Shown here piece after piece: positions 1-64,000 of a stretch of DNA of 64,000 nt. The translations under genes were made by a program, and so were the position numbers. The DNA lies in contig NZ_CP119559.1 in the NCBI RefSeq assembly GCF_029278565.1, positions 372,001 through 436,000 of the forward strand. Direction: 5' to 3'. Every line of letters begins with the position of its first letter. The stretch's first letter is position 1. The notes beneath the pieces are model-generated. The model searched no databases. It had not been told where the DNA came from and saw nothing but the letters and a program-made list of their open reading frames with translations. The DNA is from Haloarcula halophila. Its GTDB lineage: Archaea > Halobacteriota > Halobacteria > Halobacteriales > Haloarculaceae.

Positions 1-241
1 GATCCGCCGGCTGGCCTTCAGCCGGACCTACGCCACTGGCTGGGCCGTCGCATTCGGGATCAGTCTACTCAGTGGTGTCGTCATCGGCCTGCTCAACGCC
101 GTCGTCATCGGCGCCGTGTTAGCCCCCTTCGTGACCTTCTACGCGAACGTCGCGGGGGCTCACGCTATCGCCAGCGCGGTCCGCGAGATGCCCGCCGTCG
201 CGGAGTCGCCCGAGACCCCCGCCGGCCAGCCGATGGCCTGA
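1..241 (+). CDS. DUF4013-like membrane protein, C-terminal fragment
   Basis: The open frame (codons from position 2) enters from the left edge without a start and ends at TGA 239-241. The 79 visible residues contain two hydrophobic helices (about residues 12-27 and 30-48) followed by a short Pro/Ala-rich tail. The arrangement resembles the C-terminus of haloarchaeal DUF4013 membrane proteins, whose function is unknown. The family call is from memory of the pattern and is moderate at best because most of the gene lies outside the window. Confidence 0.5.
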   Translation, partial: IRRLAFSRTYATGWAVAFGISLLSGVVIGLLNAVVIGAVLAPFVTFYANVAGAHAIASAVREMPAVAESPETPAGQPMA

Positions 242-325
242 ACGGTCACCCACACCAGTTTTACGCTCCTTCACTTCTGCCCCAGAATAGCAGGGCACTT
301 GTGTCCCTACGGCGGAGACTCACCC

Positions 326-1393
326 ATGCAGATCAAGAGCCGGGAGGCCACCGGCGAGGGTCGCGAGCGCGTCGAGGTGGTCCCCGAGACGCTCGACGAC
401 CTCTGGCATCTCTCGTATATCGTCGAGCCCGGCGACCACGTCTCCGGGGATACGACGCGGCGCATCCAGCGCAACGACGACAACCTCCGCGACAAAGGCG
501 GCGAGCGCGAACACATGTGGCTGAAGATCGAGGTCACCGACGTCGAGTTCGCGAAGTTCGCGAACCGACTGCGGGTCGGCGGCGAGATCGTCGACTGCTC
601 GCGCGAGGACCAACTGGGTTTTCACCACACACTCAACGTCGAGGAACACACCGAACTGGAGATCGAGAAGCACTGGAAGCCGGACCAGAACGACCGCTTG
701 GAGGAGGCCGTCGAGTCGACGGACAACCCCGACGTGGCGATCGCGACCGTCGAGGAGGGGGAAGCACACGTCCACACGGTCGCTCAGTACGGCACCGAGG
801 AACGGGCTTCGATCACCTCGACGACGGGGAAAGGCGACTACGCCCGCCCGCGGACCGAACTGTTCGCGGAACTGGCCGACGTGTTGAAACGCCAGGACGT
901 CGACGCGTACATCTTGGCCGGTCCGGGCTTTACCAAACAGGACGCGCTGGACTACTTCGCCGAGGAGATCCCCGAGGTCGCCGAACAGATCACCGTCGTC
1001 GACACGGCGAGTGTCGGTGACCGCGGGGTTCACGAGGTACTCAAACGCGGTGCCGTCGAGGACGTCCAGCAACAGACCCGCATCGCCGAGGAAGCGGACC
1101 TCATCGACGAACTGATGGAACGGATCGGGCAGGGAAGCGAAGTCGCCTACGGCCCCGAGGAGGTCGCGAAGGCGGCCGACTACGGCGCCATCGAGACGCT
1201 CCTGGTGCTCGACGAACGACTCAGGGCCGAACGGGCCGGCGAGGGCGAGTGGGACGTAGACGTCGACCACCTCATCGAGACCACCGAACAGAAGGGCGGC
1301 TCGGTGACGGTGTTCTCCGCGGAGTTCGCACCAGGCCAGCAGCTGTCGAACCTCGGCGGGATCGCCGCGTTGCTCCGGTATCGGCTCGACTGA
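326..1393 (+). CDS. pelA: mRNA surveillance protein pelota (Dom34)
   Basis: 355 aa, the usual length of archaeal pelota. It starts [10 protein letters not shown], and I chose the ATG at 326 because upstream codons are not pelota-like. The family fold has three parts: an Sm-like N-terminal domain (about 1-130, containing [10 protein letters not shown] and the basic-acidic segment [16 protein letters not shown]), a central domain (about 135-260, with AGPGFTK) and an eRF1 domain 3-like C-terminus (about 265-355, with [15 protein letters not shown]). Archaeal pelota works with the GTPase aEF1A to release ribosomes stalled on damaged or stopless mRNA in the cytoplasm. It lacks a GGQ motif, as expected for pelota rather than aRF1. 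It stands alone on the plus strand. Confidence 0.95.
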
Positions 1394-1435
1394 CGGCAGT
1401 CGCAGTCCCAGTTATCGATTCGGATATTCGCCCGA

Positions 1436-1452
1436 AACGGTTTTTTATACGG
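1436..1452 (+). promoter_or_regulatory. TATA-like box before the GAF histidine kinase
   Basis: A T-rich run ending in TTTATAC (about 1441-1449) lies about 50 bp before the kinase ATG. This would place transcription start near 1470 and leave a leader of about 25 nt with a GGAG element (about 1484-1487) as ribosome-binding site. Inferred from spacing only. Confidence 0.4.
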
Positions 1453-1494
1453 CTGCCCTCGTTCTGATACTACCCAGCCGCCGGAGCTAGTAGG

Positions 1495-2652
1495 ATGTCA
1501 TTCGAGGAGCAACCAGATTTCGCACGACAGGTCGCCGATCTGAACAAATACGGTCAGGCGCTCAACCGCTGCGAGACCGTCGAGGAGGTCGTTTCGCTGA
1601 CGCTCGAAGCGATGTCACTGCTCTTCGATCTCTCCTACTCGACGTTCGTAGAAGCTCGTGACGGCGAACTCCGGGTCGTCCACAGTACGAATCCACAGTT
1701 CACGCCGGGGGATCAGCCGAGCGAGACCGCCCAGCGTGCCCTTGAGTCCGGTGAGACGATCGTCGAAACCGGTGTTTCCGCCGGCGTAGCCGACCACTCG
1801 GACGTCACTGCGACGCTTGCGGTCCCGGCCCAGATGGCAGACGAAGTCGCTGCGGTATTGGTCGCCCGGTCGACCTCGGAGAACGCCTTCGGCGACGAAC
1901 ACAGCCGCCCTCTCGAAATCCTGGCTTCCCACGCGGCGACGGCGATCAGCAACATCCGGTCGCGCGAGCGACTCGAACGTGCCCGCCAGGACTTAGAGAC
2001 GCGAAAGGAGATGATCGAGTTGTACGACCGACTGCTCCGTCACGACCTCGGCAACGATCTCCAGATCATCACGGGGTTTGCCGACGCAGTCGAGGCCCAG
2101 GTCGACGGGCAGACTGCCGAGTACGCCGGCAAGATACAACGGGCCGCCCGCAACTCCGCGGACCTCATCAAGCGGGTCGGCGATCTCGTCTCGACGCTCG
2201 AACAACAGGACGAACCGGAGCCCCGCGACCTCGAGGCGATCCTCGCGGCGACCGTCTCCCAGGCAGAGGACACCCACGGTGGGCTCTCGATCGAGTTCGA
2301 TCCCGCGGAGTTCGAACATCGTGTCTACGGCGGTGAACTGCTCGACTCCGTGTTCACGAACCTGATCTCGAACGCAGCCGTCCACAACGACGGCGACGTG
2401 TTCGTCGAGCTAGCTGCCGCGACGCCGACGCCGGACGAAGTCGTCGTCCGCGTGGCCGACGACGGGCGCGGTATCGATCCGGAGATCCGGGAAGACCTCT
2501 TCGAGATGGGTGCGAAAGGCCCCGAAAGCAACGGGAGCGGGTTCGGACTCGGGTTCGTCCGGGCGCTCACCGAGTCCTACGGCGGCAGTGTCACCGTCGC
2601 CGAGAGCGGGCACGGCGGCGCGGAGTTTCGCGTCACGCTCCAGCGCGTCTAA
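1495..2652 (+). CDS. GAF-domain sensor histidine kinase
   Basis: 385-aa soluble kinase with no membrane segment. Residues about 25-155 form a GAF-type sensor. Residues about 160-240 hold the dimerisation helices with the phospho-accepting His183 in RLLRHDLGNDLQ, a haloarchaeal variant of the H box. Residues about 250-383 are the HATPase_c domain, with the N box NLISNAAVHN, G1 DDGRGI and G2 GSGFGLGFV. The enzyme should autophosphorylate and pass phosphate to a response regulator, but none is adjacent, as is common for haloarchaeal orphan kinases. Its stop codon overlaps the stop of the convergent hydrolase gene. The ligand sensed is unknown. Confidence 0.9.
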   Translation: MSFEEQPDFARQVADLNKYGQALNRCETVEEVVSLTLEAMSLLFDLSYSTFVEARDGELRVVHSTNPQFTPGDQPSETAQRALESGETIVETGVSAGVADHSDVTATLAVPAQMADEVAAVLVARSTSENAFGDEHSRPLEILASHAATAISNIRSRERLERARQDLETRKEMIELYDRLLRHDLGNDLQIITGFADAVEAQVDGQTAEYAGKIQRAARNSADLIKRVGDLVSTLEQQDEPEPRDLEAILAATVSQAEDTHGGLSIEFDPAEFEHRVYGGELLDSVFTNLISNAAVHNDGDVFVELAAATPTPDEVVVRVADDGRGIDPEIREDLFEMGAKGPESNGSGFGLGFVRALTESYGGSVTVAESGHGGAEFRVTLQRV

Positions 2653-3410
2653 GCGTCGTCGACACGGACCGTCAGGCCGTCCTCAGCGAACGCTACCTGT
2701 CCGTCGTAGTGATCCGCCAGGGACGACAGCATCTCCTCGTGGCGCCCCTCCGTGTGTGGATAGAGGTGCGTCAGGTAGACTCGGCCGATGTCCGCATCAG
2801 CGGCGGCCAAGGCCTGGCCGAGTGTCGTCGGCGTCGGGTGGTTGGAGACGTCGACGTCGTCGGGGAACGAGCAGTCGTGGACCAGAACGGCCGCCCCGTC
2901 TGCGAACTCGATCAACTCCGAGTCGGCCTCGGTGTCGCCGCTCAGGACGACGCTCGGACCACCAGTCGCGGGCCGAAGCCGGTAGGCGAAACACTGCATC
3001 GAGTGCTGGCCCTCCCTCGACTCGACGGAGAAGCCCGCGAGGTCGAACGCACCCGGTGTCCGATCCCGCAGCATCAGGTCGAGTCGGTCCTGCATGTAGT
3101 CGTGGACCGCGAGCGTCTCCTCGACGAGCGCGCTCGTTCCGGGCGGGCCGACGACCGTCAGGGTCGTCTCCCCGGCGAGCCAGCGGGCCTTCATCAGGAC
3201 GGCCAGATCGCTCACGTGGTCCAGATGATGGTGGGTCAACAGCACCGTGTCGACGCCCTCGTACCCGGTAGCTGTACGGGCCAGCGCGTTCAGGACACCG
3301 CTCCCGCAATCGACGAGCAGCGTGTTGTCGCCGTCCTGAAGCAGATAGCCGGACTGTGCGCGTGTCCCCGTCGGCATCGCACTCCCCGTACCGAGAACCG
3401 TCAGTTGCAT
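2649..3410 (-). CDS. MBL-fold metallo-hydrolase (RNase Z-like)
   Basis: 253 aa starting MQLTVLGTGSAMP, the classic N-terminal strand of RNase Z/ElaC-like metallo-beta-lactamase-fold enzymes. The dinuclear metal motif is LTHHHLDHVSD (His60-His65), and later ligand candidates are the SGDTE segment (about 157-161) and the His in YLTHLYPHT. The fold binds two zinc ions and hydrolyses phosphodiester or ester bonds. It lacks the long flexible arm typical of true tRNase Z, so tRNA 3' processing is uncertain and a cyclic-phosphodiesterase-like role is equally possible. Convergent with the histidine kinase, sharing overlapping stop codons. Confidence 0.85.
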   Translation of the reverse strand: MQLTVLGTGSAMPTGTRAQSGYLLQDGDNTLLVDCGSGVLNALARTATGYEGVDTVLLTHHHLDHVSDLAVLMKARWLAGETTLTVVGPPGTSALVEETLAVHDYMQDRLDLMLRDRTPGAFDLAGFSVESREGQHSMQCFAYRLRPATGGPSVVLSGDTEADSELIEFADGAAVLVHDCSFPDDVDVSNHPTPTTLGQALAAADADIGRVYLTHLYPHTEGRHEEMLSSLADHYDGQVAFAEDGLTVRVDDA

Positions 3411-3487
3411 AGCCGAACCAGGACGCCCCAGCCCCTAAGCAGTTACTTCGTGATCGCCAGCGGGGACGGCGGACCGAAAATATGGGT

Positions 3488-3534
3488 CAGGGGGGGTTAG
3501 GGGGGATGGAGGTGTGTGGAGGGCGGGGTGGGCG
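3488..3534 (+). other. G-rich tract with G-quadruplex potential
   Basis: Within the non-coding region between the hydrolase start and the HTH gene end, the plus strand has runs of 7 G (3490-3496), 6 G (3500-3505), 3 G (3521-3523) and 4 G (3525-3528). They are separated by 3, 15 and 1 nt, with more G doublets following. This fits an intramolecular G-quadruplex, although the second loop is long. It lies about 80 bp before the minus-strand hydrolase start, so the quadruplex strand would be the non-transcribed template side of that promoter region. Confidence 0.45.
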
Positions 3535-3706
3535 GCGTCGGAGCCCAATTCAGGGCCGCGTCAGCGGAGGGGGGGTGGCGGCTAGCCGTCGTCGGGGACC
3601 GGCGGGACAGGGCAGGCCCGGGACCGGATCGCCCGTCGACGGTGCAAGTGTGCCTACAGGTGCGACGGTTATAACCCCGGTCTATGCTCAAAACGGCGTT
3701 TTAGCG

Positions 3707-4576
3707 TCAGACCCGCTCGCCGTAGGCCCAGGCCACGGTGACGATAGCCAGGACGAGCAGTCCCCCGAGAAAGAAGGCCAGTCCCGGCGAGAGCGACAGG
3801 GCCGTTCCGCCGTCCGAGGCGGCCGTCCGGGCGACTTCGGTCGCGGCGTCGAGTTGGTACTCGGCGGGGGTTCCAGTCGCCTCGGGCGTCGCCGTCTCCG
3901 TCGCCTCGGCGATACTGATCCCACCACCGCCGTCGCCAGCGGTCGTCTGTGGTTCCGCAGTCGTGGCAGGTGTCGGTTCCTCCTGGATCGTGACGTTTCC
4001 ACCGGAGTCCGACGAGTCAGTCCCCTGACTTCTGAGGTCGACGCCGCCACCGTCACCACCCGACTGGCTGCCGGCGTCACCGCTGGACTGTGGCCCGGCG
4101 TCCTCACCACCGCTGCTGGACAGCCCGAACGGGAGCGGGAAGTTACCCAGTAGCAACTCGATGACGAAACTGGTGGCGGTGAGCAGTCCGACGACGGGGA
4201 CGAGGCGCTTGACGAGCGAGCGCAGCGAGCGTTTCCGCTCGCGCGTGCCGACGAACAGGACGAGCGGGTCCTCGGGCGGTTCGTACACCTTCATCTCCTG
4301 GCCCTTCTCCGAGTAGCGTGTCCCAGCGACAGTGATCAGCTCTTCCTCTTCGAGTTTCTCCAGGTGGTAGGAGACCTTCTGGATCGACATCCCGAGCCGG
4401 TCGGCCAGCTCCGACGGCGTGCCCGGGTCCTCGTAAACCGTATTGAGGATCTCGCGTGCCGTGTCCGAAGAGAGCGCGTCGAGGACGGCGGAGACGTCTT
4501 CGTCGACACCGACGATCTCCAGCTCCCCCTCTTGGGACGTACTGGCGTCGGGGCCTCTGGAGGGCAACAGCGACAT
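3707..4576 (-). CDS. HTH (ArsR-like) regulator with two membrane anchors
   Basis: 289 aa. Residues about 28-98 form a winged helix (TAREILNTVYEDPGTPSELA, then the recognition helix SIQKVSYHLEKLEE), the pattern of haloarchaeal ArsR/GntR-like transcription factors. A helix at about 122-144 is probably membrane-spanning. It is followed by a low-complexity Gly/Ser/Asp/Thr-rich linker (about 150-258) and a C-terminal membrane helix (about 262-284). The DNA-binding domain would stay cytoplasmic with the linker outside. The ATG at 4574-4576 was chosen because the longer upstream frame does not look coding and a TATA-like element lies about 28 bp before this start. The target genes are unknown. It is divergent from the lhr helicase. 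Confidence 0.8.
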   Translation of the reverse strand: MSLLPSRGPDASTSQEGELEIVGVDEDVSAVLDALSSDTAREILNTVYEDPGTPSELADRLGMSIQKVSYHLEKLEEEELITVAGTRYSEKGQEMKVYEPPEDPLVLFVGTRERKRSLRSLVKRLVPVVGLLTATSFVIELLLGNFPLPFGLSSSGGEDAGPQSSGDAGSQSGGDGGGVDLRSQGTDSSDSGGNVTIQEEPTPATTAEPQTTAGDGGGGISIAEATETATPEATGTPAEYQLDAATEVARTAASDGGTALSLSPGLAFFLGGLLVLAIVTVAWAYGERV

Positions 4577-4777
4577 ATTCCGGTGTACCACGTTCCAGCG
4601 TAATGAATCTCGTGATAACTCCAATCTCGGTTTCACCGTCGGCCCGAACGGTGAAACCCCGCTGGAGCGTTCGCCGGCACGGGGTTTCGGCCCAGGCGGT
4701 CGAACACCGTGCCCCCGGGAGTGTGGTCGGCCGGCCGCGCCGGAACCCACTTGATGCCCCAGTCCTACCGTCGGGTA

Positions 4778-7528
4778 ATGGGAGGACGCGAGCGGCTGGC
4801 AGCACTCGATCCGTCGTTCGACGCCGGGACGGTCGACATCGACGACGCCGACGTGCTCGACTTGCTCGATCCGGTCGTCCAGGAGTGGTGGGTCGAGCAG
4901 TTCGGCGAGTTCGTCCCCGGGAACGGCGGCTTCTTCACGCCGCCACAGAAGGAGGCGATCCCGCTGATCCACCGCGGGGAGAACGCCCTGATCTGTGCGC
5001 CCACGGGATCGGGGAAGACTCTGGCGTCGTTTACCGGGATCATCAACGAACTGTTCGGGAAGGCCCGCGCCGACGAACTGGACAACTCCGTCTACTGTCT
5101 GTACGTCTCGCCGCTGAAGTCGCTGGCCAACGATATCCACCGGAACCTGGGGGTGCCGCTGTCGGGCATCTCCGGGAAACTCGACGAGCGCGGCGAGGAC
5201 GTGGAGCTGCGTCACGCGATCAGACACGGGGACACCAGCGACAGCGAACGACAGGCGATGCTGGAGACGACGCCTCACATCCTCAACACGACCCCGGAGA
5301 CGCTCGCGATCCTCCTCAACTCGCCGAAGTTCAAGGAGAAACTCCGGACCGTCGAGTACGTCATCGTCGACGAGATCCACAGCCTCGCCGAGAACAAACG
5401 GGGGACCCACCTCTCTGTCTCGCTGGAACGGCTGGAGGCGATGGCCGAGGGTTCGCCGACCCGGATCGGCTGCTCGGCGACCGTCGAACCGCTCGATACC
5501 GTCGCGGAGTTCCTGGTCGGCGGCGAGTACGACCCCGAAACCGGCGCGTACGACTCCCGGGACTACGAGATCGTCGACACCCGCTTCGCCCGGGAGTTCG
5601 ACGTCGAACTCTCCTGTCCGACCGACGACCTCATCAACACTCCACAGGAGGTCGTCACCGAGCGGTTCTACGGCGAACTCCACGAACTGATACGGGACCA
5701 CACCAACACGCTCGTGTTCACGAACACCCGCTCGGGCGCCGAACGAGTCCTCAAGCGGCTCCGTGAACGGTTCGACGCCTACGACGAGGGAAACTCCGGC
5801 TGTCACCACGGGTCGCTCTCGAAGGAGAAACGCCAGGAGATCGAGGGTGCGTTGAAAGCCGGCGATCTGGACGTGGTGACGACCTCGACGAGTCTAGAGT
5901 TGGGTATCGACATGCCCCACCTCGATCTGGTCGTCCAGGTCGGCTCGCCCAAGTCGGTCGCCGCCCTGCTCCAGCGGATCGGCCGCGCAGGCCACCAGCT
6001 CGGCGAGACTGTCGAGGGGCGGGTCGTCGCACTCGACCGTGACGAACTGATCGAGTGTGCCGTGATGCTCAAGAAGGCCCACGAAGGGTTCGTCGACCGT
6101 GTGTTCGTCCCCGAGAACGCCCAGGACGTGGCGACCCAACACGTCTACGGGATGGCGATCAACCGGGTCCGGCCCGAACGGGAGGTCAGATCGATCCTCC
6201 AGCGGGCTTACCCCTACCGGGGCTACACCGACGAGCAGTGGGAGCAACTGCTGCGGTACCTCACGGCGGACTACGACGGGATGGAGGACAAGAACGTCTA
6301 CGCGAAGGTCTGGCGGGACACCAACGACCCGCCCGACGGGGAGTACCACTACGACGAGTACGACGTGGGCGAACCCCTGATGGGCAAGCGTGGCCGGATG
6401 GCGCGGGTCATCTACATGACCAACATCGGCACGATCCCTGACTCGTTCACGTGTGACGTGTTCACTCGGGCCGGGGACAGCTGGGTCGGCCAACTCGACG
6501 AGGAGTATCTGGACACGTTAGAGAAAGGTGACGTGTTCGTGCTGGGCGGAGACAACTACGAGTACCGCTACCGCCGCGGATCGAAGGTCTACGTCGATCC
6601 GACCGCCGCCCGGCCGACGGTCCCGTCGTGGTTCTCCGAGCGACTGCCGCTGTCGTACGACCTCGGCCGGGAGATACTGACCTTCCAGCGGGACCTCCTG
6701 GGCAGACTCGAACGCGGCGGGATGCCCGAGGTCCGTAACTGGCTCCGTGAGTACCCTCTCGACGAGCACAGCGTCCGCGCCGTCGCACGGATGTTCCGCG
6801 AGCAGGTCGCCTACGCCGGCAGCGAGAGCGTCTCGACGGACGAACGGCTGGTCGTCGAGGAGGAACTCGACAAGGGCGAGTACGAACGCCGGTACTACGT
6901 CCACTCGAACTACGGCCGGCGGTTCAACGACGGCTTCTCACGCCTGCTGGCCTATCACGTCGCACAGACGGCAAACGCCAACGTCCAGGTGGCGGTCGCC
7001 GACAACGGCTTCACGCTCTCGATGCCCCTGAACAGGAAAGTCGACATCGAGGGAGTGATCCGCGAGATAGACCCGACGGCGATCCGTACGGACTTACGGG
7101 CCAGCCTCGACGGGACCGACCTCCTCCAGCGGTACTTCCGGATCAACGCCACCCGCTCGCTGATGATCCTCAAGCGGTACAAGGGCTACGAGAAGTCCGC
7201 CAGCGAACAGCAGGTCTCCGCGGAGATGCTGCTTTCGTTCGCCCAGGAGTTGGGCGAGTTCGCCGTCGTCGAGGAGACCTACCGCGAGATCCTGGAGGAC
7301 AAACTCAACGTCAGCGGGATCGAGGCGGTCCTGACGGATATCGATCGGGGGGCGATCGAGGTGGTCGCCACCCGGGTCGACTCACCGACACCGAGGGCGT
7401 TCGGCCTGGCGACGCTGATGGCCAGCGACGTGGTCCTCGCCGAGGACGAGTCGGCGGTCCTCCAGGAGTTCCACCAGCGCGTCCTCGACGAGATCGACGG
7501 CGAGGGTGCCGTCGCGACCGACGGGTGA
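4778..7528 (+). CDS. lhr: Lhr-type ATP-dependent DNA/RNA helicase
   Basis: 916 aa from the ATG at 4778 (two in-frame ATGs further upstream are possible). SF2 helicase motifs are clear: a Q-like motif FFTPPQKEA, Walker A APTGSGKT (about 74-81), Walker B DEIH (about 199-202), motif III GCSATV, motif V TSLELGIDMP and motif VI QRIGRAGH. The C-terminal half has the winged helix and the long Lhr-specific region. The family Large helicase-related proteins translocate 3' to 5' on single-stranded DNA and are linked to DNA repair; archaeal members prefer forked or RNA:DNA substrates. It has its own promoter region, divergent from the HTH-membrane regulator. Confidence 0.92.
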   Translation: MGGRERLAALDPSFDAGTVDIDDADVLDLLDPVVQEWWVEQFGEFVPGNGGFFTPPQKEAIPLIHRGENALICAPTGSGKTLASFTGIINELFGKARADELDNSVYCLYVSPLKSLANDIHRNLGVPLSGISGKLDERGEDVELRHAIRHGDTSDSERQAMLETTPHILNTTPETLAILLNSPKFKEKLRTVEYVIVDEIHSLAENKRGTHLSVSLERLEAMAEGSPTRIGCSATVEPLDTVAEFLVGGEYDPETGAYDSRDYEIVDTRFAREFDVELSCPTDDLINTPQEVVTERFYGELHELIRDHTNTLVFTNTRSGAERVLKRLRERFDAYDEGNSGCHHGSLSKEKRQEIEGALKAGDLDVVTTSTSLELGIDMPHLDLVVQVGSPKSVAALLQRIGRAGHQLGETVEGRVVALDRDELIECAVMLKKAHEGFVDRVFVPENAQDVATQHVYGMAINRVRPEREVRSILQRAYPYRGYTDEQWEQLLRYLTADYDGMEDKNVYAKVWRDTNDPPDGEYHYDEYDVGEPLMGKRGRMARVIYMTNIGTIPDSFTCDVFTRAGDSWVGQLDEEYLDTLEKGDVFVLGGDNYEYRYRRGSKVYVDPTAARPTVPSWFSERLPLSYDLGREILTFQRDLLGRLERGGMPEVRNWLREYPLDEHSVRAVARMFREQVAYAGSESVSTDERLVVEEELDKGEYERRYYVHSNYGRRFNDGFSRLLAYHVAQTANANVQVAVADNGFTLSMPLNRKVDIEGVIREIDPTAIRTDLRASLDGTDLLQRYFRINATRSLMILKRYKGYEKSASEQQVSAEMLLSFAQELGEFAVVEETYREILEDKLNVSGIEAVLTDIDRGAIEVVATRVDSPTPRAFGLATLMASDVVLAEDESAVLQEFHQRVLDEIDGEGAVATDG

Positions 7529-7578
7529 GCGGGAGGGTCGAGCGGGGTGCTGACACGCACCCTCGGACCGTCACCGGG

Positions 7579-8640
7579 CTACTGCTCGGCGACGATCGGA
7601 CAGTTGACCGTCGCCGTGCCGGCCGCCAGGATCTCCGCCGAGCCGGCGGTGTCGAGGTCCGAGACCGCCGCGAAATCGGCGTTGTCGTAGACGTTGACTG
7701 ACCACAACGGAGAGTAGCTGTCGTCGTCGGGGACGGTCGCCGTGACGTTGTGCGTCTGATCACTGTCGGTCTCGGTCATGAAGCCGGAGGCCGGCCCGCC
7801 GCCGTCCTCACCGGGGTTCGTCTCGAAGGTGACGTAGATCGGGGACTGCGGGACGCTCCCGTCGGTCGTCGACAGCGCGGCCTCCTCGAACAGGAAGTAC
7901 GAGACCACCTCGCCGTCGTACCACCCCTCGACGAGCGACGCGGGGCTCCCGTCGGCGCTGTGACGCATCGACGCGGTCGACCCGTCAGGGACGATCGGAC
8001 AGTTCTTGATCGTGTCCGTCGGCGTGATATCGAAGCCGGCGTCCCGGATGCCCTGGACGCTGGTCACCGTGTTCGCTTCGTAGTCGTCGGGGACGGTTAC
8101 CATGTGGACCCGCCAGAAGTCGTTGTACCCCTCGTCGCCGGGGAGCACGTCGACGATGTTCAACTGCCCCTCGACAGGATCGCCGTCCTCGTAGAACAGC
8201 GCGTAGATGGGGGCTGACTCGGTCGGCTGTACGTCGAAGTCGTAGTACTCGACAATGTCGCCCCCGGGGCCGTAGCCCCGGGTGAGAAACAGCGAGTCGA
8301 AGTCGATCGCCGCGTCCGGTCCGGGGAGGTCGCCGTTCCGGCTCCGGCGGTGGAGCGTCCCCGCGCTGTCGCTGAACCGGTCGACGGAGGCCCGTGGCGC
8401 GTCCTCGGGGTCGGTCGGGCTCATCCCGTCACCCATCGGGTCGGTCGACTCCATCGACTCCCCGCCCTCGGTCATAGAGTCGCCGCCGTCTTGCATCGAA
8501 TCGCCGCCTCCGTCCATCGCGTCGGTCTCCGTCGTCTCCCCGCCGCTGGTGTCCCCGTCGCCTCCGGTACAGCCTGCGACCGGGAGCGTGACACCTGCGG
8601 CGGCGATCGTGGTCAGGAACGTCCGTCGGGTTCGTGGCAT
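7579..8640 (-). CDS. Tat-exported lipoprotein with Met/Asp/Gly-rich segment
   Basis: 353 aa from the ATG at 8638-8640 (another in-frame ATG at 8649). The N-terminus MPRTRRTFLTTIAAAG is a twin-arginine signal ending in a VAGC lipobox, so the mature protein should be lipid-anchored outside. Residues about 40-75 form a loose repeat of DSM/ESM units in Gly/Asp-rich sequence. The remainder contains two similar halves: each has a Y-D-F/Y-F segment, a DDY/DDS-type loop and the pattern NCPIV (about 215 and at the C-terminus), suggesting internal duplication. The function is unknown; similar haloarchaeal secreted proteins are usually annotated as hypothetical. Convergent with lhr, 50 bp away. Confidence 0.75.
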   Translation of the reverse strand: MPRTRRTFLTTIAAAGVTLPVAGCTGGDGDTSGGETTETDAMDGGGDSMQDGGDSMTEGGESMESTDPMGDGMSPTDPEDAPRASVDRFSDSAGTLHRRSRNGDLPGPDAAIDFDSLFLTRGYGPGGDIVEYYDFDVQPTESAPIYALFYEDGDPVEGQLNIVDVLPGDEGYNDFWRVHMVTVPDDYEANTVTSVQGIRDAGFDITPTDTIKNCPIVPDGSTASMRHSADGSPASLVEGWYDGEVVSYFLFEEAALSTTDGSVPQSPIYVTFETNPGEDGGGPASGFMTETDSDQTHNVTATVPDDDSYSPLWSVNVYDNADFAAVSDLDTAGSAEILAAGTATVNCPIVAEQ

Positions 8641-8789
8641 ACACGCCATGCGGCGGGACCTGCGTACAAGGGGATTTTTCGAACTCGCGGTCGAATCGGG
8701 CCACACTCGGCTCCGTGGCCGGGCCAGAACCGACCCAATTTCGTCCCGTAGCCAAACCGTTAATCCGGGGTCGGCCCCTCGGGTCGAAC

Positions 8790-9251
8790 ATGGAGTCGCT
8801 GCACCCGCGGGTGAGACTATTGTGGGTCCTGTCGACGGTCCTCCGACTGTCGATACTCGGGGTCGTCGCGTACCTGATCGACCGGTTCGCCGTCTCGCTG
8901 CCACGGGCAATCCTCGTCGGCGGCGTGGTCGTGCTCGTCGTGGTGGGTATCGTCCACGCCGTCCTGGCCCACCGGATCTGGCGGTTCGACCTCCAGGACG
9001 ACGCGCTGTTCCTGGTCCGTGGAGTCCTGACCCGGACCGACACGACCGTTCCCTACGTCCGTGTCCAACATGTCGACACCACCCGCGGGCCGATCGAGCG
9101 AAGCGTCGGACTGGCGAGTGTCGTCGTCTACACCGCCGGCTCCCGCGGCGCGGACATCACGATCCCCGGCCTCCGTCCGGACCGAGCGACCGAACTGCGT
9201 GAACAGCTCCGGGACCTGGCAATCGAGAGCGAGGCGACCGACGCAGTATGA
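8790..9251 (+). CDS. PH-domain membrane protein, small subunit (YdbS-like)
   Basis: 153 aa. Two membrane helices (about 10-32 and 38-60) are followed by a bacterial PH-like domain (bPH2, about 65-140) with the signatures RFDLQDDALFLVRGVL and TVPYVRVQHVDTTRGPIERS. The start at 8790 sits about 30 bp after a GTTAAT TATA-like element, indicating a leaderless mRNA. Its stop overlaps the next start (ATGA at 9248). YdbS/YdbT pairs are membrane proteins of unresolved function in bacteria and archaea. Confidence 0.88.
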   Translation: MESLHPRVRLLWVLSTVLRLSILGVVAYLIDRFAVSLPRAILVGGVVVLVVVGIVHAVLAHRIWRFDLQDDALFLVRGVLTRTDTTVPYVRVQHVDTTRGPIERSVGLASVVVYTAGSRGADITIPGLRPDRATELREQLRDLAIESEATDAV

Positions 9252-10891
9252 GGCGACTCCACCCAACGAGCGGCGTCATCGGCGTCGCTCAGGCGATGTT
9301 CCAGGGCGCGTTCCTGGGCTTTTTTGCCGGGAGCGCCCTGGCCGGGACGGGATCGCTCCCGGCGGTCTCGATCCCGGGACTGACGCTTGGCGGTGCGGCA
9401 CTGTTCGGTGCCTACTCGGGTGCCCGCTATCTGCGCTTTCGCTACGAGATCACGGGCGGCACGCTCGCGGTCGAATCCGGGGTGTTTGCCAGACAGTCCC
9501 GGGAGATTCCGCTGGGACGAATCCAGAACGTCGATGTCCGGCAGGGCATCCTCAACAGGATACTCGGGCTCGCGATCGTCGAGTTCGAGACGGCCGGCGG
9601 GAGCGCGACGGAGGCGACACTGGAGTCGGTCCAGATGGGAGAGGCCGACCGGCTACGCCGGCTAGTCCAGCAACACGACCGACAGGCCGAACCCGACCGT
9701 CCCGACGCGGAGTCGGCCGGGCAGGAACCGACCCACGAGCCGGAGCGAGAGACAGCCGGAACCGAGCTGTTCGCGTTCGGCCCCAGAGAGCTGTTGACCT
9801 ACGCCGCCGTGTCCGTTCGGCCCGCGGCACCCGTCCTGACGCTCGTGGGGCTCCCGCTGGGCCAGGATCTCGTCCTCGAAGTGTTGCGGTTCAACCTCAG
9901 GTTCGTCGGGGCCGGAGACAGCGTCGGGCTTCCGGTGCTCCGCGAGACAACTGTCCCCCGGTTGGTCGCGCTCGCGGGCCTGTCACTCGCCCAGTTCTTC
10001 CTGGTCGCAGTAGTGGTCAGTATCGTCCTCACACTGCTCGAATACTACGGCTTCAAACTGAGTCGGGACGGCGACGATCTCCGGTACGAACGGGGGCTGG
10101 TCCGGCGCTACAGCGGGACGATCCCGCTGGCGAAGGTCCAGACTGTCACCGTCCGGGAGAACATCCTCATGCGCCGGTTCGGCTACGCGACGCTGGTAGT
10201 CGAGACGGCCGGCTACGCGGCCAGTTCACAGGGATCGACACAGGGCATGGCGGTGCCGATGGCACCACGCGACACCGTCTACGACCTGGCGCGGGACATC
10301 GAACCGTTCGGCGACCTGGAGTTCGAGCGCCCGCCGGCGCGTGCACGCCGTCGCTACGCAGTCCGGTTCGCCCTCGTGGCCGGGGTACTCACCGCCGTCG
10401 GGTACGCCGTCGATCAGTTCGTCCTCCAGTCGGGCAGTTGGTGGCCGCTGGTGGGCCTGTTCGCCCTCGCTATCCCCGCAGCACACCTCCGATGGCGCCA
10501 CCGCGGCTACGCGCTTGACGACGACGCCGTCGCGACGCGCAGCGGGTTCTGGCGGCGGACGACCCGTGTGGTGCCGTACTATCGGATACAGACAGTCCTC
10601 GTCGGGCGCTCGCCGTTCCAGCGCTGGCGGCACCTGGCGACACTGAGCGCGGATACGGCCAGTACGGCGAGCGTTCTGGGTGGCGACGCCCGTGCGTACG
10701 ACCTCGACGAGGGGACGGCCACGGAGCTACGCGAGACGCTCAGGAGGCGGTTGTACGACGCCCTCACCGAGCGCCGGCAACAGCGGAACCGGCGAGAAGC
10801 CACCCCCGACCTCGACTCACAGACCGAACCGGAAGTCGAGGAGACCCGACCGGACGACGAGCGATCCGACGACGACCTACTCGACGAGTAG
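9248..10891 (+). CDS. PH-domain membrane protein, large subunit (YdbT-like)
   Basis: 547 aa with three bPH2 repeats, each recognisable by the motif IPL/VPY-x-R/K-I/V-Q-x-V: IPLGRIQNVDVRQG, IPLAKVQTVTVREN and VPYYRIQTVLVGRS. Hydrophobic helix pairs precede each repeat. The C-terminal 45 residues are a disordered acidic/basic tail. The 4-bp ATGA overlap with the preceding gene means the two are translationally coupled and probably form one complex in the membrane. The gene end overlaps the 3' end of the convergent larA-like gene by 15 bp. Confidence 0.88.
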   Translation: MRRLHPTSGVIGVAQAMFQGAFLGFFAGSALAGTGSLPAVSIPGLTLGGAALFGAYSGARYLRFRYEITGGTLAVESGVFARQSREIPLGRIQNVDVRQGILNRILGLAIVEFETAGGSATEATLESVQMGEADRLRRLVQQHDRQAEPDRPDAESAGQEPTHEPERETAGTELFAFGPRELLTYAAVSVRPAAPVLTLVGLPLGQDLVLEVLRFNLRFVGAGDSVGLPVLRETTVPRLVALAGLSLAQFFLVAVVVSIVLTLLEYYGFKLSRDGDDLRYERGLVRRYSGTIPLAKVQTVTVRENILMRRFGYATLVVETAGYAASSQGSTQGMAVPMAPRDTVYDLARDIEPFGDLEFERPPARARRRYAVRFALVAGVLTAVGYAVDQFVLQSGSWWPLVGLFALAIPAAHLRWRHRGYALDDDAVATRSGFWRRTTRVVPYYRIQTVLVGRSPFQRWRHLATLSADTASTASVLGGDARAYDLDEGTATELRETLRRRLYDALTERRQQRNRREATPDLDSQTEPEVEETRPDDERSDDDLLDE

Positions 10892-12103
10892 CGTGTCGAG
10901 GGCGTCCGGGACGACGAGCACGTCGCTGGCTGGCTCGATCGCGTCCTCGACGTGCTCGGCCGCGTGCATCAGACAGTCCTCGACGACTGTCGGGTGCTCG
11001 CTGTCGGTCACGTAGAGGTCGTACGCCCGGAGGACGCGGGCGACGACGAAGGCCCGCTGTGCACCGGGTTCGTACCCGCCGGCCATCTCGGCGTACAGGC
11101 TTTCGGCACTCTCGGCCGAGGAGAGCCACTCGTAGAACCGTTGTTCTCCGGTCCCGTCGCCGGCCCCCTCCGGCAGGCGGGCCGGGACGACGATGCGTCC
11201 GTCGGGAACCAGCGGGTCGTAGTCACCCAGCGCGACGTAGGTCGCCGCCCGGGTCGCCTGGTAGAGGTTGGCGTCTTTCGGAGCGCCGACGCCGGCGACG
11301 ACCGCGTCGTAGGTTCCCTCGATCGGGACCGACAGTGCCTCGCGGGCACTGGCCGCCAACGACTGGACGACCGCACGCGGTTCGCCCGCGGCCGCGTCCA
11401 AGATGCCCGACGGGCCGTGGGTGACGTTCAGACAGAAGTCGACCCCCACCCGGTCGCCGGCGCGGTCCAGAAACGACCGGAACGGGTTGTCCTCGACCCG
11501 GCCCAGTCGGACGCCGTCCCTGGCCAGGAGATCGGGACCGTGCGTGTAGCCGATCTGTGACTCGCCGCCGGCGCCGATGACGGCGGTCTTTGCACCGCCG
11601 GAAAAGCCCGCGTACTGGTGGGGTTCGACCATCCCGGTCGCCAGGACGCGGTCGGCCGCAGCCACCGTCTCGTGGATCTCGACGTCGACCCCGTCGACTT
11701 GACCGACCGTCACCGTCGCGTCGGGGTCGTGGTTCGTCGCCAGGTCGGCGTGCTCACCCAGAGCGTCGGCCAGTTCCGCGTCGGTCATCGGTCTGTGGAG
11801 GCCGAGGCCGACGACGACGGTGACCTGCTCGCGGGCGACGCCGAGGGACTGCAAGCGGGAGAGCAGGGCATCGAGCAACACGTCGTCCGGCGTCGCCCGC
11901 GTCACGTCCGTGACGACGATGGCGACCGTCTCGTCCGAATCGACCACGTGATCCAGCGACCGACCACGGGGATTCGAGAGCGCCGCCTCGGCGGCGGCCG
12001 CCGGGTCGACTGGCTCGCCGCCCGGTGGCTCGCAGACCGTTACCTCACAGTCCGGCAGCGACACGTCGACCGTGCCATCGCCGAGCGGGAGCGTCACTGT
12101 CAC
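10877..12103 (-). CDS. larA: LarA-family nickel-dependent racemase homologue (DUF2088)
   Basis: 408 aa, the normal LarA length. It begins with a beta-strand domain (MTVTLPLGDGTVDVSLPD). The motif GLGLHRPMTDAEL (about 104-116) matches the LarA GxHR segment, and EPHQYAGFSGGAKTA holds His and Lys at the positions used in lactate racemase for catalysis and for the covalent nickel-pincer cofactor. Lactate racemase interconverts L- and D-lactate, but archaeal LarA homologues may act on other 2-hydroxyacids. The cofactor-making genes larB, larC and larE are not nearby, so they would have to be elsewhere. Confidence 0.85.
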   Translation of the reverse strand: MTVTLPLGDGTVDVSLPDCEVTVCEPPGGEPVDPAAAAEAALSNPRGRSLDHVVDSDETVAIVVTDVTRATPDDVLLDALLSRLQSLGVAREQVTVVVGLGLHRPMTDAELADALGEHADLATNHDPDATVTVGQVDGVDVEIHETVAAADRVLATGMVEPHQYAGFSGGAKTAVIGAGGESQIGYTHGPDLLARDGVRLGRVEDNPFRSFLDRAGDRVGVDFCLNVTHGPSGILDAAAGEPRAVVQSLAASAREALSVPIEGTYDAVVAGVGAPKDANLYQATRAATYVALGDYDPLVPDGRIVVPARLPEGAGDGTGEQRFYEWLSSAESAESLYAEMAGGYEPGAQRAFVVARVLRAYDLYVTDSEHPTVVEDCLMHAAEHVEDAIEPASDVLVVPDALDTLLVE

Positions 12104-12145
12104 TGCCGGTGCTATGTCGACGGGGAGCGAAAGCGTATCGGATCG

Positions 12146-14242
12146 TCACGCCGCCGTGGTACTCCCCTGTGTCGGGGTCCCGTCGACCGTCACGCCGCCG
12201 GGCGCGTACTCGATCGTATCGTCCCTGTCGCTGATCGTTGTGCCGTCGACGAACAGTGTCGCACCGTCGGTGCCGAGCGTCGCTTCGATGTTCCGGCTGG
12301 AGCCCGATCTGACCGTAGCGCCGTCGATGGAGAGATCACCGTTGGATCGCAGTCGCAGCTCTCTGTTGGTGTCTATCGTCGCGCCGGTGGCGACGAGTCG
12401 GCCGGAGCCACCCTCTCCCGCACTGATCTCGATGTCACCGCCGCGGACGACGACCGTCTGTCCGGCGATATCGATGGTCTCCTCGGCTCGCAGTTGCACG
12501 CCGCCACCTCGGATGTCGATATCGGTCCTGATCCTCATGGTTCGGGTGCTGAGTGTGTTCCCGCCGAGGTCCAGCGTCCCCACGTCGCTCGGGACGACGA
12601 GATGGACAGCCGGGTCGTCGAGCCCGTTCTCCAGTTCGGCTTTCGTGTACGTCGTCTCCCCGGCGTCGTACCGGCCGTTGTCGTTCGCGTCGTCGTAGGC
12701 CACCGCTCCCGGTGGGTCGGTGCTCCCGGACATGAGCACGACGGTATACGACTCGACCGGCCCCCAGTTCCCGTTGGCGTCACGGGCACGGACCGAGAGG
12801 TTGTGTGCCCCGGTGTCCCAACCGCTCGTGTCGACGGTCGTGGTGACGGACTCGTCGACGCTGTCGTACTCCCCGTCCGCCGGGGCGAACGTGCCACCGG
12901 GGGCCGTCCTGTTGGACCGCCACTCGACGGCGTAGATGTCGACGCCGCCACGCTGGAAGTCCGTCGCCGTCGCCGTCAGCGTCACCGTCTCGCCGTGGGG
13001 GATCGACTGCCCGCTGGCTGTCGTCTCGGACGTGTCGACGCTGGTCACGAGCGGTCCCTCGTCGTCGCCAGTGCCGCCCCCCGCATCAGCCACGTCGAAA
13101 CGGACCGTCGCCGTCTCCAACTCGGCAGGGCTGGGGTCGAACGTCCCGTTGATCGTCACCGGTCCCGGCTCTGTCCCGCTGTACCGGAAGACCGCGTGGC
13201 CCCGTCGGTTCGTCACCGGATCGATCGGCGCGACCGTTCCGTTCGTCCCACTCCTGGTGACGTTGACCTCGACACCGCTGACCGGGTTGTTGTAGCGGTC
13301 CCTGACCTCGAAGACGATCCGTCGCGAGTTTCCGACGGGCAGCGTCGAGAGCGCGTTCTCCTCGGTCGTGATGTAGTGGGCCGTGGCCTGATCTGATCGG
13401 CCACCCAGTTTGACCTTCGCCATGCGAAGGTCGTAGGTCTGGTCACCGTCCAGCGTGATCGTGACGGTGTCGTACGGTGTCCCGGGCGTGACCGAGACGT
13501 TGTCGTAGACGTAGCCGCCGTTCCGGACGAGTTCGTCCTGCAGCAGTTCGTTCCAGGTCGACTCGTCCAGCCGGGTCGGGAGCCGTATCCGAACCGGCCC
13601 GTCGCCCTCGACACTGGTGACCTGCTCGGGTGCGCTCACGGGCGTCACCTCGATGTCGGTGGCAGTCGTCGCGCTGCGTGAGAGCGAGCCGTTGAGCGTC
13701 ACGAGCGTGATCCGGCGACCGCTGACCACCCGCTCGGCCGTCAGGGGGAGCGTTCGCTCTCCGAAGCGGTCGTAGAGGACGCTGTTTTCCAGCACGGTCG
13801 TCGGTGCGTTGTCGTACTCGTTGTACCGCGGCCGGTAGACGACGTGGCGGGTGTCGAACTGGTGTGTCCCTCCACCCCAGTAGTCGTTCGTTTCACCGCT
13901 GGCGGTGAGGTTCTCCAGTTCGACGGTCCCGACGGCCGTGGTGGTGAGCCGGCCCGCCGGGTCCGCCGGGTTCAGCAGGAACGGCCGTCTGGGGTACCGG
14001 AGTCCGAGCGTGACGGATTCGGAGGTGACCCGTCCGCTCGTCGCCGCAGTCGTCACGTCGTCCCGCAGCAGTTCGAGTTCGCCACGGACCTGCTGGCTGT
14101 GGGCGAACTCCTCGCCCTGGTTCCAGGCGGGGACGGCACTGACCTGCAAAATTCCCATCAGGAGGATCAGGAGTCCGAACATCAGGACGAACCCGACGAC
14201 TGCCGACTGGCCCCGCTTGTCGCCCGGGAATCGATCGCTCAT
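12146..14242 (-). CDS. Large type IV pilin-like surface protein
   Basis: 698 aa, third gene of the pilus-like operon. The N-terminus (DKRGQSAVVGFVLMFGLLIL) has a basic n-region and then a Gly-Gln-Ser-Ala-Val hydrophobic helix, as in archaeal class III-type prepilins and DUF7289-like proteins. The rest is extracellular: Ig/big-like segments (NPVSGVEVNVTRSG, DTSGWDTGAHNLSVRARDANGNW) and, from about residue 540, a right-handed repeat-like series of short strands (LDLGGNTLSTRTMRIRTDID, IDIAGQTVVVRGGDIEIS). It is far larger than an ordinary pilin, so it may be a tip adhesin. The start lies 2 bp after the end of the platform gene. Confidence 0.8.
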   Translation of the reverse strand: MSDRFPGDKRGQSAVVGFVLMFGLLILLMGILQVSAVPAWNQGEEFAHSQQVRGELELLRDDVTTAATSGRVTSESVTLGLRYPRRPFLLNPADPAGRLTTTAVGTVELENLTASGETNDYWGGGTHQFDTRHVVYRPRYNEYDNAPTTVLENSVLYDRFGERTLPLTAERVVSGRRITLVTLNGSLSRSATTATDIEVTPVSAPEQVTSVEGDGPVRIRLPTRLDESTWNELLQDELVRNGGYVYDNVSVTPGTPYDTVTITLDGDQTYDLRMAKVKLGGRSDQATAHYITTEENALSTLPVGNSRRIVFEVRDRYNNPVSGVEVNVTRSGTNGTVAPIDPVTNRRGHAVFRYSGTEPGPVTINGTFDPSPAELETATVRFDVADAGGGTGDDEGPLVTSVDTSETTASGQSIPHGETVTLTATATDFQRGGVDIYAVEWRSNRTAPGGTFAPADGEYDSVDESVTTTVDTSGWDTGAHNLSVRARDANGNWGPVESYTVVLMSGSTDPPGAVAYDDANDNGRYDAGETTYTKAELENGLDDPAVHLVVPSDVGTLDLGGNTLSTRTMRIRTDIDIRGGGVQLRAEETIDIAGQTVVVRGGDIEISAGEGGSGRLVATGATIDTNRELRLRSNGDLSIDGATVRSGSSRNIEATLGTDGATLFVDGTTISDRDDTIEYAPGGVTVDGTPTQGSTTAA

Positions 14243-14243
14243 C

Positions 14244-16208
14244 TCAGACCACCCCGAACGCGAGTAGCGTGATCGCGATCATTCCGAGGCTGTAGTTGAG
14301 TCCAGCCAGGACGTTTCCCCTGGAGAGTTTCCCCGCCATGAGCCCGATAAACAGCGCCTGGACCAGCGAGGAGTGGATGAAGGCGAGTTTGAACCCATCG
14401 GCGTCGATCGACTGGAGGCTGACGGGGAGCTCCGTCGCCTGGTCACCGGCCTGTTGGCCGACCGCGACTGCCTGTTCGAAGTAGAACTCGTTGATGAGCA
14501 GCAGGATAGCCAGATAGACGAAAAACGAGACGATGGCTGCGACGACGTAGGACGACAGTTCGCGACTCCGCGCCCGTTCGAGTTCGCGTTGCATCCGTGC
14601 GTCCTCCGCGGCGACCGACAGCGTCTCGTCGAGGTTCCCGCTGGCCTCGTCGGCTTCGACGATGAGACGCAGCGTCCGGGTGACGATCCTGGTCCGGGAG
14701 CGGCGAGCGAGTCGCAACAGCGCACCCCGCAGGTCGTCGAACCACGCCGTCTCGTTGTTCACCCGCTCCATCTCCGCAGAGAGCGCGGTGTCTGCCCGCT
14801 CGCTGGCGATCCGGAGGGCCTCAGACGGTCGTAGTCCCATCCGGTTCGCGCTGGCCCACGAGGAGAGGACGCTGGGGAACCGGCGGCGGATGGTATCGAG
14901 TCGCCGCTGACGGATCCCCTGAAACACCGCGAGCGGGCCGAGTGCGACGAACAGCGGGAGGACGATCAGCAGTGCCGTCGTCCCCAGCGGTGCCCCAAGC
15001 AGAGCCGACATACTGACAGCGACGACGTTCCCCGCGACGAGTGCGCCGACGACGGCGAGAGCGAGCGGGACCGAGAGGACGAGCACCCACAGTGGTCGCT
15101 CGACGAACAGCCGCCACGGGTGTGTCAGCGTATCGAGTCGCTTCGCTCGCCGTTTCCGTTTCGCGTAGGCCTTAGCGTCCTCCTGATCGGGGACAGCAGG
15201 GGAGTCAAAGACCGGAGCATCGGCCGTGAGCGCGTTCTGTCGGAACGGCGCACCCAGTTGGTCGAGGACGAGGATCGACAACACCGATCCACCCGGGATG
15301 CCGAGATAGACGATCGCGTTGACCTCGGTCAGCGTCGACGTCCCGGTAATCCCGATGACCATGAGCAGGATGAGGACGAACAACGGCCCGGCGATCAGCA
15401 GCGTCACGTAGACCTCCGCGAACAGTTCCACCCGCTCCAGGTACTCGGCCTGGACCGACCGTGCGTCCTGGATAGCGTCCTCCCGTTGGTCCGCGAGGAA
15501 CGATTCGACGGAGCCACCGGACTCGACGATGCTCAGGAGGTCGCTGAAGAAGTCACTGAGTATCGGGGACGGCGTCACCTCGCTGGCCTCCCGGAGCGCC
15601 TGGGGGAAATCCCGTCCGAGGTAGTCCATCTGGTTCGTGACCAGCGCCGCCTCGCGAGCCACTTCGCCGTAGGTATCCTCGTCCTCCGAGAGGCGTCTGA
15701 GGATCTCGACGATGTCCAGCCCGCCACGGGAGAGCGCGTACATGTACGCGACGCCCGAGGGGTAGACGAGTGCGAGCCGTCTCGCCCGGGCCGTCGCCTT
15801 CTGCCCGGGGAGATAGTACCGGACGTACCAGGTCCCGACCCCGAACAGCCCCGCGAGGACCGCCGGGAGGACGATACTGACGACGACTGTGCGGTTCTCG
15901 CTGACGACCTGACCCACGACACCCGTTCCGGAGACCCCCGAGAGCGTCGACAGGAGGCCGGTCGTCGCCGCCCACCAACTGACCGCAACGCCCACAGCGA
16001 TCCCGAAGACGGCCGCGACTATCGCCAGCACCGTCGACCGGGCGAGATACTCCTCGACGGTCACCGGTATCCTGGCCGCGTTGAGCGTCTCCCGGAGTCC
16101 GAGATGGCGGTCGGTCCGGGTCGAGAAGAACCGTCGGAGCGGCTCGTAGAGCCACGACACCTGTCGAACGAGCCAGCGCTGTGTCTCGGTCCGGTCGGGC
16201 ACCGCCAT
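14244..16208 (-). CDS. pilC: Type II/IV secretion system F membrane platform (PilC/TadC-like)
   Basis: 654 aa with two GspF/TadC repeats. The first (about 120-300) is DIVEILRRLSEDEDTYGEVA followed by ESGGSVESFLADQ, the second (about 440-560) is GLRPSEALRIASERAD followed by EASGNLDETLSVAAEDARM. Hydrophobic helices flank each repeat, giving roughly nine to ten membrane segments. In archaeal type IV pili and archaella the F-type protein is the inner-membrane base on which the ATPase acts. It lies between the ATPase gene (1 bp gap) and the pilin-like gene in one transcription unit. Confidence 0.92.
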   Translation of the reverse strand: MAVPDRTETQRWLVRQVSWLYEPLRRFFSTRTDRHLGLRETLNAARIPVTVEEYLARSTVLAIVAAVFGIAVGVAVSWWAATTGLLSTLSGVSGTGVVGQVVSENRTVVVSIVLPAVLAGLFGVGTWYVRYYLPGQKATARARRLALVYPSGVAYMYALSRGGLDIVEILRRLSEDEDTYGEVAREAALVTNQMDYLGRDFPQALREASEVTPSPILSDFFSDLLSIVESGGSVESFLADQREDAIQDARSVQAEYLERVELFAEVYVTLLIAGPLFVLILLMVIGITGTSTLTEVNAIVYLGIPGGSVLSILVLDQLGAPFRQNALTADAPVFDSPAVPDQEDAKAYAKRKRRAKRLDTLTHPWRLFVERPLWVLVLSVPLALAVVGALVAGNVVAVSMSALLGAPLGTTALLIVLPLFVALGPLAVFQGIRQRRLDTIRRRFPSVLSSWASANRMGLRPSEALRIASERADTALSAEMERVNNETAWFDDLRGALLRLARRSRTRIVTRTLRLIVEADEASGNLDETLSVAAEDARMQRELERARSRELSSYVVAAIVSFFVYLAILLLINEFYFEQAVAVGQQAGDQATELPVSLQSIDADGFKLAFIHSSLVQALFIGLMAGKLSRGNVLAGLNYSLGMIAITLLAFGVV

Positions 16209-16209
16209 G

Positions 16210-17973
16210 TCAGACCAGTTCCGCTACTGCGTCACGGTCCAGCAGTTCGATCACGTCCTCCGGGTTCCGGTCGTACTCCCAGATGATCGCCTGGAACGAC
16301 TCGTAGTCGGAGATGTCCTCCTCGACCATGTATCGCAACAACCGCTCCCGTCTGGAGAGTTCCAGTTCCAGCCGTGGTTCGTCCCAGCCGTTCATGTACA
16401 TGATCTCGCGGAGTTTCTTCGATTTCTGTGCCCCCCGGAAGCTATCCGTCGACGGGTTCCACTCGTAGATATCACGGACCCCCGTCGACTCGCCGTCACC
16501 GCGTTCCAGTTCGGAGATGCCGACGTTTCGCCTGACGCGACGGTCCCCGACGAAGATCTGCTGTTGGATCGCCGTGATATCCAGTTCCCGCACCATCTGT
16601 TCGGGCACCGACAGCGGCGGGTTCTGCAACCGTGAGAGGACGGTCGCAGTCGAGTCAGCGTGCATCGTCGTGTACGCCGCGTGGCCCGTCGCCATCGCCT
16701 GGAAGAACGACAGCGCGACCTGCCGCTCGGTCCGGATCTCGCCGACCAGGAGGTACTCCGGACGCTGTCGCAGGGCGGCTTCCAGCAGTTTGTACATCCC
16801 GATGTCCCCGCTTCCGGACGCCTGGCCCTCCCGAGTCACGCTCTGAATCCAGTTCTCGTGGGGGAGCGTGATCTCGCGTGTGTCCTCGATAGAGATGACC
16901 TTGTTCTTCTCCGGGATGAACATCGAGATCGCGTTCAACGAGGTCGTCTTGCCGGACGCCGTCCCGCCGGCGAACAACAGCGAGAGGTTGTTCTGGATCG
17001 CCATCCAGAAGTAGGTCATCGTCTCCACGGAGAAGGTCCCGAACTGGATCAGGTCGATCGGCGTCAGCGGCACGTCCGAGAACTGCCGGATCGTGAAGTT
17101 CGACCCGCGGGAACTGACTTCGGTCCCGAGCGTCAGTTGGATCCGGGAGCCGTTCGGCAGGCTGGCGTCGACCATCGGGTCGGCCACGGAGACGTGCTTG
17201 TCGGACCGCTGTGCGAGCCGGACGACGAGCGAGTTCAGCCGGTCCGCCGAAAACGAGATGTTGGTCCGCATGTCCCGATACTCCCGGTGGTAGACGTAGA
17301 CCGGGATGTCGGTCCCGTCACAGGAGATGTCTTCGAGGTTCCGGTCGGCGAGCAGCGGACTGATCCGGTCGTACCCCAGCAGGTCCCGTTCGATGTAGTA
17401 TCTGATCTTGTGCAGCGAGCCCGGGTCCGCACCCCGGGCGTACCGACTCAACAGCGTATCGAGTTCCGTCGTCAACCGCTGGGTTCGGTCGGTCTCGCCG
17501 GGCCGGACGTGCATCAGGATGTCCCGCAAGTCGACCATGATGTCCTCCTGGACGTACCGCTCGAACTCCGACAGCGTCGGCTCGACGACGTGGTACTGGA
17601 TATCGCCGCCGTCGTCGAGAATCGCGACGTACGCGAACGGTTCGTCGACCCAGTACCGGTCGATCTCTTCGACCCCCTCGCGGTACGTGAAATCGAAAAA
17701 CTCCGTCTCCAGGAACCCCTCGGATGGCGCAGGCGCGAAATCCCCGTCGTACGCTTCGAAGTACGCTTTCAGGTCGCCGACGACCGTCTGCTGTGGCTCC
17801 GGTGGTGGCTCCGTGACCGGATCGAACTGTTCGATGTTCTCGTCCGGCCGGTCACGACCCGCATCGAGCGGTTCGTCATCCGGCTGGGGAATGTCGGCGT
17901 CCTCGTCGATCCGGGTGGCCCAGTCGGCAGCCTCCGAAGGGTCCCCGTCTCGGTCAGTCTCCGGGCCGGACAT
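16210..17973 (-). CDS. pilB: Type II/IV secretion system ATPase (PilB/VirB11-like)
   Basis: 587 aa. The N-terminal 110 residues are acidic and probably disordered. The core has Walker A FAGGTASGKTTSLNAI, the Asp box region SIEDTREITL, Walker B-like YLLVGEIRTE and the His box TMHADSTATVLSRL, all typical of GspE/VirB11 ATPases of archaeal pili. This family powers pilin assembly or DNA/protein secretion in the cytoplasm against the membrane platform. It is the first gene of the operon. Its start lies about 30 bp after a TTTTAC box, so the message is probably leaderless. Confidence 0.94.
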   Translation of the reverse strand: MSGPETDRDGDPSEAADWATRIDEDADIPQPDDEPLDAGRDRPDENIEQFDPVTEPPPEPQQTVVGDLKAYFEAYDGDFAPAPSEGFLETEFFDFTYREGVEEIDRYWVDEPFAYVAILDDGGDIQYHVVEPTLSEFERYVQEDIMVDLRDILMHVRPGETDRTQRLTTELDTLLSRYARGADPGSLHKIRYYIERDLLGYDRISPLLADRNLEDISCDGTDIPVYVYHREYRDMRTNISFSADRLNSLVVRLAQRSDKHVSVADPMVDASLPNGSRIQLTLGTEVSSRGSNFTIRQFSDVPLTPIDLIQFGTFSVETMTYFWMAIQNNLSLLFAGGTASGKTTSLNAISMFIPEKNKVISIEDTREITLPHENWIQSVTREGQASGSGDIGMYKLLEAALRQRPEYLLVGEIRTERQVALSFFQAMATGHAAYTTMHADSTATVLSRLQNPPLSVPEQMVRELDITAIQQQIFVGDRRVRRNVGISELERGDGESTGVRDIYEWNPSTDSFRGAQKSKKLREIMYMNGWDEPRLELELSRRERLLRYMVEEDISDYESFQAIIWEYDRNPEDVIELLDRDAVAELV

Positions 17974-17984
17974 TGATTATCGTA

Positions 17985-18022
17985 TGTGAGTCACCCACGG
18001 TAAAACCATTTGTGTGAGTCAC
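17985..18022 (-). promoter_or_regulatory. Promoter of the pilus-like operon with paired operator-like repeats
   Basis: Two identical 10-bp direct repeats, TGTGAGTCAC, occur at 17985-17994 and 18013-18022, 28 bp apart. Between them, on the minus strand, lies GGTTTTACC (about 17999-18007), a TATA-like box about 30 bp before the ATPase start. Each repeat is itself nearly palindromic (GTGA-GT-CAC). A regulator bound to both would bracket the TATA box. The role is inferred. Confidence 0.5.
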
Positions 18023-18172
18023 ACGAGGAGTATCGTTCCGTCGACAGTCTGGCGGCGAACAGGTCGATAACCCGGCGAAGCGACCGGACTCACAGTGATC
18101 GTTGTAGATCGGTTCCGGATCACGCCGACACCCGGGAAGGCGCGTACCGCTACATCGCGACAATATTCACCA

Positions 18173-20941
18173 TCAGCCGCTGGCCCACTCGACCATCCGC
18201 TCGTACACCTCGTCAGAAGAGAGCGCCGTCCGGTCGCCGACCAGCACCAGGGCCTTCTTCGCTCGGGTGAGTGCGACGTTGATCCGTCGGTAGTCCTCGA
18301 ACAGCGGACCGTCCAGATCGCCGGTCGCGACGAACGAGACGACGATCACCTCCTTACTGGACCCCTGGAAGCGGTCGACGGTGTCGACGGCCACGTCGGA
18401 CAGCCGCCGGTTCAGTTCCGCGACCTGCGCCCGGTAGGGGGCGATGACGCCGATGTCGGCGGCGGCGACCCCGGCTTCGCGATAGGCCCGGACTACGTCG
18501 GCGACGGCGTCGGCCTCGGTCGGGTTCGTGTTCCCGGTGCGCGAGCCGTCGGGATCGACGAAGGAGACGCGTTCCCGGAGATGGCTCGGGAGCGCGTCGA
18601 CCGTCACCCCGTCGAGGTCGTCGACTTTCTGTGCCGCGACGGCGCCGTTGGCCGGACGTAACTGCCCGTCGTAGAACTCCCGGGAGGCGAACGCCTGGAT
18701 GTGCTGGGCCATCCGATACTGTCTGTCGAGCATGACGCCGGCCTCGGGGTGGGCGTCGATGAGTCGCTCGAACAGCGACCGCGTGAGCGTCTCGTCCTCG
18801 GACTGGACGACCGGCGGGAGCTGCTGGTGGTCGCCGACGAGGACGAACCGATCGCCCAGCGTCGTCGCCGCGAGCGTCCCCGGCTCGGTCAACTGACCGG
18901 CCTCGTCGACGACGACGGTGTCGAACGATTGGCTCGCCATCGCCGTCGAGCCACAGGTCGCCGTCGTCGCGGCGACCACCTGGGCACCCTGGAGCCGGCC
19001 CGCACACTCGCCCGGATCGCCGGACTGGTCGAGTCGGTACTTCTGCATGTCTTCTCGGACGCCGCTCTCGGTTCCGACGCGGACGATGTCCGTGTAACCT
19101 TGTTCCTCCAACGCTTCGATGGCGTTGTCGACGGCGCGGTTGGTAAACGCCGACAGCAGGACCCGATCGCCCCGTTCGACGAGCGCCCGGACCATCCGGG
19201 CGAGCGTGTAGGTCTTGCCGGTACCCGGTGGGCCGTGAACGAGTGCGAAATCCTCGGCGCCGACGGCCCTGGCGACCGCGTCGTCCTGGGCGTCGTTGTT
19301 GTCGATGAACGTCTCTGCTGGTTCGTCGAACTCAGGAGCGCGACGGCCGAAGAGGACGTCCTTCTGCTCGGGGGACTGGGTCAACAGCGCGTCGTGGAGC
19401 GCGTTCTGGAGCCGATCGGTCGTCAACTCCGAGGGGTAGACGTCCAGTCGGCGGACCGAGAGCGGTTCGTCGACGGTGACGACGATCTCGCGGCCACCAT
19501 CGGCGCTCGCTGTTCCGTCTGCCTGGTCTCCGCCGCCGATACGCTCGACGCGGGCCAGTTCCGCGTCGCCGGTGATCGGGTGGCCGTCGCTCGCGAGCAC
19601 CAGGTCGCCCTCGCGGATCTTCGAGACCGCGCCGGTCCCGCGAGCGCGCAGTTCCCAGCGTCCGCCGTCGAGTTCCCGGCGGCCGAGCGGTTCCAGATCG
19701 ATCAGCGCCCGGTCGTCGTCGGCCCGTTCCTGGGGGAGTTGTTCCCAGAGTTTGGCGTACTCGCGGTGGACCGCCCGGCGCTCGGCCTCGATGGCGTCGT
19801 AGAACCGCCGGAAGTACTCCCGTTCCTCTTCCGGGATCGCCACTCCGACCTGGCCGGCCTTCGATTCCTGATCGAGACGGCCGGAGACGGCCATACACGT
19901 GTCCTGCTCGAAGCAGTACTCGCACTTGGCGTTTGCCTCGTAGCCGGTTGGAACGTCGGTATCGTGTTCCATCGCCGCGATCTCGTTGCGCGTGCGGATC
20001 ACGTACTGGAGCAGGCCGGAGCCGATCGAGAACTCCTTTGCCGGCGAGAGGTCGCCGCTCTCCTCGTTCCTGTCGACCGCGGCGTTTTTGGTGTAGAGCA
20101 AGGTCCCGGTGTCGGGCGCAGCCTCCAGCGGACTCGTCGTGCCGCCGTCGGCCATCACGTCGCTGGCGGCCAGGGTGTTGGCGGCCCGCTCGCCCAGCAT
20201 CAACGCGTAGGCGGTCGCCTGGATCTTGTCCTGGAAGCGCGGCTCCCGCTTGGTGTTTTTGCCGGTCTTCAACTCGACGGGCATCCCGCGTCGGACGGCG
20301 TCGGCCCGCCCTTTCATGCCGTACCGTTCGGAGATGAGCGTCATCTCCGAGCGCCACTCGTCGCGTTCGGTCAGCGTCCCCTGTTCGAGCCACCCCTCGA
20401 TTGCCGCCGCGTGGTCGCGCACGTCGCCGGCGACCTCGTCGGCCTCGCGCCCGAGCAGTCCGATGTCGAGTCCCGCGGCCTCGATCTGGGCTTCGATCGC
20501 GTCGTCGAGGTCCCGCCCACGAAGGAGGTCGCCGAACACCTCGTGGACGACGGTCCCCTTCACGAGCGGATAAGCCAACTCGGCCCCGTCGAGTTTCCGG
20601 AGGTAGTACATCCGCGGACACTGGACCCACGCCCGGATGTCGGTCACGTCGACCAGGAAGTCCGGCTCCACGACGACACTGGCGTCACCGCCGGCCGAGT
20701 ACTGGGTCTCCCCCTGGTACTGCCGTTGCTCGGCGTCGTAGACCGCCAGTTCCATTCCGGGTTCGAGATAGTCGGCCGTCTCGGTCCACTTGCCCCACAG
20801 GGTCACCGTCGTCGGCTCGCCGGCGCCCCGCTCGGGTCGGACCGTCACCTCACAGAGTTCGCTCTCACCGTACTGTGTACTGACCGTCTTCGGATCGGCC
20901 ACGTCGACGACGACGCCGCGGAGTTGCACGCGTCGTGTCAC
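18173..20941 (-). CDS. dna2: Dna2-type nuclease-helicase (OB fold, Cas4-like nuclease, SF1 helicase)
   Basis: 922 aa. The first 100 residues look like an OB fold (DVADPKTVSTQYGESELCEV, a nucleic-acid-binding RPA-like pattern). Residues about 100-360 form a PD-(D/E)XK nuclease: Cys108 in WVQCPRMYYLRKL pairs with a cluster KCEYCFEQDTC (about 337-347) to hold an iron-sulfur cluster, with GRADAVRRGMPVELKTGK as the active-site strand. Residues about 540-920 are an SF1 helicase with [42 protein letters not shown] and the final motif INVALTRAKKALVLVGD. Such proteins process 5' flaps and resect double-strand breaks. Confidence 0.9.
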   Translation of the reverse strand: MTRRVQLRGVVVDVADPKTVSTQYGESELCEVTVRPERGAGEPTTVTLWGKWTETADYLEPGMELAVYDAEQRQYQGETQYSAGGDASVVVEPDFLVDVTDIRAWVQCPRMYYLRKLDGAELAYPLVKGTVVHEVFGDLLRGRDLDDAIEAQIEAAGLDIGLLGREADEVAGDVRDHAAAIEGWLEQGTLTERDEWRSEMTLISERYGMKGRADAVRRGMPVELKTGKNTKREPRFQDKIQATAYALMLGERAANTLAASDVMADGGTTSPLEAAPDTGTLLYTKNAAVDRNEESGDLSPAKEFSIGSGLLQYVIRTRNEIAAMEHDTDVPTGYEANAKCEYCFEQDTCMAVSGRLDQESKAGQVGVAIPEEEREYFRRFYDAIEAERRAVHREYAKLWEQLPQERADDDRALIDLEPLGRRELDGGRWELRARGTGAVSKIREGDLVLASDGHPITGDAELARVERIGGGDQADGTASADGGREIVVTVDEPLSVRRLDVYPSELTTDRLQNALHDALLTQSPEQKDVLFGRRAPEFDEPAETFIDNNDAQDDAVARAVGAEDFALVHGPPGTGKTYTLARMVRALVERGDRVLLSAFTNRAVDNAIEALEEQGYTDIVRVGTESGVREDMQKYRLDQSGDPGECAGRLQGAQVVAATTATCGSTAMASQSFDTVVVDEAGQLTEPGTLAATTLGDRFVLVGDHQQLPPVVQSEDETLTRSLFERLIDAHPEAGVMLDRQYRMAQHIQAFASREFYDGQLRPANGAVAAQKVDDLDGVTVDALPSHLRERVSFVDPDGSRTGNTNPTEADAVADVVRAYREAGVAAADIGVIAPYRAQVAELNRRLSDVAVDTVDRFQGSSKEVIVVSFVATGDLDGPLFEDYRRINVALTRAKKALVLVGDRTALSSDEVYERMVEWASG

Positions 20942-20973
20942 GGGGGGCCACGGAAAAACGCTGTCGGTGAGGG

Positions 20974-22677
20974 TCAGCGGCCGCCGTCCGCAACGGCCGT
21001 GGGACGACTGTCCGAATCCGGGACGGCCCCGTCGCCGAACTCGAACGTCGACAGCAGCGCCATCAGATCGTCGGTGCTGTCGGCGACACCGTCGATGTCG
21101 CCGCTCACCTCGGTGATCGTCGCGGTCTGTTCCTCGGTCGCTGCGGCGGCACTCTCGGCCTCCCGACTCGTCCGGTCGCTGACCTCGCCGACCTCTTCGA
21201 CCATCGTGACGACTTCCTGGGTCGTCTCGGCCTGTTCTGCGGTCGCATCGGAGATCTCCTGCATCGCCTCGTCGACCTCGCCGACCACGTCGACGATGTC
21301 CTCGAAGTCACGCAGCGCCGACTCGATCGTACTCGTCGAGTCGGTCACCTGGTCGTGCATCTCGTGGACATCGCTCGCGGTGTCCTGGGCAGCGTTCTGG
21401 ACCTCCGCGATGAGCCCCGAGATGTCGTCGGCCGAGTCGCGCGTTTCCTCTGCGAGCGCCTTGACTTCGTCGGCGACGACGGCGAAGCCGGCACCCGACT
21501 CGTCGGCGCGAGCGGCCTCGATCGAGGCGTTCAGCGCGAGCATGTTCGTCTCCTCGGCGACCTCGGAGATGACTTCGATGATGTCGTCGACCTCCTGGAC
21601 GTGGTCGACCAACCGCTCGACGGAGTCCGCGATGTGGTCGATCCGGTCCTCCAGCGTGTCGAGTTCCTCGATCGCGTCCGCAACCTCGTCCCGGCCCTGT
21701 TGGCCACGCTCTGCCGCAGTCCTGGCGGTATCGGCCGCGTTGTCGGCCGTCGCAGCGATCTCCTCGACGGTGGCAGAGAGTGTGTTCATCTCGCTGGCCA
21801 CGTCGGCGTTGAGTTCGTCCTGTTTTGTCGCGCCCTCCGAGATCTCCTGGACCGAACGGGCGATATCGTCGCTGGCTGCGTCGACTTCCGCCATGCTCTC
21901 GCTGACGCGGCTGCTGGCCTCCGAGACCGATCCGGCGAAGGTCGTGACCTCGCCGAGGGTGTCGGCCAGCGTTCCGACGAGTTCGTTGTAGTTCCGGACG
22001 ACCGCCTCGACGGCCTCGTCGTCGTTCGTCTCGATGTCGAGATCGATCGTCGCCGTGAGATCGCCGTCCTTTGCTTGCTCGGCCGCCGCGCCGAACGCCT
22101 CGACGAGTTCCTGTAACCGCTCGGAACGGACCTCCAGTTGCTCGGTCATCTCCTGGAGTTCGGTCGTGTAGGCGTCGAGGTTGTCGGCCATCCGATCCAG
22201 CGACTCCCCGAAGGTTCCGGGCACGTCCGTCTCCAGGACCGGTGCGTCGAACTCCTGGCGTGAGAGGGCGTCGGCCTGTCGAGAGACCACGTCCAGATGG
22301 CCCTGCATCGCACCGAAGGAGTCGACGAGGCTGCCGACCTCGTCGTCTTGGTCGTGTTCGGGGACCTCGACATCGACCTCGCCACGGGCGATCCGGTCGG
22401 CACGGTCCGCGAGCGTCGTGATCGGCTCGACCAGATCTTCGCGGGTGATAAAGAACGTGTTGGCGAAGGCGACCCCTGCACCCACGAGCAGGAGCCCCGC
22501 GAGGGCGATCTGAAGCAGGCCATCGACTGCCAGCGCGACGACCGCCTGTCCGATCGAGACACCGAACTGTATCGCGACGGCGGCCAGAACCTTCCGCTCG
22601 ATAGAGTCGGCGACACCGACAAGATCAAGCGACCGGCGTATCTGCGTCTTGTACCACGCGATCAGGCTATCGATCAT
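20974..22677 (-). CDS. Methyl-accepting chemotaxis transducer (Htr-like)
   Basis: 567 aa. Two adjacent membrane helices (about 27-46 and 53-72) lie at the N-terminus with almost no extracellular loop. They are followed by a HAMP domain (about 75-130), a second HAMP-like unit and a long coiled coil. The hairpin tip [42 protein letters not shown] is the signature for CheA/CheW contact (quoted motif key residues: E-E-T-N-M-L-A-L-N and F-A-V-V-A-D-E-V). With no extracellular sensor it may sense membrane potential, redox state or a partner protein. The start is preceded by a TATA-like CGTTAAAG and a perfect 19-bp palindrome. Confidence 0.9.
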
Positions 22678-22721
22678 CCTACACGGATCTCCCTCGGAAA
22701 TCCTCTTTAACGTTCTCCGTT

Positions 22722-22740
22722 GTTATCAGATGCTGATAAC
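22722..22740. promoter_or_regulatory. Perfect palindrome upstream of the chemotaxis transducer
   Basis: GTTATCAGATGCTGATAAC is an 8-bp perfect inverted repeat with a 3-bp spacer. It sits directly upstream of the TATA-like CGTTAAAG (about 22706-22714, minus strand) that precedes the transducer start at 22677, and 50 bp past the stop of the DUF2237 gene. The position fits an operator for a dimeric regulator. It has no T-tract, so it is less likely a terminator. Confidence 0.55.
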
Positions 22741-22789
22741 TCGGATCGGGTGACACCGGAGTCCTCACAGGAGAACGGACACGGCCGGG

Positions 22790-23170
22790 TCAGGCCGTCT
22801 GACCGTCCTCGTGTGCGTTCTCCCGGAGTGTCTCCATCGAAACGTCTTCGAGGACGGCCTCGCTCGTCGCTTCGAGGACGACTGGCGGCGCGTGGCCGGC
22901 CGCTTCGGCTTCGATCCAGCGTGGGACACAGAGACACCAGCGGTCGCCCGGCTCCAACCCCGGAAAGTTCAGCTCCGGACGGGGCGTGACGAGGTCGTTC
23001 CCCTGTGCCTTGCTGTACTGGAGGAACGATTCGGTCAGTACCGCACAGATCTCGTGTCGCCCCGGGTCACGCTGGAGGGGATAGCAGTAGCCGTCCCGCA
23101 TGAACCCCGTCACCGGGTCCATCGAGCACCCGTCGAGTTCGCCACCGAGGACGTTGGTCTCGCTCTCCAT
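22790..23170 (-). CDS. DUF2237 family protein
   Basis: 126 aa from the ATG at 23168-23170, just before the conserved NVLGGELDGCSMDPVTGFMRDG; the longer upstream frame does not belong to the family. Later signatures are CAVLTESFLQYSKAQGNDLVTP and GDRWCLCVPRWIEA. DUF2237 proteins are widespread in bacteria and halophilic archaea, about 120 aa long, cytoplasmic, and of unknown function. Conserved Cys residues (in DGC, GYC, EIC, WCLC) suggest metal or redox involvement, which is inference. Confidence 0.88.
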   Translation of the reverse strand: MESETNVLGGELDGCSMDPVTGFMRDGYCYPLQRDPGRHEICAVLTESFLQYSKAQGNDLVTPRPELNFPGLEPGDRWCLCVPRWIEAEAAGHAPPVVLEATSEAVLEDVSMETLRENAHEDGQTA

Positions 23171-23268
23171 ATCAGCTCTGGCGGCGCTGGCCGGGAAAGT
23201 GGTTCGGTGGCCTCGAAGCCATCGGACCGATGGCTTCATTCGATACCAGACCGAACGCACAATCGACA

Positions 23269-23814
23269 ATGCGCGTTCGTGACTGGCAGGATATCCTCGA
23301 CGACGTTACGGAGAGCAACGCTGACCCTGGCGGCTGGCGGGCCGTCGGGGGCGACCGCGCGAACGGAATCGGCGAGGACATCTACTTCGGCCACCCCGAG
23401 GCTGGGGTCTACCAGATGAAGACCTACGCGAAAAACCCCTTCGAGGTCCAGGGGGTCGGCTCGCAGGTCGCCCGACGGGTCGACGACGAGATCGACCCGT
23501 TGTTCCCCGAAGACGGAAGCGGACTGTTCGGCGTCCAGCAGGGAGTCGAAGACGCGGACGAAGCCGAAGCGAAAGCACAGAAGCTAGAGACGGTCTTGGA
23601 GACACACGCCGACGCCCCGACGACCCCGAAAGCGATGCTCGAAGACATCATGGACGCCGTCGACTCGCCGGCCTACGGGCCGATGGAGTTCGACCAGCAC
23701 GACCGCCCCGAGCGGATGGACGACCTCACCGAGACGTTCGAGGAGGCCGAGCAACTCCTCGACAAGGAGTTCGAGGACGTCATCGAGGAGGACGTCGAAC
23801 GGGGGTTCTACTGA
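23269..23814 (+). CDS. Conserved haloarchaeal protein, function unknown
   Basis: 181 aa from the ATG at 23269 (an in-frame ATG exists at 23230). The protein is strongly acidic, without membrane segments. It begins MRVRDWQDILDDVTESNADP and contains FGHPEAGVYQMKTYAKNPFEVQGVG, which looks like a compact globular domain. The C-terminal half is helical and acidic (TFEEAEQLLDKEFEDVIEED). I recognise the type from haloarchaeal genomes but not a function. It is divergent from DUF2237, with a second small membrane protein following 28 bp downstream on the same strand. Confidence 0.75.
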   Translation: MRVRDWQDILDDVTESNADPGGWRAVGGDRANGIGEDIYFGHPEAGVYQMKTYAKNPFEVQGVGSQVARRVDDEIDPLFPEDGSGLFGVQQGVEDADEAEAKAQKLETVLETHADAPTTPKAMLEDIMDAVDSPAYGPMEFDQHDRPERMDDLTETFEEAEQLLDKEFEDVIEEDVERGFY

Positions 23815-23842
23815 TGATCGCTGCGGGAGCGGGTGGACGCTG

Positions 23843-24193
23843 ATGGTCGGCCCGTCGATCACCGAGGACGACCGGAAAGCCTTCGTCAAACGGCTGAAAG
23901 TCGGGTTCGCACTCCTGGTCGGGCTGTCGATGGGACTGGTGACGCTGTACACCGGTGCCCGACTCCCGCTCGTGGCCGGTGTGACGATCGGGTCTACCGT
24001 CGTGGGGGGAGTGCTCGCCTGGTTTACGATCCCCGACAGCGTCGGCGGGATCGCGTACGACGAGCGCAGCGAGACGGTTCAACGCGGCCGAACGCCGGGT
24101 GACGCGCTGCGCGAACAACAGCGCAGTGGCGAGGACGAGCAGCCGCGTGCGGCCGACGGGAACGGCCGGTCACCGGACCGAAACCGGAAGTAG
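23843..24193 (+). CDS. Small two-helix membrane protein
   Basis: 116 aa. Two membrane helices (about 20-40 and 45-63) are followed by a hydrophilic, probably cytoplasmic tail rich in Arg, Asp and Glu (about 70-116). It follows the preceding gene closely and is probably co-transcribed. The stop codon lies immediately next to the stop of the convergent beta-propeller gene. No function recognised. Confidence 0.7.
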   Translation: MVGPSITEDDRKAFVKRLKVGFALLVGLSMGLVTLYTGARLPLVAGVTIGSTVVGGVLAWFTIPDSVGGIAYDERSETVQRGRTPGDALREQQRSGEDEQPRAADGNGRSPDRNRK

Positions 24194-26236
24194 TCAGTCG
24201 TCGAGTCGCAGCGTCGTCTCCCGCTCCCAGGTCCGTTCGTCGACGACGACGACCTCGTCGTCGCTGAAGACGTAGAGGTAGTCCTCGACGTAGCGGGCAC
24301 GCGAGACCGTCCCGTTGGTCTGTATCGTCGCCGTTTCGGACACCGATCCGTCAGTGTAGTTCATCACGACCCCGTCCTCGCCGGCCGGCAGGAAGAAGAC
24401 GCCGTGCTTGCGGTCGATCGTGAACGCGTGGTGGCTCTGTGAGATCGCGGACCAGCGGTGGGTCCGGAGCACCCGCTGGTCGTCGATCGTCGGGTTCGAC
24501 GGGTCGGAGACGTCGAACAGGACGGTCTTGACGGTACCGTCTTCCTTCCCGATACCGAGGACGTGGTCGTCGTCGATGGGATGTAGGTACGACGAGAAGC
24601 CAGGGAGTTTCAGTTCGCCGGTCTCCTCGGGGTCGTCGGGATCGGAGAGATCGACCACGTGGAACGGATCGATCCGGCGGAACGTGACGACGTAGGCGGT
24701 ATCGTCCACGTAGCGGACCGAGTACACCCGCTCGGTGACCCCCATGTCGGTGACGGAACCGCGTCTCTCAAGCGTTTGACTGTCGAGAACGGAGAGATCG
24801 TTCGTGCTATCGGCGGTCCCGACCGCCGGGATCGTCGTCGTGATCCGCAGGGTCCCCTCGTGTTGGTCCATCGAGAACTGGTTGAGCGGCCTGCCAGGTA
24901 CTGTCCCGGTCGCTTCGACCGAGAGGTCGGTGTCGTCGATCCCGACGCGGACGATTCCGGTCGTGGTCGCGTTGCGTTGCCGAGCCCCGCGGTAGTCGGC
25001 GAACTCGCGGTCGAACTCCGCACGGAGTCGCTCGCGTTCCTCCGCGGAAAGCGTCGCGAGCCACTGATCGAAGACGCGGTTGATCTCCTGGTGTTTCGCT
25101 CGTGCGGAGATGTTGTACGACTGGATCTCGGCGACTCGATCCTCGACGTGGTCCGGCGTTTCGTCGAACTCGGTCCGGAGGAACTCACCGAGTTGCCGGG
25201 CCTGGCTCGTCTCCTCGGTGTAGGTCACGTACAGCGCGTCCCCGGACATGTGGACGACCGTGTTCTTGCTGGTCCCGACGAAGGTGACCGAGTCCTCGAC
25301 CGTCCCGTCCGCGGCGTCGATCGACAGCGCCGTATAGGTCGCGTCGACCGGAACCTGTGCCTCGGGTCGGTAGACGTCGCCGCAGGCGATCGCGTGGTCC
25401 GCTCCGAGGGGCCTGATCGGACACGGCGTATCGAGGCCCACACCGGATCGCGTGACGAGGAAGGCGGTCCCGTCTTGCAGTCGCGCGGTCACAGCGGTGT
25501 GGTTCAGCGAGCGTTCCCAGGACTGCTCCGGGTTTTCGGGGTCGCTGACGTCGTAGCCGGTGACGTTCCGATGACCGATCACGACCAGGGTATCGCCGGT
25601 CTGGAGCAACTTCCCGGAGTCGCTGATCTCGCTGTGGACCTCGGGGGCGTCGGGATCGGTCACGTCGATGACGTGGGTCGCCTGGTCCGGACGTTCGGCG
25701 TCCGGAAGCGCCGAGATGTCCGTCGGCCGGCCCTGCGGCTGGAAGATCGGCACCGGACTCCCTGCCCGAGCGGGCGTGTAGTAGAAGTTCCGTCCGTCGG
25801 TCTTGACAACGTCGGGCTCGTCGATACCGGCGATCTGGACGTTCGTCGTGCCGACACGTGACGGGGTCTCGACGACACTCCTGGTCCCTCCAGTGTCGTC
25901 CGTTGCGGCATCGGTCGCCAGCGGGACATTCATACTCAGATTCGGCCCGTCTCGAACGACCGGTCGCGGGTTGGGTTGGCGCTGTTCGGTTCGGCGCAGC
26001 CCCCGTCTGACGTAGCTGTCGAACGCCGCTTCGCTGCCGAACTGGGCGACGGCGCTGCGTGTTCCAGTCTCGGATTCCTCGACAGCTGGGACAGTCGTCG
26101 TCCCGGCCGTGTCGGGTTCGGACTGGGTGGAGCTATCGTCGCTACCCGGGGGCGCCACGGCGAAGACCGTACCAGCCCCGACGAGCGATCCGACGAGCAG
26201 GGCGACGAACACGACAGCGGTGTACTGTGTTCGCAT
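24194..26236 (-). CDS. Secreted beta-propeller domain protein
   Basis: 680 aa. A signal peptide or anchor (MRTQYTAVVFVALLVGSLVG) is followed by a low-complexity Ser/Thr/Glu segment (30-60) and then a C-terminal-type beta-propeller seen in secreted archaeal and bacterial proteins (COG4880-like). Repeated blades read VIDVTDPDAPEV, YDVSDPENPEQ, VVDLSDPDDPEE and LFDVSDPSNPTI. A helical insertion (about 350-420, rich in Glu and Arg) interrupts the blades. The location is extracellular, the function unknown. A TATA-like TATCTTATC lies about 30 bp before the start, indicating a leaderless mRNA. Confidence 0.85.
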   Translation of the reverse strand: MRTQYTAVVFVALLVGSLVGAGTVFAVAPPGSDDSSTQSEPDTAGTTTVPAVEESETGTRSAVAQFGSEAAFDSYVRRGLRRTEQRQPNPRPVVRDGPNLSMNVPLATDAATDDTGGTRSVVETPSRVGTTNVQIAGIDEPDVVKTDGRNFYYTPARAGSPVPIFQPQGRPTDISALPDAERPDQATHVIDVTDPDAPEVHSEISDSGKLLQTGDTLVVIGHRNVTGYDVSDPENPEQSWERSLNHTAVTARLQDGTAFLVTRSGVGLDTPCPIRPLGADHAIACGDVYRPEAQVPVDATYTALSIDAADGTVEDSVTFVGTSKNTVVHMSGDALYVTYTEETSQARQLGEFLRTEFDETPDHVEDRVAEIQSYNISARAKHQEINRVFDQWLATLSAEERERLRAEFDREFADYRGARQRNATTTGIVRVGIDDTDLSVEATGTVPGRPLNQFSMDQHEGTLRITTTIPAVGTADSTNDLSVLDSQTLERRGSVTDMGVTERVYSVRYVDDTAYVVTFRRIDPFHVVDLSDPDDPEETGELKLPGFSSYLHPIDDDHVLGIGKEDGTVKTVLFDVSDPSNPTIDDQRVLRTHRWSAISQSHHAFTIDRKHGVFFLPAGEDGVVMNYTDGSVSETATIQTNGTVSRARYVEDYLYVFSDDEVVVVDERTWERETTLRLDD

Positions 26237-26336
26237 ATCGGCCGTTCACACGACAGTACCGATAAGATACCTTTCGTTCAAGACGAATTTTTACCGACAG
26301 GCGGCGGACAGATCCCCTGATCCGCTGGAACCCCCC

Positions 26337-27005
26337 TCAGGATTCCGGATAGAAGACGTAGGAGTGGCGGATGTCGCTGTCGTACAGCAGGGCGTCGGCG
26401 GGCATCCGGAGGAGATGAGCCAGGAAGTAGAGGTCCCCGGCGGCCCCCAACGTGTTGAACAGCAACGCGACGAAGGCGAAGAACGCGAGCGTCGGAACCG
26501 GGACGAACAGCAACGGGACGAGGAGTCCGTCCAGCACGAGGAGGGGCGCGATACCGACGAGAATGGTGTCGTTCCGTGTCTGGAACTGGTGGAACGCGGC
26601 GGCGTAGAACGCGCCCAGTTGCGGGGCCGCGCCGTAAGAGACCTGATAGCCCTGGAGTCGGAAGGCGAGCCCGTGAACGAGTTCGTGGAGGACGGTCACG
26701 GCCACGACAGCGGCGACGAACACGCCACCGACGGCGATCGGGACGGTTGCCTCGAAGGCCGTGTCGTCGGTGACCGTGACACCGAAGAACTCAGCCAGCG
26801 CGGTACTGCCCTGGCCGTACCACAGGAGGCTCCCGAACAGTAGCAGTGCCGGGCCGAGCAACAGCAGGATCAGCCCGAGCATGGCTGGCAGCGAGTAGTG
26901 GAACTCCTCCGGCGGACCGTAGCCGTCGGGCGATGCCGGCGTCAGTGTCGTTGACGGCTCGTACTGGCTCGTTGGCACGTTCCGACGTACCAGCGGGGAG
27001 CGCAT
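26337..27005 (-). CDS. DUF3267 zincin-like membrane protein
   Basis: 222 aa with four hydrophobic segments. The motif VLHELVHGLAFRLQG (about 100-114) is an HExxH zinc site at the end of the second helix, as in the DUF3267/M50-like putative metalloproteases. A third ligand cannot be assigned with certainty. The family is thought to be intramembrane or membrane-associated peptidases, with unknown substrates. The gene is flanked by a 100-bp gap on the beta-propeller side and a 42-bp gap to the next gene on the same strand. Confidence 0.8.
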   Translation of the reverse strand: MRSPLVRRNVPTSQYEPSTTLTPASPDGYGPPEEFHYSLPAMLGLILLLLGPALLLFGSLLWYGQGSTALAEFFGVTVTDDTAFEATVPIAVGGVFVAAVVAVTVLHELVHGLAFRLQGYQVSYGAAPQLGAFYAAAFHQFQTRNDTILVGIAPLLVLDGLLVPLLFVPVPTLAFFAFVALLFNTLGAAGDLYFLAHLLRMPADALLYDSDIRHSYVFYPES

Positions 27006-27047
27006 AGAACTACCGCGGCGTCGCCACCTGACGTGGACCCCCGTGGG

Positions 27048-27998
27048 TCAGGGATCGATCCGGTCGATCCACAACTGCGGGTCCTCGATCTCGGCGTCGG
27101 TCGGGAGGTGATCGGGCGATTCCCAGACCCGTCCCGCCGCCGCGACCCCGCGAGCGTCGGCCACCACGTCGAAGAAGGCCTTGCCGCGTTCGTACTGCTG
27201 GCGTTTCATCCGCATGCCCAGCAACTCCCGGACCAGTTCGGCGAGGGGGCCTCTCCCTTCCCGCCGGGCGTCGATCTTCGCCCGCAGGTCGTCGTACTCG
27301 TCGTCGAAGGCACGGTCCATCAGGAGTTCGGCGTACCCCTCGACGGCCGTCATCGTCGTGTCGAGTTGGCCCAGCGACTCACGGTCGAGACTCCCGCCGG
27401 AGAGGTTCTCGATGGCGTCTTCCATCGCCGTCTCCATGTGTTCCGAGAGCCAGGGCGCGGCACCGAACTCGGCGGCGTGGGTCACCTCGTGGAAGGCGAT
27501 CCAGCGGCGGAACCGGTCGCCGTCGACGTTCAGTTGCTCGGCCACTCGCTGGATGTTCGGACGGACGAAGTACAGCGCGTGTTCGTCGCCGTCGGCCAGC
27601 AACAGCGGGTCGTACTGGCCGAGGACGTTGTTCGCGAGAAACGAGAGGGTAAACGCCATCGACCCGGTGTTGACGACCCGGGCGACGCCGGGGACCATCT
27701 CGGCCTGCTGTTCGATCGGTGCCATCACCCGCCTGAACGTCTCGATGTTGGCGTCGATCCAGTGGTGTCGGTGCTGGATCTCGACGGTCTCGGGAAGGTC
27801 GAACTCGATACCTCCGACCGCCCGGACGCGATCGCGTGCGTCACGGACGTCGGTTGCGTAGCCCGACTGCTCGGCCTCGGAGACGGTCAGATCACCCGGT
27901 TCGGTCGACTCCTTGGCGGCTTCTGCGACGGCGGCCCAGTCGATCGGGCCGTCCCCGGAGGCTCCGGCAACGGCGCGGACGCTGTGATACAGGCCCAT
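27048..27998 (-). CDS. Zinc-dependent metalloprotease, DUF2342/F420-associated family
   Basis: 316 aa from the ATG at 27996-27998. The pattern matches the family of putative hydrolases often noted as associated with coenzyme F420 biosynthesis (DUF2342): VNTGSMAFTLSFLANNVLGQYDPLLL, then FHEVTHAAEFGAAPWL (HExxH zinc site, about 165-180) and the downstream Glu segment VEGYAELLMDRAF. Length and motif order fit the family. The biological role is not established; F420 is abundant in haloarchaea, but no F420 gene is adjacent. The upstream frame continues open but does not resemble protein. Confidence 0.87.
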   Translation of the reverse strand: MGLYHSVRAVAGASGDGPIDWAAVAEAAKESTEPGDLTVSEAEQSGYATDVRDARDRVRAVGGIEFDLPETVEIQHRHHWIDANIETFRRVMAPIEQQAEMVPGVARVVNTGSMAFTLSFLANNVLGQYDPLLLADGDEHALYFVRPNIQRVAEQLNVDGDRFRRWIAFHEVTHAAEFGAAPWLSEHMETAMEDAIENLSGGSLDRESLGQLDTTMTAVEGYAELLMDRAFDDEYDDLRAKIDARREGRGPLAELVRELLGMRMKRQQYERGKAFFDVVADARGVAAAGRVWESPDHLPTDAEIEDPQLWIDRIDP

Positions 27999-28044
27999 AC
28001 CCGGACCACGGGAGCGACTGGGATATGCCTTCTCCCCGACTGCG

Positions 28045-28287
28045 CTACGCCTCGATCGCCTCCGACGACAGTTCGGAGTCACCGCCCAGCAGTTTCTTGG
28101 CGGCGACGACGAGTCCGACGAGGAGGACCAACCCGACGAGCGCGAGCAACGGACCCGCTCCCGATTCGTCGGCGTCAACTGCCGTCTCGACGCCCGCCTC
28201 GTCGGCCTCTTCCTGTCCGCTTCCCGGTGCGTTCGCCGTGAACTCGGCACCGTCTAGATGGAACTCGAAGAACGTGATCTTCGTCAT
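28045..28287 (-). CDS. Small single-TM haloarchaeal protein
   Basis: 80 aa from the ATG at 28285-28287. The N-terminus MTKITFFEFHLDGAEFTANA is a short conserved-looking segment. An acidic linker follows, then one membrane helix (about 48-64), then a short tail with KKLLGGD. I have seen this class in haloarchaea but cannot name a function. It lies upstream of the metalloprotease on the same strand, 46 bp away, and diverges from the M42 peptidase. Confidence 0.65.
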   Translation of the reverse strand: MTKITFFEFHLDGAEFTANAPGSGQEEADEAGVETAVDADESGAGPLLALVGLVLLVGLVVAAKKLLGGDSELSSEAIEA

Positions 28288-28363
28288 ACACGTGGGGGTA
28301 GACGGGCGTGCCTTATCCGTCTTGTCCGGATGATTGATACCGGAGACACCGCAATTGGGTGGC

Positions 28364-29425
28364 ATGGACGAGGACCGACGCGCGTTTCTCGAATCGTTGT
28401 TGTCGACCCCGGGTCCGTCGGGCTACGAGACCGACAGCCAGCGGGTCTGGATCGATTACGTCAGCGAGTTCGCCGACGACGTGACCGTCGACGACTACGG
28501 GAACGCTGTCGCGACCGTCGAGGGCGGCGAGACGACCGTCGCGCTGACCGGCCACGGCGACGAGATCGGGTTCATGGTCCGGGACATCACCGACGACGGC
28601 TTCCTACGCCTCTCGCGGATCGGCGGCTCCGACAAGACTGTCTCGCGGGGCCAACACGTTACGATCCATAGCGCCGACGGGCCGGTCTCGGGGGTCGTCG
28701 GGCAGACAGCGATCCACCTCCGGGATCGTGACGACGACGAGAGCGTCCCGGAGATCGCCGAGCAGTTCGTCGACGTGGGCGCGACCGACCGCGAGGAGGC
28801 CGAGGCGCTGCTCGACCGTGGCGATCCGGTGACGTTCACCCAGACGATCACCGAACTGGAAAACGGCCGGCTCTCGGCGCGGGCGATGGACAACCGCGTC
28901 GGCATCTGGGCGGCCGCCGAGGGGCTCCGACGCGCGGCCGATCGCGGGGCCGACGTGACCGTCCACGCCGTCTCGACAGTTCAGGAGGAAGTCGGCCTCC
29001 AGGGCGCGAAGATGGTGGGGTTCGATCTGGCCCCGGACGCCGTCCTGGCGGCGGATGTCACCCACGCGACCGACTCCCCGGACACTCCGGGCGAGCGATC
29101 GACCGGCGTCGAACTGGGCGGTGGTCCCGCAGTTGCTCGGGGGAGCGCGAACCATCCCGTCCTCGTCGAGGCGCTCCGAGAAACGGCAGAGAAAGACGAC
29201 ATCGACGTGCAGTTGCAGGCGACCGGCCTCCGAACGGGAACCGACGCCGACGCCTTCTATACCGCTCGCGGCGGCATCCCGTCGGTCAACGTCGGCATCC
29301 CGAACCGGTACATGCACACGCCCGTCGAAGTCATCGATCCAGAGGACCTCGATGCCGTCGCGGACCTCATGGCTGGCTTCGCCGTCCGCGCCACCGAGCA
29401 TGAACCCTTCAGTGTCGACCTCTAA
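28364..29425 (+). CDS. M42 family metallo-aminopeptidase
   Basis: 353 aa from the ATG at 28364. The family order is intact: LLSTPGPSGYE near the N-terminus, first metal ligand in TGHGDEIGFMV, AMDNRVGIWAA bridging Asp, VQEEVGLQGAKM catalytic Glu and ligand, then DVTHATDSPD and the C-terminal IPNRYMHTPVEVID His. M42 enzymes are dodecameric (TET-type) co-catalytic metal aminopeptidases or deblocking peptidases that finish peptide breakdown in the cytosol. The start lies about 35 bp downstream of the divergent gene's promoter region. Confidence 0.92.
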   Translation: MDEDRRAFLESLLSTPGPSGYETDSQRVWIDYVSEFADDVTVDDYGNAVATVEGGETTVALTGHGDEIGFMVRDITDDGFLRLSRIGGSDKTVSRGQHVTIHSADGPVSGVVGQTAIHLRDRDDDESVPEIAEQFVDVGATDREEAEALLDRGDPVTFTQTITELENGRLSARAMDNRVGIWAAAEGLRRAADRGADVTVHAVSTVQEEVGLQGAKMVGFDLAPDAVLAADVTHATDSPDTPGERSTGVELGGGPAVARGSANHPVLVEALRETAEKDDIDVQLQATGLRTGTDADAFYTARGGIPSVNVGIPNRYMHTPVEVIDPEDLDAVADLMAGFAVRATEHEPFSVDL

Positions 29426-29445
29426 GGGACCACGCAAGCGGTACG

Positions 29446-29456
29446 TTTAAGCGCAC
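29446..29456 (+). promoter_or_regulatory. TATA box of the lsm-rpl37e-purF operon
   Basis: ACGTTTAAGC is centred about 25 bp before the lsm ATG at 29476, the distance expected when transcription starts at or just before the start codon. This predicts a leaderless operon mRNA. Confidence 0.5.
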
Positions 29457-29475
29457 GACACTATCCTTCCCGAAC

Positions 29476-29658
29476 ATGAGTGGTCGACCGCTGGACGTAC
29501 TCGAAGCGTCGCTCGGTGAGGAAGTCACCGTCCAACTCAAAGGCGGCGAGATCTTCACCGGGGAACTCTCGGGTTACGATCAGCATATGAATCTCGTGAT
29601 CGAGGACGAAGACACAACGATTATACGCGGGGATAACGTGGTTTCGATCAACCCATGA
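29476..29658 (+). CDS. lsm: Archaeal LSm (Sm-like) RNA-binding protein
   Basis: 60 aa, short even for an LSm protein, as is typical of haloarchaeal Lsm. Sm1 is [28 protein letters not shown] and Sm2 is [11 protein letters not shown]; the RNA-contacting residues D-x-H-M-N and R-G-D are present (about 35-39 and 51-53). It forms heptameric rings binding U-rich RNA. Its stop overlaps the L37e start (ATGA at 29655), a linkage well known in haloarchaea. Confidence 0.95.
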
Positions 29659-29828
29659 CTGGCAAGGGAACTCCCTCCCAGGGTAAGAAAAACACCACGA
29701 CACACACGAAATGTCGTCGGTGTGGCGAGAAGTCCTATCACACAAAGAAGAAGGTCTGTTCGTCGTGTGGCTTCGGCAATTCGGCGAAGCGACGCGACTA
29801 CGAGTGGCAATCGAAAGCTGGCGAATAA
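29655..29828 (+). CDS. rpl37e: 50S ribosomal protein L37e
   Basis: 57 aa, starting [20 protein letters not shown]. The zinc ribbon uses two Cys pairs, CRRCG (about 20-23) and CSSCGF (about 35-38), the hallmark of L37e. It is basic, unlike most proteins in this genome. It overlaps lsm by 4 bp and precedes purF by 12 bp, one transcription unit. Confidence 0.95.
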
Positions 29829-29840
29829 GGCCCACAATCC

Positions 29841-31283
29841 ATGCACGAGAAGTGCGGCGTTGTCGGCATCTCGCTTCGGGATCGAAACGCCGCCCGTCCC
29901 CTCTACTACTCCCTCTACGCTCTCCAGCACCGCGGCCAGGAGTCGGCCGGTATCGTCACCCACGACGGGTTCCAGCAACACAGCCACGTCGAGATGGGGC
30001 TCGTCGGCGACGCGTTCAGCCCCGGCGACCTCGAATCGCTGAACGGCTCGAACGGGATCGGCCACGTCAGGTACCCGACCGCGGGTAGCGTCAACACCTC
30101 CTGTGCACAACCGTTCTCGGTCTCGTTCAAGTCGGGATCGCTCGGCCTCTCACACAACGGCAACCTCGTCAATGCCGACGAGATCGGCGACGAACTGGCC
30201 GACCTCGGCCACGCCTTCACCTCGGACGGCGACACTGAGGTCATCGCACACGACCTCGCACGGAACTTGCTCGAAGAGGATCTGGTCCGTGCGGTCAAGC
30301 GGACCATGGAGCGAATCCACGGCTCGTACTCGCTGACGATCATGCACGACGAGACGGTGCTGGGCGTGCGTGATCCCGAGGGCAACCGGCCACTGTGTAT
30401 CGGTGAACTGGAAGACGGCTACGTCCTCACCTCCGAGTCGGCCGCGATCGACACGCTCGACGGGGACCTCATCCGTGACGTCAAACCCGGCGAACTGGTC
30501 GTGCTCCACCCCGACGGGACGGGCTACGATACGTACCAGCTCATCGAACGGGAGAACACCGCCCACTGCTTCTTCGAGCACGTCTACTTCGCTCGCCCGG
30601 ACTCGACCATCGACGAGAGCCTGGTCTACGAGGTCCGGCGGGAACTGGGACGAAAGCTCTGGGGGGAATCCGGCGTCGAGTCCGACGTCGTCCTCCCGGT
30701 GCCTGACTCCGGGCGAGCCTTCGCCTCCGGCTACGCAGAGGCTGCCCAGAACGACGGCTCGGACATCGAGTTCGCCGAGGGGCTGATGAAAAACCGCTAC
30801 GTCGGGCGCACGTTCATCATGCCGACCCAGGACGAGCGTGAGCGGGCCGTCCGGCTGAAACTGAACCCGATCAAATCCACCATCGAGGGGAAGAAGGTCA
30901 CGATCATCGACGACTCGATCGTCCGTGGGACCACCTCGACACAGCTCATCGAACTCCTGAAAGACGCCGGTGCCGAGGAGGTCCACGTCCGTATCGGTGC
31001 CCCGCCGATCGTCGCGCCCTGTTACATGGGCATCGACATGGCCTCCCGGGACGAACTGATCGCCGGCGACCAGTCCGTCGAGGAGATCCGCGACGAGATC
31101 GAGGCCGACTCGCTGTCGTATCTCTCGATCGACGCGATCGCACAGACGCTGGAGACCAGTCGGACGGACCTCTGTCTGGGCTGTGTCACCGGCGAGTACC
31201 CGTACGACATCGAGGGCGAGGAGACCGACCGCGATGTCATCCGGCCGGAGATCGGTGGGTCGGCGACGCCCGCCGACGACTAA
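29841..31283 (+). CDS. purF: Amidophosphoribosyltransferase
   Basis: 480 aa. The N-terminal nucleophile hydrolase domain begins MHEKCGVVGISLRD, with Cys5 as the glutamine-hydrolysing nucleophile after a very short leader that is probably removed or tolerated. The PRTase domain has the PRPP loop VTIIDDSIVRGTTSTQL (about 350-366). Four Cys (in PCYMG and LCLGCV) may form an iron-sulfur cluster as in Bacillus-type PurF. The enzyme makes 5-phosphoribosylamine from PRPP and glutamine, the first step of purine synthesis. Third gene of the lsm operon. Confidence 0.97.
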   Translation: MHEKCGVVGISLRDRNAARPLYYSLYALQHRGQESAGIVTHDGFQQHSHVEMGLVGDAFSPGDLESLNGSNGIGHVRYPTAGSVNTSCAQPFSVSFKSGSLGLSHNGNLVNADEIGDELADLGHAFTSDGDTEVIAHDLARNLLEEDLVRAVKRTMERIHGSYSLTIMHDETVLGVRDPEGNRPLCIGELEDGYVLTSESAAIDTLDGDLIRDVKPGELVVLHPDGTGYDTYQLIERENTAHCFFEHVYFARPDSTIDESLVYEVRRELGRKLWGESGVESDVVLPVPDSGRAFASGYAEAAQNDGSDIEFAEGLMKNRYVGRTFIMPTQDERERAVRLKLNPIKSTIEGKKVTIIDDSIVRGTTSTQLIELLKDAGAEEVHVRIGAPPIVAPCYMGIDMASRDELIAGDQSVEEIRDEIEADSLSYLSIDAIAQTLETSRTDLCLGCVTGEYPYDIEGEETDRDVIRPEIGGSATPADD

Positions 31284-31539
31284 CGAGGGGCGCGAACGGA
31301 ACGGTTCCATCGGTCCCTCGATCGGGTGATTCGTGGCCCAAAGACGGAGTGAGCGGCCTCCGAACGCGGACGATAGCGCCGTGGGCACGACGACCCCTGC
31401 GGAAGTGCTGCTCGTGTCCTCCCCGACACCGATCGGTCGATAGCAGTCGTCGACTAATTCGGCCTCTTCGACGGGCTTTACCGGGTGAACTAGAGCTTAC
31501 TGAGCCGAGCCGTTTCACGAGGAGTGGGGCTTGCTCGTG

Positions 31540-32100
31540 CTACCAGATCACGTACAACATCGCGTAGACGACGATCCCCAGCGTAAACGAGATCAGCCAG
31601 AGCGTCGCCGCCGCTTTCCCCGCACGCGGGTGGTTCGTCTCCGACAGTTGTGCGACCGGGTAGCTGGCGGCGAGCAACAGGACGTAGTAGACCAGCGGGA
31701 TCGCGAGGATCGCAAGCAGGATGTGGATTCCCAGGACCGGGAAGTAGACGTAGGTCTCGACCGCCGCGGGACCGGTAAAGTCGGTCGGCCCTCGCATGAC
31801 GACCCGATAGAGGTACAGCGTGAGAAACGCGGCAAAGAGCCCGAAGGTCGTGAGCATCAACTGTCGGTGCCGGCGGATGTCACCCCGACGGACCGCCCTG
31901 ATCCCGGCGAGGATCGTCACGATCGCGAGCGCGCTGATCGCCGCGTTGGCGTGGGGGATCGCTTCGAGGACCGTCGCCGGAGCCTGTGGCAGTAGTCGCT
32001 GGGGGATCGCCCCCAGCACTGCGCCGAACACGAGTGCCAGGGAGACCACCGTCAACAGCCCCGTGAGCTTCCCGACGTGGTTCCGTGCCGTGGCCTGCAT
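31540..32100 (-). CDS. DUF420 membrane protein
   Basis: 186 aa from the ATG at 32098-32100, with five hydrophobic helices. Conserved-looking His residues appear in IPHANAAISA, RRHRQLMLTTFGLFAAFLTLYLYR and VLGIHILLAILAIPLV, the His pattern of the DUF420 family related to heme-copper oxidase assembly proteins (CtaG/CtaM-like). It is likely a membrane protein connected to respiratory-chain biogenesis, inferred from family context. No oxidase genes are nearby in the window. Confidence 0.88.
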   Translation of the reverse strand: MQATARNHVGKLTGLLTVVSLALVFGAVLGAIPQRLLPQAPATVLEAIPHANAAISALAIVTILAGIRAVRRGDIRRHRQLMLTTFGLFAAFLTLYLYRVVMRGPTDFTGPAAVETYVYFPVLGIHILLAILAIPLVYYVLLLAASYPVAQLSETNHPRAGKAAATLWLISFTLGIVVYAMLYVIW

Positions 32101-32225
32101 GCTCTGTTCTGGGGTACGCGGGGGCAAGGGCGTTGCGTTACCGACGGACGGGAACCGGGAGGGGCAGCGGACAGTGAAAGCGAGTCATAGAAAAGAGAGA
32201 GCGGTATCGGCGGAGTTCGAGAGAC

Positions 32226-34490
32226 CTACTGGAAGGTCCGGCCGACCTTCTCCTCTTCGAGGTCGGGAGTGGCCGTGTCGAAGCGCTTCTCGATCTCCGC
32301 GTAGCGTTCCTTCGTCTCCTCGGTGACGCTGGGGCCGACCTCGCTGAGAGCCGCCTCGAAGTGATCGTTCGTGATCTTGACGTTCGTGACGGAGTCGTCG
32401 AGGTCCTCCGGGTCCACGCTGTGGATGAACTCCCTGGTCGCGGCCATCGACGCCTCGCGGGCGACCGCCTCGATGTCGGCACCGACGTAGCCTTCCGTCC
32501 GGCGGGCGATCTTGTCCAGATCGACGTCGTCCGCCAGGGGCTTATCGCGGGTGTGGACTTCGAGGATCGCACGGCGGGCCTCCTCGTCGGGCACCGGCAC
32601 GTGGACGTGGCGGTCCAGACGGCCGGGCCGCAGCAGCGCGTCGTCGATCAGGTCCGGCCGGTTCGTGGTCGCGACCACGACGACGTCTTCCATCTCCTCG
32701 ATGCCGTCGAGTTCGGTCAGCAGCTGGCTGACGACCCGTTCGCCGACGCCAGAGTCGGTCTGGCCGCCACCACGCTCGGTGGCGATGGAGTCGATCTCGT
32801 CGAAGAACACCACGGTCGGGGCGTTCTCGCGGGCCTTGCTGAACACTTCGCGGACGCCCTTCTCGGACTCGCCGACGAACTTGTTCAGCAGTTCCGGCCC
32901 CTTCACGGAGATGAAGTTCGACTGGGCCTCGTTGGCGACAGCCTTCGCCAGGAGCGTCTTCCCGGTGCCGGGGGGACCGTACAACAGGACACCCTTGGCT
33001 GCGTCCAGATCCATCGACCGGAACACGCCGGGGTACTCCAGCGGCCACTGGATGGTCTCACGGAGCCGTTCCTTGGTGTCTTCGAGTCCACCGACCGAGT
33101 CCCAGGTGACGTCCGGGACCTCGACGAAGACCTCGCGGAGCGCGGAGGGCTCGATTCCCTTCATCGCGTCCTTGAAGTCTTCCTCGGTGATCTCCAAGTG
33201 TTCGAGCACCTCGGCGTCGATCTCGTCAGATTCGAGGTCGAGTTCGGGCCGGATGCGCCGCAACGCGTTCATCGCGCCCTCCTTGGTCAGTGAAGCCAGG
33301 TCGGCACCCACGAAGCCGTGGGTGTTCTCGGCGTAGCCCGAGAGATCGATCTCCTCGGAGAGGGGCATCCCACGGGTGTGGACCTGGAGGATCTCCTTGC
33401 GGCCCTCCTTGTCCGGGACGCCGATCTCGATCTCGCGGTCGAAGCGGCCACCGCGGCGCAGCGCCGGATCGATGGCGTCGACGCGGTTGGTCGCCCCGAT
33501 GACGATGACCTGCCCGCGCTCTTCGAGCCCGTCCATCAGGCTCAACAGCTGGGCGACGACGCGGCGTTCCACGTCGCCCTGGGTCTCGCCACGCTTGGGA
33601 GCGATGGAGTCGATCTCGTCGATGAAGACGATCGCGGGGGCGTTCTCTTCGGCCTCCTCGAAGACTTCACGGAGCTGCTCCTCGCTCTCGCCGTAGTACT
33701 TCGACATGATCTCCGGGCCGGAGATCGTCGTGAAGTACGCGTCGATCTCGTTGGCGACGGCCTTGGCCATCAGCGTCTTCCCGGTGCCGGGCGGGCCGTG
33801 CAGGAGGACGCCCTTCGGCGGCTCGATGCCGAGTTGCTGGAACAGCTCGGGGTGGCGCATCGGGAGTTCGATCATCTCCCGGACTTGTTCGAGTTCGTTG
33901 TCCAGGCCACCGATGTCCTCGTAGGTCACGTCGGGCGTGTCGCTACTGGCTTCGCCCTCGCTGCCACGGATCTGTTCGGCGGGTTTCTCGCTGACCTGGA
34001 TCTCGGTCGAGTCGGTGACGACGACCGTCCCCCCGGGTTCGGTCTCGGCGATCTTCAGTGGAATCTTCTGGCCGGACATCGACGACAGCGGGCCGAGGCC
34101 GAAGCTCACCGGGACGGTCTGTCCCTGCGTGACGGCCTGGCCGCTGAGGTTGTTCCGGATCATCGGGGCGACGTTCCCCCGAACGCGGAGGTTCTGGGGG
34201 AGCGCAACGGTCACACCGGTCGCCGGCTGGACGTCCGCCTTCTCGACGGTCACGTTGTCGTCGATGCCGACGCCGGCTTCCTGACGGAGCTGGCCGTCGA
34301 TCCGGACGATACCGTTGTTCTCGTCTTCGGGGTAGCCGGGCCAGACCCGCGCGACCGCACGGTTACCCTGCCCGCTGAGAACGATGTAGTCGCCGTTCTC
34401 GAGGTCCATCTCCGCCATCGCGGCCCGGTCGATCGCCGCGAGCCCGCGGCCTGCGTCCTTCTGTTTTAAGGGTTTGACAGTGAGTTTCAT
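32226..34490 (-). CDS. cdc48: CDC48/VAT AAA+ ATPase
   Basis: 754 aa. The N-domain (double-psi barrel, about 1-180) is followed by D1 with Walker A GPPGTGKT (232-239) and Walker B DEID (291-294), then D2 with Walker A GPPGTGKT (505-512) and Walker B DEID (564-567). Arg fingers ([17 protein letters not shown]) are present in both rings. The C-terminus (KVGRTFQ) lacks an obvious HbYX proteasome-docking motif. The hexameric unfoldase pulls apart complexes and feeds substrates to degradation. It overlaps the small upstream gene by 1 bp (stop/start), so both are coupled. Confidence 0.97.
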
Positions 34491-34735
34491 CAGTTATCTC
34501 CCTCGTCGAGTGACATTTCGATGGTGAGGACGCCGTGGTTGATAAACGCTCGTGCGTCCGTATCAGGAACGTCAAACTCGTGTTGCTCATTGCCGGCGAC
34601 GACGATGACCGTGCCGTCGACCACGTCGACGGAAGCGTCGTCGGCAGCACCCACGTCCGCCGCGAGCACGACGCTGTCGTCGTACTCGAACCGGCGGAGG
34701 GGCGTCTCGTCGAATAGCTGTTGTTCTGTATTCAT
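34490..34735 (-). CDS. Small Hsp20-like/DUF7127-type protein upstream of cdc48
   Basis: 81 aa, strongly acidic, without membrane segments. The central strands ([37 protein letters not shown]) and the ending [14 protein letters not shown] look like the alpha-crystallin/Hsp20 beta-sandwich edge, in particular the G-V-L-T-I motif. Its stop overlaps the cdc48 start, suggesting an adaptor or chaperone partner of CDC48. Name and role are inferred from pattern and coupling. Confidence 0.75.
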
Positions 34736-34756
34736 CCTAACTATAGGTAAGTGGGA

Positions 34757-34771
34757 TAACTATATAAAGAT
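34757..34771 (-). promoter_or_regulatory. TATA box of the cdc48 operon
   Basis: On the minus strand TCTTTATATA lies about 30 bp before the ATG at 34735, in a locally AT-rich stretch. It is one of the strongest TATA-like elements in the window and implies a very short or absent 5' leader. Confidence 0.55.
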
Positions 34772-34897
34772 TTCGTCGGTTTCCCTCCCACGTAAGGTGG
34801 TTAGGGAACAATCGATTGATTGCGGTTCACACTACGATCGGGACCTGTATCAGTGTGGTGGCAGCGGAAAGACGGTGACGCGTATCGTGGCTACCGG

Positions 34898-35584
34898 TCA
34901 GTCCGCCCAATAGTACCGTGGACCGGCGAGGAAGAACAGGAGGGCGACGACCAACACGGCTCTCGGACCGAACTGATAGAGTGCATCCGGTGCAAGAACA
35001 GCAAGTGCGAGGACGACACCGACGGGCGTGACGTGTTTCGGGCCGGGTTTGGGGTAATCGAAGGGTGCGATCATCGCGACCGAGAACACCAGCATCACGC
35101 CGGCCAGCACGATTGGGTGGTGGATTCCACCGAGATACGCCGTCGAGAGGACGATCGCTCCGAGCGAGTTGGGCATCCCGGGCCGCCCGTCGGCGGTTTC
35201 GATGTACGTCTCGTAGAAAGCGGTCCTGACGATAGAGAAGACCACGTAGGCGGAGGCGACCAGCGTGATAGCGACTCCCATCGCGGGACCGGTCTCGGTG
35301 ACGGTCCCGAACCGTTCGACGAGGAGCACGTAGACGAAGAGGCTCGGTGTGGCTCCGAACGAGACCACGTCGGTGATCGAGTCCAGCAGCGGTCCGACCG
35401 CCGAACTCTCGCTTCCCCGAGCGACAATCCCGTCGAGCGCGTCGGTTATCACCGACAGCAAGAGCAGTCGCGCCGCGAGGTGGAGGTCGGCGAACGCGAC
35501 CGCACCGGCGACGAATCCGACGACAGCGTTGACCAGGGTGACTGTGTCGGCAACACCGAGTCGTCGAGACACCTCGAAGCCCAT
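34898..35584 (-). CDS. pssA: CDP-diacylglycerol/CDP-archaeol--serine O-phosphatidyltransferase
   Basis: 228 aa from the ATG at 35582-35584 (another ATG 27 bp upstream adds nine residues). The CDP-alcohol phosphotransferase motif is complete: D-A-L-D-G-I-V-A-R, then G after eight residues, then D-S-I-T-D-V (about 47-71). About seven membrane helices follow. In archaea this enzyme transfers serine to CDP-archaeol, giving archaetidylserine. The neighbouring gene on the same strand is a DUF457 membrane protein 46 bp upstream. Confidence 0.9.
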   Translation of the reverse strand: MGFEVSRRLGVADTVTLVNAVVGFVAGAVAFADLHLAARLLLLSVITDALDGIVARGSESSAVGPLLDSITDVVSFGATPSLFVYVLLVERFGTVTETGPAMGVAITLVASAYVVFSIVRTAFYETYIETADGRPGMPNSLGAIVLSTAYLGGIHHPIVLAGVMLVFSVAMIAPFDYPKPGPKHVTPVGVVLALAVLAPDALYQFGPRAVLVVALLFFLAGPRYYWAD

Positions 35585-35630
35585 GCCTGCTTGCTCGCCA
35601 GGGACCCACATGAAGGGTCCGAAACGTCGA

Positions 35631-36326
35631 TCACTCCTCGGGGAGATCGTGACCGACGACGAACCGACCGATAGTGGCGACGGTCCCGACAACGAGGAGG
35701 TAGAGTTGCCACCCCCCGCGAGCCACCGGGAAGATCCGGTCGACAGGTCCGTCTTGGGTTCCCGACGGGTCCGGGTCGACCGCGGTGTCCATCTGGATCT
35801 CGCTCGTGTTCCCCATCGCATCGGGCGTCGGCAGTCCACCGCCGCCCCCGGAACTGCCACCGCCTCCGCCAGCACCACCGTTTCCGCCCGTCTCGACGAA
35901 CGTCTGGACGATCCCTCGCTGTGTGGAGAGTTCGAGCCGCCCCCTGAACTGGTAGAACTGGTCGTGGATCGGCCAGAAGAGGTTCGCTCCGCCGCTGACG
36001 GCGTCGAACAGGACGTGCCCGACAGCGTAGACGAGGACACAGAACCACGCCACTCTGACACCGTAGGCCCCCCAGCGGCTACGGACGAACGATTCCGTCC
36101 GCACGGAGAGATCGATCGCGAGGAGACCGCCCAGAACCGCCGGGATGACGAGGTTCGTCAGTGCCGCACGGTGGCCGACCTCGGAGACAAGTGCAATGAA
36201 CGAATCTATGTCGGGAACCGTTACGACAGCCAGCGCGAGCAGGAGTGATCGCCTGTCGAACGCTGCACCCAAAAGCGTCGCTGCGAGCAGCCCGACGAAC
36301 GCGTAGTGGACCACTAACGACGGCAT
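35631..36326 (-). CDS. DUF457 membrane-bound metal-dependent hydrolase-like protein
   Basis: 231 aa with about four to five helices. The N-terminus MPSLVVHYAFVGLLAATLLG and VTVPDIDSFIALV carry the His and Asp residues that define the YdjM/DUF457 family (H-x...-P-D-x-D). A second His pair is in VYAVGHVLFDAVSGG. A Gly-rich low-complexity loop (about 150-165) precedes the last helix. The family is thought to act at the membrane; the substrate is unknown. Confidence 0.85.
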   Translation of the reverse strand: MPSLVVHYAFVGLLAATLLGAAFDRRSLLLALAVVTVPDIDSFIALVSEVGHRAALTNLVIPAVLGGLLAIDLSVRTESFVRSRWGAYGVRVAWFCVLVYAVGHVLFDAVSGGANLFWPIHDQFYQFRGRLELSTQRGIVQTFVETGGNGGAGGGGGSSGGGGGLPTPDAMGNTSEIQMDTAVDPDPSGTQDGPVDRIFPVARGGWQLYLLVVGTVATIGRFVVGHDLPEE

Positions 36327-36475
36327 GTGTGACAGTTACACACGTTCGGAATGAGTGTTGCGGTGCAGCCGAAAACTATATTTCCGGGGCTATACAGATA
36401 CGCTTCAAGAACACTAATGCATCCAGTGGGTGGGAGAAACCGGGTGGGAACCGGAGAACCTGTGGGGGACCGACA

Positions 36476-37021
36476 GTGAGCAGTAACGACGATATCGGCC
36501 GCTCGCGTGGGGAGAAGTTCCACCTCGAAACCGGAGACCAGGCGCTCGTCTCGGTGTCGACGATGCAGTCTCCGATCCGTGAACTGCCGCCCACAGCGTA
36601 CGAAAACCTCCTTGTCGTCTCGGCATCCGCTCCCGAGGAGGTCGCCGAAACGCTGGAGACGGCGGGCGTGGCTCTCGCGTCGGTCGGCCACGTTCCGATC
36701 TCCGGGTCAGAAACAGCGTACCAGGGTGAGATGGGGGTCTGTGAGCCGTTCGTCCCCGACGACCTGACTGGTCTGAGTATGCGGCTCTCACGGGCGTTCG
36801 AAGCTCTCGAAGACGGACTCGGATGGGTCGTCTTCGACAACCTCAACGTGTTCCTGATGTACGCGGCCGAGGAACGGGTCGTCAGGTTCTTCGATCATAC
36901 GACGACTCAGGCCCGAGAACACGGGATCTGTGGCAGCTACGGGGTCGTTCGAGACGCCGTCGACGACTCGACGTATGCACGGCTGCGACGGTGTGTCGAC
37001 ACCGAGATCGACCTCCGCTGA
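36476..37021 (+). CDS. DUF7504-like haloarchaeal protein (RecA/KaiC-like remnant)
   Basis: 181 aa from GTG at 36476 (the first ATG in frame is at 36563). The central strand pattern ENLLVVSASAPEEVAETLETAG, then GLSMRLSRAFEALEDGLGWVVFDNLNVFLMYAAEERVVRFFDHTTTQAREHG looks like a RecA-fold core with Walker B-like VVFDNL, but there is no Walker A Gly-Lys-Thr. Similar proteins, often next to haloarchaeal sensor systems, are annotated DUF7504. ATP hydrolysis is unlikely. A TATA-like CTATAT lies about 95 bp upstream, leaving a leader of about 70 nt. Confidence 0.7.
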   Translation: MSSNDDIGRSRGEKFHLETGDQALVSVSTMQSPIRELPPTAYENLLVVSASAPEEVAETLETAGVALASVGHVPISGSETAYQGEMGVCEPFVPDDLTGLSMRLSRAFEALEDGLGWVVFDNLNVFLMYAAEERVVRFFDHTTTQAREHGICGSYGVVRDAVDDSTYARLRRCVDTEIDLR

Positions 37022-37032
37022 CCGTCGTTACC

Positions 37033-37470
37033 TCAGCCGTCCGCCGCGACGGTGACGGCGTGCCGTCTGAGGCCGACGTTCATCTGCTCGAACCCACGAC
37101 GGAGTCGTCTCGCCAGCCGGTCGACGACGCGAGCGGTCAACGGCCCGCTGATCTCTTCGTACTGGGTGAACCGCGTCCCGCTCCCCCCGTCGATCGGTTC
37201 CAGCAGGAAGGCGTGTTCCGCGGACACGCCGAGGAAGCCCGAGCGCCAGCGGATCTCGTGCCCCGGGTCGACGGTCAGGATCTCCGGACTGAACGAGACG
37301 GTCGGTAGCCCGGGGACCGACAGTTGTGCGTCGACAGTCTGGCCGGGGGACATTTCGCCCTCGATACGGAGTAACGTGTTCCACTGAGGGTACGCGCTGG
37401 TATCGGTCAGGACACGCCACACTGTCTCGGGCGGGACTGGAATCTCGACCGAAACCGAAAGCTCCCGCAT
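37033..37470 (-). CDS. SRPBCC (START-like) family protein
   Basis: 145 aa from the ATG at 37468-37470 (nine bases inside the longest frame). It begins MRELSVSVEIPVPPETVWRVLTDTSAYPQW, the N-terminal strand and helix of polyketide-cyclase/SRPBCC proteins with the W/F-P-x-W signature. The final long helix is RVVDRLARRLRRGFEQMN. The fold binds hydrophobic ligands. This start was chosen because GTTTTTG lies 29 bp upstream, the spacing expected for a leaderless mRNA. Confidence 0.85.
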   Translation of the reverse strand: MRELSVSVEIPVPPETVWRVLTDTSAYPQWNTLLRIEGEMSPGQTVDAQLSVPGLPTVSFSPEILTVDPGHEIRWRSGFLGVSAEHAFLLEPIDGGSGTRFTQYEEISGPLTARVVDRLARRLRRGFEQMNVGLRRHAVTVAADG

Positions 37471-37492
37471 GATACCCATCTACGCGCTGGAT

Positions 37493-37503
37493 CGGCAAAA
37501 ACA
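37493..37503. promoter_or_regulatory. Shared AT-rich promoter core between SRPBCC and DCC genes
   Basis: GCAAAAACAC (reverse strand GTGTTTTTGC) lies about 29 bp from the SRPBCC ATG at 37470 and about 28 bp from the DCC ATG at 37525. A single A/T tract may therefore serve both divergent leaderless genes. Inferred from spacing. Confidence 0.35.
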
Positions 37504-37524
37504 CGTGGCTCGGGAGACGGACAT

Positions 37525-37983
37525 ATGACCGTCGAGTCCCTACGTTCGACTATGGCCTCGTTCGCCTCCGTACTGATCTACGACGGTGAGTGCCCGTACT
37601 GCTCGGTCGCCGCGCGTGCGCTGGAGGAACTCGACGACGTCGGCGCGATTTCGTGGTACGACGACCCGTCCCAACGGTTTCTCGACGCCCAGTTCGGTGC
37701 GACCCCCTTCGCGATGGTTCTGGTCGACACCGACGAGGGGCGGGTGTACGCTGGCCGGTCGGCGGCCGAAGAACTGGCCGACCGCGCCGGGATGCCAGGG
37801 ATCGTCGGCTCGCTAGTCAGGGACAACTACGAGACCATCGCCCGCGTTGTCGGACTCGCTAGCGGCCGCGGCCGTGACCCGGACGACTATCACGAGGCGT
37901 ACGATCTCACCGACGACGGCGCGGCGGCGTACACGGATCTGGCCGATGCCGCTGTCCGCCGCGATATCACTGCTGCCGGGTAA
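37525..37983 (+). CDS. DCC family thiol-disulfide oxidoreductase (DUF393)
   Basis: 152 aa. The active-site signature is LIYDGECPYCSVAARALEELD, a CxxC (Cys-Pro-Tyr-Cys, about 23-26) following D-G-E, exactly as in DCC proteins. The C-terminal half is helical. It is probably a cytoplasmic thioredoxin-fold enzyme; the substrate is unknown. An in-frame ATG at 37552 would remove nine residues. Confidence 0.88.
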   Translation: MTVESLRSTMASFASVLIYDGECPYCSVAARALEELDDVGAISWYDDPSQRFLDAQFGATPFAMVLVDTDEGRVYAGRSAAEELADRAGMPGIVGSLVRDNYETIARVVGLASGRGRDPDDYHEAYDLTDDGAAAYTDLADAAVRRDITAAG

Positions 37984-38040
37984 ATCCGTCATCCTCGCGT
38001 CCGACGGTTGTCTGTCGCGGTTCCGCCACCGCAAAGAACA

Positions 38041-38048
38041 TTTAAGGG
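38041..38048 (+). promoter_or_regulatory. TATA box of the PRC-barrel gene
   Basis: TTTAAGGG begins 30 bp before the ATG at 38071 and supports both that start and a leaderless mRNA. Confidence 0.5.
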
Positions 38049-38070
38049 GTGTCCGGACAAGCACCTCCGT

Positions 38071-38376
38071 ATGGACCCAGAAACTGTCCCACAGGAGATC
38101 ACGACGCTCGTCGGGCGTGAAGTCTACTCGAAAAACGGTGTGTTCGTCGGAGAGGTCGAGGACATCCGTCTCGATCTGGACCGCCAGGCGGTGACGGGGC
38201 TGGCGCTTCACCAACTCAACAACGAACTGTTCAGCGACCAGGCCCGCAGTTCCCGCGGCGTCATCATCCCGTACCGGTGGGTCCAGGCTGTCGGCGACGT
38301 AGTTATCGTCAACGATGTCGTCGAACGACTCCGGAAGGCTGACTCCGATGGCGACAGCGAGGAAGTCGCGGCTTAG
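38071..38376 (+). CDS. PRC-barrel domain protein
   Basis: 101 aa. The barrel is read in TTLVGREVYSKNGVFVGEVEDIRLDLDRQAVTGLAL and SRGVIIPYRWVQAVGDVVIVND, with a short acidic tail. Archaeal stand-alone PRC-barrel proteins are abundant, and in haloarchaea some (CdpB-like) take part in cell division. Sequence alone does not prove this is one of them. The stop lies 4 bp into the convergent DHH gene's end. Confidence 0.88.
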   Translation: MDPETVPQEITTLVGREVYSKNGVFVGEVEDIRLDLDRQAVTGLALHQLNNELFSDQARSSRGVIIPYRWVQAVGDVVIVNDVVERLRKADSDGDSEEVAA

Positions 38377-39839
38377 TTACCGTTTCCGCTTTCACTGCTC
38401 GAACTGTCGACGCCCATCGCCTCGAACAGTTTCCGTTTCACTGCCTCTTCTGTCAACTTCAACAGCGTATCACGGTTGTCGTCGTTGGTCTCTAATCCGG
38501 TGAAGATACCCAGCGGGATCTCGACGCTCGCGTCGGTAGAGTGACCTGCCGTCTCGCCCATCTCCCCGAAGGCGTCCGAGAGCACCTTCCCGATGTTCAT
38601 GCGGATGTCCTTCGATCGTGCAGCCAGGTAGATCGTATCGTCCGCGATGGCAAACACCGCCGTGGTCGTGATCCCTTCGAGGTTCAGGAGGTGTTGGGCC
38701 GCCTGGGCCAGCGCGTCCCTGTCCCGGATGAAGCCGGCATTCGAGACCAGGTGGCTCCCCTGGACCTCCCGATTACGGATCGCCTCGGCCAGCACGTCGA
38801 GCGTCTCCGGCGACATCGACGGCGACTCGACCTGTTCGAGCGTGTCGTGGTCGGCGAAGGGGTAGAGATACGCGGCGGCGGTCAGATCCGCCGGCGTCGT
38901 ATCCCGTTTGAAATCCAGCGTTTCGGCACGGATTCCGTACAACAGCGCCGTCGCTACGGTCTGGTCCAGCGTGAGATCCAGTTCCTGGATGTACTTCGTG
39001 AGGATCGTCGAGGTCGCCGAGACGTTCGGTCGGATATCGGAGAAGGCGGTGTCGTGTTCGTACTCGTGTTCGTGTTCGTAGTGGTCGATGACGATGTCGA
39101 CCGGGTCGACGAGTGGTTCACCCCCCTTCGCGACATCGACCAGCGCGAGCGTGTCGTAGTCGTCGAGGTCGATCGAGTCCTGGGACTCCAGATCGATCCC
39201 CAGGAGATTGACGAACGCACGGTTCTCCTGGTGGCCGATCTCGCCCTCGTAGATGATATCCGCCTCCACGTCACGGCTGGCCGCGATAGCCCGAAGTGCC
39301 GCCGCAGAAGCGATCGAGTCCGGGTCCGGCGAGCGGTGGATGAGGATCGCCATCCGCTCTTCGGTGCCATCGATGACGTCACTCAGTTGTGTCGCTTTGT
39401 ACTCTAGTTCACCGGTCTCGAGCGCGCGAAGTGCCGAGTCCGCGATGACTGCCGAGGGGTTGATCACCACGTCGGCACCGAGTTCGGTCAGTTCGTCGGC
39501 CGAGACAGGGTCGTCGGCACGGGCGACGATGAACTGGTCACCGTCGGCGGCACGGATGTTCTCGACGGCGTTCGCGTTCGCCGAGACGTCGGAGGACATG
39601 ATGAGGACGACATCGCGGTCGCTGACCATCTCGACGACCGCTTCTTCGACGATGTCGGCCTGCTGTGCGTTGAGGTCCTGATCGCGGAGCGCCTCCACGC
39701 GACCCTCGTCGGCATCGAGGATGAGCACGTCTTTGCCCTCGTTGACGAGTTCTTCAGCCACTGCATGCCCAACGCTCCCACACCCCAGGATCGCGTACGT
39801 GGACATGGAGGCCATCGTGATGCCGCTGGCTGCACTCAT
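38373..39839 (-). CDS. TrkA-N/DHH phosphoesterase fusion protein
   Basis: 488 aa from the ATG at 39837-39839; another start at 39806 (MSTYAILGCGSVG) is possible. The first 140 residues are a Rossmann NAD-binding TrkA-N/RCK domain (YAILGCGSVGHAVAEELVNEGKDVLILD). From about 170 it is a DHH/DHHA1 phosphoesterase: ILIHRSPDPDSIASAAALRAIA, DTLALVDVA, DIVIDHYEHE (the DHH-like motif is modified to D-H-Y). DHHA1 is at the C-terminus. This domain order is known in haloarchaea, where related proteins degrade small nucleotides such as pApA or c-di-AMP products; the exact substrate is uncertain. Confidence 0.88.
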   Translation of the reverse strand: MSAASGITMASMSTYAILGCGSVGHAVAEELVNEGKDVLILDADEGRVEALRDQDLNAQQADIVEEAVVEMVSDRDVVLIMSSDVSANANAVENIRAADGDQFIVARADDPVSADELTELGADVVINPSAVIADSALRALETGELEYKATQLSDVIDGTEERMAILIHRSPDPDSIASAAALRAIAASRDVEADIIYEGEIGHQENRAFVNLLGIDLESQDSIDLDDYDTLALVDVAKGGEPLVDPVDIVIDHYEHEHEYEHDTAFSDIRPNVSATSTILTKYIQELDLTLDQTVATALLYGIRAETLDFKRDTTPADLTAAAYLYPFADHDTLEQVESPSMSPETLDVLAEAIRNREVQGSHLVSNAGFIRDRDALAQAAQHLLNLEGITTTAVFAIADDTIYLAARSKDIRMNIGKVLSDAFGEMGETAGHSTDASVEIPLGIFTGLETNDDNRDTLLKLTEEAVKRKLFEAMGVDSSSSESGNGN

Positions 39840-39982
39840 AAGTGTCTGTATCGCTTGGTGGCCAGCCTCTTTAATCACGTCCATTCGTTACCTCCAGGAC
39901 CCACAATACCGTGGGAACGCCGGACACGAGACCGGTGAATGAAAACCTATTTGAGCGGGCCGCCCACAGAATCAGGTGTACT

Positions 39983-40056
39983 GGGCCGGTAGCTCAGTCT
40001 GGCAGAGCGACGGCCTCTTAAGCCGTCGGTCGAGGGTTCAAATCCCTTCCGGCCCG
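39983..40056 (+). tRNA. trnK: tRNA-Lys(CTT)
   Basis: Full cloverleaf of 74 nt. Acceptor GGGCCGG pairs with CCGGCCC, discriminator G. The anticodon stem GACGGC/GCCGTC holds the loop CTCTTAA with anticodon CTT. The T arm is GAGGG-TTCAAAT-CCCTT. CCA is not encoded. No intron. The 3' 28 nt of the region recur 116 bp downstream. Confidence 0.95.
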
Positions 40057-40178
40057 CTTTTGCGACGAACGTTTCGTGCGGAGCAGAGCGGCTACGAAGC
40101 GGGTTTGAACCAGAGAGGTCGCGCACAGCGGAGCGAGCACGTCCGACCGTGGTTCAAATCCCTTCCGGCCCGCTTTTG
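40035..40178 (+). repeat. Duplicated tRNA-Lys 3' end (integration-scar candidate)
   Basis: A perfect 28-bp direct repeat covers the T arm and acceptor end of tRNA-Lys plus the following CTTTTG. The copies are 40035-40062 (inside the tRNA) and 40151-40178. The 88 bp between them contain no gene, but do hold a near-inverted match of the T arm (GGGTTTGAACCA at about 40100-40111). Duplication of a tRNA 3' end is what site-specific integration leaves behind, so this may be the remains of an element that decayed to almost nothing. Confidence 0.6.
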
Positions 40179-40243
40179 TCGTGACCACCCCCGTGAGGAT
40201 CGGGGCCTCGAACCGGGTGGTCCAGTCCACGAGTCCCGCTTAG

Positions 40244-40681
40244 TCACGCCAGTTCCTTTCGCATCTCGACATGCGGGATGCCCGCCTCTTCGAACTCGTC
40301 GCTGACGATCTCGTACCCGATCCCCGTATAGAACTCCTCCACACGGCGTTGGCCGTGCAGGACTGCCTCCATCGCACCGTCGTCGCGAGCCGCCGCCTCG
40401 GCAGCCTCCATGATCCGGATACCCAGCCCTTCGCCGCGATACTGTGACAACACCGCGACACGCTCGATCTTGACCGTCGTTTCGTCGACGAACCGGTAGC
40501 GTGCCGTGGCGACCGGGCGATCCCCGTCGGAAAGGAGGAGATGTGTCGCCGCGCCGTCTTTGTCGTCCATCTCCTCGCTCTCGGAGACGCCTTGCTCGTC
40601 GATGAACACCGACCGGCGGACCTGTCGGGCCTCGTCGCCGACAGCGTCGTCGTCGCCGACTTCCAGCGTGTACGATGGCAT
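40244..40681 (-). CDS. GNAT family N-acetyltransferase (ElaA-like)
   Basis: 145 aa. Acetyl-CoA binding motif A is VKIERVAVLSQYRGEGLGIRIMEAAEAAA (R-x-x-G-x-G/L). The N-terminus VRRSVFIDEQGVSESEEMDDKD matches the ElaA/GNAT subgroup in which VFIxEQGV is typical. The C-terminus has FYTGIGYEIVSDEFEEAGIPHVEMRKEL. Likely acetylates a small amine or protein N-terminus in the cytoplasm; substrate unknown. Confidence 0.9.
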   Translation of the reverse strand: MPSYTLEVGDDDAVGDEARQVRRSVFIDEQGVSESEEMDDKDGAATHLLLSDGDRPVATARYRFVDETTVKIERVAVLSQYRGEGLGIRIMEAAEAAARDDGAMEAVLHGQRRVEEFYTGIGYEIVSDEFEEAGIPHVEMRKELA

Positions 40682-41039
40682 GGCCGGAGCTACGGCCGTG
40701 GTGTCGGAGAGTCTTGTGTTCGGATCTCCGTCACAGTGACTGTCGAACCCCTAAGCTACCGACAATGATATTCTCACGTGTCTGTCCGGTGGGTCCGCCA
40801 GCGACCACGAACTGTTCGGATATCGCTACCCGGAGGACGCCGACGTGCTCGACAGTACGGGCAGGATGGGGACTGTACGTCGCTGTCGCCGTCCTGTGTC
40901 CGGAGTGCAGCGAGCCACCGTCGTTGACCGGGCCGGTCACCGCTGTGACCGGGACGGACGCAGAAGTCCCGTTCGACGACGATTTTTACGAATGCCTGAC
41001 ACAACGGTTTTTAGCCAGGGACGGCTATCCCGGACTGCG
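40682..41039. other. Intergenic stretch without a recognised gene
   Basis: About 360 bp between the acetyltransferase start and the small zinc-finger gene. Frames on both strands are open but none has a sound start, family motif or acidic composition. The right end contains the TATA-like TTTTTAG (about 41008-41013) that serves the next small gene; the left end should hold the acetyltransferase promoter. Confidence 0.4.
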
Positions 41040-41159
41040 ATGTCCGATTTCGAGCGCTACGACTGTGCGAACTGTGGTGAATCGTTCGCCGCACATCCGA
41101 GCGCCCGAGCGGCCGAAACCCAGTACTGCAGCCCCACGTGTCAGTCCGCAGGAGGGTGA
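41040..41159 (+). CDS. Small zinc-finger protein (39 aa)
   Basis: 39 aa: two Cys pairs in YDCANCGESF (CxxC) and YCSPTCQ (CxxxC) form a treble-clef-like zinc knuckle; the first residues are MSDFER. A TATA-like TTTTTAG 27-32 bp upstream supports this ATG and a leaderless mRNA. Short zinc-finger proteins of this type are numerous and functional in haloarchaea, often regulatory. The stop lies 12 bp from the convergent guaB stop. Confidence 0.75.
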   Translation: MSDFERYDCANCGESFAAHPSARAAETQYCSPTCQSAGG

Positions 41160-41171
41160 CACTGACGGCGG

Positions 41172-42656
41172 TTAGCTATCCGGACTGTAGTTGGGCGCTT
41201 CGTCCGTGATCATCACGTCGTGCGGGTGGCTCTCCTGCTGGCCAGCCGCCGAGACGCGGACGAACTCGGCTCGTTCTTTGAACTCCGGGATCGTCTCGGC
41301 ACCGACGTAGCCCATCCCGGACTGCATCCCGCCGACGAGCTGGTGGAGTTCGGATTCGAGCGAGCCCTTGTAGGGAGTCGCCGCCTCGACGCCCTCGGGG
41401 ACGTAATCCTCGTCTTCCTCGTCCTCTTTGAGGTAGCGTTCGCCGCCGCCTTCGTTCATCGCGCCGACGCTGCCCATCCCGCGGTACTGTTTGTACTTCT
41501 TGCCGTTCATCGTGATGACGCGGCCCGGTGCCTCGTCGGTTCCAGCGAAGTACGAGCCGAGCATGACGGCGTCGGCACCGGCGGCGATGGCCTTGATCGC
41601 GTCGCCGGAGTAGCGGATGCCCCCGTCGGCGATGACGGGCACGTCGTGCTGGCTGGCGACGTCTGCGACCTGCGCGACGGCGGTGATCTGTGGCATCCCA
41701 GCGCCGGTGACCACGCGGGTCGTACAGATCGAGCCCGGGCCGATGCCGACTTTGACGCCGTCGGCGAAGTCGACGACGGCCTCCGCTGCCTCCCGGGTCC
41801 CGATGTTGCCGACGACGACGTCGGCGTCGACCTCGCCTTTGATGTCCCGAGCGCTGTCGATGACGTTAGCGTTGTGCGCGTGGGCACAGTCGATGAAGAG
41901 GATGTCGGCACCGGCCTCGTCGGCCGTCTGTGCGCGGTCCAGTTCGAAGGGGCCAACAGCGGCACCGACCCGGAGGTGGCCGTCCTCGTCACGGGCGGCC
42001 TCGTCGTACTCTCGGCGCTGGAGGACGCCTTTCATGGTCACGAGTCCGGCCAGGCGGTTCTCGTCGTCGATGATCGGGACCCGCTCGATCTTGTGATCGT
42101 ACATCAACTCCAGGGCCTCCCGGGGCGAGACGTCCTCTGGAGCGGTGACGACCTCGTCGGTCATGGCCTCGGTCACGGCGTCGGACTCGCCGACTTCGAG
42201 GTACGGCCGGATGTCCGTTCCGGAGATGATCCCCAGGACCTTTCCCGTCTCGTCGTCGACGACTGGTGCCCCGGAGACGCCCTGTCGGTCCATCATTGCG
42301 TCGACCTCCCGGACAGTCTGTTCGGGGCTCGCGGTCACGACATCGCGGATGATCAACTCGTCGGCACGCTTGACGCGCTCGATCTCGTCGGCCATCTCTT
42401 CGGCGTTCATGTTCCGGTGGAGGACACCGAGTCCACCCTGGCGAGCCATCGCGATCGCCATGTCGCTCTCGGTTACGGTGTCCATCGCGGCCGTCAGTAC
42501 CGGGACGTTCAGCTCGACCGAGCGGGAGACGCTGGTCGCGGTGTCGGCCTCGTCGGGTTCGACGCGTGACTCTTTGGGTCGCAGCAGTACGTCGTCGAAT
42601 GTGAGAGCCTCCGGAACACGGAGCTTCTCGGAGAAAGGCTCGGGATCGTTCGCCAT
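41172..42656 (-). CDS. guaB: IMP dehydrogenase
   Basis: 494 aa from the ATG at 42654-42656. The N-terminus [16 protein letters not shown] is the classic IMPDH start. The CBS pair lies at about 95-215 ([39 protein letters not shown]). The catalytic loop is [17 protein letters not shown] with the nucleophile Cys at about 309. The flap ends near MGSVGAMN. The enzyme converts IMP to XMP with NAD, the committed step to GTP. A T-rich box (CGTTTTTGCC) about 28 bp upstream on the minus strand supports this start; longer in-frame starts look spurious. Confidence 0.96.
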
Positions 42657-42809
42657 GTAAATCGTCCTCGACGGCCGGGCAAAAACGTTGCGAGACGTGC
42701 CGACTCTGTGGACCGCTGCCATGCGAATCGCGCCGTTCGAACTGTGACATCTGTCCACGAGACTCGGGTTATCCCCTGTTTCACGTCTCGTGTGTTCGGT
42801 TCTCACACA

Positions 42810-42820
42810 ACGTTTATACT
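42810..42820 (+). promoter_or_regulatory. TATA box upstream of the DUF5794 gene
   Basis: CGTTTATACT at about 42811-42820 would start transcription near 42840. This is about 180 nt before the DUF5794 ATG, leaving room for a leader that contains a 56-codon open frame. Confidence 0.45.
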
Positions 42821-42842
42821 CCGACGAAAGATAATGTTACAT

Positions 42843-43013
42843 ATGCGAACTACCGAACCCTCCGTCGCCAACACGGTCCCGCAACCGAGTTCGACCGCGG
42901 CTGGCACTCCGTTCTTCACAGGGTTCGGTACCGGGAAACAGCTCTGGTCCGCCATTCCGTGTGCGTCCAGTGCGGTAACCACCCGACGGGTACCGGGTGA
43001 ACCCGGGCTGTAA
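42843..43013 (+). CDS. Possible 56-aa leader protein
   Basis: Open frame of 57 codons starting MRTTEPSVANTVPQPSSTAAG and ending RRVPGEPGL, exactly at the predicted transcription start; its stop lies 5 bp before the DUF5794 ATG. It lacks the acidic bias of real genes here and has no recognisable motif, so it may be an untranslated leader instead. The AUG directly at the 5' end would make it a natural leaderless ORF. Confidence 0.35.
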   Translation: MRTTEPSVANTVPQPSSTAAGTPFFTGFGTGKQLWSAIPCASSAVTTRRVPGEPGL

Positions 43014-43018
43014 CCAGG

Positions 43019-43906
43019 ATGAGTAGCTCCAGACATCCAGTCGCACTCCGTGTGGAGCGGCGGGTCGGCCGTGGCGGCCGCCTGCTGGGAACGGTCATGG
43101 CGTTGCCGCTCATCGACGGCATCTTCCCGGTGTTGGTACTTGCCGGTGCGCTCACCACCTGGACGGGGATGCTCGAAGTCGGTCTGCTGGTCTTCGGTGG
43201 GTCCGCGACCGTCGCGGTCGTCCTCGCCGAGATGGACGGCGGCCCACGCGAACAGGCCACGACCGTCCTCCTGATCGGGAGCCTGCTGATCCCGCTTGCG
43301 GTGATCGAGGCCGCACTCGCCCCCACCATCGACAGCCTCGTCCGAACCGGCGTCCTAGAGCGGTTCGCCGGTATCGTCATCATGGCGATAGCCGCCCAGA
43401 CGGCCAGTTCGCGCGTCAGCGAGTTGCTCCCACGGCCGGCCGTCATCATCGGCCTCGGCCTACTGGCCGGCTTCGACCCGGCCGGTGCGACGCTCGTCAC
43501 GGCAATCGACCCCTGGATGGTGGCCCGCGCCGCTGGCACCGCCGGCATCGGCGTCGGGTTCGCGCTCGCCATCGCGCTGACCAGCCCGTGGCTGCGCAAC
43601 GCGGTCGACATCGACCGGTTCCGCTTCGGGAGCGCCATCGCACTCGGTGTGCTCTCGCTATCGGTTCTGGGTATCCTCCCGACGACTGCCCCCGTCGCGT
43701 TGGGCGTCCTCGCAGTCACCGCACTGCTGTCGTTCGATCCCGGCAACGCCCGGGAGCGCCACTCCGATTACCACCCCGACGAGGTCGATCTCACCGCCGC
43801 TTTCTCCGACGGCGGCGCGTCTCAGGGTGTCGCCGGCGACCAGCGGACCGATGACGGCGCCGCAGTCGACTACGAACCCGACACCGAACGCGCTCCCTGG
43901 CTCTGA
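43019..43906 (+). CDS. DUF5794 family membrane protein
   Basis: 295 aa. The first 240 residues contain about seven hydrophobic helices, beginning RVERRVGRGGRLLGTVMALPLIDGIFPVLVLAGAL, which is the family signature I recognise. The C-terminal 50 residues are acidic and cytoplasmic. Function unknown; the family is restricted to haloarchaea, to my knowledge. The next gene on the same strand is DUF5795, a frequent neighbour. Confidence 0.85.
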   Translation: MSSSRHPVALRVERRVGRGGRLLGTVMALPLIDGIFPVLVLAGALTTWTGMLEVGLLVFGGSATVAVVLAEMDGGPREQATTVLLIGSLLIPLAVIEAALAPTIDSLVRTGVLERFAGIVIMAIAAQTASSRVSELLPRPAVIIGLGLLAGFDPAGATLVTAIDPWMVARAAGTAGIGVGFALAIALTSPWLRNAVDIDRFRFGSAIALGVLSLSVLGILPTTAPVALGVLAVTALLSFDPGNARERHSDYHPDEVDLTAAFSDGGASQGVAGDQRTDDGAAVDYEPDTERAPWL

Positions 43907-43913
43907 GGGAGAA

Positions 43914-43921
43914 GGTTTAGG
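43914..43921 (+). promoter_or_regulatory. TATA box of the DUF5795 gene
   Basis: GGTTTAGG lies about 29 bp before the ATG at 43946, indicating an own leaderless transcript even though the gene follows DUF5794 by only 39 bp. Confidence 0.5.
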
Positions 43922-43945
43922 CGCGTCCCGGCCCCTCGGGCGAAC

Positions 43946-44173
43946 ATGGCCGATAACCGCGTGATCCAGGGGCGAATGCAGACACCCGAGAGCCTCGCCG
44001 AACTCATCGAAGGTGAGAGTGTCATGGACGCAGAACCGATCGAAGACGCCGAAAAAGACTGTCCCGACTGTGGCGAAAACGTCGTCACAGTGGGATACAT
44101 GCCCTCGGCCCTGGAGTTTGTCACGGGCTACAAATGCCAGGAGTGTGACTGGGCCGAGACCGATCGGGACTGA
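43946..44173 (+). CDS. DUF5795 zinc-ribbon protein
   Basis: 75 aa. The N-terminal half is MADNRVIQGRMQTPESLAEL; the C-terminal half is a zinc ribbon with CPDCGENV and CQECDWAE (two CxxC knuckles, about residues 39-42 and 64-67). Family recognised as haloarchaeal DUF5795, function unknown. It is the last protein gene of the chromosome before tRNA-Trp. Confidence 0.85.
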   Translation: MADNRVIQGRMQTPESLAELIEGESVMDAEPIEDAEKDCPDCGENVVTVGYMPSALEFVTGYKCQECDWAETDRD

Positions 44174-44227
44174 TCGCCGTCCAGCAACCGAAACCCCTTT
44201 AGTACAACTGGGCATACGCCGGAGTGC

Positions 44228-44408
44228 GGGGTCGTGGCCTAGTCCGGGAAGGCGGCTGACTCCAGAGGCCACGTGCCTGGGACGAGACTCTAAGGGCTGA
44301 TATACTGAGCGGCCGGCTGATCACCGGTTCGCGACGATGACCCTCTGGAGTTCCGAGGCACAGGACGGAGATATCAGCCGATCGGGGGTTCAAATCCCTC
44401 CGACCCCA
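44228..44408 (+). tRNA. trnW: tRNA-Trp(CCA) with intron
   Basis: Exon 1 is 44228-44265, exon 2 is 44373-44408. Acceptor GGGGTCG pairs with CGACCCC, discriminator A. The anticodon stem GCTGA/TCAGC encloses CTCCAG-A with anticodon CCA at 44262-44264. The T arm is GGGGG-TTCAAAT-CCCTC. The intron after position 37 is flanked by a bulge-helix-bulge: CTCC pairs with GGAG (44368-44371 region) between two 3-nt bulges, each cut after the second base. The integrated element begins at the 3' end of this gene. Confidence 0.95.
44266..44372 (+). ncRNA. tRNA-Trp intron acting as box C/D methylation guide
   Basis: The intron carries two antisense elements. CTCTGGAG (44343-44350) pairs with CTCCAGAG around the anticodon; the base five nucleotides before the box D-like CCGA pairs with C34 (44262). 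GGCTGATAT (44295-44303) pairs with ATATCAGCC; the base five before box D' CTGA (44305-44308) pairs with U39 (44374). GATGA (44336-44340) is a box C-type element; the other C box is degenerate (GACGAGA). In haloarchaea this intron is known to guide 2'-O-methylation of C34 and U39 of its own pre-tRNA, and the register here fits exactly. Confidence 0.9.
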
Positions 44409-44410
44409 TA

Positions 44411-44421
44411 CAGTATAAAAG
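44411..44421 (+). promoter_or_regulatory. TATA box of the zinc-ribbon module
   Basis: AGTATAAAAG directly behind tRNA-Trp should drive transcription from about 44443, 46 nt before the first GTG start. A 7-bp hairpin lies between (see next entry). Confidence 0.45.
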
Positions 44422-44422
44422 T

Positions 44423-44445
44423 AAAGCGGTGTTTCTTGCCGCTTT
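44423..44445 (+). terminator. Hairpin behind tRNA-Trp (terminator or operator)
   Basis: AAAGCGG and CCGCTTT form a perfect 7-bp inverted repeat around a 9-nt loop. It lies 14 bp after the tRNA and overlaps the start region of the next transcript, so it could end the tRNA transcript or regulate the element promoter. There is no long T tract. Confidence 0.35.
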
Positions 44446-44488
44446 CGCTTCACCACTCCAGAGCCACTGCCAACCGAGGTGGTCGGCA

Positions 44489-44608
44489 GTGAGTCGCGTC
44501 GAGGAAACCGAAACGCTGCCGCTCATCTGTGAGTGGTGTGGGTGTTTCATCCCGCCAGAGGGGCGTGAGGACTGCCCTGGTCGCGACGACGGGAGGTGCC
44601 AGGCGTGA
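44489..44608 (+). CDS. Small zinc-finger protein (39 aa)
   Basis: Begins with GTG and reads VSRVEETETLPLICEWCGCF. The Cys pairs CEWC (14, 17) plus C19 and the later C29 and C37 suggest a zinc knuckle. Its stop overlaps the next start (GTGA at 44605), which supports it as a real gene despite its size. First gene of the module; function unknown. Confidence 0.6.
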   Translation: MSRVEETETLPLICEWCGCFIPPEGREDCPGRDDGRCQA

Positions 44609-44844
44609 CGATCGACCTGGCCGAACTCCGTCGCCGGCAGCAGAACGTCAAACCCACGAAGGACTGCGAGTTTCGCTGTCCTGAGTGTCGGGCACGGGTC
44701 TCTGCGTCCCCGACGGAAAACGTAGAATACGGGCACTACATCGGCTGTCCACGCCGGCCCGACGAGTTTCCCGACCACGGCAAGGTTATCCGATCGTCCA
44801 GGCTGGCCGACCCTGACCAGGAGGTGCTGTCCGATGCAGCCTGA
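44605..44844 (+). CDS. Small zinc-ribbon protein (79 aa)
   Basis: GTG start at 44605 preceded by GGGAGGTG. It begins with an amphipathic helix (LAELRRRQQNV), then CEFRCPECRARV with a CxxC knuckle, then GHYIGCPRRP with further His/Cys ligands. Probably a nucleic-acid- or protein-binding zinc domain. It overlaps the next gene by 11 bp. Confidence 0.65.
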   Translation: MTIDLAELRRRQQNVKPTKDCEFRCPECRARVSASPTENVEYGHYIGCPRRPDEFPDHGKVIRSSRLADPDQEVLSDAA

Positions 44845-45943
44845 GGCCGCGATCATCGGTGAGTGCACCGACTGCGGCGGCCGGATGATCGAGACCGCCG
44901 CCTTCACGACCGACTCGGTCCGTCGGGCCACGCTGTTCTGCGGGGACTGCCAGACCCACGTTCGGATCGAACACGAGCTTCGCGAGGGGGGCCTCGATGC
45001 CGTCGACGCCGACGGCGTTCGGGACTGTTCGATCGAAGAGGTCGCCTGGGTCGACTGTGAGCGCTGTCGGGGAAGCGGTGAGGTGATCGGTTGCATCGAC
45101 GATATCTGCCATGCAAAGGGGCGGTGCATCCACAACGGGAATGACCGCTGTCCCGCGTGTGACGGGACTGGTGCTCAGCCGCGGGTGACCGCGACCGACG
45201 GCGGCACTCAGAAAACACGCGTCGGCCACACGAAGGCCGACGAGACGGATGTGTATACCGGTCGCGGTCCTGGCGGTCGCTCGATGCTCGATACCTCGCC
45301 AGGGATGCGTGGCTGGCTCGGGAACCCGTATACCGTCGAGGATCACGGCCGTGACGGCTCTATCGAGCACTTCAGAGACGCGTTCGAGGCGAAGATCGAC
45401 GGTGACGAACGGTTCCGACGTGCTGTCCGTGACCTCGCCGGAAAGACGCTCGGGTGCTGGTGCCAGCGACTCGACGAGGACGAACCCGCCTGCCACGCCG
45501 AAGTTATCGCCGAGTGGGCCGATCGGTTAGCGGACGACGACCAGCTCGTCACCGACGGCGGCGTTCGCGAGACCCACATCGGCGAGTCCGGCCTGTTCGT
45601 TCCTCAGGACCTCCGGGAGTTCCAGGGCCAGATCGTGTTCCGGACGCCCCGGAGCACGATCCAGCACTTCGGCTCGACCGACCTGGACGCCTACTACGGG
45701 ATGATCGAGGCCGGCGACTTCGACGAGCCCGACGCGTTCCGCGACCCGAAGAACCCCGACCTGGCGCCCGACCGGCTGACGATCAAGCCCCAGGGCGAAC
45801 CCGCCGTCGAGTTCGTCGTCGAGACCGATCCCGACGTGCGGTGTGACGGTGGGACCGACCGCGTCGAGTGTTCGAACTGCGGGTACCGGCGGCCCACGTT
45901 CGAGGCCTGTCCCGAGTGCGGTGCGTTGGGAGGTGAGCGATAG
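44834..45943 (+). CDS. DUF4326 protein with flanking zinc fingers
   Basis: 369 aa. Residues 1-60 carry a zinc ribbon (CTDCGGRM ... FCGDCQTH). Residues about 72-118 are DnaJ-type CxxCxGxG repeats (CERCRGSGEV, CPACDGTG). Residues about 130-235 form a DUF4326 domain: VYTGRGPGGRSM, GWLGNPYTVEDHGRDGSIEHFRDAF, then LAGKTLGCWCQ and CHAEVIAEW. The last 35 residues are another ribbon (CSNCGYRR, CPECGALG). DUF4326 is common in phages and mobile elements, function unknown; the Cys/His set is intact. GGAGGTG precedes the ATG. Confidence 0.8.
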   Translation: MQPEAAIIGECTDCGGRMIETAAFTTDSVRRATLFCGDCQTHVRIEHELREGGLDAVDADGVRDCSIEEVAWVDCERCRGSGEVIGCIDDICHAKGRCIHNGNDRCPACDGTGAQPRVTATDGGTQKTRVGHTKADETDVYTGRGPGGRSMLDTSPGMRGWLGNPYTVEDHGRDGSIEHFRDAFEAKIDGDERFRRAVRDLAGKTLGCWCQRLDEDEPACHAEVIAEWADRLADDDQLVTDGGVRETHIGESGLFVPQDLREFQGQIVFRTPRSTIQHFGSTDLDAYYGMIEAGDFDEPDAFRDPKNPDLAPDRLTIKPQGEPAVEFVVETDPDVRCDGGTDRVECSNCGYRRPTFEACPECGALGGER

Positions 45944-46603
45944 ATGCAGGCCGTCGATCGCTCCGATATCGTCGTCGCCCGCCCGATCGGGCGCGATACG
46001 CTTCGCGCCATCGACCAGGGCTACCTCGTCACCTGTACGAACCTCAGTTGTGAGTGGCAGGGGCTGTTCCCCGACGCCGACCTCGCGGCCACAGCCTGCG
46101 AACGGCACTACGACCACGAACTCCGGTCTGGTCAGTACCACCGCGGGGATCGGACCTACACGGTCGTCGAACTGCTGGACGACGAAACCGCTTGCACACT
46201 GGACGACTCGAAGCTCGGCCTCAGTGTCGCAGAGAACCGATACGGCACCGCCGACGGGAGTGTCCGACAAGCAGAGTTCCCACGGACGACCCAGGACGTG
46301 CCAGCGCTCGTCGAGCGTGGCGACCGGATCATCGTGCCCGGTGATCGGGAACAGAAGGTGCGCGCCGTCAGCGAGACTCGGTCGCTCGGCCTGCCGACCT
46401 GGTCGGTGAACTACTGTGATGTCGACGACGATCTGCTGTCCGGTCGGCTCCCGCCACGTGGCCAGCGCGAACTCATCGCCCGGGACGGCGCGGTGTACTG
46501 TTCGTATGGCCCCGATCCGCTCGCTGCCCCGGCCTTCGAGGTGATCGGCGAGACCGAGCACCAGGCGGATTTCTCCGAGTTCGACGGAGGTGCGTCGGCG
46601 TGA
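45944..46603 (+). CDS. Element protein with C2H2-like zinc site (219 aa)
   Basis: The N-terminal part reads VTCTNLSCEWQGLFPDADLAATACERHYDHEL, placing Cys and His ligands (CxxxxC, then C/H-x3-H) as in a zinc finger. The rest is a mixed alpha/beta domain without a motif I know (ALVERGDRIIVPGDREQKV). Start ATG directly follows the stop of the DUF4326 gene; the preceding GGGAGGTG is the ribosome-binding site. Function unknown. Confidence 0.65.
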   Translation: MQAVDRSDIVVARPIGRDTLRAIDQGYLVTCTNLSCEWQGLFPDADLAATACERHYDHELRSGQYHRGDRTYTVVELLDDETACTLDDSKLGLSVAENRYGTADGSVRQAEFPRTTQDVPALVERGDRIIVPGDREQKVRAVSETRSLGLPTWSVNYCDVDDDLLSGRLPPRGQRELIARDGAVYCSYGPDPLAAPAFEVIGETEHQADFSEFDGGASA

Positions 46604-46899
46604 CGATCGCGACCGACGCCCGACGCAAGACCCGCCAGCGCCGGGAGCAACGCGCCGACGCCGACCTGGAACTGCCCTTCAACGAGCGCGTCACGGTCGA
46701 CTGTCCCGAGTGTGGCGAGGGCTTCGAGGTCAACATCCTCACGTCGACGCCGCGCCAGTACACGCCGACGTTCGGGCGCTGCACGAACCACGAGTGTGAC
46801 GCGTTCCTGAAATTCTGCTGGGACGGCAGCACGCCCGACGAGCCCGAGGACGACGACGAACAGGCATCACTGGCGGCGTTCGCCGGAGGTGAGCGGTAG
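46600..46899 (+). CDS. Small zinc-ribbon protein (99 aa)
   Basis: GTG start at 46600 overlapping the preceding stop. A basic N-terminal helix (RRKTRQRREQRAD) is followed by a ribbon with CPECGEGF and CTNHECDAF, then an acidic tail. Basic helix plus ribbon suggests nucleic-acid contact. GGAGGTG precedes the start. Confidence 0.65.
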   Translation: MTIATDARRKTRQRREQRADADLELPFNERVTVDCPECGEGFEVNILTSTPRQYTPTFGRCTNHECDAFLKFCWDGSTPDEPEDDDEQASLAAFAGGER

Positions 46900-47115
46900 A
46901 TGAGCGATATTCGCCGCCCAGCCGTCTGCGTCGACACCCTCGACTACGATGGGTCGGAGACACACGCCGACGCGATCGAGGGCGAGGTCACGCGCCACTA
47001 CTATTCCTGCCCGAGTTGCGGCCATCCCATCGCGACGTGGATGGACTGTCCTGAGTGCCTGTGGTACGACGAGGATGTGTGGTCGCGGACGCTGGCCGAC
47101 GGAGGTGGGCGGTAG
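46900..47115 (+). CDS. Small zinc-ribbon protein (71 aa)
   Basis: ATG directly behind the preceding stop, with CGGAGGTG upstream. The ribbon uses CPSCGHPI and CPECLWYD, two CxxC knuckles only 11 residues apart. Function unknown. Confidence 0.65.
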   Translation: MSDIRRPAVCVDTLDYDGSETHADAIEGEVTRHYYSCPSCGHPIATWMDCPECLWYDEDVWSRTLADGGGR

Positions 47116-47580
47116 ATGCCCTCCACCACGCAGGCAGGCGACCGCGACGATCGCCTTCGCTGTCCCCAAACTCGCGACCGTATCGGCGAGGACCCGGCCC
47201 GCTGGCTCGATCGGGAGCTGATCACCGACGCCGACCGCCGGAACATCGTCCTGACGCTGACCGACAGCATGGACTCCATCGAGCGGGTTCGTGCCTGGCG
47301 AGCGTGTGAACTGCGGCTGGCGAACCCCCAGGAGGACGACACCCCACGGAACCCGCTTGAGGAACCGCGGGCGAGGATCATGCAGCGCCTGGACCAGCGC
47401 GAGGCGTGGCTGGAACTCCACGGCGAGCGGCCTGATCGGCTCGAAGAACGCGAGCACGATCGTGACCTCCCGCCCGTCGAAACCGAATGGGTCGACCGGC
47501 CCGATGTCGAGACGGCCAGTGATCGGGCCGTGTTCCGGTCCAGTGGGTCGCTGGCGACCGACGGGGGTGAGTCTCAGTGA
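47116..47580 (+). CDS. Helical Arg/Glu-rich element protein (154 aa)
   Basis: ATG directly behind the preceding stop, with GGAGGTG upstream. The sequence is almost entirely charged helices (DRRNIVLTLTDSMDSIERVR, EPRARIMQRLDQREAWLEL) with no zinc site or membrane segment. Nothing in it is recognisable. Its last codons overlap the next GTG start by 4 bp. Confidence 0.6.
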   Translation: MPSTTQAGDRDDRLRCPQTRDRIGEDPARWLDRELITDADRRNIVLTLTDSMDSIERVRAWRACELRLANPQEDDTPRNPLEEPRARIMQRLDQREAWLELHGERPDRLEEREHDRDLPPVETEWVDRPDVETASDRAVFRSSGSLATDGGESQ

Positions 47581-47915
47581 CGATCACGCCCGACCAGGAG
47601 CCGGCGGCGACGCAACTTTCCGTACTGGAACCGGACGTGTTGCCCTACGACGACACGGCGCTCTGTCCGATCTGTAGCCAGCGTGTCGACGACATCGGCA
47701 CCCCTGCGGTTCCGGTGGAGTTCTTGGCTGATCCGGCCGCCGTCGACGGTGACCAAGCCCCAGTCTACGCATACGTCTGTGGCCGCCATCGCGGTCGTGA
47801 CGTGGTCCTGCCGCTGCCAATGGCACTGGCCCCGGACGTAGCGGTCGGACTCTCGGCCCGCGTCGAGGGCGAGACGCGTCCTGTTGCGGTGCCGGAACCG
47901 GAGGTGCATCGCTGA
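47577..47915 (+). CDS. Small zinc-site protein (112 aa)
   Basis: GTG at 47577 in a GTGA overlap. One ribbon half is CPICSQRV (about 30-33), the other is VCGRHRGRD (Cys and His, about 68-71). The remaining sequence is strand-rich. It overlaps the following ATG by 1 bp. Confidence 0.6.
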   Translation: MTITPDQEPAATQLSVLEPDVLPYDDTALCPICSQRVDDIGTPAVPVEFLADPAAVDGDQAPVYAYVCGRHRGRDVVLPLPMALAPDVAVGLSARVEGETRPVAVPEPEVHR

Positions 47916-49654
47916 TGGCGAGTCTGACGCCAACGGAGGCCGGCACGCTGTCGACGCCCGGCCCGGACCTGGGCGCGATCGAGGACGCCGGAGACGGCGC
48001 GGCCGGCGAGTGGGATTCCCTGGACTACCCGGACCCGATCGACCATGGCCACGGCCTGGAAATGGTCGTCAACGACCTCGACGACGGCGAGGACTTCGCG
48101 TACCGTCGGCTGTTCCACGGCTGGCGCGAGCACGTCGCGGACGCGGAGAACGAGCCCTACGTGCTCGTCGAGGACGTACACGAGTGGTTCGACTGGTTGC
48201 ACGACGAGTATCCCGCCCACCTGGTGCTCTCCTCGAAGCCGTGGAAGGTCGGGACCGAGGCCGACGGCCAGAGGATCACCGGGAGTCGGCGCTACGAGTA
48301 CTCGATCCAGGTGATGCGCTACGATCCGGAGTCAGACACCCTCGCGGCGAATCACGAGAAATCTCTGCGGGCGCCCGTCAGTTGCCAGACCTGGGTCCAG
48401 CCACAGAACGAGGATCTGGTCTACAAGAGCAACGACCCGCTGATCTGCCAGTACGGCGAGGGCACGAAGTTCCGCACGCAGACGACCTATGCGGGCTCGG
48501 CGGAGACGATAGCCCGGACGGTCCAGGTCGTCAACGCCGCGATGGACGCGCTCGACCAGGATAGGCCGGACTGGAGTCGGATGAACCGCGAGTCCTGGCG
48601 TGTCTGGAAAGGCGAGGTCCACCACCGGATCGACGAGAGTCTGATGGACGTTGTCGCGAACAAGCTCCGCAGTGCGCGCACCCTCGTCGAGTACGGCGGC
48701 GACGGTGACGCCAGCGGTGGCGGGCAGTACGCTGGCGGCCAGCACGTCGAGGAGCGTGTCGTCTCGGATATGTGGCATCGGATCGGCTTCGCCGGTTACG
48801 CCGATCGGGACGACTACAACCTCGGGCTGAAGGTCTACCGTGTCGGCGGGAACCCAGCCGACGAGCGCCTGCGGCATCCGAAGCTCGAAGCGTTCTTCGG
48901 CGGCACCGACGACGGGACGACGCTGCCCCACGCCGACGAGTGGGCCGCACTCCGGGCCACGCTCCGGCAGCTCGTCTCGACGTTCGCGATCCGGAGCGGT
49001 GTCGCCCTGGGCGATCTCCGCGAGGACGACTACTACCAGCCGATGGAGCGCGACCAGATCGACGTGATCGTGCCCAAGGGCTGGCGCCAGGCGATGGCCG
49101 AAGCCAACGAGGAACGGGAGCGCCGTATCCTCAAGACCACCTACGAGTCGCTGTCCCAGGCCCGCTGGGACGTGCTCTGGACGGTCGCGACGACGAAAGG
49201 CTGTGAGTACGACACGCTGGTCGAGCTTACCGGATACTCGCGGGACTACGTGCGCGAGATCGTCCGCGACCTCGAAGAGAAGGACGTGTTGCACCGGACG
49301 ACCTACCCGCGTGTCGTCGTCTACCACAACGAGGAGCTACGGCTGAACGCGATCGAGGCGCTTCAACAGGTCCACCCCGACCGTGCCCTGGACGACATCC
49401 GGGCAGACGCCGACGAGCGTCGCGAGGAACGGCGCACGCAGCGCGAAGACGACAACGAGGACAGTGACGGGGCCGACTCGGCGACCGATGAGAGCGGCGA
49501 CGAGACGGGTAGCGACGACAGCCCGACCTGGGTCTCGGTCGCCGACCTGGACTACTCCGCCGCGGACGTGGGTCGGTACCTGGAGCGCGGCGAGATCGAG
49601 CCCGACGCCGCGAAGGTGAACGTCGATCGCCACGACTGGCTGATACTCCGGTAG
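47915..49654 (+). CDS. Large element protein with winged-helix-like segment (579 aa)
   Basis: Last and largest gene of the plus-strand module; ATG at 47915 after GGAGGTG. The first 400 residues form an unfamiliar alpha/beta domain with the dense segment HLVLSSKPWKVGTEADGQRI and an Asp/Gly-rich loop. Residues about 408-475 look like a winged helix (ARWDVLWTVATTKGCEYDTL, VELTGYSRDYVREIVRDLEE), so DNA binding is likely. The C-terminus (about 490-579) is a disordered acidic linker followed by a short domain. It may regulate or initiate replication of the element; a name such as DUF7845 comes to mind but I cannot confirm it. Confidence 0.65.
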   Translation: MASLTPTEAGTLSTPGPDLGAIEDAGDGAAGEWDSLDYPDPIDHGHGLEMVVNDLDDGEDFAYRRLFHGWREHVADAENEPYVLVEDVHEWFDWLHDEYPAHLVLSSKPWKVGTEADGQRITGSRRYEYSIQVMRYDPESDTLAANHEKSLRAPVSCQTWVQPQNEDLVYKSNDPLICQYGEGTKFRTQTTYAGSAETIARTVQVVNAAMDALDQDRPDWSRMNRESWRVWKGEVHHRIDESLMDVVANKLRSARTLVEYGGDGDASGGGQYAGGQHVEERVVSDMWHRIGFAGYADRDDYNLGLKVYRVGGNPADERLRHPKLEAFFGGTDDGTTLPHADEWAALRATLRQLVSTFAIRSGVALGDLREDDYYQPMERDQIDVIVPKGWRQAMAEANEERERRILKTTYESLSQARWDVLWTVATTKGCEYDTLVELTGYSRDYVREIVRDLEEKDVLHRTTYPRVVVYHNEELRLNAIEALQQVHPDRALDDIRADADERREERRTQREDDNEDSDGADSATDESGDETGSDDSPTWVSVADLDYSAADVGRYLERGEIEPDAAKVNVDRHDWLILR

Positions 49655-50175
49655 CCTGGGGCGAGAGTCCCACGGGCGTGCCGGATCGATAGCGACAGCG
49701 CTGTTCTGTGACGCCGTTTTTCTCCGTTCGTTTCACTCTCGTTAGGTAACTCTGCTGGCTGGTTTTCGTTTCGTCGGTCACTTCGGCGGATGCATTGGTG
49801 TCGGCCTCGATCCGCGCCAGTTCCTGGCCAGTTTCTCGGTGGCGGTGGTCGGCCGGTTCCGGCCGCAGCCGTCCGCTCTCACGCCCTCAGCGGGGCGTAG
49901 CGGGTTCGGCCCGGTGTCGGCGGTCCCCACATACCCCTACGGTAGTTGCCCCTAAGGGGCCAGTCCAATTGCGCGGCTCGCATAGCGCTCGCCGCGCTCC
50001 CGCAGTCGGTTGGTCGGCCGGTTTCTGGACTGACGACTGCGAGAGGTTCTGAACCGCAGGATACCGGCACTGGGTCAAACGGGGCGATCATACCCCAGAT
50101 GGCCTTAGGGTAAGTCAACAGATTTGATACGGTTATCAACTGACATGGCGTTCATGCTGAGTACAGAGGCTGGTT
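49655..50175. other. Non-coding core of the element with palindromes
   Basis: No convincing gene in 520 bp between the convergent 579-aa gene and the protease gene. It holds GCCCCTAAGGGGC (49948-49960, 6-bp arms around A), GGTTCTGAACC (50045-50055, 5-bp arms around T) and several C-rich runs just before the first palindrome. From about 50,100 it becomes AT-rich. Transcription from both sides converges here. It could contain the origin of the element; this is a guess from position only. Confidence 0.35.
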
Positions 50176-51051
50176 TCAGATATATTGCCGAATAATATCC
50201 ATCATGCCTTGGCCACCAGATGCTACACCGATACCCATCTGAAACGTATTCATCACTGTGTCAAGAAGTGTTCGTGCCATTTCTGCTTGGATTTTACTTA
50301 CCAAAATAGACGCCTCTTGCAAGTCAAAACGCAAGAGAACATCATCTTCCCGTTGAGATAACTCCACATCTAACCCATATCCTTCTAAAATATCTTTCTC
50401 GTAAACAGCATCCTCAACTGTGTCGTATACTAAGAATCCGTTCTTGTGGCTTCCAGAAATCTCACTTGTCACATGAAATAGGTTCTCAAGCCGATGAATT
50501 TGATCATCCCATCGTTCAAGTTGTTGCTCGAAATTCCCTGCGCTTGCTGAAACAACACCTACTACTTGACCAGTTTCCTGCTCAATGACCGGCCCACCGC
50601 TGTGACCAGAGTTGAATAAGCCATCAACTTCAAAGAAGTGGCCACCACCATCGTCAAAACTGCCGGATGCAACCGGCCCCCAACCGAACCGCTGACGATC
50701 AATTTTTGATTCACCTATTAGCCGGGCATATCCTGACCAAACGACCTCTGTTCCGATAATTGGGATTTCTGGGCTGAGCGATAATGACTCAACATCATCA
50801 GGACGCTCATCCGCCTCTAATACAGCCAAATCAGAACCTTGGTCTTGTTCAGTCACCTGTACCACTACATCGCTATCACCCTCAGTTACGATAGTGAACT
50901 TATCTCTGTGAATAGCAGTTACAACATGATTCGCAGTAAGTAGGTATCTATCACCTATCCAAAATGCAGTCCCCAGTTTTTTGTTTGCCACATCCACGCG
51001 ACAGGTTGCAGCACGAATTTCTGGGATTCTATTGCTTCGTTTATGTCCCAT
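50176..51051 (-). CDS. Trypsin-like serine protease in an AT-rich island
   Basis: 291 aa from the ATG at 51049-51051. The triad is complete: His in LTANHVVTAI (about 43), Asp in GSDLAVLEAD (about 82) and Ser in NSGHSGGPVIEQ (about 151). There is no signal peptide or membrane segment, so it should act in the cytoplasm, unusual for a trypsin-like enzyme. The C-terminal 90 residues (DVELSQREDDVLLRFDLQEA) form a separate helical and strand domain. Codon use is AT-rich, clearly different from all neighbours, indicating recent transfer. Cytoplasmic trypsin-like proteases are frequent in anti-phage and conflict systems, which is a possible role. Confidence 0.82.
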   Translation of the reverse strand: MGHKRSNRIPEIRAATCRVDVANKKLGTAFWIGDRYLLTANHVVTAIHRDKFTIVTEGDSDVVVQVTEQDQGSDLAVLEADERPDDVESLSLSPEIPIIGTEVVWSGYARLIGESKIDRQRFGWGPVASGSFDDGGGHFFEVDGLFNSGHSGGPVIEQETGQVVGVVSASAGNFEQQLERWDDQIHRLENLFHVTSEISGSHKNGFLVYDTVEDAVYEKDILEGYGLDVELSQREDDVLLRFDLQEASILVSKIQAEMARTLLDTVMNTFQMGIGVASGGQGMMDIIRQYI

Positions 51052-51170
51052 TGTGTTTGTTAGTAGATGTCTCAATCACTCATAGCTATCCCTGGCGAGT
51101 TCTGAAGATGCGGGCTGTACATAGCTGCCCCACCGGAATAGATCACCCACCAGAAATCCTCTGTAACCAG

Positions 51171-51329
51171 CTACTCAATTTCTTCAACCAGCCGTTCAGC
51201 ACGTTTCTCTCCGATCCCGTCGATCCACTCGAAGTCAGCGGCGTCGGCGACGGTGCGTTTGAGCCGCGGGAGTTGGACCACGAGCATGGTCGCGAGGCCG
51301 GCCATGAGGCCGACCGAGGGATCGGCCAT
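51171..51329 (-). CDS. TM plus helix-hairpin-helix microprotein (52 aa)
   Basis: Starts ATG at 51327-51329, 2 bp after the stop of the 723-aa surface protein, so it is the last gene of the operon. Residues 6-20 (VGLMAGLATMLVVQL) form one hydrophobic helix; residues 33-52 (FEWIDGIGEKRAERLVEEIE) match a helix-hairpin-helix (I-x-G-I-G-x-x-x-A-x-x-L), the module used for DNA or protein contact. A membrane anchor joined to an HhH suggests tethering DNA or a nucleoprotein at the membrane. Confidence 0.6.
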   Translation of the reverse strand: MADPSVGLMAGLATMLVVQLPRLKRTVADAADFEWIDGIGEKRAERLVEEIE

Positions 51330-51331
51330 CG

Positions 51332-53503
51332 TCAGGGTGCGCCAGCGTTGCCGGCGCCGCCAGCGCCACCGCCACCCTGATAGCGCCGGTACAGCGCCAG
51401 GCCGATCGCGCCGACGGCTGGGACGCCGATCAGGAGCGGCGAAGCACCCGAGCCAGCATCGTCGCCGATGATGGCGCCACCACCGGCACCGCCGCCGACG
51501 GCAGTCCCGTTGGTCGGTGTCGGATCGGTCGTGTTCCAGCCCGAATCCGCCGGTGGCAGGTCGTCACGACACTCCTGGGTGCCGTTGGCGACCGTCCCGC
51601 CACTGCTGTTGTAGGCTTTGAACTGGACCGTTGCCGTGTCACAGATGTCGCCGCTGTCGATCGGCGTTGCCGTGGTGAACTCGTCGCCCTCCGTCGGCGT
51701 CGACGGATCGAGGAACCCATCGTCTTCGGTCGGCGTGGGCGTGGCACCCGGCGCGAGCGTCGGCGTGGGTTCAGATGGGTCGGGCTCCGGCGTTGGCTCA
51801 GGGGCGTCAGGGAACTCATCAATCGCGATGCAGCTCGACCAGTAGCCGATTGGCTCGACGAACGTCTTGTCGATCGTGACATCTGGTGAGCCTTGTGCGT
51901 CGGTTAGTCCTGCCGTCGTGCTAATCCGCGTCGTCTCGCGGTCGCTGTCGTAGTACTCGATGTAGAGGCCGGGTGAGCCATCCGGCATCCTACAGCGCCG
52001 CGTGGCCCAGGCGTAGCCCTCCTTGTAGGGATAGTCACGGGTCGTTACGGGTGTCGGCGTGGCCGTCGCTGGCGTGCTCCCGTCGATTGGTGCCTGGGTC
52101 GGCGTGGGTTCGGGCGTGATCGGGGTCGGCGTCACGAACTCGTCGTCGGCCGGCGTTGGCGTTGGCTCGGGCGTGATCGGCGCTTGCGTTGGCGTGGGTT
52201 CAGGCGTGATGAACCCGCCGTCGGCCGGCGTCGGCGTGGGTTCGGGCGTGATCGGCTCCTGGGTCGGTGTTGGCGTCGGCTCGGTCTGGTTCGTGATGTA
52301 CTTCGACGGGCCGGTCGGCGTAATCCGGATCACGTCGGGCGTGTTCTGTGTGTACTGCCAGCCACGCCAGGACAGTGATGAGCCCGGCGCTTTCACTTCG
52401 ACGCGGTACTTCGAGCCGAGTTTCAGGTTCGTGGTGACCTCCTCGTCGCTGCCGAAGGTCTCGCTGGCGACCGTCTCGTAGGTGTAGGGCGGTCGCAGGC
52501 TGGAGCGTTTCTCGACGACCAGTTTTGTCTGGTCGGCCGGGAAGAGGTCTCGCTGGGTCTGGTCGTCCAGCACGAACGTCGTCTGATCGGACTGGGGCAT
52601 CGTGAGGTTCAGCGTGGTCGCGCCGCTGACAGTCGTCGTCTTGCTGGCGGTCTTGTAGCCGGGTTTCGAGACTTCGACGGTTGCGTCGGTGCCATCCGTG
52701 ACAGTGACCGAGTAGTCGCCACCTGCATCGGTCGTGGTGGTGGCGATTGTTGCACCCGTGCTGTCGGTGACGGTCACGTCGGCCGCACCGACGACGTTCC
52801 CCGAGCCGTCGGTGACCGTCCCCGATAGTGTGTAGCTCGGTGTGTAATTGGTCCCTGCCTCGTCTATGTGATTGGTGGCTAAGTTGATACTGTCAACACT
52901 CGACCCAGTCGCTTCCTGGCCCGCTTTTAGCGTTCTGCTGATTTGTGGGCTTGACGGCTTGCTGTTCCCGGCGGGCCAGATGTAGACGTTGATGCTCCTA
53001 TCCGGTTGTATCTCGATATAGAGATTATGCCAGTTGGCCGGATTCACGCCCGTGTATTCGCTAAAATCATCAGGGTAATTATAACTCCCATCAGAATTGT
53101 CTGTCATTCGATACGAACCGCCACTTCCTGTATCGGCGATCAACTCGAAGTAATTACCGTTCCCTAAATTGACCTTGAGTGATCCCGAATCCGTGCCAGC
53201 ATCGCCGTTGGTGTCGAATTTCGCCTTGTAGTAGAACACCCCTTCGCTACTGGACCAGTCAAACGACATTCCAGAATACATTTTATTGTCGTTTGAAATC
53301 TGGTACGAATAGCTATCTTCAAACGACGACGAGACGACGCTGCCGCCGGACCAGCCCTGGCTAGAGCCATCCTCGAAGTCATCCCAGTGTCCGAATGAAC
53401 TCTCGCCAAAGCCAGGGGTATCTGCACTGGCAACGCCGTGCAATCCAGACACCGACGTTAGTGCTATCACAACTACGAGCGAAACTGCTACAGTCCGTTT
53501 CAC
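51332..53503 (-). CDS. Giant surface protein A: ConA-like domain, CnaB-like domain, Thr/Pro stalk, C-terminal anchor
   Basis: 723 aa starting at GTG 53501-53503. Signal peptide 1-27 (VVVIALTSVSGLHGVASA). Residues about 35-215 look like a concanavalin/LamG-type beta-sandwich (WDDFEDGSSQGWSGGSVVSS at the front). Residues about 222-305 are a carboxypeptidase-regulatory/CnaB-like domain (SGTVTDGSGNVVGAADVTVT). Thr/Pro/Glu stalks lie at about 410-490 and 575-635. A hydrophobic helix (ASPLLIGVPAVGAIGLALYRRY) near the C-terminus is the anchor. Four Cys in the distal domain may form disulfides. The N-terminal domain is AT-rich compared with the rest. A spike or adhesin role is inferred. Confidence 0.75.
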   Translation of the reverse strand: MKRTVAVSLVVVIALTSVSGLHGVASADTPGFGESSFGHWDDFEDGSSQGWSGGSVVSSSFEDSYSYQISNDNKMYSGMSFDWSSSEGVFYYKAKFDTNGDAGTDSGSLKVNLGNGNYFELIADTGSGGSYRMTDNSDGSYNYPDDFSEYTGVNPANWHNLYIEIQPDRSINVYIWPAGNSKPSSPQISRTLKAGQEATGSSVDSINLATNHIDEAGTNYTPSYTLSGTVTDGSGNVVGAADVTVTDSTGATIATTTTDAGGDYSVTVTDGTDATVEVSKPGYKTASKTTTVSGATTLNLTMPQSDQTTFVLDDQTQRDLFPADQTKLVVEKRSSLRPPYTYETVASETFGSDEEVTTNLKLGSKYRVEVKAPGSSLSWRGWQYTQNTPDVIRITPTGPSKYITNQTEPTPTPTQEPITPEPTPTPADGGFITPEPTPTQAPITPEPTPTPADDEFVTPTPITPEPTPTQAPIDGSTPATATPTPVTTRDYPYKEGYAWATRRCRMPDGSPGLYIEYYDSDRETTRISTTAGLTDAQGSPDVTIDKTFVEPIGYWSSCIAIDEFPDAPEPTPEPDPSEPTPTLAPGATPTPTEDDGFLDPSTPTEGDEFTTATPIDSGDICDTATVQFKAYNSSGGTVANGTQECRDDLPPADSGWNTTDPTPTNGTAVGGGAGGGAIIGDDAGSGASPLLIGVPAVGAIGLALYRRYQGGGGAGGAGNAGAP
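52055..52300 (-). repeat. Thr/Pro stalk repeat in surface protein A
   Basis: The unit ITPEPTPTPAD-(G/E/D) and its variant ITPEPTPTQAP recur four to five times in tandem, about 11-15 residues each. At DNA level the repeats keep near-identical codons, so slippage or recombination could change stalk length. Confidence 0.7.
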
Positions 53504-53934
53504 GCCACCACCCCCGGATACGGGACGGGAGCAGTCACACCGATGCCGTGCAACTCGGCCAAGACAGTCAGATTCCAGAGAGTGAGCCAGGCACCCCGGA
53601 CCACCAGGATCGCAAGCAGCCCAACCTGGAATGGTGTGGCGTCGATCCGCAGGCGCTCGCCGACGTGACCGAGAAACAGCCAGGCGACGGCGGCGAACGA
53701 CAGCGCCAGGAGCTTCAGCCCGACCAGGCCGATCAGCCCGACCTGATCGATCGCGGCCGTCGCGATCGCTGCGGACTCGACCCCGCCGCTGGCGAGAACG
53801 AGCGCCGTCGTCGCCGTGTCGCCGATCCCGTAGAGGACGACAACGGCGACGGCGAACAGCCGATGCAACGCGCTCAGTCGGAACCGATACCTCACAGCCA
53901 TGCCCGCGTAGGGCAGTCGCTCAGTGTCTGTCAT
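53500..53934 (-). CDS. Four-helix membrane protein (144 aa)
   Basis: ATG at 53932-53934 after GGAGG, in an overlap with the stop of the upstream zinc-finger microprotein; its own stop overlaps the GTG of surface protein A. Helices lie at about 22-42, 50-68, 70-92 and 105-128. Basic N-terminus (RYRFRLSALHRL) places it in the cytoplasm. No motif recognised. Confidence 0.65.
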   Translation of the reverse strand: MTDTERLPYAGMAVRYRFRLSALHRLFAVAVVVLYGIGDTATTALVLASGGVESAAIATAAIDQVGLIGLVGLKLLALSFAAVAWLFLGHVGERLRIDATPFQVGLLAILVVRGAWLTLWNLTVLAELHGIGVTAPVPYPGVVA

Positions 53935-54035
53935 GCGTACCTCCGCCTGTCGCGCCCACAGGCCGGGCAGAATCGGCACTCGTCGTCTCCGGCCGCACAG
54001 CGCTGGCAGGCGACGAGATTCGTTGCTTGGCTCAC
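53931..54035 (-). CDS. 34-aa zinc-finger microprotein
   Basis: GTG at 54033-54035, preceded by GGAGGTG; it overlaps the gene before it by 4 bp and the gene after it by 4 bp. The whole protein is VSQATNLVACQRCAAGDDEC plus FCPACGRDRRRYA, with five Cys in CxxC-x6-CxxC spacing. It is the size of a single zinc knuckle. Confidence 0.55.
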   Translation of the reverse strand: MSQATNLVACQRCAAGDDECRFCPACGRDRRRYA

Positions 54036-54319
54036 AGTGCCACCTCCGCGATCGCGGTCGCCACGTCGACGAGCGCGCTCAACAGATCGGTCAGCGTCGT
54101 CAGCGACACGTCGAGCGTGACACCAGGGATCAGGCCCAGGAACGCCGCGAACAGGATCACACCGATCAGGCCGGCGACCTTCGCGGCAAAGCCCAGTGTC
54201 CCGAGAAATGCCATGATCGAGCGGCCGTGATACAGCGCGACCAGGCCCGACGCGAACACGGCGATCGAGCCCGGCAGGCCGATGGCTTTGAGCGCGTCAC
54301 CGAGCACGAGGACGGTCAC
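54032..54319 (-). CDS. Small membrane protein (95 aa)
   Basis: GTG start at 54317-54319 overlapping the preceding stop (GTGA). Two or three hydrophobic helices (about 14-32, 42-66, 78-95), no conserved motif. Its position between other small membrane proteins suggests a subunit of the same membrane assembly. Confidence 0.6.
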   Translation of the reverse strand: MTVLVLGDALKAIGLPGSIAVFASGLVALYHGRSIMAFLGTLGFAAKVAGLIGVILFAAFLGLIPGVTLDVSLTTLTDLLSALVDVATAIAEVAL

Positions 54320-54906
54320 TGGTCATCACCGTCCTCGACCTGGCCACGGACGACGATTCGGCGCTGGCCATCATCGTCCGACCCCAGCGCACGCCACAGG
54401 AGTGCGATCGTGCCGACGGCGACGATCGGGCCGACGTTCGAGTTGACGACGGTGCCAATCACGGGCTCGCCCAGTGCCGACAGGCCGATCACGACGGTTG
54501 CGGTCCCAACCAGAGCGAACAACCGGAACGAGTACTGATCCAGTGCCTGGAGGATCAGATACGTCGCGACCAACTCCAAGGCGATCACGAGCTGGAGGCC
54601 AGTGCCCTCTGGCAGCGCGAACGCGCCCGAGAGGATCAGGACCAGCAGCGTCGCGACGCCAGTCAACAGGAGCACCGGCGTTGAGGTGAGAAACGCCAGC
54701 GTCGAGGCGATGAATCCTCCGTCGCTGGCCGTGCTCGACGAGCCGCCGAACGATGGCAGGAAACCAAGCACGTCGACCCTGGTGAACGTGTCCAGCGCGG
54801 CGAGTGCGAGCGCGGCCACGACCGCCACGAGTACGAGCCCGCCTGCACTCCCGGTCGTGGACGCACCCGAGCCCGTGGGCGTCGCGAACTGCGCGGCCAC
54901 GCTCAC
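54316..54906 (-). CDS. Membrane protein with five helices (196 aa)
   Basis: The longest frame starts at ATG 54966, but the GTG at 54904-54906 overlaps the stop of the frame 54903-55112 in the same GTGA manner as most joins in this operon. The sequence from there, VSVAAQFATPTGSGASTTGS, then shows helices at about 23-44, 62-80, 85-105, 112-130 and 135-160. Ends in a charged cytoplasmic tail. Function unknown. Confidence 0.55.
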   Translation of the reverse strand: MSVAAQFATPTGSGASTTGSAGGLVLVAVVAALALAALDTFTRVDVLGFLPSFGGSSSTASDGGFIASTLAFLTSTPVLLLTGVATLLVLILSGAFALPEGTGLQLVIALELVATYLILQALDQYSFRLFALVGTATVVIGLSALGEPVIGTVVNSNVGPIVAVGTIALLWRALGSDDDGQRRIVVRGQVEDGDDQ

Positions 54907-55112
54907 GGGCACCCCTCCGCGGACTCGCGCACAGTCCCCGCGGCTGGCCGGGCGCGCATTATCCATGCACTCGCTCGCGCACTGACTGCGGTCTGTGGGT
55001 GCTCACGCGCGTGTGATAGCTGGGGGTCCTGCTGACTCGCAACTCGACACGCGCGCGTATGAACTGCCGATCGGCGCCGCGAACCCGAACCGCCGGATGG
55101 CACCGGGATCAT
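54903..55112 (-). CDS. Possible 69-aa basic protein between ATPase and membrane genes
   Basis: ATG at 55110-55112 overlaps the ATPase stop (ATGA) and its stop overlaps the next GTG (GTGA), so it fits the operon perfectly by structure. The sequence is rich in Arg and Ser (GGSGSRRRSAVHTRACRVAS) and lacks the acidic bias of the neighbours, which argues against it. Either a real small basic protein or an untranslated spacer. Confidence 0.4.
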   Translation of the reverse strand: MIPVPSGGSGSRRRSAVHTRACRVASQQDPQLSHAREHPQTAVSARASAWIMRARPAAGTVRESAEGCP

Positions 55113-56605
55113 CCTTCCACCTCTCGACCGGCGCCGTCGACGCCGTCGCCCAGTCCGATCTCCTGTTTCGGCAGCTTGGCGACGATCGTCTCCTCGCCGC
55201 TTTCATCGCGCATCCGAACCAGATAGTACTCCTCGGTCGGCTCGATCCCGCCGAAGGTCAGGCCGTCTTTCGGCGAGGCCAGCGCGTCGACCTCCTGGCC
55301 GGTCTGGACGTCGAGGTAGCCGTCGCCTGGGTCTTTGACATACAGGCGATCCTCGTCGCCTTTCCGCCAGCGGCTGAAGATCGCCGAGTCGTACTGAAGC
55401 GTCGGACCAGTCTCCTGGTCGTCGTCCTCGGTGTCGGGCTCGCCGAGTTCGAGCTGGAGCCAGCGTCCCTCGTCGGCGTCGAGTTGCGGGATATCCTTCC
55501 AGCGATAGAGCGTGAACTCCTTCTGGTTGTACATCAACGCCGTCCCGACTTTTCGTGAACTCATCACGTCCGTGTGCATCGGGACGGTGCCGTAGCCGAC
55601 CGGCACCGAGTTCCGGTAGGAGGTCCGAGGGTTGGGCGTCTCGTCGGGCATATCGACCCGCCACATCACCTCCCGGCGGATCTTGTGGTGTAGGTTCTCT
55701 TCGTAGTGGGCCGACCAATAGATCGACAGCTTGGCACGGCGGCTGTCGGCGTAGACCGACCGGAGCAGACTGAGCTTCTTGAATGTCCGGTGCTCGTCGT
55801 CTTCCGCGTCCTCGGGCGTCAGGTCGCCAGCCTCGTCGAAGATCACCGACAGCCAGGAGTAGGTGGGGCGGGCCTCGACACAGGCCAGCATGAACGCGTA
55901 CCACCAGTGGGAGAGTGGTGTCCCGGTCTCGTCGCCCATCGTCCGCCACTCGGGGACGAACGGCAGCGTCTCGGCGACGCGGTTGGTGTCGGCAGTCAGT
56001 TCCTCACAGCCGGCGAACGACGGGTCCGGGTAGACGACGTTGAACGTCCCGCTGGGGTGGGCCTCCAGTTGGGCCAGCAGGTCAGCCGGGTCCGCGTAGG
56101 TCTCGACCGACCGAACGACCTCGTCAAGATCGGCGTCGTCGGCGACGAACTGCTCGCCTTCCGATTCCCAGGACGGATCGGGATCGGCGTGTTCGGGCAG
56201 CCACAGCGTCGCCCACTCCCGGAGCGGCAGCCACTCCGAGCGTTCCGGTGAGCCACGCCAGACGACCTGTTCGCCCTTCGGGCCGTTCTCTTCGAGTAGG
56301 CGGATCGTCCAGTGGAGGTTGTCGGTGGACTTACCGCACCCACGTTCGCCGATCTTGAGCCAGTCGGTCCCGCCGGCGCTCTTAGTCTTGTCGGCGGGTT
56401 TCTCGTGGACCAGGCAGTCCGGGTAGACCTCGAAGTCGAACGCCTCGGCGTCGAACTCCGGGATTCCGAAGCGCATCCGCATCTCGTAGCCATCAGTCCA
56501 CCAGTCGGGGGCGTCATCCTCATCGTCGAGGATCGCGCGCCCTTGTTGCGTGCCGGTACCCCAGTCGTGCCCCTCTCTCGGGGTCCAGGTTTTCGATTCA
56601 GCCAT
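55109..56605 (-). CDS. P-loop ATPase of the membrane operon (498 aa)
   Basis: Walker A is GERGCGKST (86-94), Walker B is WLSVIFDEAG with Asp257-Glu258 (about 251-260). The N-terminal 60 residues contain a Trp-rich segment (DAPDWWTDGYEMRMRFGIPEF). The C-terminal 150 residues are strand-rich and acidic. It has no membrane helix. The placement next to membrane proteins recalls the VirB4/HerA/FtsK or viral packaging type; in pleolipoviruses a single ATPase gene likewise follows membrane-protein genes. I cannot assign it to a named family. It overlaps the preceding gene by 8 bp. Confidence 0.72.
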   Translation of the reverse strand: MAESKTWTPREGHDWGTGTQQGRAILDDEDDAPDWWTDGYEMRMRFGIPEFDAEAFDFEVYPDCLVHEKPADKTKSAGGTDWLKIGERGCGKSTDNLHWTIRLLEENGPKGEQVVWRGSPERSEWLPLREWATLWLPEHADPDPSWESEGEQFVADDADLDEVVRSVETYADPADLLAQLEAHPSGTFNVVYPDPSFAGCEELTADTNRVAETLPFVPEWRTMGDETGTPLSHWWYAFMLACVEARPTYSWLSVIFDEAGDLTPEDAEDDEHRTFKKLSLLRSVYADSRRAKLSIYWSAHYEENLHHKIRREVMWRVDMPDETPNPRTSYRNSVPVGYGTVPMHTDVMSSRKVGTALMYNQKEFTLYRWKDIPQLDADEGRWLQLELGEPDTEDDDQETGPTLQYDSAIFSRWRKGDEDRLYVKDPGDGYLDVQTGQEVDALASPKDGLTFGGIEPTEEYYLVRMRDESGEETIVAKLPKQEIGLGDGVDGAGREVEG

Positions 56606-57386
56606 GTGGTGCAGTGAGTTCCGTGGTCGTCTGTTTCGCCAGTTCGCCGGCTTCCAGGCGCTCGACGCCCTCGACGAACGCTGGCAGCAGTTCGACGATC
56701 GCGAAGTGTTCCCGCCAGCGCCGGGCCGACTCCTGGTCGACGCCGGTCTTCAGGAGATGTTTCGTGGCGACTGGGTCGCGATCCAGCCGGCTGGCGAGGT
56801 CGTCGGAGACGGCGCCGTTGCTGGGCTTGTCCAGCCAGTGGATCCAGTCGAACAGTGCGTCTCTGTTGTCGAATCCACCCCACAGGCGACCGAGCGCGTG
56901 CGATTGCTGGCGATCAAGGTTCTCGAAGCCCGGTCGCATCGCGACGTGATCCTGGTCGAGCGGGTCGATATCACCGAGATCGAACTGGTCGTGATCGATG
57001 TACTCGCCGGCCGTTTTCCGGAGGTCGTTGTAGGCGCGATTGCACGCCGGCAGGACGACCTGGCTCTCCAGCCGGCGGCGATACTCCCGAGCCTCGTCGG
57101 GATCGAGCGGGTCGTCGGACCAGGTGTGACGGGCGCCGGAGGTGATCGTCGCCGACAACAGCGTTCGGTCCCGACCGAGGTCGACGGCCGGCCAGTCGTC
57201 CCCGATGTGGCCAAGCGTCCGGACAGCGGCCCGCTGGTACCAGTTGATGAGTTCCCGGCGGTTCGGGAACCCCGCTCGGAGTGCGAACCCGCCGCCAACC
57301 TCCTGAGCGGTGTCCTGGTCGATCAGTGCCCGCTGGTCCTGCTGGAGCTTCGGGAGCGCCGGCCGGGCCGGTTCGGCCTCAGTCAT
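56598..57386 (-). CDS. Helical element protein, ATPase partner (262 aa)
   Basis: ATG at 57384-57386 after GAGGAGGGC, overlapping the surface protein B stop by 8 bp; its own end overlaps the ATPase start by 8 bp. The protein is soluble, acidic and helical, with WYQRAAVRTLGHIGDDWPAV and LGRLWGGFDNRDALFDWIHWLDKPS as the most structured parts. The tight coupling to the ATPase suggests a partner, possibly an adaptor. No family recognised. Confidence 0.65.
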   Translation of the reverse strand: MTEAEPARPALPKLQQDQRALIDQDTAQEVGGGFALRAGFPNRRELINWYQRAAVRTLGHIGDDWPAVDLGRDRTLLSATITSGARHTWSDDPLDPDEAREYRRRLESQVVLPACNRAYNDLRKTAGEYIDHDQFDLGDIDPLDQDHVAMRPGFENLDRQQSHALGRLWGGFDNRDALFDWIHWLDKPSNGAVSDDLASRLDRDPVATKHLLKTGVDQESARRWREHFAIVELLPAFVEGVERLEAGELAKQTTTELTAPHG

Positions 57387-60012
57387 CGGCCGTGCCCTCC
57401 TCGTCGTGGCCGTTGGTCCGGGTCGAGTCCTCGACGTCGACGCCGAGAATTTCCTTGTTGATCTTGCCAGTGATCGTCTCGTCGCGGTCTTGCTCGATCT
57501 CCTTGGCGTCCTGAGCGGTCGAGGCGCGTTCCTTGTGGACCTCTTGCCAGGCCTCTCGAAGCCCCTTCGCGTCGGCGTGGGCTGGCCCCTGTTTCGACAA
57601 CGTCGCCCGGGCACTGCGGTAGTGGATGGGGGCGGCCTGGAACTCGGCGTGGCCATCGCGGGCTTTCGCCGCCGCCGCAATGAATCCGGTACCGGCACCG
57701 ACGAGTGCAAGCGTCGTCCCGGCGCCGAACAGCCAGCCGCCGAGCAGCCACCCGGCAGCGCCGCCGATTCCAGTGACAGCCAGCAGGCGGACGTTCAGTT
57801 TCGAGAGGATGCGCTCTATCTGTCCGATATCGTCGTCGAGGTCGACATCCTCACGCAGTAGCTCCGGTTCGAACTCCCAGTGGGCGGGCGTCCAGTCCAG
57901 CGGTTCGTCAGCATCGGGATCGGCCAGGTAGACGTGATCGTCCGGCCCCTGGCGGATCTCGATGTCCGTCTTGAGCTTGCTGTCGTCGATCCGGGCCGGG
58001 TCGGCGAACAGGCGTGCCAGGAACGGCCGGATGCCGGACTTGATGAGGCCGAGGGTTCCGTCGTCTCGGCGCACCGTCTGGATGCGTGCCTTATCTCGGT
58101 AGAGGTGGTTCTGGACCTCCTCGCCGAGTGCGTCGGCCGCCTCGCCCAACTCGTCGCGAACGAACTCGTCGGTGCGCTTGCGTGGCCCCATCGTCTCCAG
58201 CATGGCGATCGCGGCGACCGCGACGATGATGCCGCCGAACACCTGCGGAAGTCTGGTGACGACCTGTGCCGTCTGGAAGTACGCCATCGTCGCGACCATG
58301 AACAGGCCGATTCCGACGACCAGTGCCCACCACATCGCGCCCTTGTCAGGCCCGCGTGCGGTGCGCTGGATAATCGACCGGACACCGACGGCACAGCCCA
58401 GCAGGCCCGGGATCGCGATGATGAGGATGTTCTGGGCCGCCCACACCCAGAGGTCGCCCTGGCTGTTGACGGTCGTTCCAGCCGCGGACTGGCTGGACTG
58501 ATGGCCGAATCGCCAGCGGGCGCCATCGATGGGTTGGCCGCCGTCAGAGAGCCACATCGTGGCCTCGTAGCGCTGGTCGAAGTGGCTTGGGAACGTGACG
58601 TTCGCCGTCGAGTAGCCCGTGCCGAGGCTGACATCGTAGACGCGTTCCGACTGGTTGCCAGCGACGGCGACCGTGCGGGTGCCGTTCTCGGTCTGGACCT
58701 GCCGGTCGACGGGTTGCCAGAACACGACGTGTAGCTGCACGTCACGCGTCTCGATTGACTCGCCGAAGCGCGTCGAGTACAACTGAATGTCATCGGTATG
58801 GATCGTGCTCCCAGGTTCGAGATACTGGAGTTGGTCGCTCAGTGGCCGCGCCGGCTCGTAGCGCACCGCCAGCGCGCCGGTCGAACCGAGCACACGGACA
58901 GACTGTGGTGCCGAGGCTGGTTGGCGACCACCGCGACGGAGTTGTTCGATCGAGTACGACCCAGCCGCTTGTGCGCCCGTGTTCGCGTTGGACCCTCCGG
59001 ATGCGGGGGTGGGTGTCGGCGTGGGCGTCGCGTCGCTGCTGGCGGCCGCGCCGGCTGGGACAGGTGTCGCGGTCGGCGTCGGCGTGTCGGTCGGCACCGA
59101 CTCCGGATAGGTCTGTGGCGTGGCCGTCGGCGTGGCTGTCGGCGTTGGCGTCTCGGTCGGCGTTGCCGTCGGGCCGACAACCTCGATGGTCTCCTCGGTC
59201 GTGTCGGTGTTGCCGTCGTCGTCGGTGACGGTCAGTTCTACCTCGTAGTCTCCGGCATCGTCGAACGAGGTGATCGTCGCTGCGCCGTAGTCCTCAATGC
59301 CGCCGTCGTCGTCGAGATCCCAGGCGTAGCTGGTGACCTGGCCGTCCGCGTCGAGTGAGTCGCTGGCGTCGAGTTCGACCGGCTCGTCGATGCCAACCTC
59401 GTCGTCATCCACGTCGATCCAGGCGTTGGGATCGGTGTCGCGATCGGGTCGTGGCGTCGGTTCGGGCGTGGGCGTTGGCGTCGGGGTCGCGGTCACCGTC
59501 GGCGTGGAGTCCCGAGTGGGCGTCGGCGTCGGATCTGGCTCCGATGCCGTCCGGGTAGGGGTAGGTGTTGGGGTTGGACTCGGGGTGGCCGTCGGCGTTG
59601 GCGTTGCGGTCGGCGTCGTCGTGCGGAACACGAACGTCTCGGTCGCGGTGGCGACGTTGCCGTCGCTGTCGGTCATGGTGAGCGTGATCGTGTTTGTTCC
59701 GGTCTCGACCAGCGACGGCGGCAGGCCGATCGTGATCGTCCGGCCGCCCGTGCTGACCGTCTCGCCGCCGGCCACGGGTGAGCCGTTGACCGACGCATCG
59801 ACGGTGACCGTCTCGTTGGGGAACTGCGGGTCGTCGACGGTCGCCGTGATCCCGCCGTAGTCGACGGCGTTGGCGAGGTCAGTGTAGGTGCCAGTCGGCC
59901 GGACGATGTTCGCTGACGGGTCCGAGGCGTCGGCCGCGACAGCCATCGATGCTGCCGGAATCGACAGGCTCAGTGCCAGCACGGCCAGGACGGCGATGCG
60001 ACCCCGGTCCAT
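57379..60012 (-). CDS. Giant surface protein B: two Thr/Pro stalks, PKD domain, multi-TM cytoplasmic module
   Basis: 877 aa. Signal peptide 1-27. Residues 28-130 form an Ig-like domain. Stalk 1 (131-190) is TP-rich. Residues about 195-278 are a PKD domain with SYAWDLDDDG and DYEVELTVTDDDGN. Stalk 2 (280-340) is TP-rich. Residues 350-520 are another extracellular domain. Membrane helices lie at about 525-546, 560-580 and 590-608. A cytoplasmic region (610-740) contains KTDIEIRQGPDDHVYLADPD. Two more helices (741-784) and a charged, coiled-coil-like tail (800-877) follow. This joins an outside stalk to an inside module in one protein, so it could couple the ATPase to the outside. Confidence 0.75.
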   Translation of the reverse strand: MDRGRIAVLAVLALSLSIPAASMAVAADASDPSANIVRPTGTYTDLANAVDYGGITATVDDPQFPNETVTVDASVNGSPVAGGETVSTGGRTITIGLPPSLVETGTNTITLTMTDSDGNVATATETFVFRTTTPTATPTPTATPSPTPTPTPTRTASEPDPTPTPTRDSTPTVTATPTPTPTPEPTPRPDRDTDPNAWIDVDDDEVGIDEPVELDASDSLDADGQVTSYAWDLDDDGGIEDYGAATITSFDDAGDYEVELTVTDDDGNTDTTEETIEVVGPTATPTETPTPTATPTATPQTYPESVPTDTPTPTATPVPAGAAASSDATPTPTPTPASGGSNANTGAQAAGSYSIEQLRRGGRQPASAPQSVRVLGSTGALAVRYEPARPLSDQLQYLEPGSTIHTDDIQLYSTRFGESIETRDVQLHVVFWQPVDRQVQTENGTRTVAVAGNQSERVYDVSLGTGYSTANVTFPSHFDQRYEATMWLSDGGQPIDGARWRFGHQSSQSAAGTTVNSQGDLWVWAAQNILIIAIPGLLGCAVGVRSIIQRTARGPDKGAMWWALVVGIGLFMVATMAYFQTAQVVTRLPQVFGGIIVAVAAIAMLETMGPRKRTDEFVRDELGEAADALGEEVQNHLYRDKARIQTVRRDDGTLGLIKSGIRPFLARLFADPARIDDSKLKTDIEIRQGPDDHVYLADPDADEPLDWTPAHWEFEPELLREDVDLDDDIGQIERILSKLNVRLLAVTGIGGAAGWLLGGWLFGAGTTLALVGAGTGFIAAAAKARDGHAEFQAAPIHYRSARATLSKQGPAHADAKGLREAWQEVHKERASTAQDAKEIEQDRDETITGKINKEILGVDVEDSTRTNGHDEEGTADD
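59000..59610 (-). repeat. Thr/Pro-rich low-complexity stalk repeats in surface protein B
   Basis: Two separate tracts of alternating Thr-Pro-(Ala/Thr) codons (about 59,420-59,620 and 58,990-59,170) encode stalks 1 and 2. They flank the PKD domain. Thr-rich stalks in haloarchaeal surface proteins are usually O-glycosylated. The DNA is repetitive enough for length variation. Confidence 0.65.
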
Positions 60013-60170
60013 CAGAGCACCTCCGTCAGTTGGTCTGTCGTAGTTTCCCAGCCTGATTCGATGATTCGGGATGCACCGTCAATCGTCTCCGGTTGGACCG
60101 CGATTATCCCGACCAGCACGAGGGCGACCCCGAGGATGACGGCAGCACCGCGGTCGATTTGGACGAACAT
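60012..60170 (-). CDS. 52-aa single-TM microprotein
   Basis: ATG at 60168-60170 after GGGAGGTG, ATGA overlaps on both sides (with the zinc-finger membrane gene and with surface protein B). Begins MFVQIDRGAAVILGVALVLV, one membrane helix at 9-25, then a short helical acidic tail (TIDGASRIIESGWETTTDQL). Too short for routine ORF calling. Confidence 0.6.
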   Translation of the reverse strand: MFVQIDRGAAVILGVALVLVGIIAVQPETIDGASRIIESGWETTTDQLTEVL

Positions 60171-60646
60171 CAGTCGTCACCTCCCGTGGCGACGCTGGTT
60201 TTCACCGTCTGGGACTCGTCATCGGCGAGTGGGATCATCGCCACGTCGTTGAGGTCAGCACACTGTGGCGAACAGTACTCGCGTTCGGCGCGTTGGGTTT
60301 CGGTGACCAGGGAGATCGGGCCGATACGGGCGCGCTGTGGAGCGCCGGCCTTCCGGATCGTGACGACTGTATCCTCGGTGTCCGTGCCGGTGTTGAGTCG
60401 GAGGTGGTCACCACAGCCATCACAGACTGCATCGAGGTCCGGGGTTGCCTGCTGGTAGGCCAGGCCGGCGAGGACCACCGCACCGACCGCAGCACCAACG
60501 GTGAGGTCGACATCGACGCCGGAGAAGCCCAGCAAGAGGCCCGTTGCGTTCCGAACTGCGACTACCGCGAGGCCAGAAGCCAGTACGATCGCGAGCGCCC
60601 CGAACACGTTGAGGTCCCGAGCGCGGACGCCGTCGATGTCGATCAT
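60170..60646 (-). CDS. Membrane protein with cytoplasmic zinc ribbon (158 aa)
   Basis: ATG at 60644-60646 overlapping the preceding stop. Two N-terminal helices (about 12-32 and 42-62), then AVCDGCGDHLRL and EYCSPQCADLND, two Cys pairs of a zinc ribbon placed after the second helix. GGAGGCG precedes it. The join of membrane anchor and zinc ribbon recurs in this element. Confidence 0.65.
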   Translation of the reverse strand: MIDIDGVRARDLNVFGALAIVLASGLAVVAVRNATGLLLGFSGVDVDLTVGAAVGAVVLAGLAYQQATPDLDAVCDGCGDHLRLNTGTDTEDTVVTIRKAGAPQRARIGPISLVTETQRAEREYCSPQCADLNDVAMIPLADDESQTVKTSVATGGDD

Positions 60647-60987
60647 GACGCCGCCTCCATGTCCTCGCGTTTCTCCATCGCGGCGTGAAAGGCGACGCCA
60701 CCCAGCAGGAGCGCGGCCAGGATTGGCGTCTCCATCGGCGCCGGCCAGGTGACGAACGCGATGAACGCCGCCAGCAGCGCTGAGGCGTATGCACCGCTCA
60801 CCAGAACAGACCACGACCCGAGCGCGGACGAACCGAACTTCCGGACGCTGGGGTCGGTGTCGTCGATGGTTCGGCGGTACAGTATCCAGGCCCAGTACAG
60901 CCCGACCGCGATCGCGATGGGTGCGGCGAACTGGTTGATGAACTGTGCTGCCAGTTCGAGTGCTTGTGCGGCTGGTGTCTGAATCAT
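60643..60987 (-). CDS. Membrane protein with three helices (114 aa)
   Basis: ATG at 60985-60987 overlapping the preceding stop. Helices at about 18-36, 56-78 and 84-102; a short charged loop (YRRTIDDTDPSVRKFG) lies between. No motif known. Confidence 0.6.
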   Translation of the reverse strand: MIQTPAAQALELAAQFINQFAAPIAIAVGLYWAWILYRRTIDDTDPSVRKFGSSALGSWSVLVSGAYASALLAAFIAFVTWPAPMETPILAALLLGGVAFHAAMEKREDMEAAS

Positions 60988-61781
60988 TGTTCTCTCACCG
61001 CCCAGGCGCCCGCTGTCAGCACGACAGCGATGGCGAGAAACGCGATCGGTGGCAGGCTCCCCAGCCAGGCCGCGATGGGCTGGACGCCAGGGATGCCGGC
61101 GATGACTGACGGCAGCGGGCCGCCGCCGGTCAGGTAGCCCAGTAGGCCAGTCACGACGTTCGTCGCGACCAGTGGCGCGTCAGCCACGAAGTCGCCCGCG
61201 ATCGCTGCGACCTCGCCACCCTCGCGGGCGATGAGTGCAACGCCGGCCAGCGAGAACGTGACCAGCAGTCGGCCGATCGTCAGGTAGTCGTCGACGAGTT
61301 TCGTGACGACGCCTTTCCGCTCACCGCGACCGCTGCCGAACATCGCGGTGGCGACGCTGCTGGCGTTGCGTTTCTGGGTTCGGATCTGGACTGCCCAGTA
61401 GACCAGCACACCAGCGATCGATAGGACGACGAACTGGATCGCGTCGACGGCGCCGGGGTTCAGACCCAGTGCCGAAAACACAGGCTGGAACGCCGACTTG
61501 ATGACCGCCGGCAGGATGAACTGGTAGACCGCGACCAGTGCGGCGACCAGCGTGATGAGGAACGGAATCGACAGTTCCGATTCCGAGCGGACGACGACGT
61601 ACATCAGCGTGACGACGATCGCCAGCACGACCGCGGTCTGGATGCGACTGAGGCCGAACAGACCGCCGACGCCGGCTCCGCCCGCGGCCAGAACGGCCGC
61701 CGCGGCGAGGAACGGGATCAGACCCGAGATGGCGCTGACGATGTTGTCTCGGAGCGTGCTGGCGCCTTCGGACGCGCTCAC
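60984..61781 (-). CDS. Polytopic membrane protein (265 aa)
   Basis: GTG at 61779-61781 after GGAGGTG. About six to seven helices: 20-40, 44-62, 70-92, 115-133, 165-185, 200-222 and 240-262, with one cytoplasmic loop rich in Lys and Arg (IRTQKRNASSVATAMFGSGR). It is the most hydrophobic protein of the operon and may form the channel or platform. Confidence 0.65.
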   Translation of the reverse strand: MSASEGASTLRDNIVSAISGLIPFLAAAAVLAAGGAGVGGLFGLSRIQTAVVLAIVVTLMYVVVRSESELSIPFLITLVAALVAVYQFILPAVIKSAFQPVFSALGLNPGAVDAIQFVVLSIAGVLVYWAVQIRTQKRNASSVATAMFGSGRGERKGVVTKLVDDYLTIGRLLVTFSLAGVALIAREGGEVAAIAGDFVADAPLVATNVVTGLLGYLTGGGPLPSVIAGIPGVQPIAAWLGSLPPIAFLAIAVVLTAGAWAVREQ

Positions 61782-62092
61782 GAGTCTTCACCTCCGTTGA
61801 GCCGGCTACGGAAGCCCATGATGACGCTCCTGATTTTGCTGGCCAGGAACAGCGCGCCCGTGATGAGCGCAGCCACCTGGAGTGTTTGCACCGGCAGCCA
61901 GGACACCTGCGGCGCGAACGTACCCGCGGCCACGCTGAAGACGGTAAACAGCGTGCCCGACTGGCTGACAAGCGTCCCGAACAGTGCGTCGACGAACGGG
62001 ATCTGGAACAGTTGGGCGACGCCTGTCAGTCCGGCCGCGAACACGGACAGCGGGTGTGTTGCGAACTCGCGGAGTGAATCGATACCTCTCAT
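61778..62092 (-). CDS. Small membrane protein (104 aa)
   Basis: ATG at 62090-62092 in an ATGA overlap; the longer frame upstream is not needed. Helices at about 15-30, 35-60 and 65-88; basic C-terminus KIRSVIMGFRSRLNGG. No family recognised. Confidence 0.6.
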   Translation of the reverse strand: MRGIDSLREFATHPLSVFAAGLTGVAQLFQIPFVDALFGTLVSQSGTLFTVFSVAAGTFAPQVSWLPVQTLQVAALITGALFLASKIRSVIMGFRSRLNGGEDS

Positions 62093-62655
62093 CGGATGAA
62101 GTTTCTGAGTGCATTGATTGGTGCCATGACGATTCTGACGAGGCCGGAGAGTTCGACGAACGGTATGTCGATCGCCTGGATGATCGTCCAAGCTCCGAAC
62201 AGGAAGAGCGCGATCGGGACGGTGTACAGTACGAACGCGACCGCGGGTGCCGCGATCCCGGCTTGGGCAGCGACCTGCCCGACGGTGATGTTGTAGGACT
62301 GGATCACCGCCAAGATCGACGCCGCTGGCCCCTCGAACGCATTGACCAGCGTCGTCGCCGCCCAGATCGGGAGGTCGACGATGCCGAGTTGGCCAGTTGC
62401 GCCGACAACACGGTCCTCGCCGAACGCGATCAGGAGGACGGTGTCGATCAGTACCGCCCCCGTCGCGAGAACGCCGTTGAAGATCGGCGTCACGAACTCG
62501 TCGACGACGTAGGTGACGACGAATCCCAAGACCGCAGCCTTCGGGTCGCGGAAAAACGATCGAATCCGGCCACCGTACCGGTATACCCAGTCCGGGACAG
62601 GGTTCTCCGAAAATACGAGTACGTCCTGACCCGATGACCCGTCGCTTGCGCTCAT
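62089..62655 (-). CDS. Polytopic membrane protein (188 aa)
   Basis: ATG at 62653-62655 after GAGGTGG, ATGA overlap. A soluble N-terminal stretch (VPDWVYRYGGRIRSFFRDPK) is followed by helices at about 39-60, 65-85, 95-115, 130-155 and 160-180. Function unknown. Confidence 0.6.
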   Translation of the reverse strand: MSASDGSSGQDVLVFSENPVPDWVYRYGGRIRSFFRDPKAAVLGFVVTYVVDEFVTPIFNGVLATGAVLIDTVLLIAFGEDRVVGATGQLGIVDLPIWAATTLVNAFEGPAASILAVIQSYNITVGQVAAQAGIAAPAVAFVLYTVPIALFLFGAWTIIQAIDIPFVELSGLVRIVMAPINALRNFIR

Positions 62656-62990
62656 AGCTGGACCACCTCGCTGACGACGAACAGCAACAGTGCCACAGCG
62701 ATCGCCCCGACGATGAACCCGAGGATGCCGCTGTTCTGGACGGTCTGGATCGCGGCGTCGGTCGCGATCCGGAACGTGCTGGTCGGAAAGAGCGCGTCGA
62801 TGAGGTCGACCACGAACGACGAGACTGCGTTGTAGTTCGTTACGATCGCGTCACCGACCACGTTGATGAACGAGACGATCCCAGTCTGGACGGCGAGGAT
62901 GAATCCGCTGACCAGCGACATGACCAATCCGACGATATCCAGTCGGACGTTCGTCCCGTTGACCGAGATGAACTCTTCACCGTCGACCAT
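62652..62990 (-). CDS. Small membrane protein (112 aa)
   Basis: ATG at 62988-62990 preceded by GGAGG, ATGA overlap with the next gene. Helices at about 20-44 and 90-110, amphipathic middle. Upstream lies a 66-bp gap, the longest clear one in the right part of the operon. Confidence 0.6.
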   Translation of the reverse strand: MVDGEEFISVNGTNVRLDIVGLVMSLVSGFILAVQTGIVSFINVVGDAIVTNYNAVSSFVVDLIDALFPTSTFRIATDAAIQTVQNSGILGFIVGAIAVALLLFVVSEVVQL

Positions 62991-63056
62991 GCTGGCCTCC
63001 GGTCTCGCCAGTCATTGCCCGGCCCGCAGCGGCCGCGCTGGACCCGGGCGACATCG

Positions 63057-63491
63057 TTACTCCGACCCCTCCTCTTCCTCGTCGACGCCGACGAACGGCA
63101 CATCGGTGAACGTGAACGGGATCAAGTCGCTCGTCGGTGCGCGGGCCAGGATCTCGCTCATGATGAACAGTCCAGCGCCCGTCGCAGCGATCGAGAACCC
63201 GAAGGTGAGTGGGCCGACCGCCCACGCTTGGCCGGGCAAGATTGACTGTTGGGTCGTCAGCGCGCCCTGCTGGACGATCCGGGCCGCACCGCCGACCAGT
63301 GCCGTGACGTTGGCGGCTGCGTTGGTTCCCAGCGCCTCCAGTGGCAGGACGAGCAGGTTCACGATCGCCTGGATCAGGTCGATGCCGCTGTAGAACACCG
63401 CCAGGAAGGTCCCGCCGATGCCGCCGACAATCGTTGTCCCGAGGTTATCGGTATCGCGAGCCCGCGCGATGAGTTGGCGAGCAGTTGCCAT
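63057..63491 (-). CDS. Membrane protein (144 aa)
   Basis: ATG at 63489-63491; GGGAG upstream. Three to four helices (about 20-45, 52-72, 90-112), then an acidic tail (DEEEEGSE). Six bp separate it from the preceding gene. No family recognised. Confidence 0.6.
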   Translation of the reverse strand: MATARQLIARARDTDNLGTTIVGGIGGTFLAVFYSGIDLIQAIVNLLVLPLEALGTNAAANVTALVGGAARIVQQGALTTQQSILPGQAWAVGPLTFGFSIAATGAGLFIMSEILARAPTSDLIPFTFTDVPFVGVDEEEEGSE

Positions 63492-63497
63492 CGTCGA

Positions 63498-64000
63498 TCA
63501 GCTCCCGAACTTCCGCTTCAGCCCGAGGAAGCCGAGGATTCCCCCGACGATGCTGGATATCTGACCACCGATCGTACTGAAGAACCCGCCACCGGAGCCG
63601 CCGGAGCCGGCGAAGATGCCGCCCCCGCCGCCGCTCTGCTGGGCAGTGGTGAGTGCATCGTGTTCCTCGGCAGTGACGACGTAGTCGACGTGGAAGACGA
63701 CGCCCTCGCCCGCGCCGATGCCGGTCGCCAGTTGGACCTCGCTGTCCAGACTGCTGAACTGGCTGGTCACGTCTGAGAGGCTGGCGTTGGTCATGTTCGT
63801 CGAGTCGCCGATCCCGGTCCCGTACTCGACGGACTGGTACCGGGTCGACGGAACCCGGACCTCGGCGACGAACTCAGTGTTCGCGTAGCTCAGGTCGTAG
63901 GCTTCCGGGAGGATGATCCGGCGGTAGTCGTTGACCCGCTGGTCGAAGTTCGCGAACGCCGACGCGTCGGAGTAGTTGACGAACACCCGCGGGGGTTCCT
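63498..64000 (-). CDS. Element protein with Gly-rich hinge and C-terminal membrane helix (partial)
   Basis: The frame continues past the right edge, so the start is unknown; 167 C-terminal residues are visible. A soluble region with SLDSEVQLATGIGAGEGVVF and VDYVVTAEEHD is followed by a Gly-rich hinge (SGGGGGIFAGSGGSGGG) and a final hydrophobic helix (TIGGQISSIVGGILGFLGLK) with a basic end. Probably anchored in the membrane with its N-terminal part outside or inside, undetermined. It is the most upstream visible gene of the operon. Confidence 0.6.
   Translation of the reverse strand, partial: EPPRVFVNYSDASAFANFDQRVNDYRRIILPEAYDLSYANTEFVAEVRVPSTRYQSVEYGTGIGDSTNMTNASLSDVTSQFSSLDSEVQLATGIGAGEGVVFHVDYVVTAEEHDALTTAQQSGGGGGIFAGSGGSGGGFFSTIGGQISSIVGGILGFLGLKRKFGS

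Follow-up and report, generated by a model that had tools for sequence, protein, structure and literature searches.

The window, i.e., the whole 64-kb stretch of DNA that was analysed, contains two convergent gene modules of an element associated with an intron-containing tRNA-Trp gene and, between them, a short AT-rich island that encodes a single serine protease. The relevant features are, in window coordinates:

44228 to 44408, plus strand: intron-containing tRNA-Trp(CCA), the integration target (ARAGORN with introns, Rfam)
44394 to 44409, plus strand: att repeat ATCCCTCCGACCCCAT, found again beyond the window at 77198 and 88950 (extended coordinates)
47915 to 49654, plus strand: conserved protein of 579 aa, the last of the plus-strand module (PHROG 15150, "transcriptional regulator")
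49655 to 54031, no strand assigned: variable cargo slot between the convergent modules, occupied here by genes for the protease, for a membrane protein of 159 aa and for a secreted protein of 723 aa
50100 to 51190 (about 50.1-51.2 kb), no strand assigned: AT-rich island, consisting of one gene and short flanks
50176 to 51051, minus strand: stand-alone serine protease of the trypsin/HtrA fold, 291 aa, ATG start, triad H42, D74 and S151
50179 to 50244, minus strand: strand (QMGIG) and helix that close the protease fold, residues 270-291 (model, structure alignment and HtrA comparison)
50245 to 50535, minus strand: family-specific alpha/beta insertion of about 97 residues, residues 173-269 (boundaries from both model and alignment)
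51332 to 53503, minus strand: element-specific secreted protein of 723 aa with a carboxypeptidase-regulatory domain and a C-terminal TM segment
54032 to 54319, minus strand: small membrane protein, the conserved end of the structural module in sibling elements
55109 to 56605, minus strand: packaging-type ATPase, hallmark of the element family, with relatives in 69 of the 391 Halobacteria genomes sampled (E <= 1e-15)
57379 to 60012, minus strand: PKD/membrane protein of 877 aa, part of the structural module

Since the repeat at the end of the tRNA-Trp gene recurs at extended coordinate 77198, the element is predicted to span about 44.4-77.2 kb (about 33 kb) and thus to run past the end of the window; an integrase-like ORF (75934-77139, recognised by eye) adjoins its right end. 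A second unit (extended coordinates 77198-88950), bounded by the same repeat, lies in tandem with the element and includes another AT-rich stretch at about 85.3-87.1 kb. Within the element itself, a further AT-rich gene (extended coordinates 66177-67100, L077 8178-9101; 44% GC, 307 aa) adjoins a tyrosine recombinase; its product has no Pfam match and shows membrane segments by eye. Outside the element, positions 40140-40178 carry an 87% copy of the end of tRNA-Lys (39983-40057), 116 bp downstream, which is perhaps an old attachment site. The pNG plasmids of Haloarcula also match the ATPase, as do, weakly, plasmids of Thermococcus, and the ATPase marks a widespread and apparently unnamed family of haloarchaeal elements. 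At 54316-54966, a protein of 216 aa matches only the C-terminal part of a large surface-type gene in one sibling element (L065). The surface-type protein therefore seems to have been cut to a C-terminal remnant in this element, with the unrelated 723-aa secreted protein encoded downstream, and a possible reading of the two is an exchange of surface proteins.

The protease gene is the sole long gene between the convergent modules within 50100-51165, the stretch singled out in a preliminary description of this DNA. That description had placed about 1 kb of distinctly lower GC at the point where two operons converge, and both statements hold: the 876-bp gene has a GC content of 44.9% (GC3 36%), where the 97.8 kb of local sequence average 63.4% (z = -3.4), and is the lowest-GC stretch of its length in the window, and it lies between the plus-strand module, which stops at 49654, and a minus-strand module. 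The frame is free of stops for 299 codons, whereas shuffling the region 1000 times gave none longer than 218. Translation is assigned to the ATG at 51051, where the alignment with the relatives begins; a TTG 24 nt upstream is a possible alternative.

Fifteen related elements have a module of ATPase, surface-type protein and small TM protein in common. In these siblings the ATPase gene is followed by one for a surface-type protein of about 900-1400 aa (all 15) and then by one for a small membrane protein (14 of 15 by profile), after which, sometimes after an MCM gene, a variable stretch faces the other module. This slot holds a membrane-protein gene in G246 (55% GC), an integrase and a 133-aa gene in G145 (45% GC), a 165-aa gene in G266 (42% GC), a GHKL-type ATPase gene together with an HNH-like one in G125 (55% GC), four genes in G112 (48-55% GC), several small genes in G244, an integrase in G269, a regulator and a nucleotidyltransferase in G049 (52-55% GC), and nothing in G332, G006 and G223, whereas it is not cleanly delimited in G377, G095, G078 and G039. 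Gene calls in the siblings are mechanical and small ORFs are uncertain. As for the slot occupants, the GHKL-type ATPase matches Pfam HATPase_c_3 (9e-12), and the nucleotidyltransferase matches DUF6036 (2.6e-6) and PADLOC AbiEii at just 0.07. In one sibling slot (L069, 4617-7414) the gene for a GHKL-type ATPase adjoins an HNH-like one (HNH by eye only), and the two are a candidate defence pair.

It is well supported that the protease is mobile-element cargo, because the sibling slots carry different, often AT-rich genes or none, i.e., genes come and go at one and the same position of elements that are otherwise syntenic. The view that the point of convergence is a place for cargo is thus borne out by the slot survey. 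The suggestion of a single-gene defence or toxin cargo stands as far as cargo is concerned; its defence or toxin part is not sustained by the profile evidence, as PADLOC matches come from the trypsin core only and no defence partner is adjacent.

A different use of the gene by the element has to be considered here. The protease gene lies on the same strand as the structural module, about 280 bp downstream of the gene for the 723-aa secreted protein, and this secreted protein and the 159-aa membrane protein are likewise element-specific, with no match in the siblings, so that the three could form a unit in which the protease processes a surface or structural protein of the element, or a host protein, and thereby aids formation of particles or vesicles or establishment of the element. 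A protease as a core component is known from the apHPV plasmids, which carry one of the S8 type (PMC10818511). However, the protease is matched in none of the 15 siblings, the loci of the protease relatives (L032, L033) have no matches to these structural genes, the protease has no signal peptide whereas the secreted protein would be exported, and the strong GC contrast indicates a separate acquisition. On balance, service to the element's own particles or establishment is unlikely.

In Pfam searches the 291-aa protein matches Trypsin_2 (1.6e-17) and Trypsin (5e-8), and residues H42, D74 and S151 are unchanged in both full-length relatives and in aligned haloarchaeal HtrA proteins. Together with a structure model that reaches Z scores of about 20 against Deg proteases, this points to the two-barrel trypsin fold (clan PA, S1). 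Hydropathy over the whole chain in windows of 19 residues detected neither a signal peptide nor a membrane helix (maximum Kyte-Doolittle value 0.8), and since the N-terminus is not hydrophobic, a cytoplasmic location is a fair inference. The calculated pI is 4.5, and values around 4.5 are usual for haloarchaeal cytosolic proteins. The early assignment as a trypsin-like protease with an intact His-Asp-Ser triad is therefore confirmed by Pfam and the invariant triad, and its cytoplasmic part agrees with the hydropathy. As Leu145 occupies the position six residues before the catalytic Ser, where Asp goes along with the Arg/Lys preference of trypsin, "trypsin-like" would describe the fold and not the specificity of this enzyme.

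The preliminary description had also proposed an extra C-terminal domain, and on this point the model leads to another view. It was built from 29 sequences (pLDDT 77, pTM 0.69) and supersedes a poor one from three sequences (pLDDT 54); it is moderate within the insertion and weak at residues 109-137, and the structural details taken from it are predictions. HtrA proteases close with a strand and a helix, of the type NIGFAIS..L..RVVPALI, shortly after the SGGP motif of the second barrel. The counterpart of NIGFAIS..VVPALI in the protease is formed by residues 270-291, and about 97 residues intervene, placed by the model between the last two strands of the barrel. They are modelled as helix 174-200, strand 206-209, helix 212-224, strands 229-234 and 237-242, and helix 244-269, after which the chain continues with strand 271-275 and helix 281-288. 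In VIA-align the model matches MucD, AlgW, DegS and DegP with Z of 18-20 over about 180 residues, and its residues up to 285-289 are matched to the end of the protease domain, PDZ-deleted DegS included (3lgt: 172 residues, model 1 to 289, chain 42 to 251). Because the end of the model coincides with the end of the protease domain, the segment of about 97 residues is, as modelled, inserted within the fold rather than appended to it as a C-terminal domain, and the chain finishes in a strand and a helix that belong to the fold itself. Alignment with HtrA proteins over the full length had put the last strand wrongly; the HtrA rows were then trimmed before that strand, and the modelled final strand is therefore not derived from them.

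Compared with Pfam and with PDB sequences, the insertion gave nothing convincing, and no sensor domain was recognised in the protease. A likeness to the DUF3343 fold, seen by eye, is without Pfam support and is not claimed. When the insertion alone was searched against 292 haloarchaeal genomes, nine genomes reached E <= 0.05, one of them its own; the other eight are no more than the chance expectation and were discarded as relatives, so that the segment is not found above chance elsewhere in this sample.

Some match to the protease occurs in 272 of the 391 sampled Halobacteria genomes, nearly always to the HtrA core (25-173) only. These widespread HtrA-like relatives, and a core that is structurally closest to MucD, DegS and DegP, would fit a quality-control or stress protease that has lost secretion and PDZ and persists as a neutral or mildly useful passenger. 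The protease has in common with the HtrA/Deg proteins (S1C: MucD, DegS, AlgW, DegP) the trypsin fold, the triad and the terminal strand and helix. In contrast to them, it lacks the export signal or membrane anchor of typical prokaryotic members, no C-terminal PDZ is found by Pfam, it carries the insertion before its last strand, and its family-specific and highly conserved cleft (DRQRFGWG, FFEVDGLFN) is unlike that of HtrA. Since the likeness stays within the core (about 25-173) and the distribution is so sporadic, a quality-control origin of this kind seems rather unlikely.

Full-length relatives are present in only two of the 391 sampled genomes besides its own, with 50% (G334) and 42-43% identity (G364, Halorubrum halophilum B8). 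A search of 170 genomes from the relatives' family yielded no others, and viral contigs, plasmids and phages yielded none; a scan of genome contigs gave no relatives with the single sequence and only Halorubrum halophilum B8 with the profile. The family is thus extremely sporadic, with three known members. Both relatives are AT-rich (46-47% GC), are situated near tyrosine integrases and begin without a signal peptide, and the situation that would have spoken against the early proposal, namely homologs confined to housekeeping contexts or secreted, did not arise. In Halorubrum halophilum (L033), an McrBC pair, consisting of McrC (PF10117, 9e-19; 13482-15263) and an McrB-like AAA_5 protein (2e-16; 15269-16492), is encoded about 3.5 kb from the relative, with a GIY-YIG gene closer, whereas related and apparently repeated ORFs of unknown kind flank the relative in G334. 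No neighbouring gene, and hence no partner gene or, as had been envisaged earlier, sensor gene, is common to the three loci, and the association with defence therefore hangs on one locus.

The same neighbourhoods bear on a role as toxin or addiction module that retains the element, or as a protease directed against host defence. Cargo on a mobile element with no evident housekeeping role would agree with this, and a protease could conceivably disable a host defence protein, but an antitoxin-like neighbour is found neither beside the gene nor in common among the relatives, and we regard this role as improbable.

Conservation is distributed unevenly along the protein. Cleft residues 97-172 are 68-75% identical to the relatives and insertion residues 173-269 only 24-29%, with invariant positions numbering 49 of 76 and 17 of 97, respectively (Fisher p = 3e-10). 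The conserved cleft suggests a conserved substrate. The divergence of the insertion would agree with a role in sensing or regulation, as it would with simple relaxed constraint. Other solitary haloarchaeal trypsin-fold proteins (L034 6731-7555, L035 6432-7178) end in a similar way after a shorter segment and are perhaps, which is suggestive at best, part of a wider class with this protease.

That intracellular trypsin-like proteases take part in prokaryotic conflict is in accordance with published systems. In bacteria they act in Hachiman, AVAST, Lamassu and DRT defence, where oligomerisation activates them and they then open a partner pro-nuclease whose gene adjoins that of the protease (PMC12799240). 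Trypsin-like peptidases occur as well in predicted bacterial conflict systems together with Trypco1/Trypco2 (PMC7159879). With LmuA, Avs1b, protease-HamA and RT-Protease XI the protease shares an intracellular trypsin-like core, and its PADLOC matches (RT-Protease_XI, LmuA 5.7e-10, Avs1b 8.6e-8), all on residues of about 11-173, appear to reflect this generic core alone. This shared fold could make it the partner of a pro-nuclease encoded elsewhere. In the published systems, however, the trypsins are fusion partners of a defence enzyme and have an MBL-fold nuclease encoded next to them (PMC12799240), whereas the protease is a solitary protein of 291 aa with its own fold end, in which profile matches stop at the core and no fusion to HamA, Avs1b STAND, LmuA or RT is seen. 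The nearest MBL-fold genes (PF00753) are situated about 47 kb away in its own genome and about 52 kb away in G334, with none listed on the G364 contig. Because there is neither a fusion nor a nearby MBL-fold gene, the protease is judged from sequence not to be a member of the nuclease-protease pairs, and a distant partner is very improbable. With the Trypco-associated trypsins it shares the peptidase type and a predicted conflict setting; Trypco1 is absent from the three host genomes, and none of the ternary-system genes of these systems was recognised near the protease.

As there is no fusion, no nearby MBL-fold gene and no Trypco1, a self-contained proteolytic effector is preferred. Our tentative proposal, to which we attach not quite an even chance, is that the protease is a rare, horizontally moving single-gene effector of conflict carried as cargo; a role in virus defence is plausible, if still short of even. 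The protease would be kept inactive until triggered, the fast-evolving insertion might sense a cue derived from infection or from a competitor, or control oligomerisation, and the conserved cleft, once active, would cut a fixed protein of host or invader. Cleavage would halt growth or the invader and thus shield the host and its element against a competing virus or element. The most specific form of this proposal, a one-protein archaeal immune system in which an invader triggers a trypsin-fold executioner through a rapidly evolving sensor in the last barrel loop so that it cuts one conserved cellular protein, would be a long shot. Known defence trypsins are fused to sensors and work via a partner nuclease; if the proposal is true, a solitary protease that carries its variable segment in the same chain would be simpler in design, and the few archaeal defence genes would gain a further member.

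The slot that carries the protease is a fixed exchange place for unrelated, often AT-rich genes in a common haloarchaeal element family, and its contents provide candidates for archaeal genes of defence or conflict, each of which can be tested individually. A similar organisation is known from the pR1SE-like haloarchaeal plasmids (apHPVs), in which a variable region lies between two conserved clusters and 16 of 38 plasmids have a defence system in the core or close to it; Haloterrigena and Halopiger are named as carriers of pR1SE-like proteins (PMC10818511). Membership among the apHPVs calls for homologs of five or more of pR1SE ORF6, 8, 17, 21, 23 and 24. The two families resemble each other in the packaging-type ATPase, the PKD/membrane proteins and the presence of variable genes or defence systems near the core. 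In contrast, the element proteins tested matched Haloarcula pNG-type plasmids and not plasmid records of Haloterrigena or Halopiger, and the element family described here therefore seems to be different from the pR1SE-like family despite the similar organisation.
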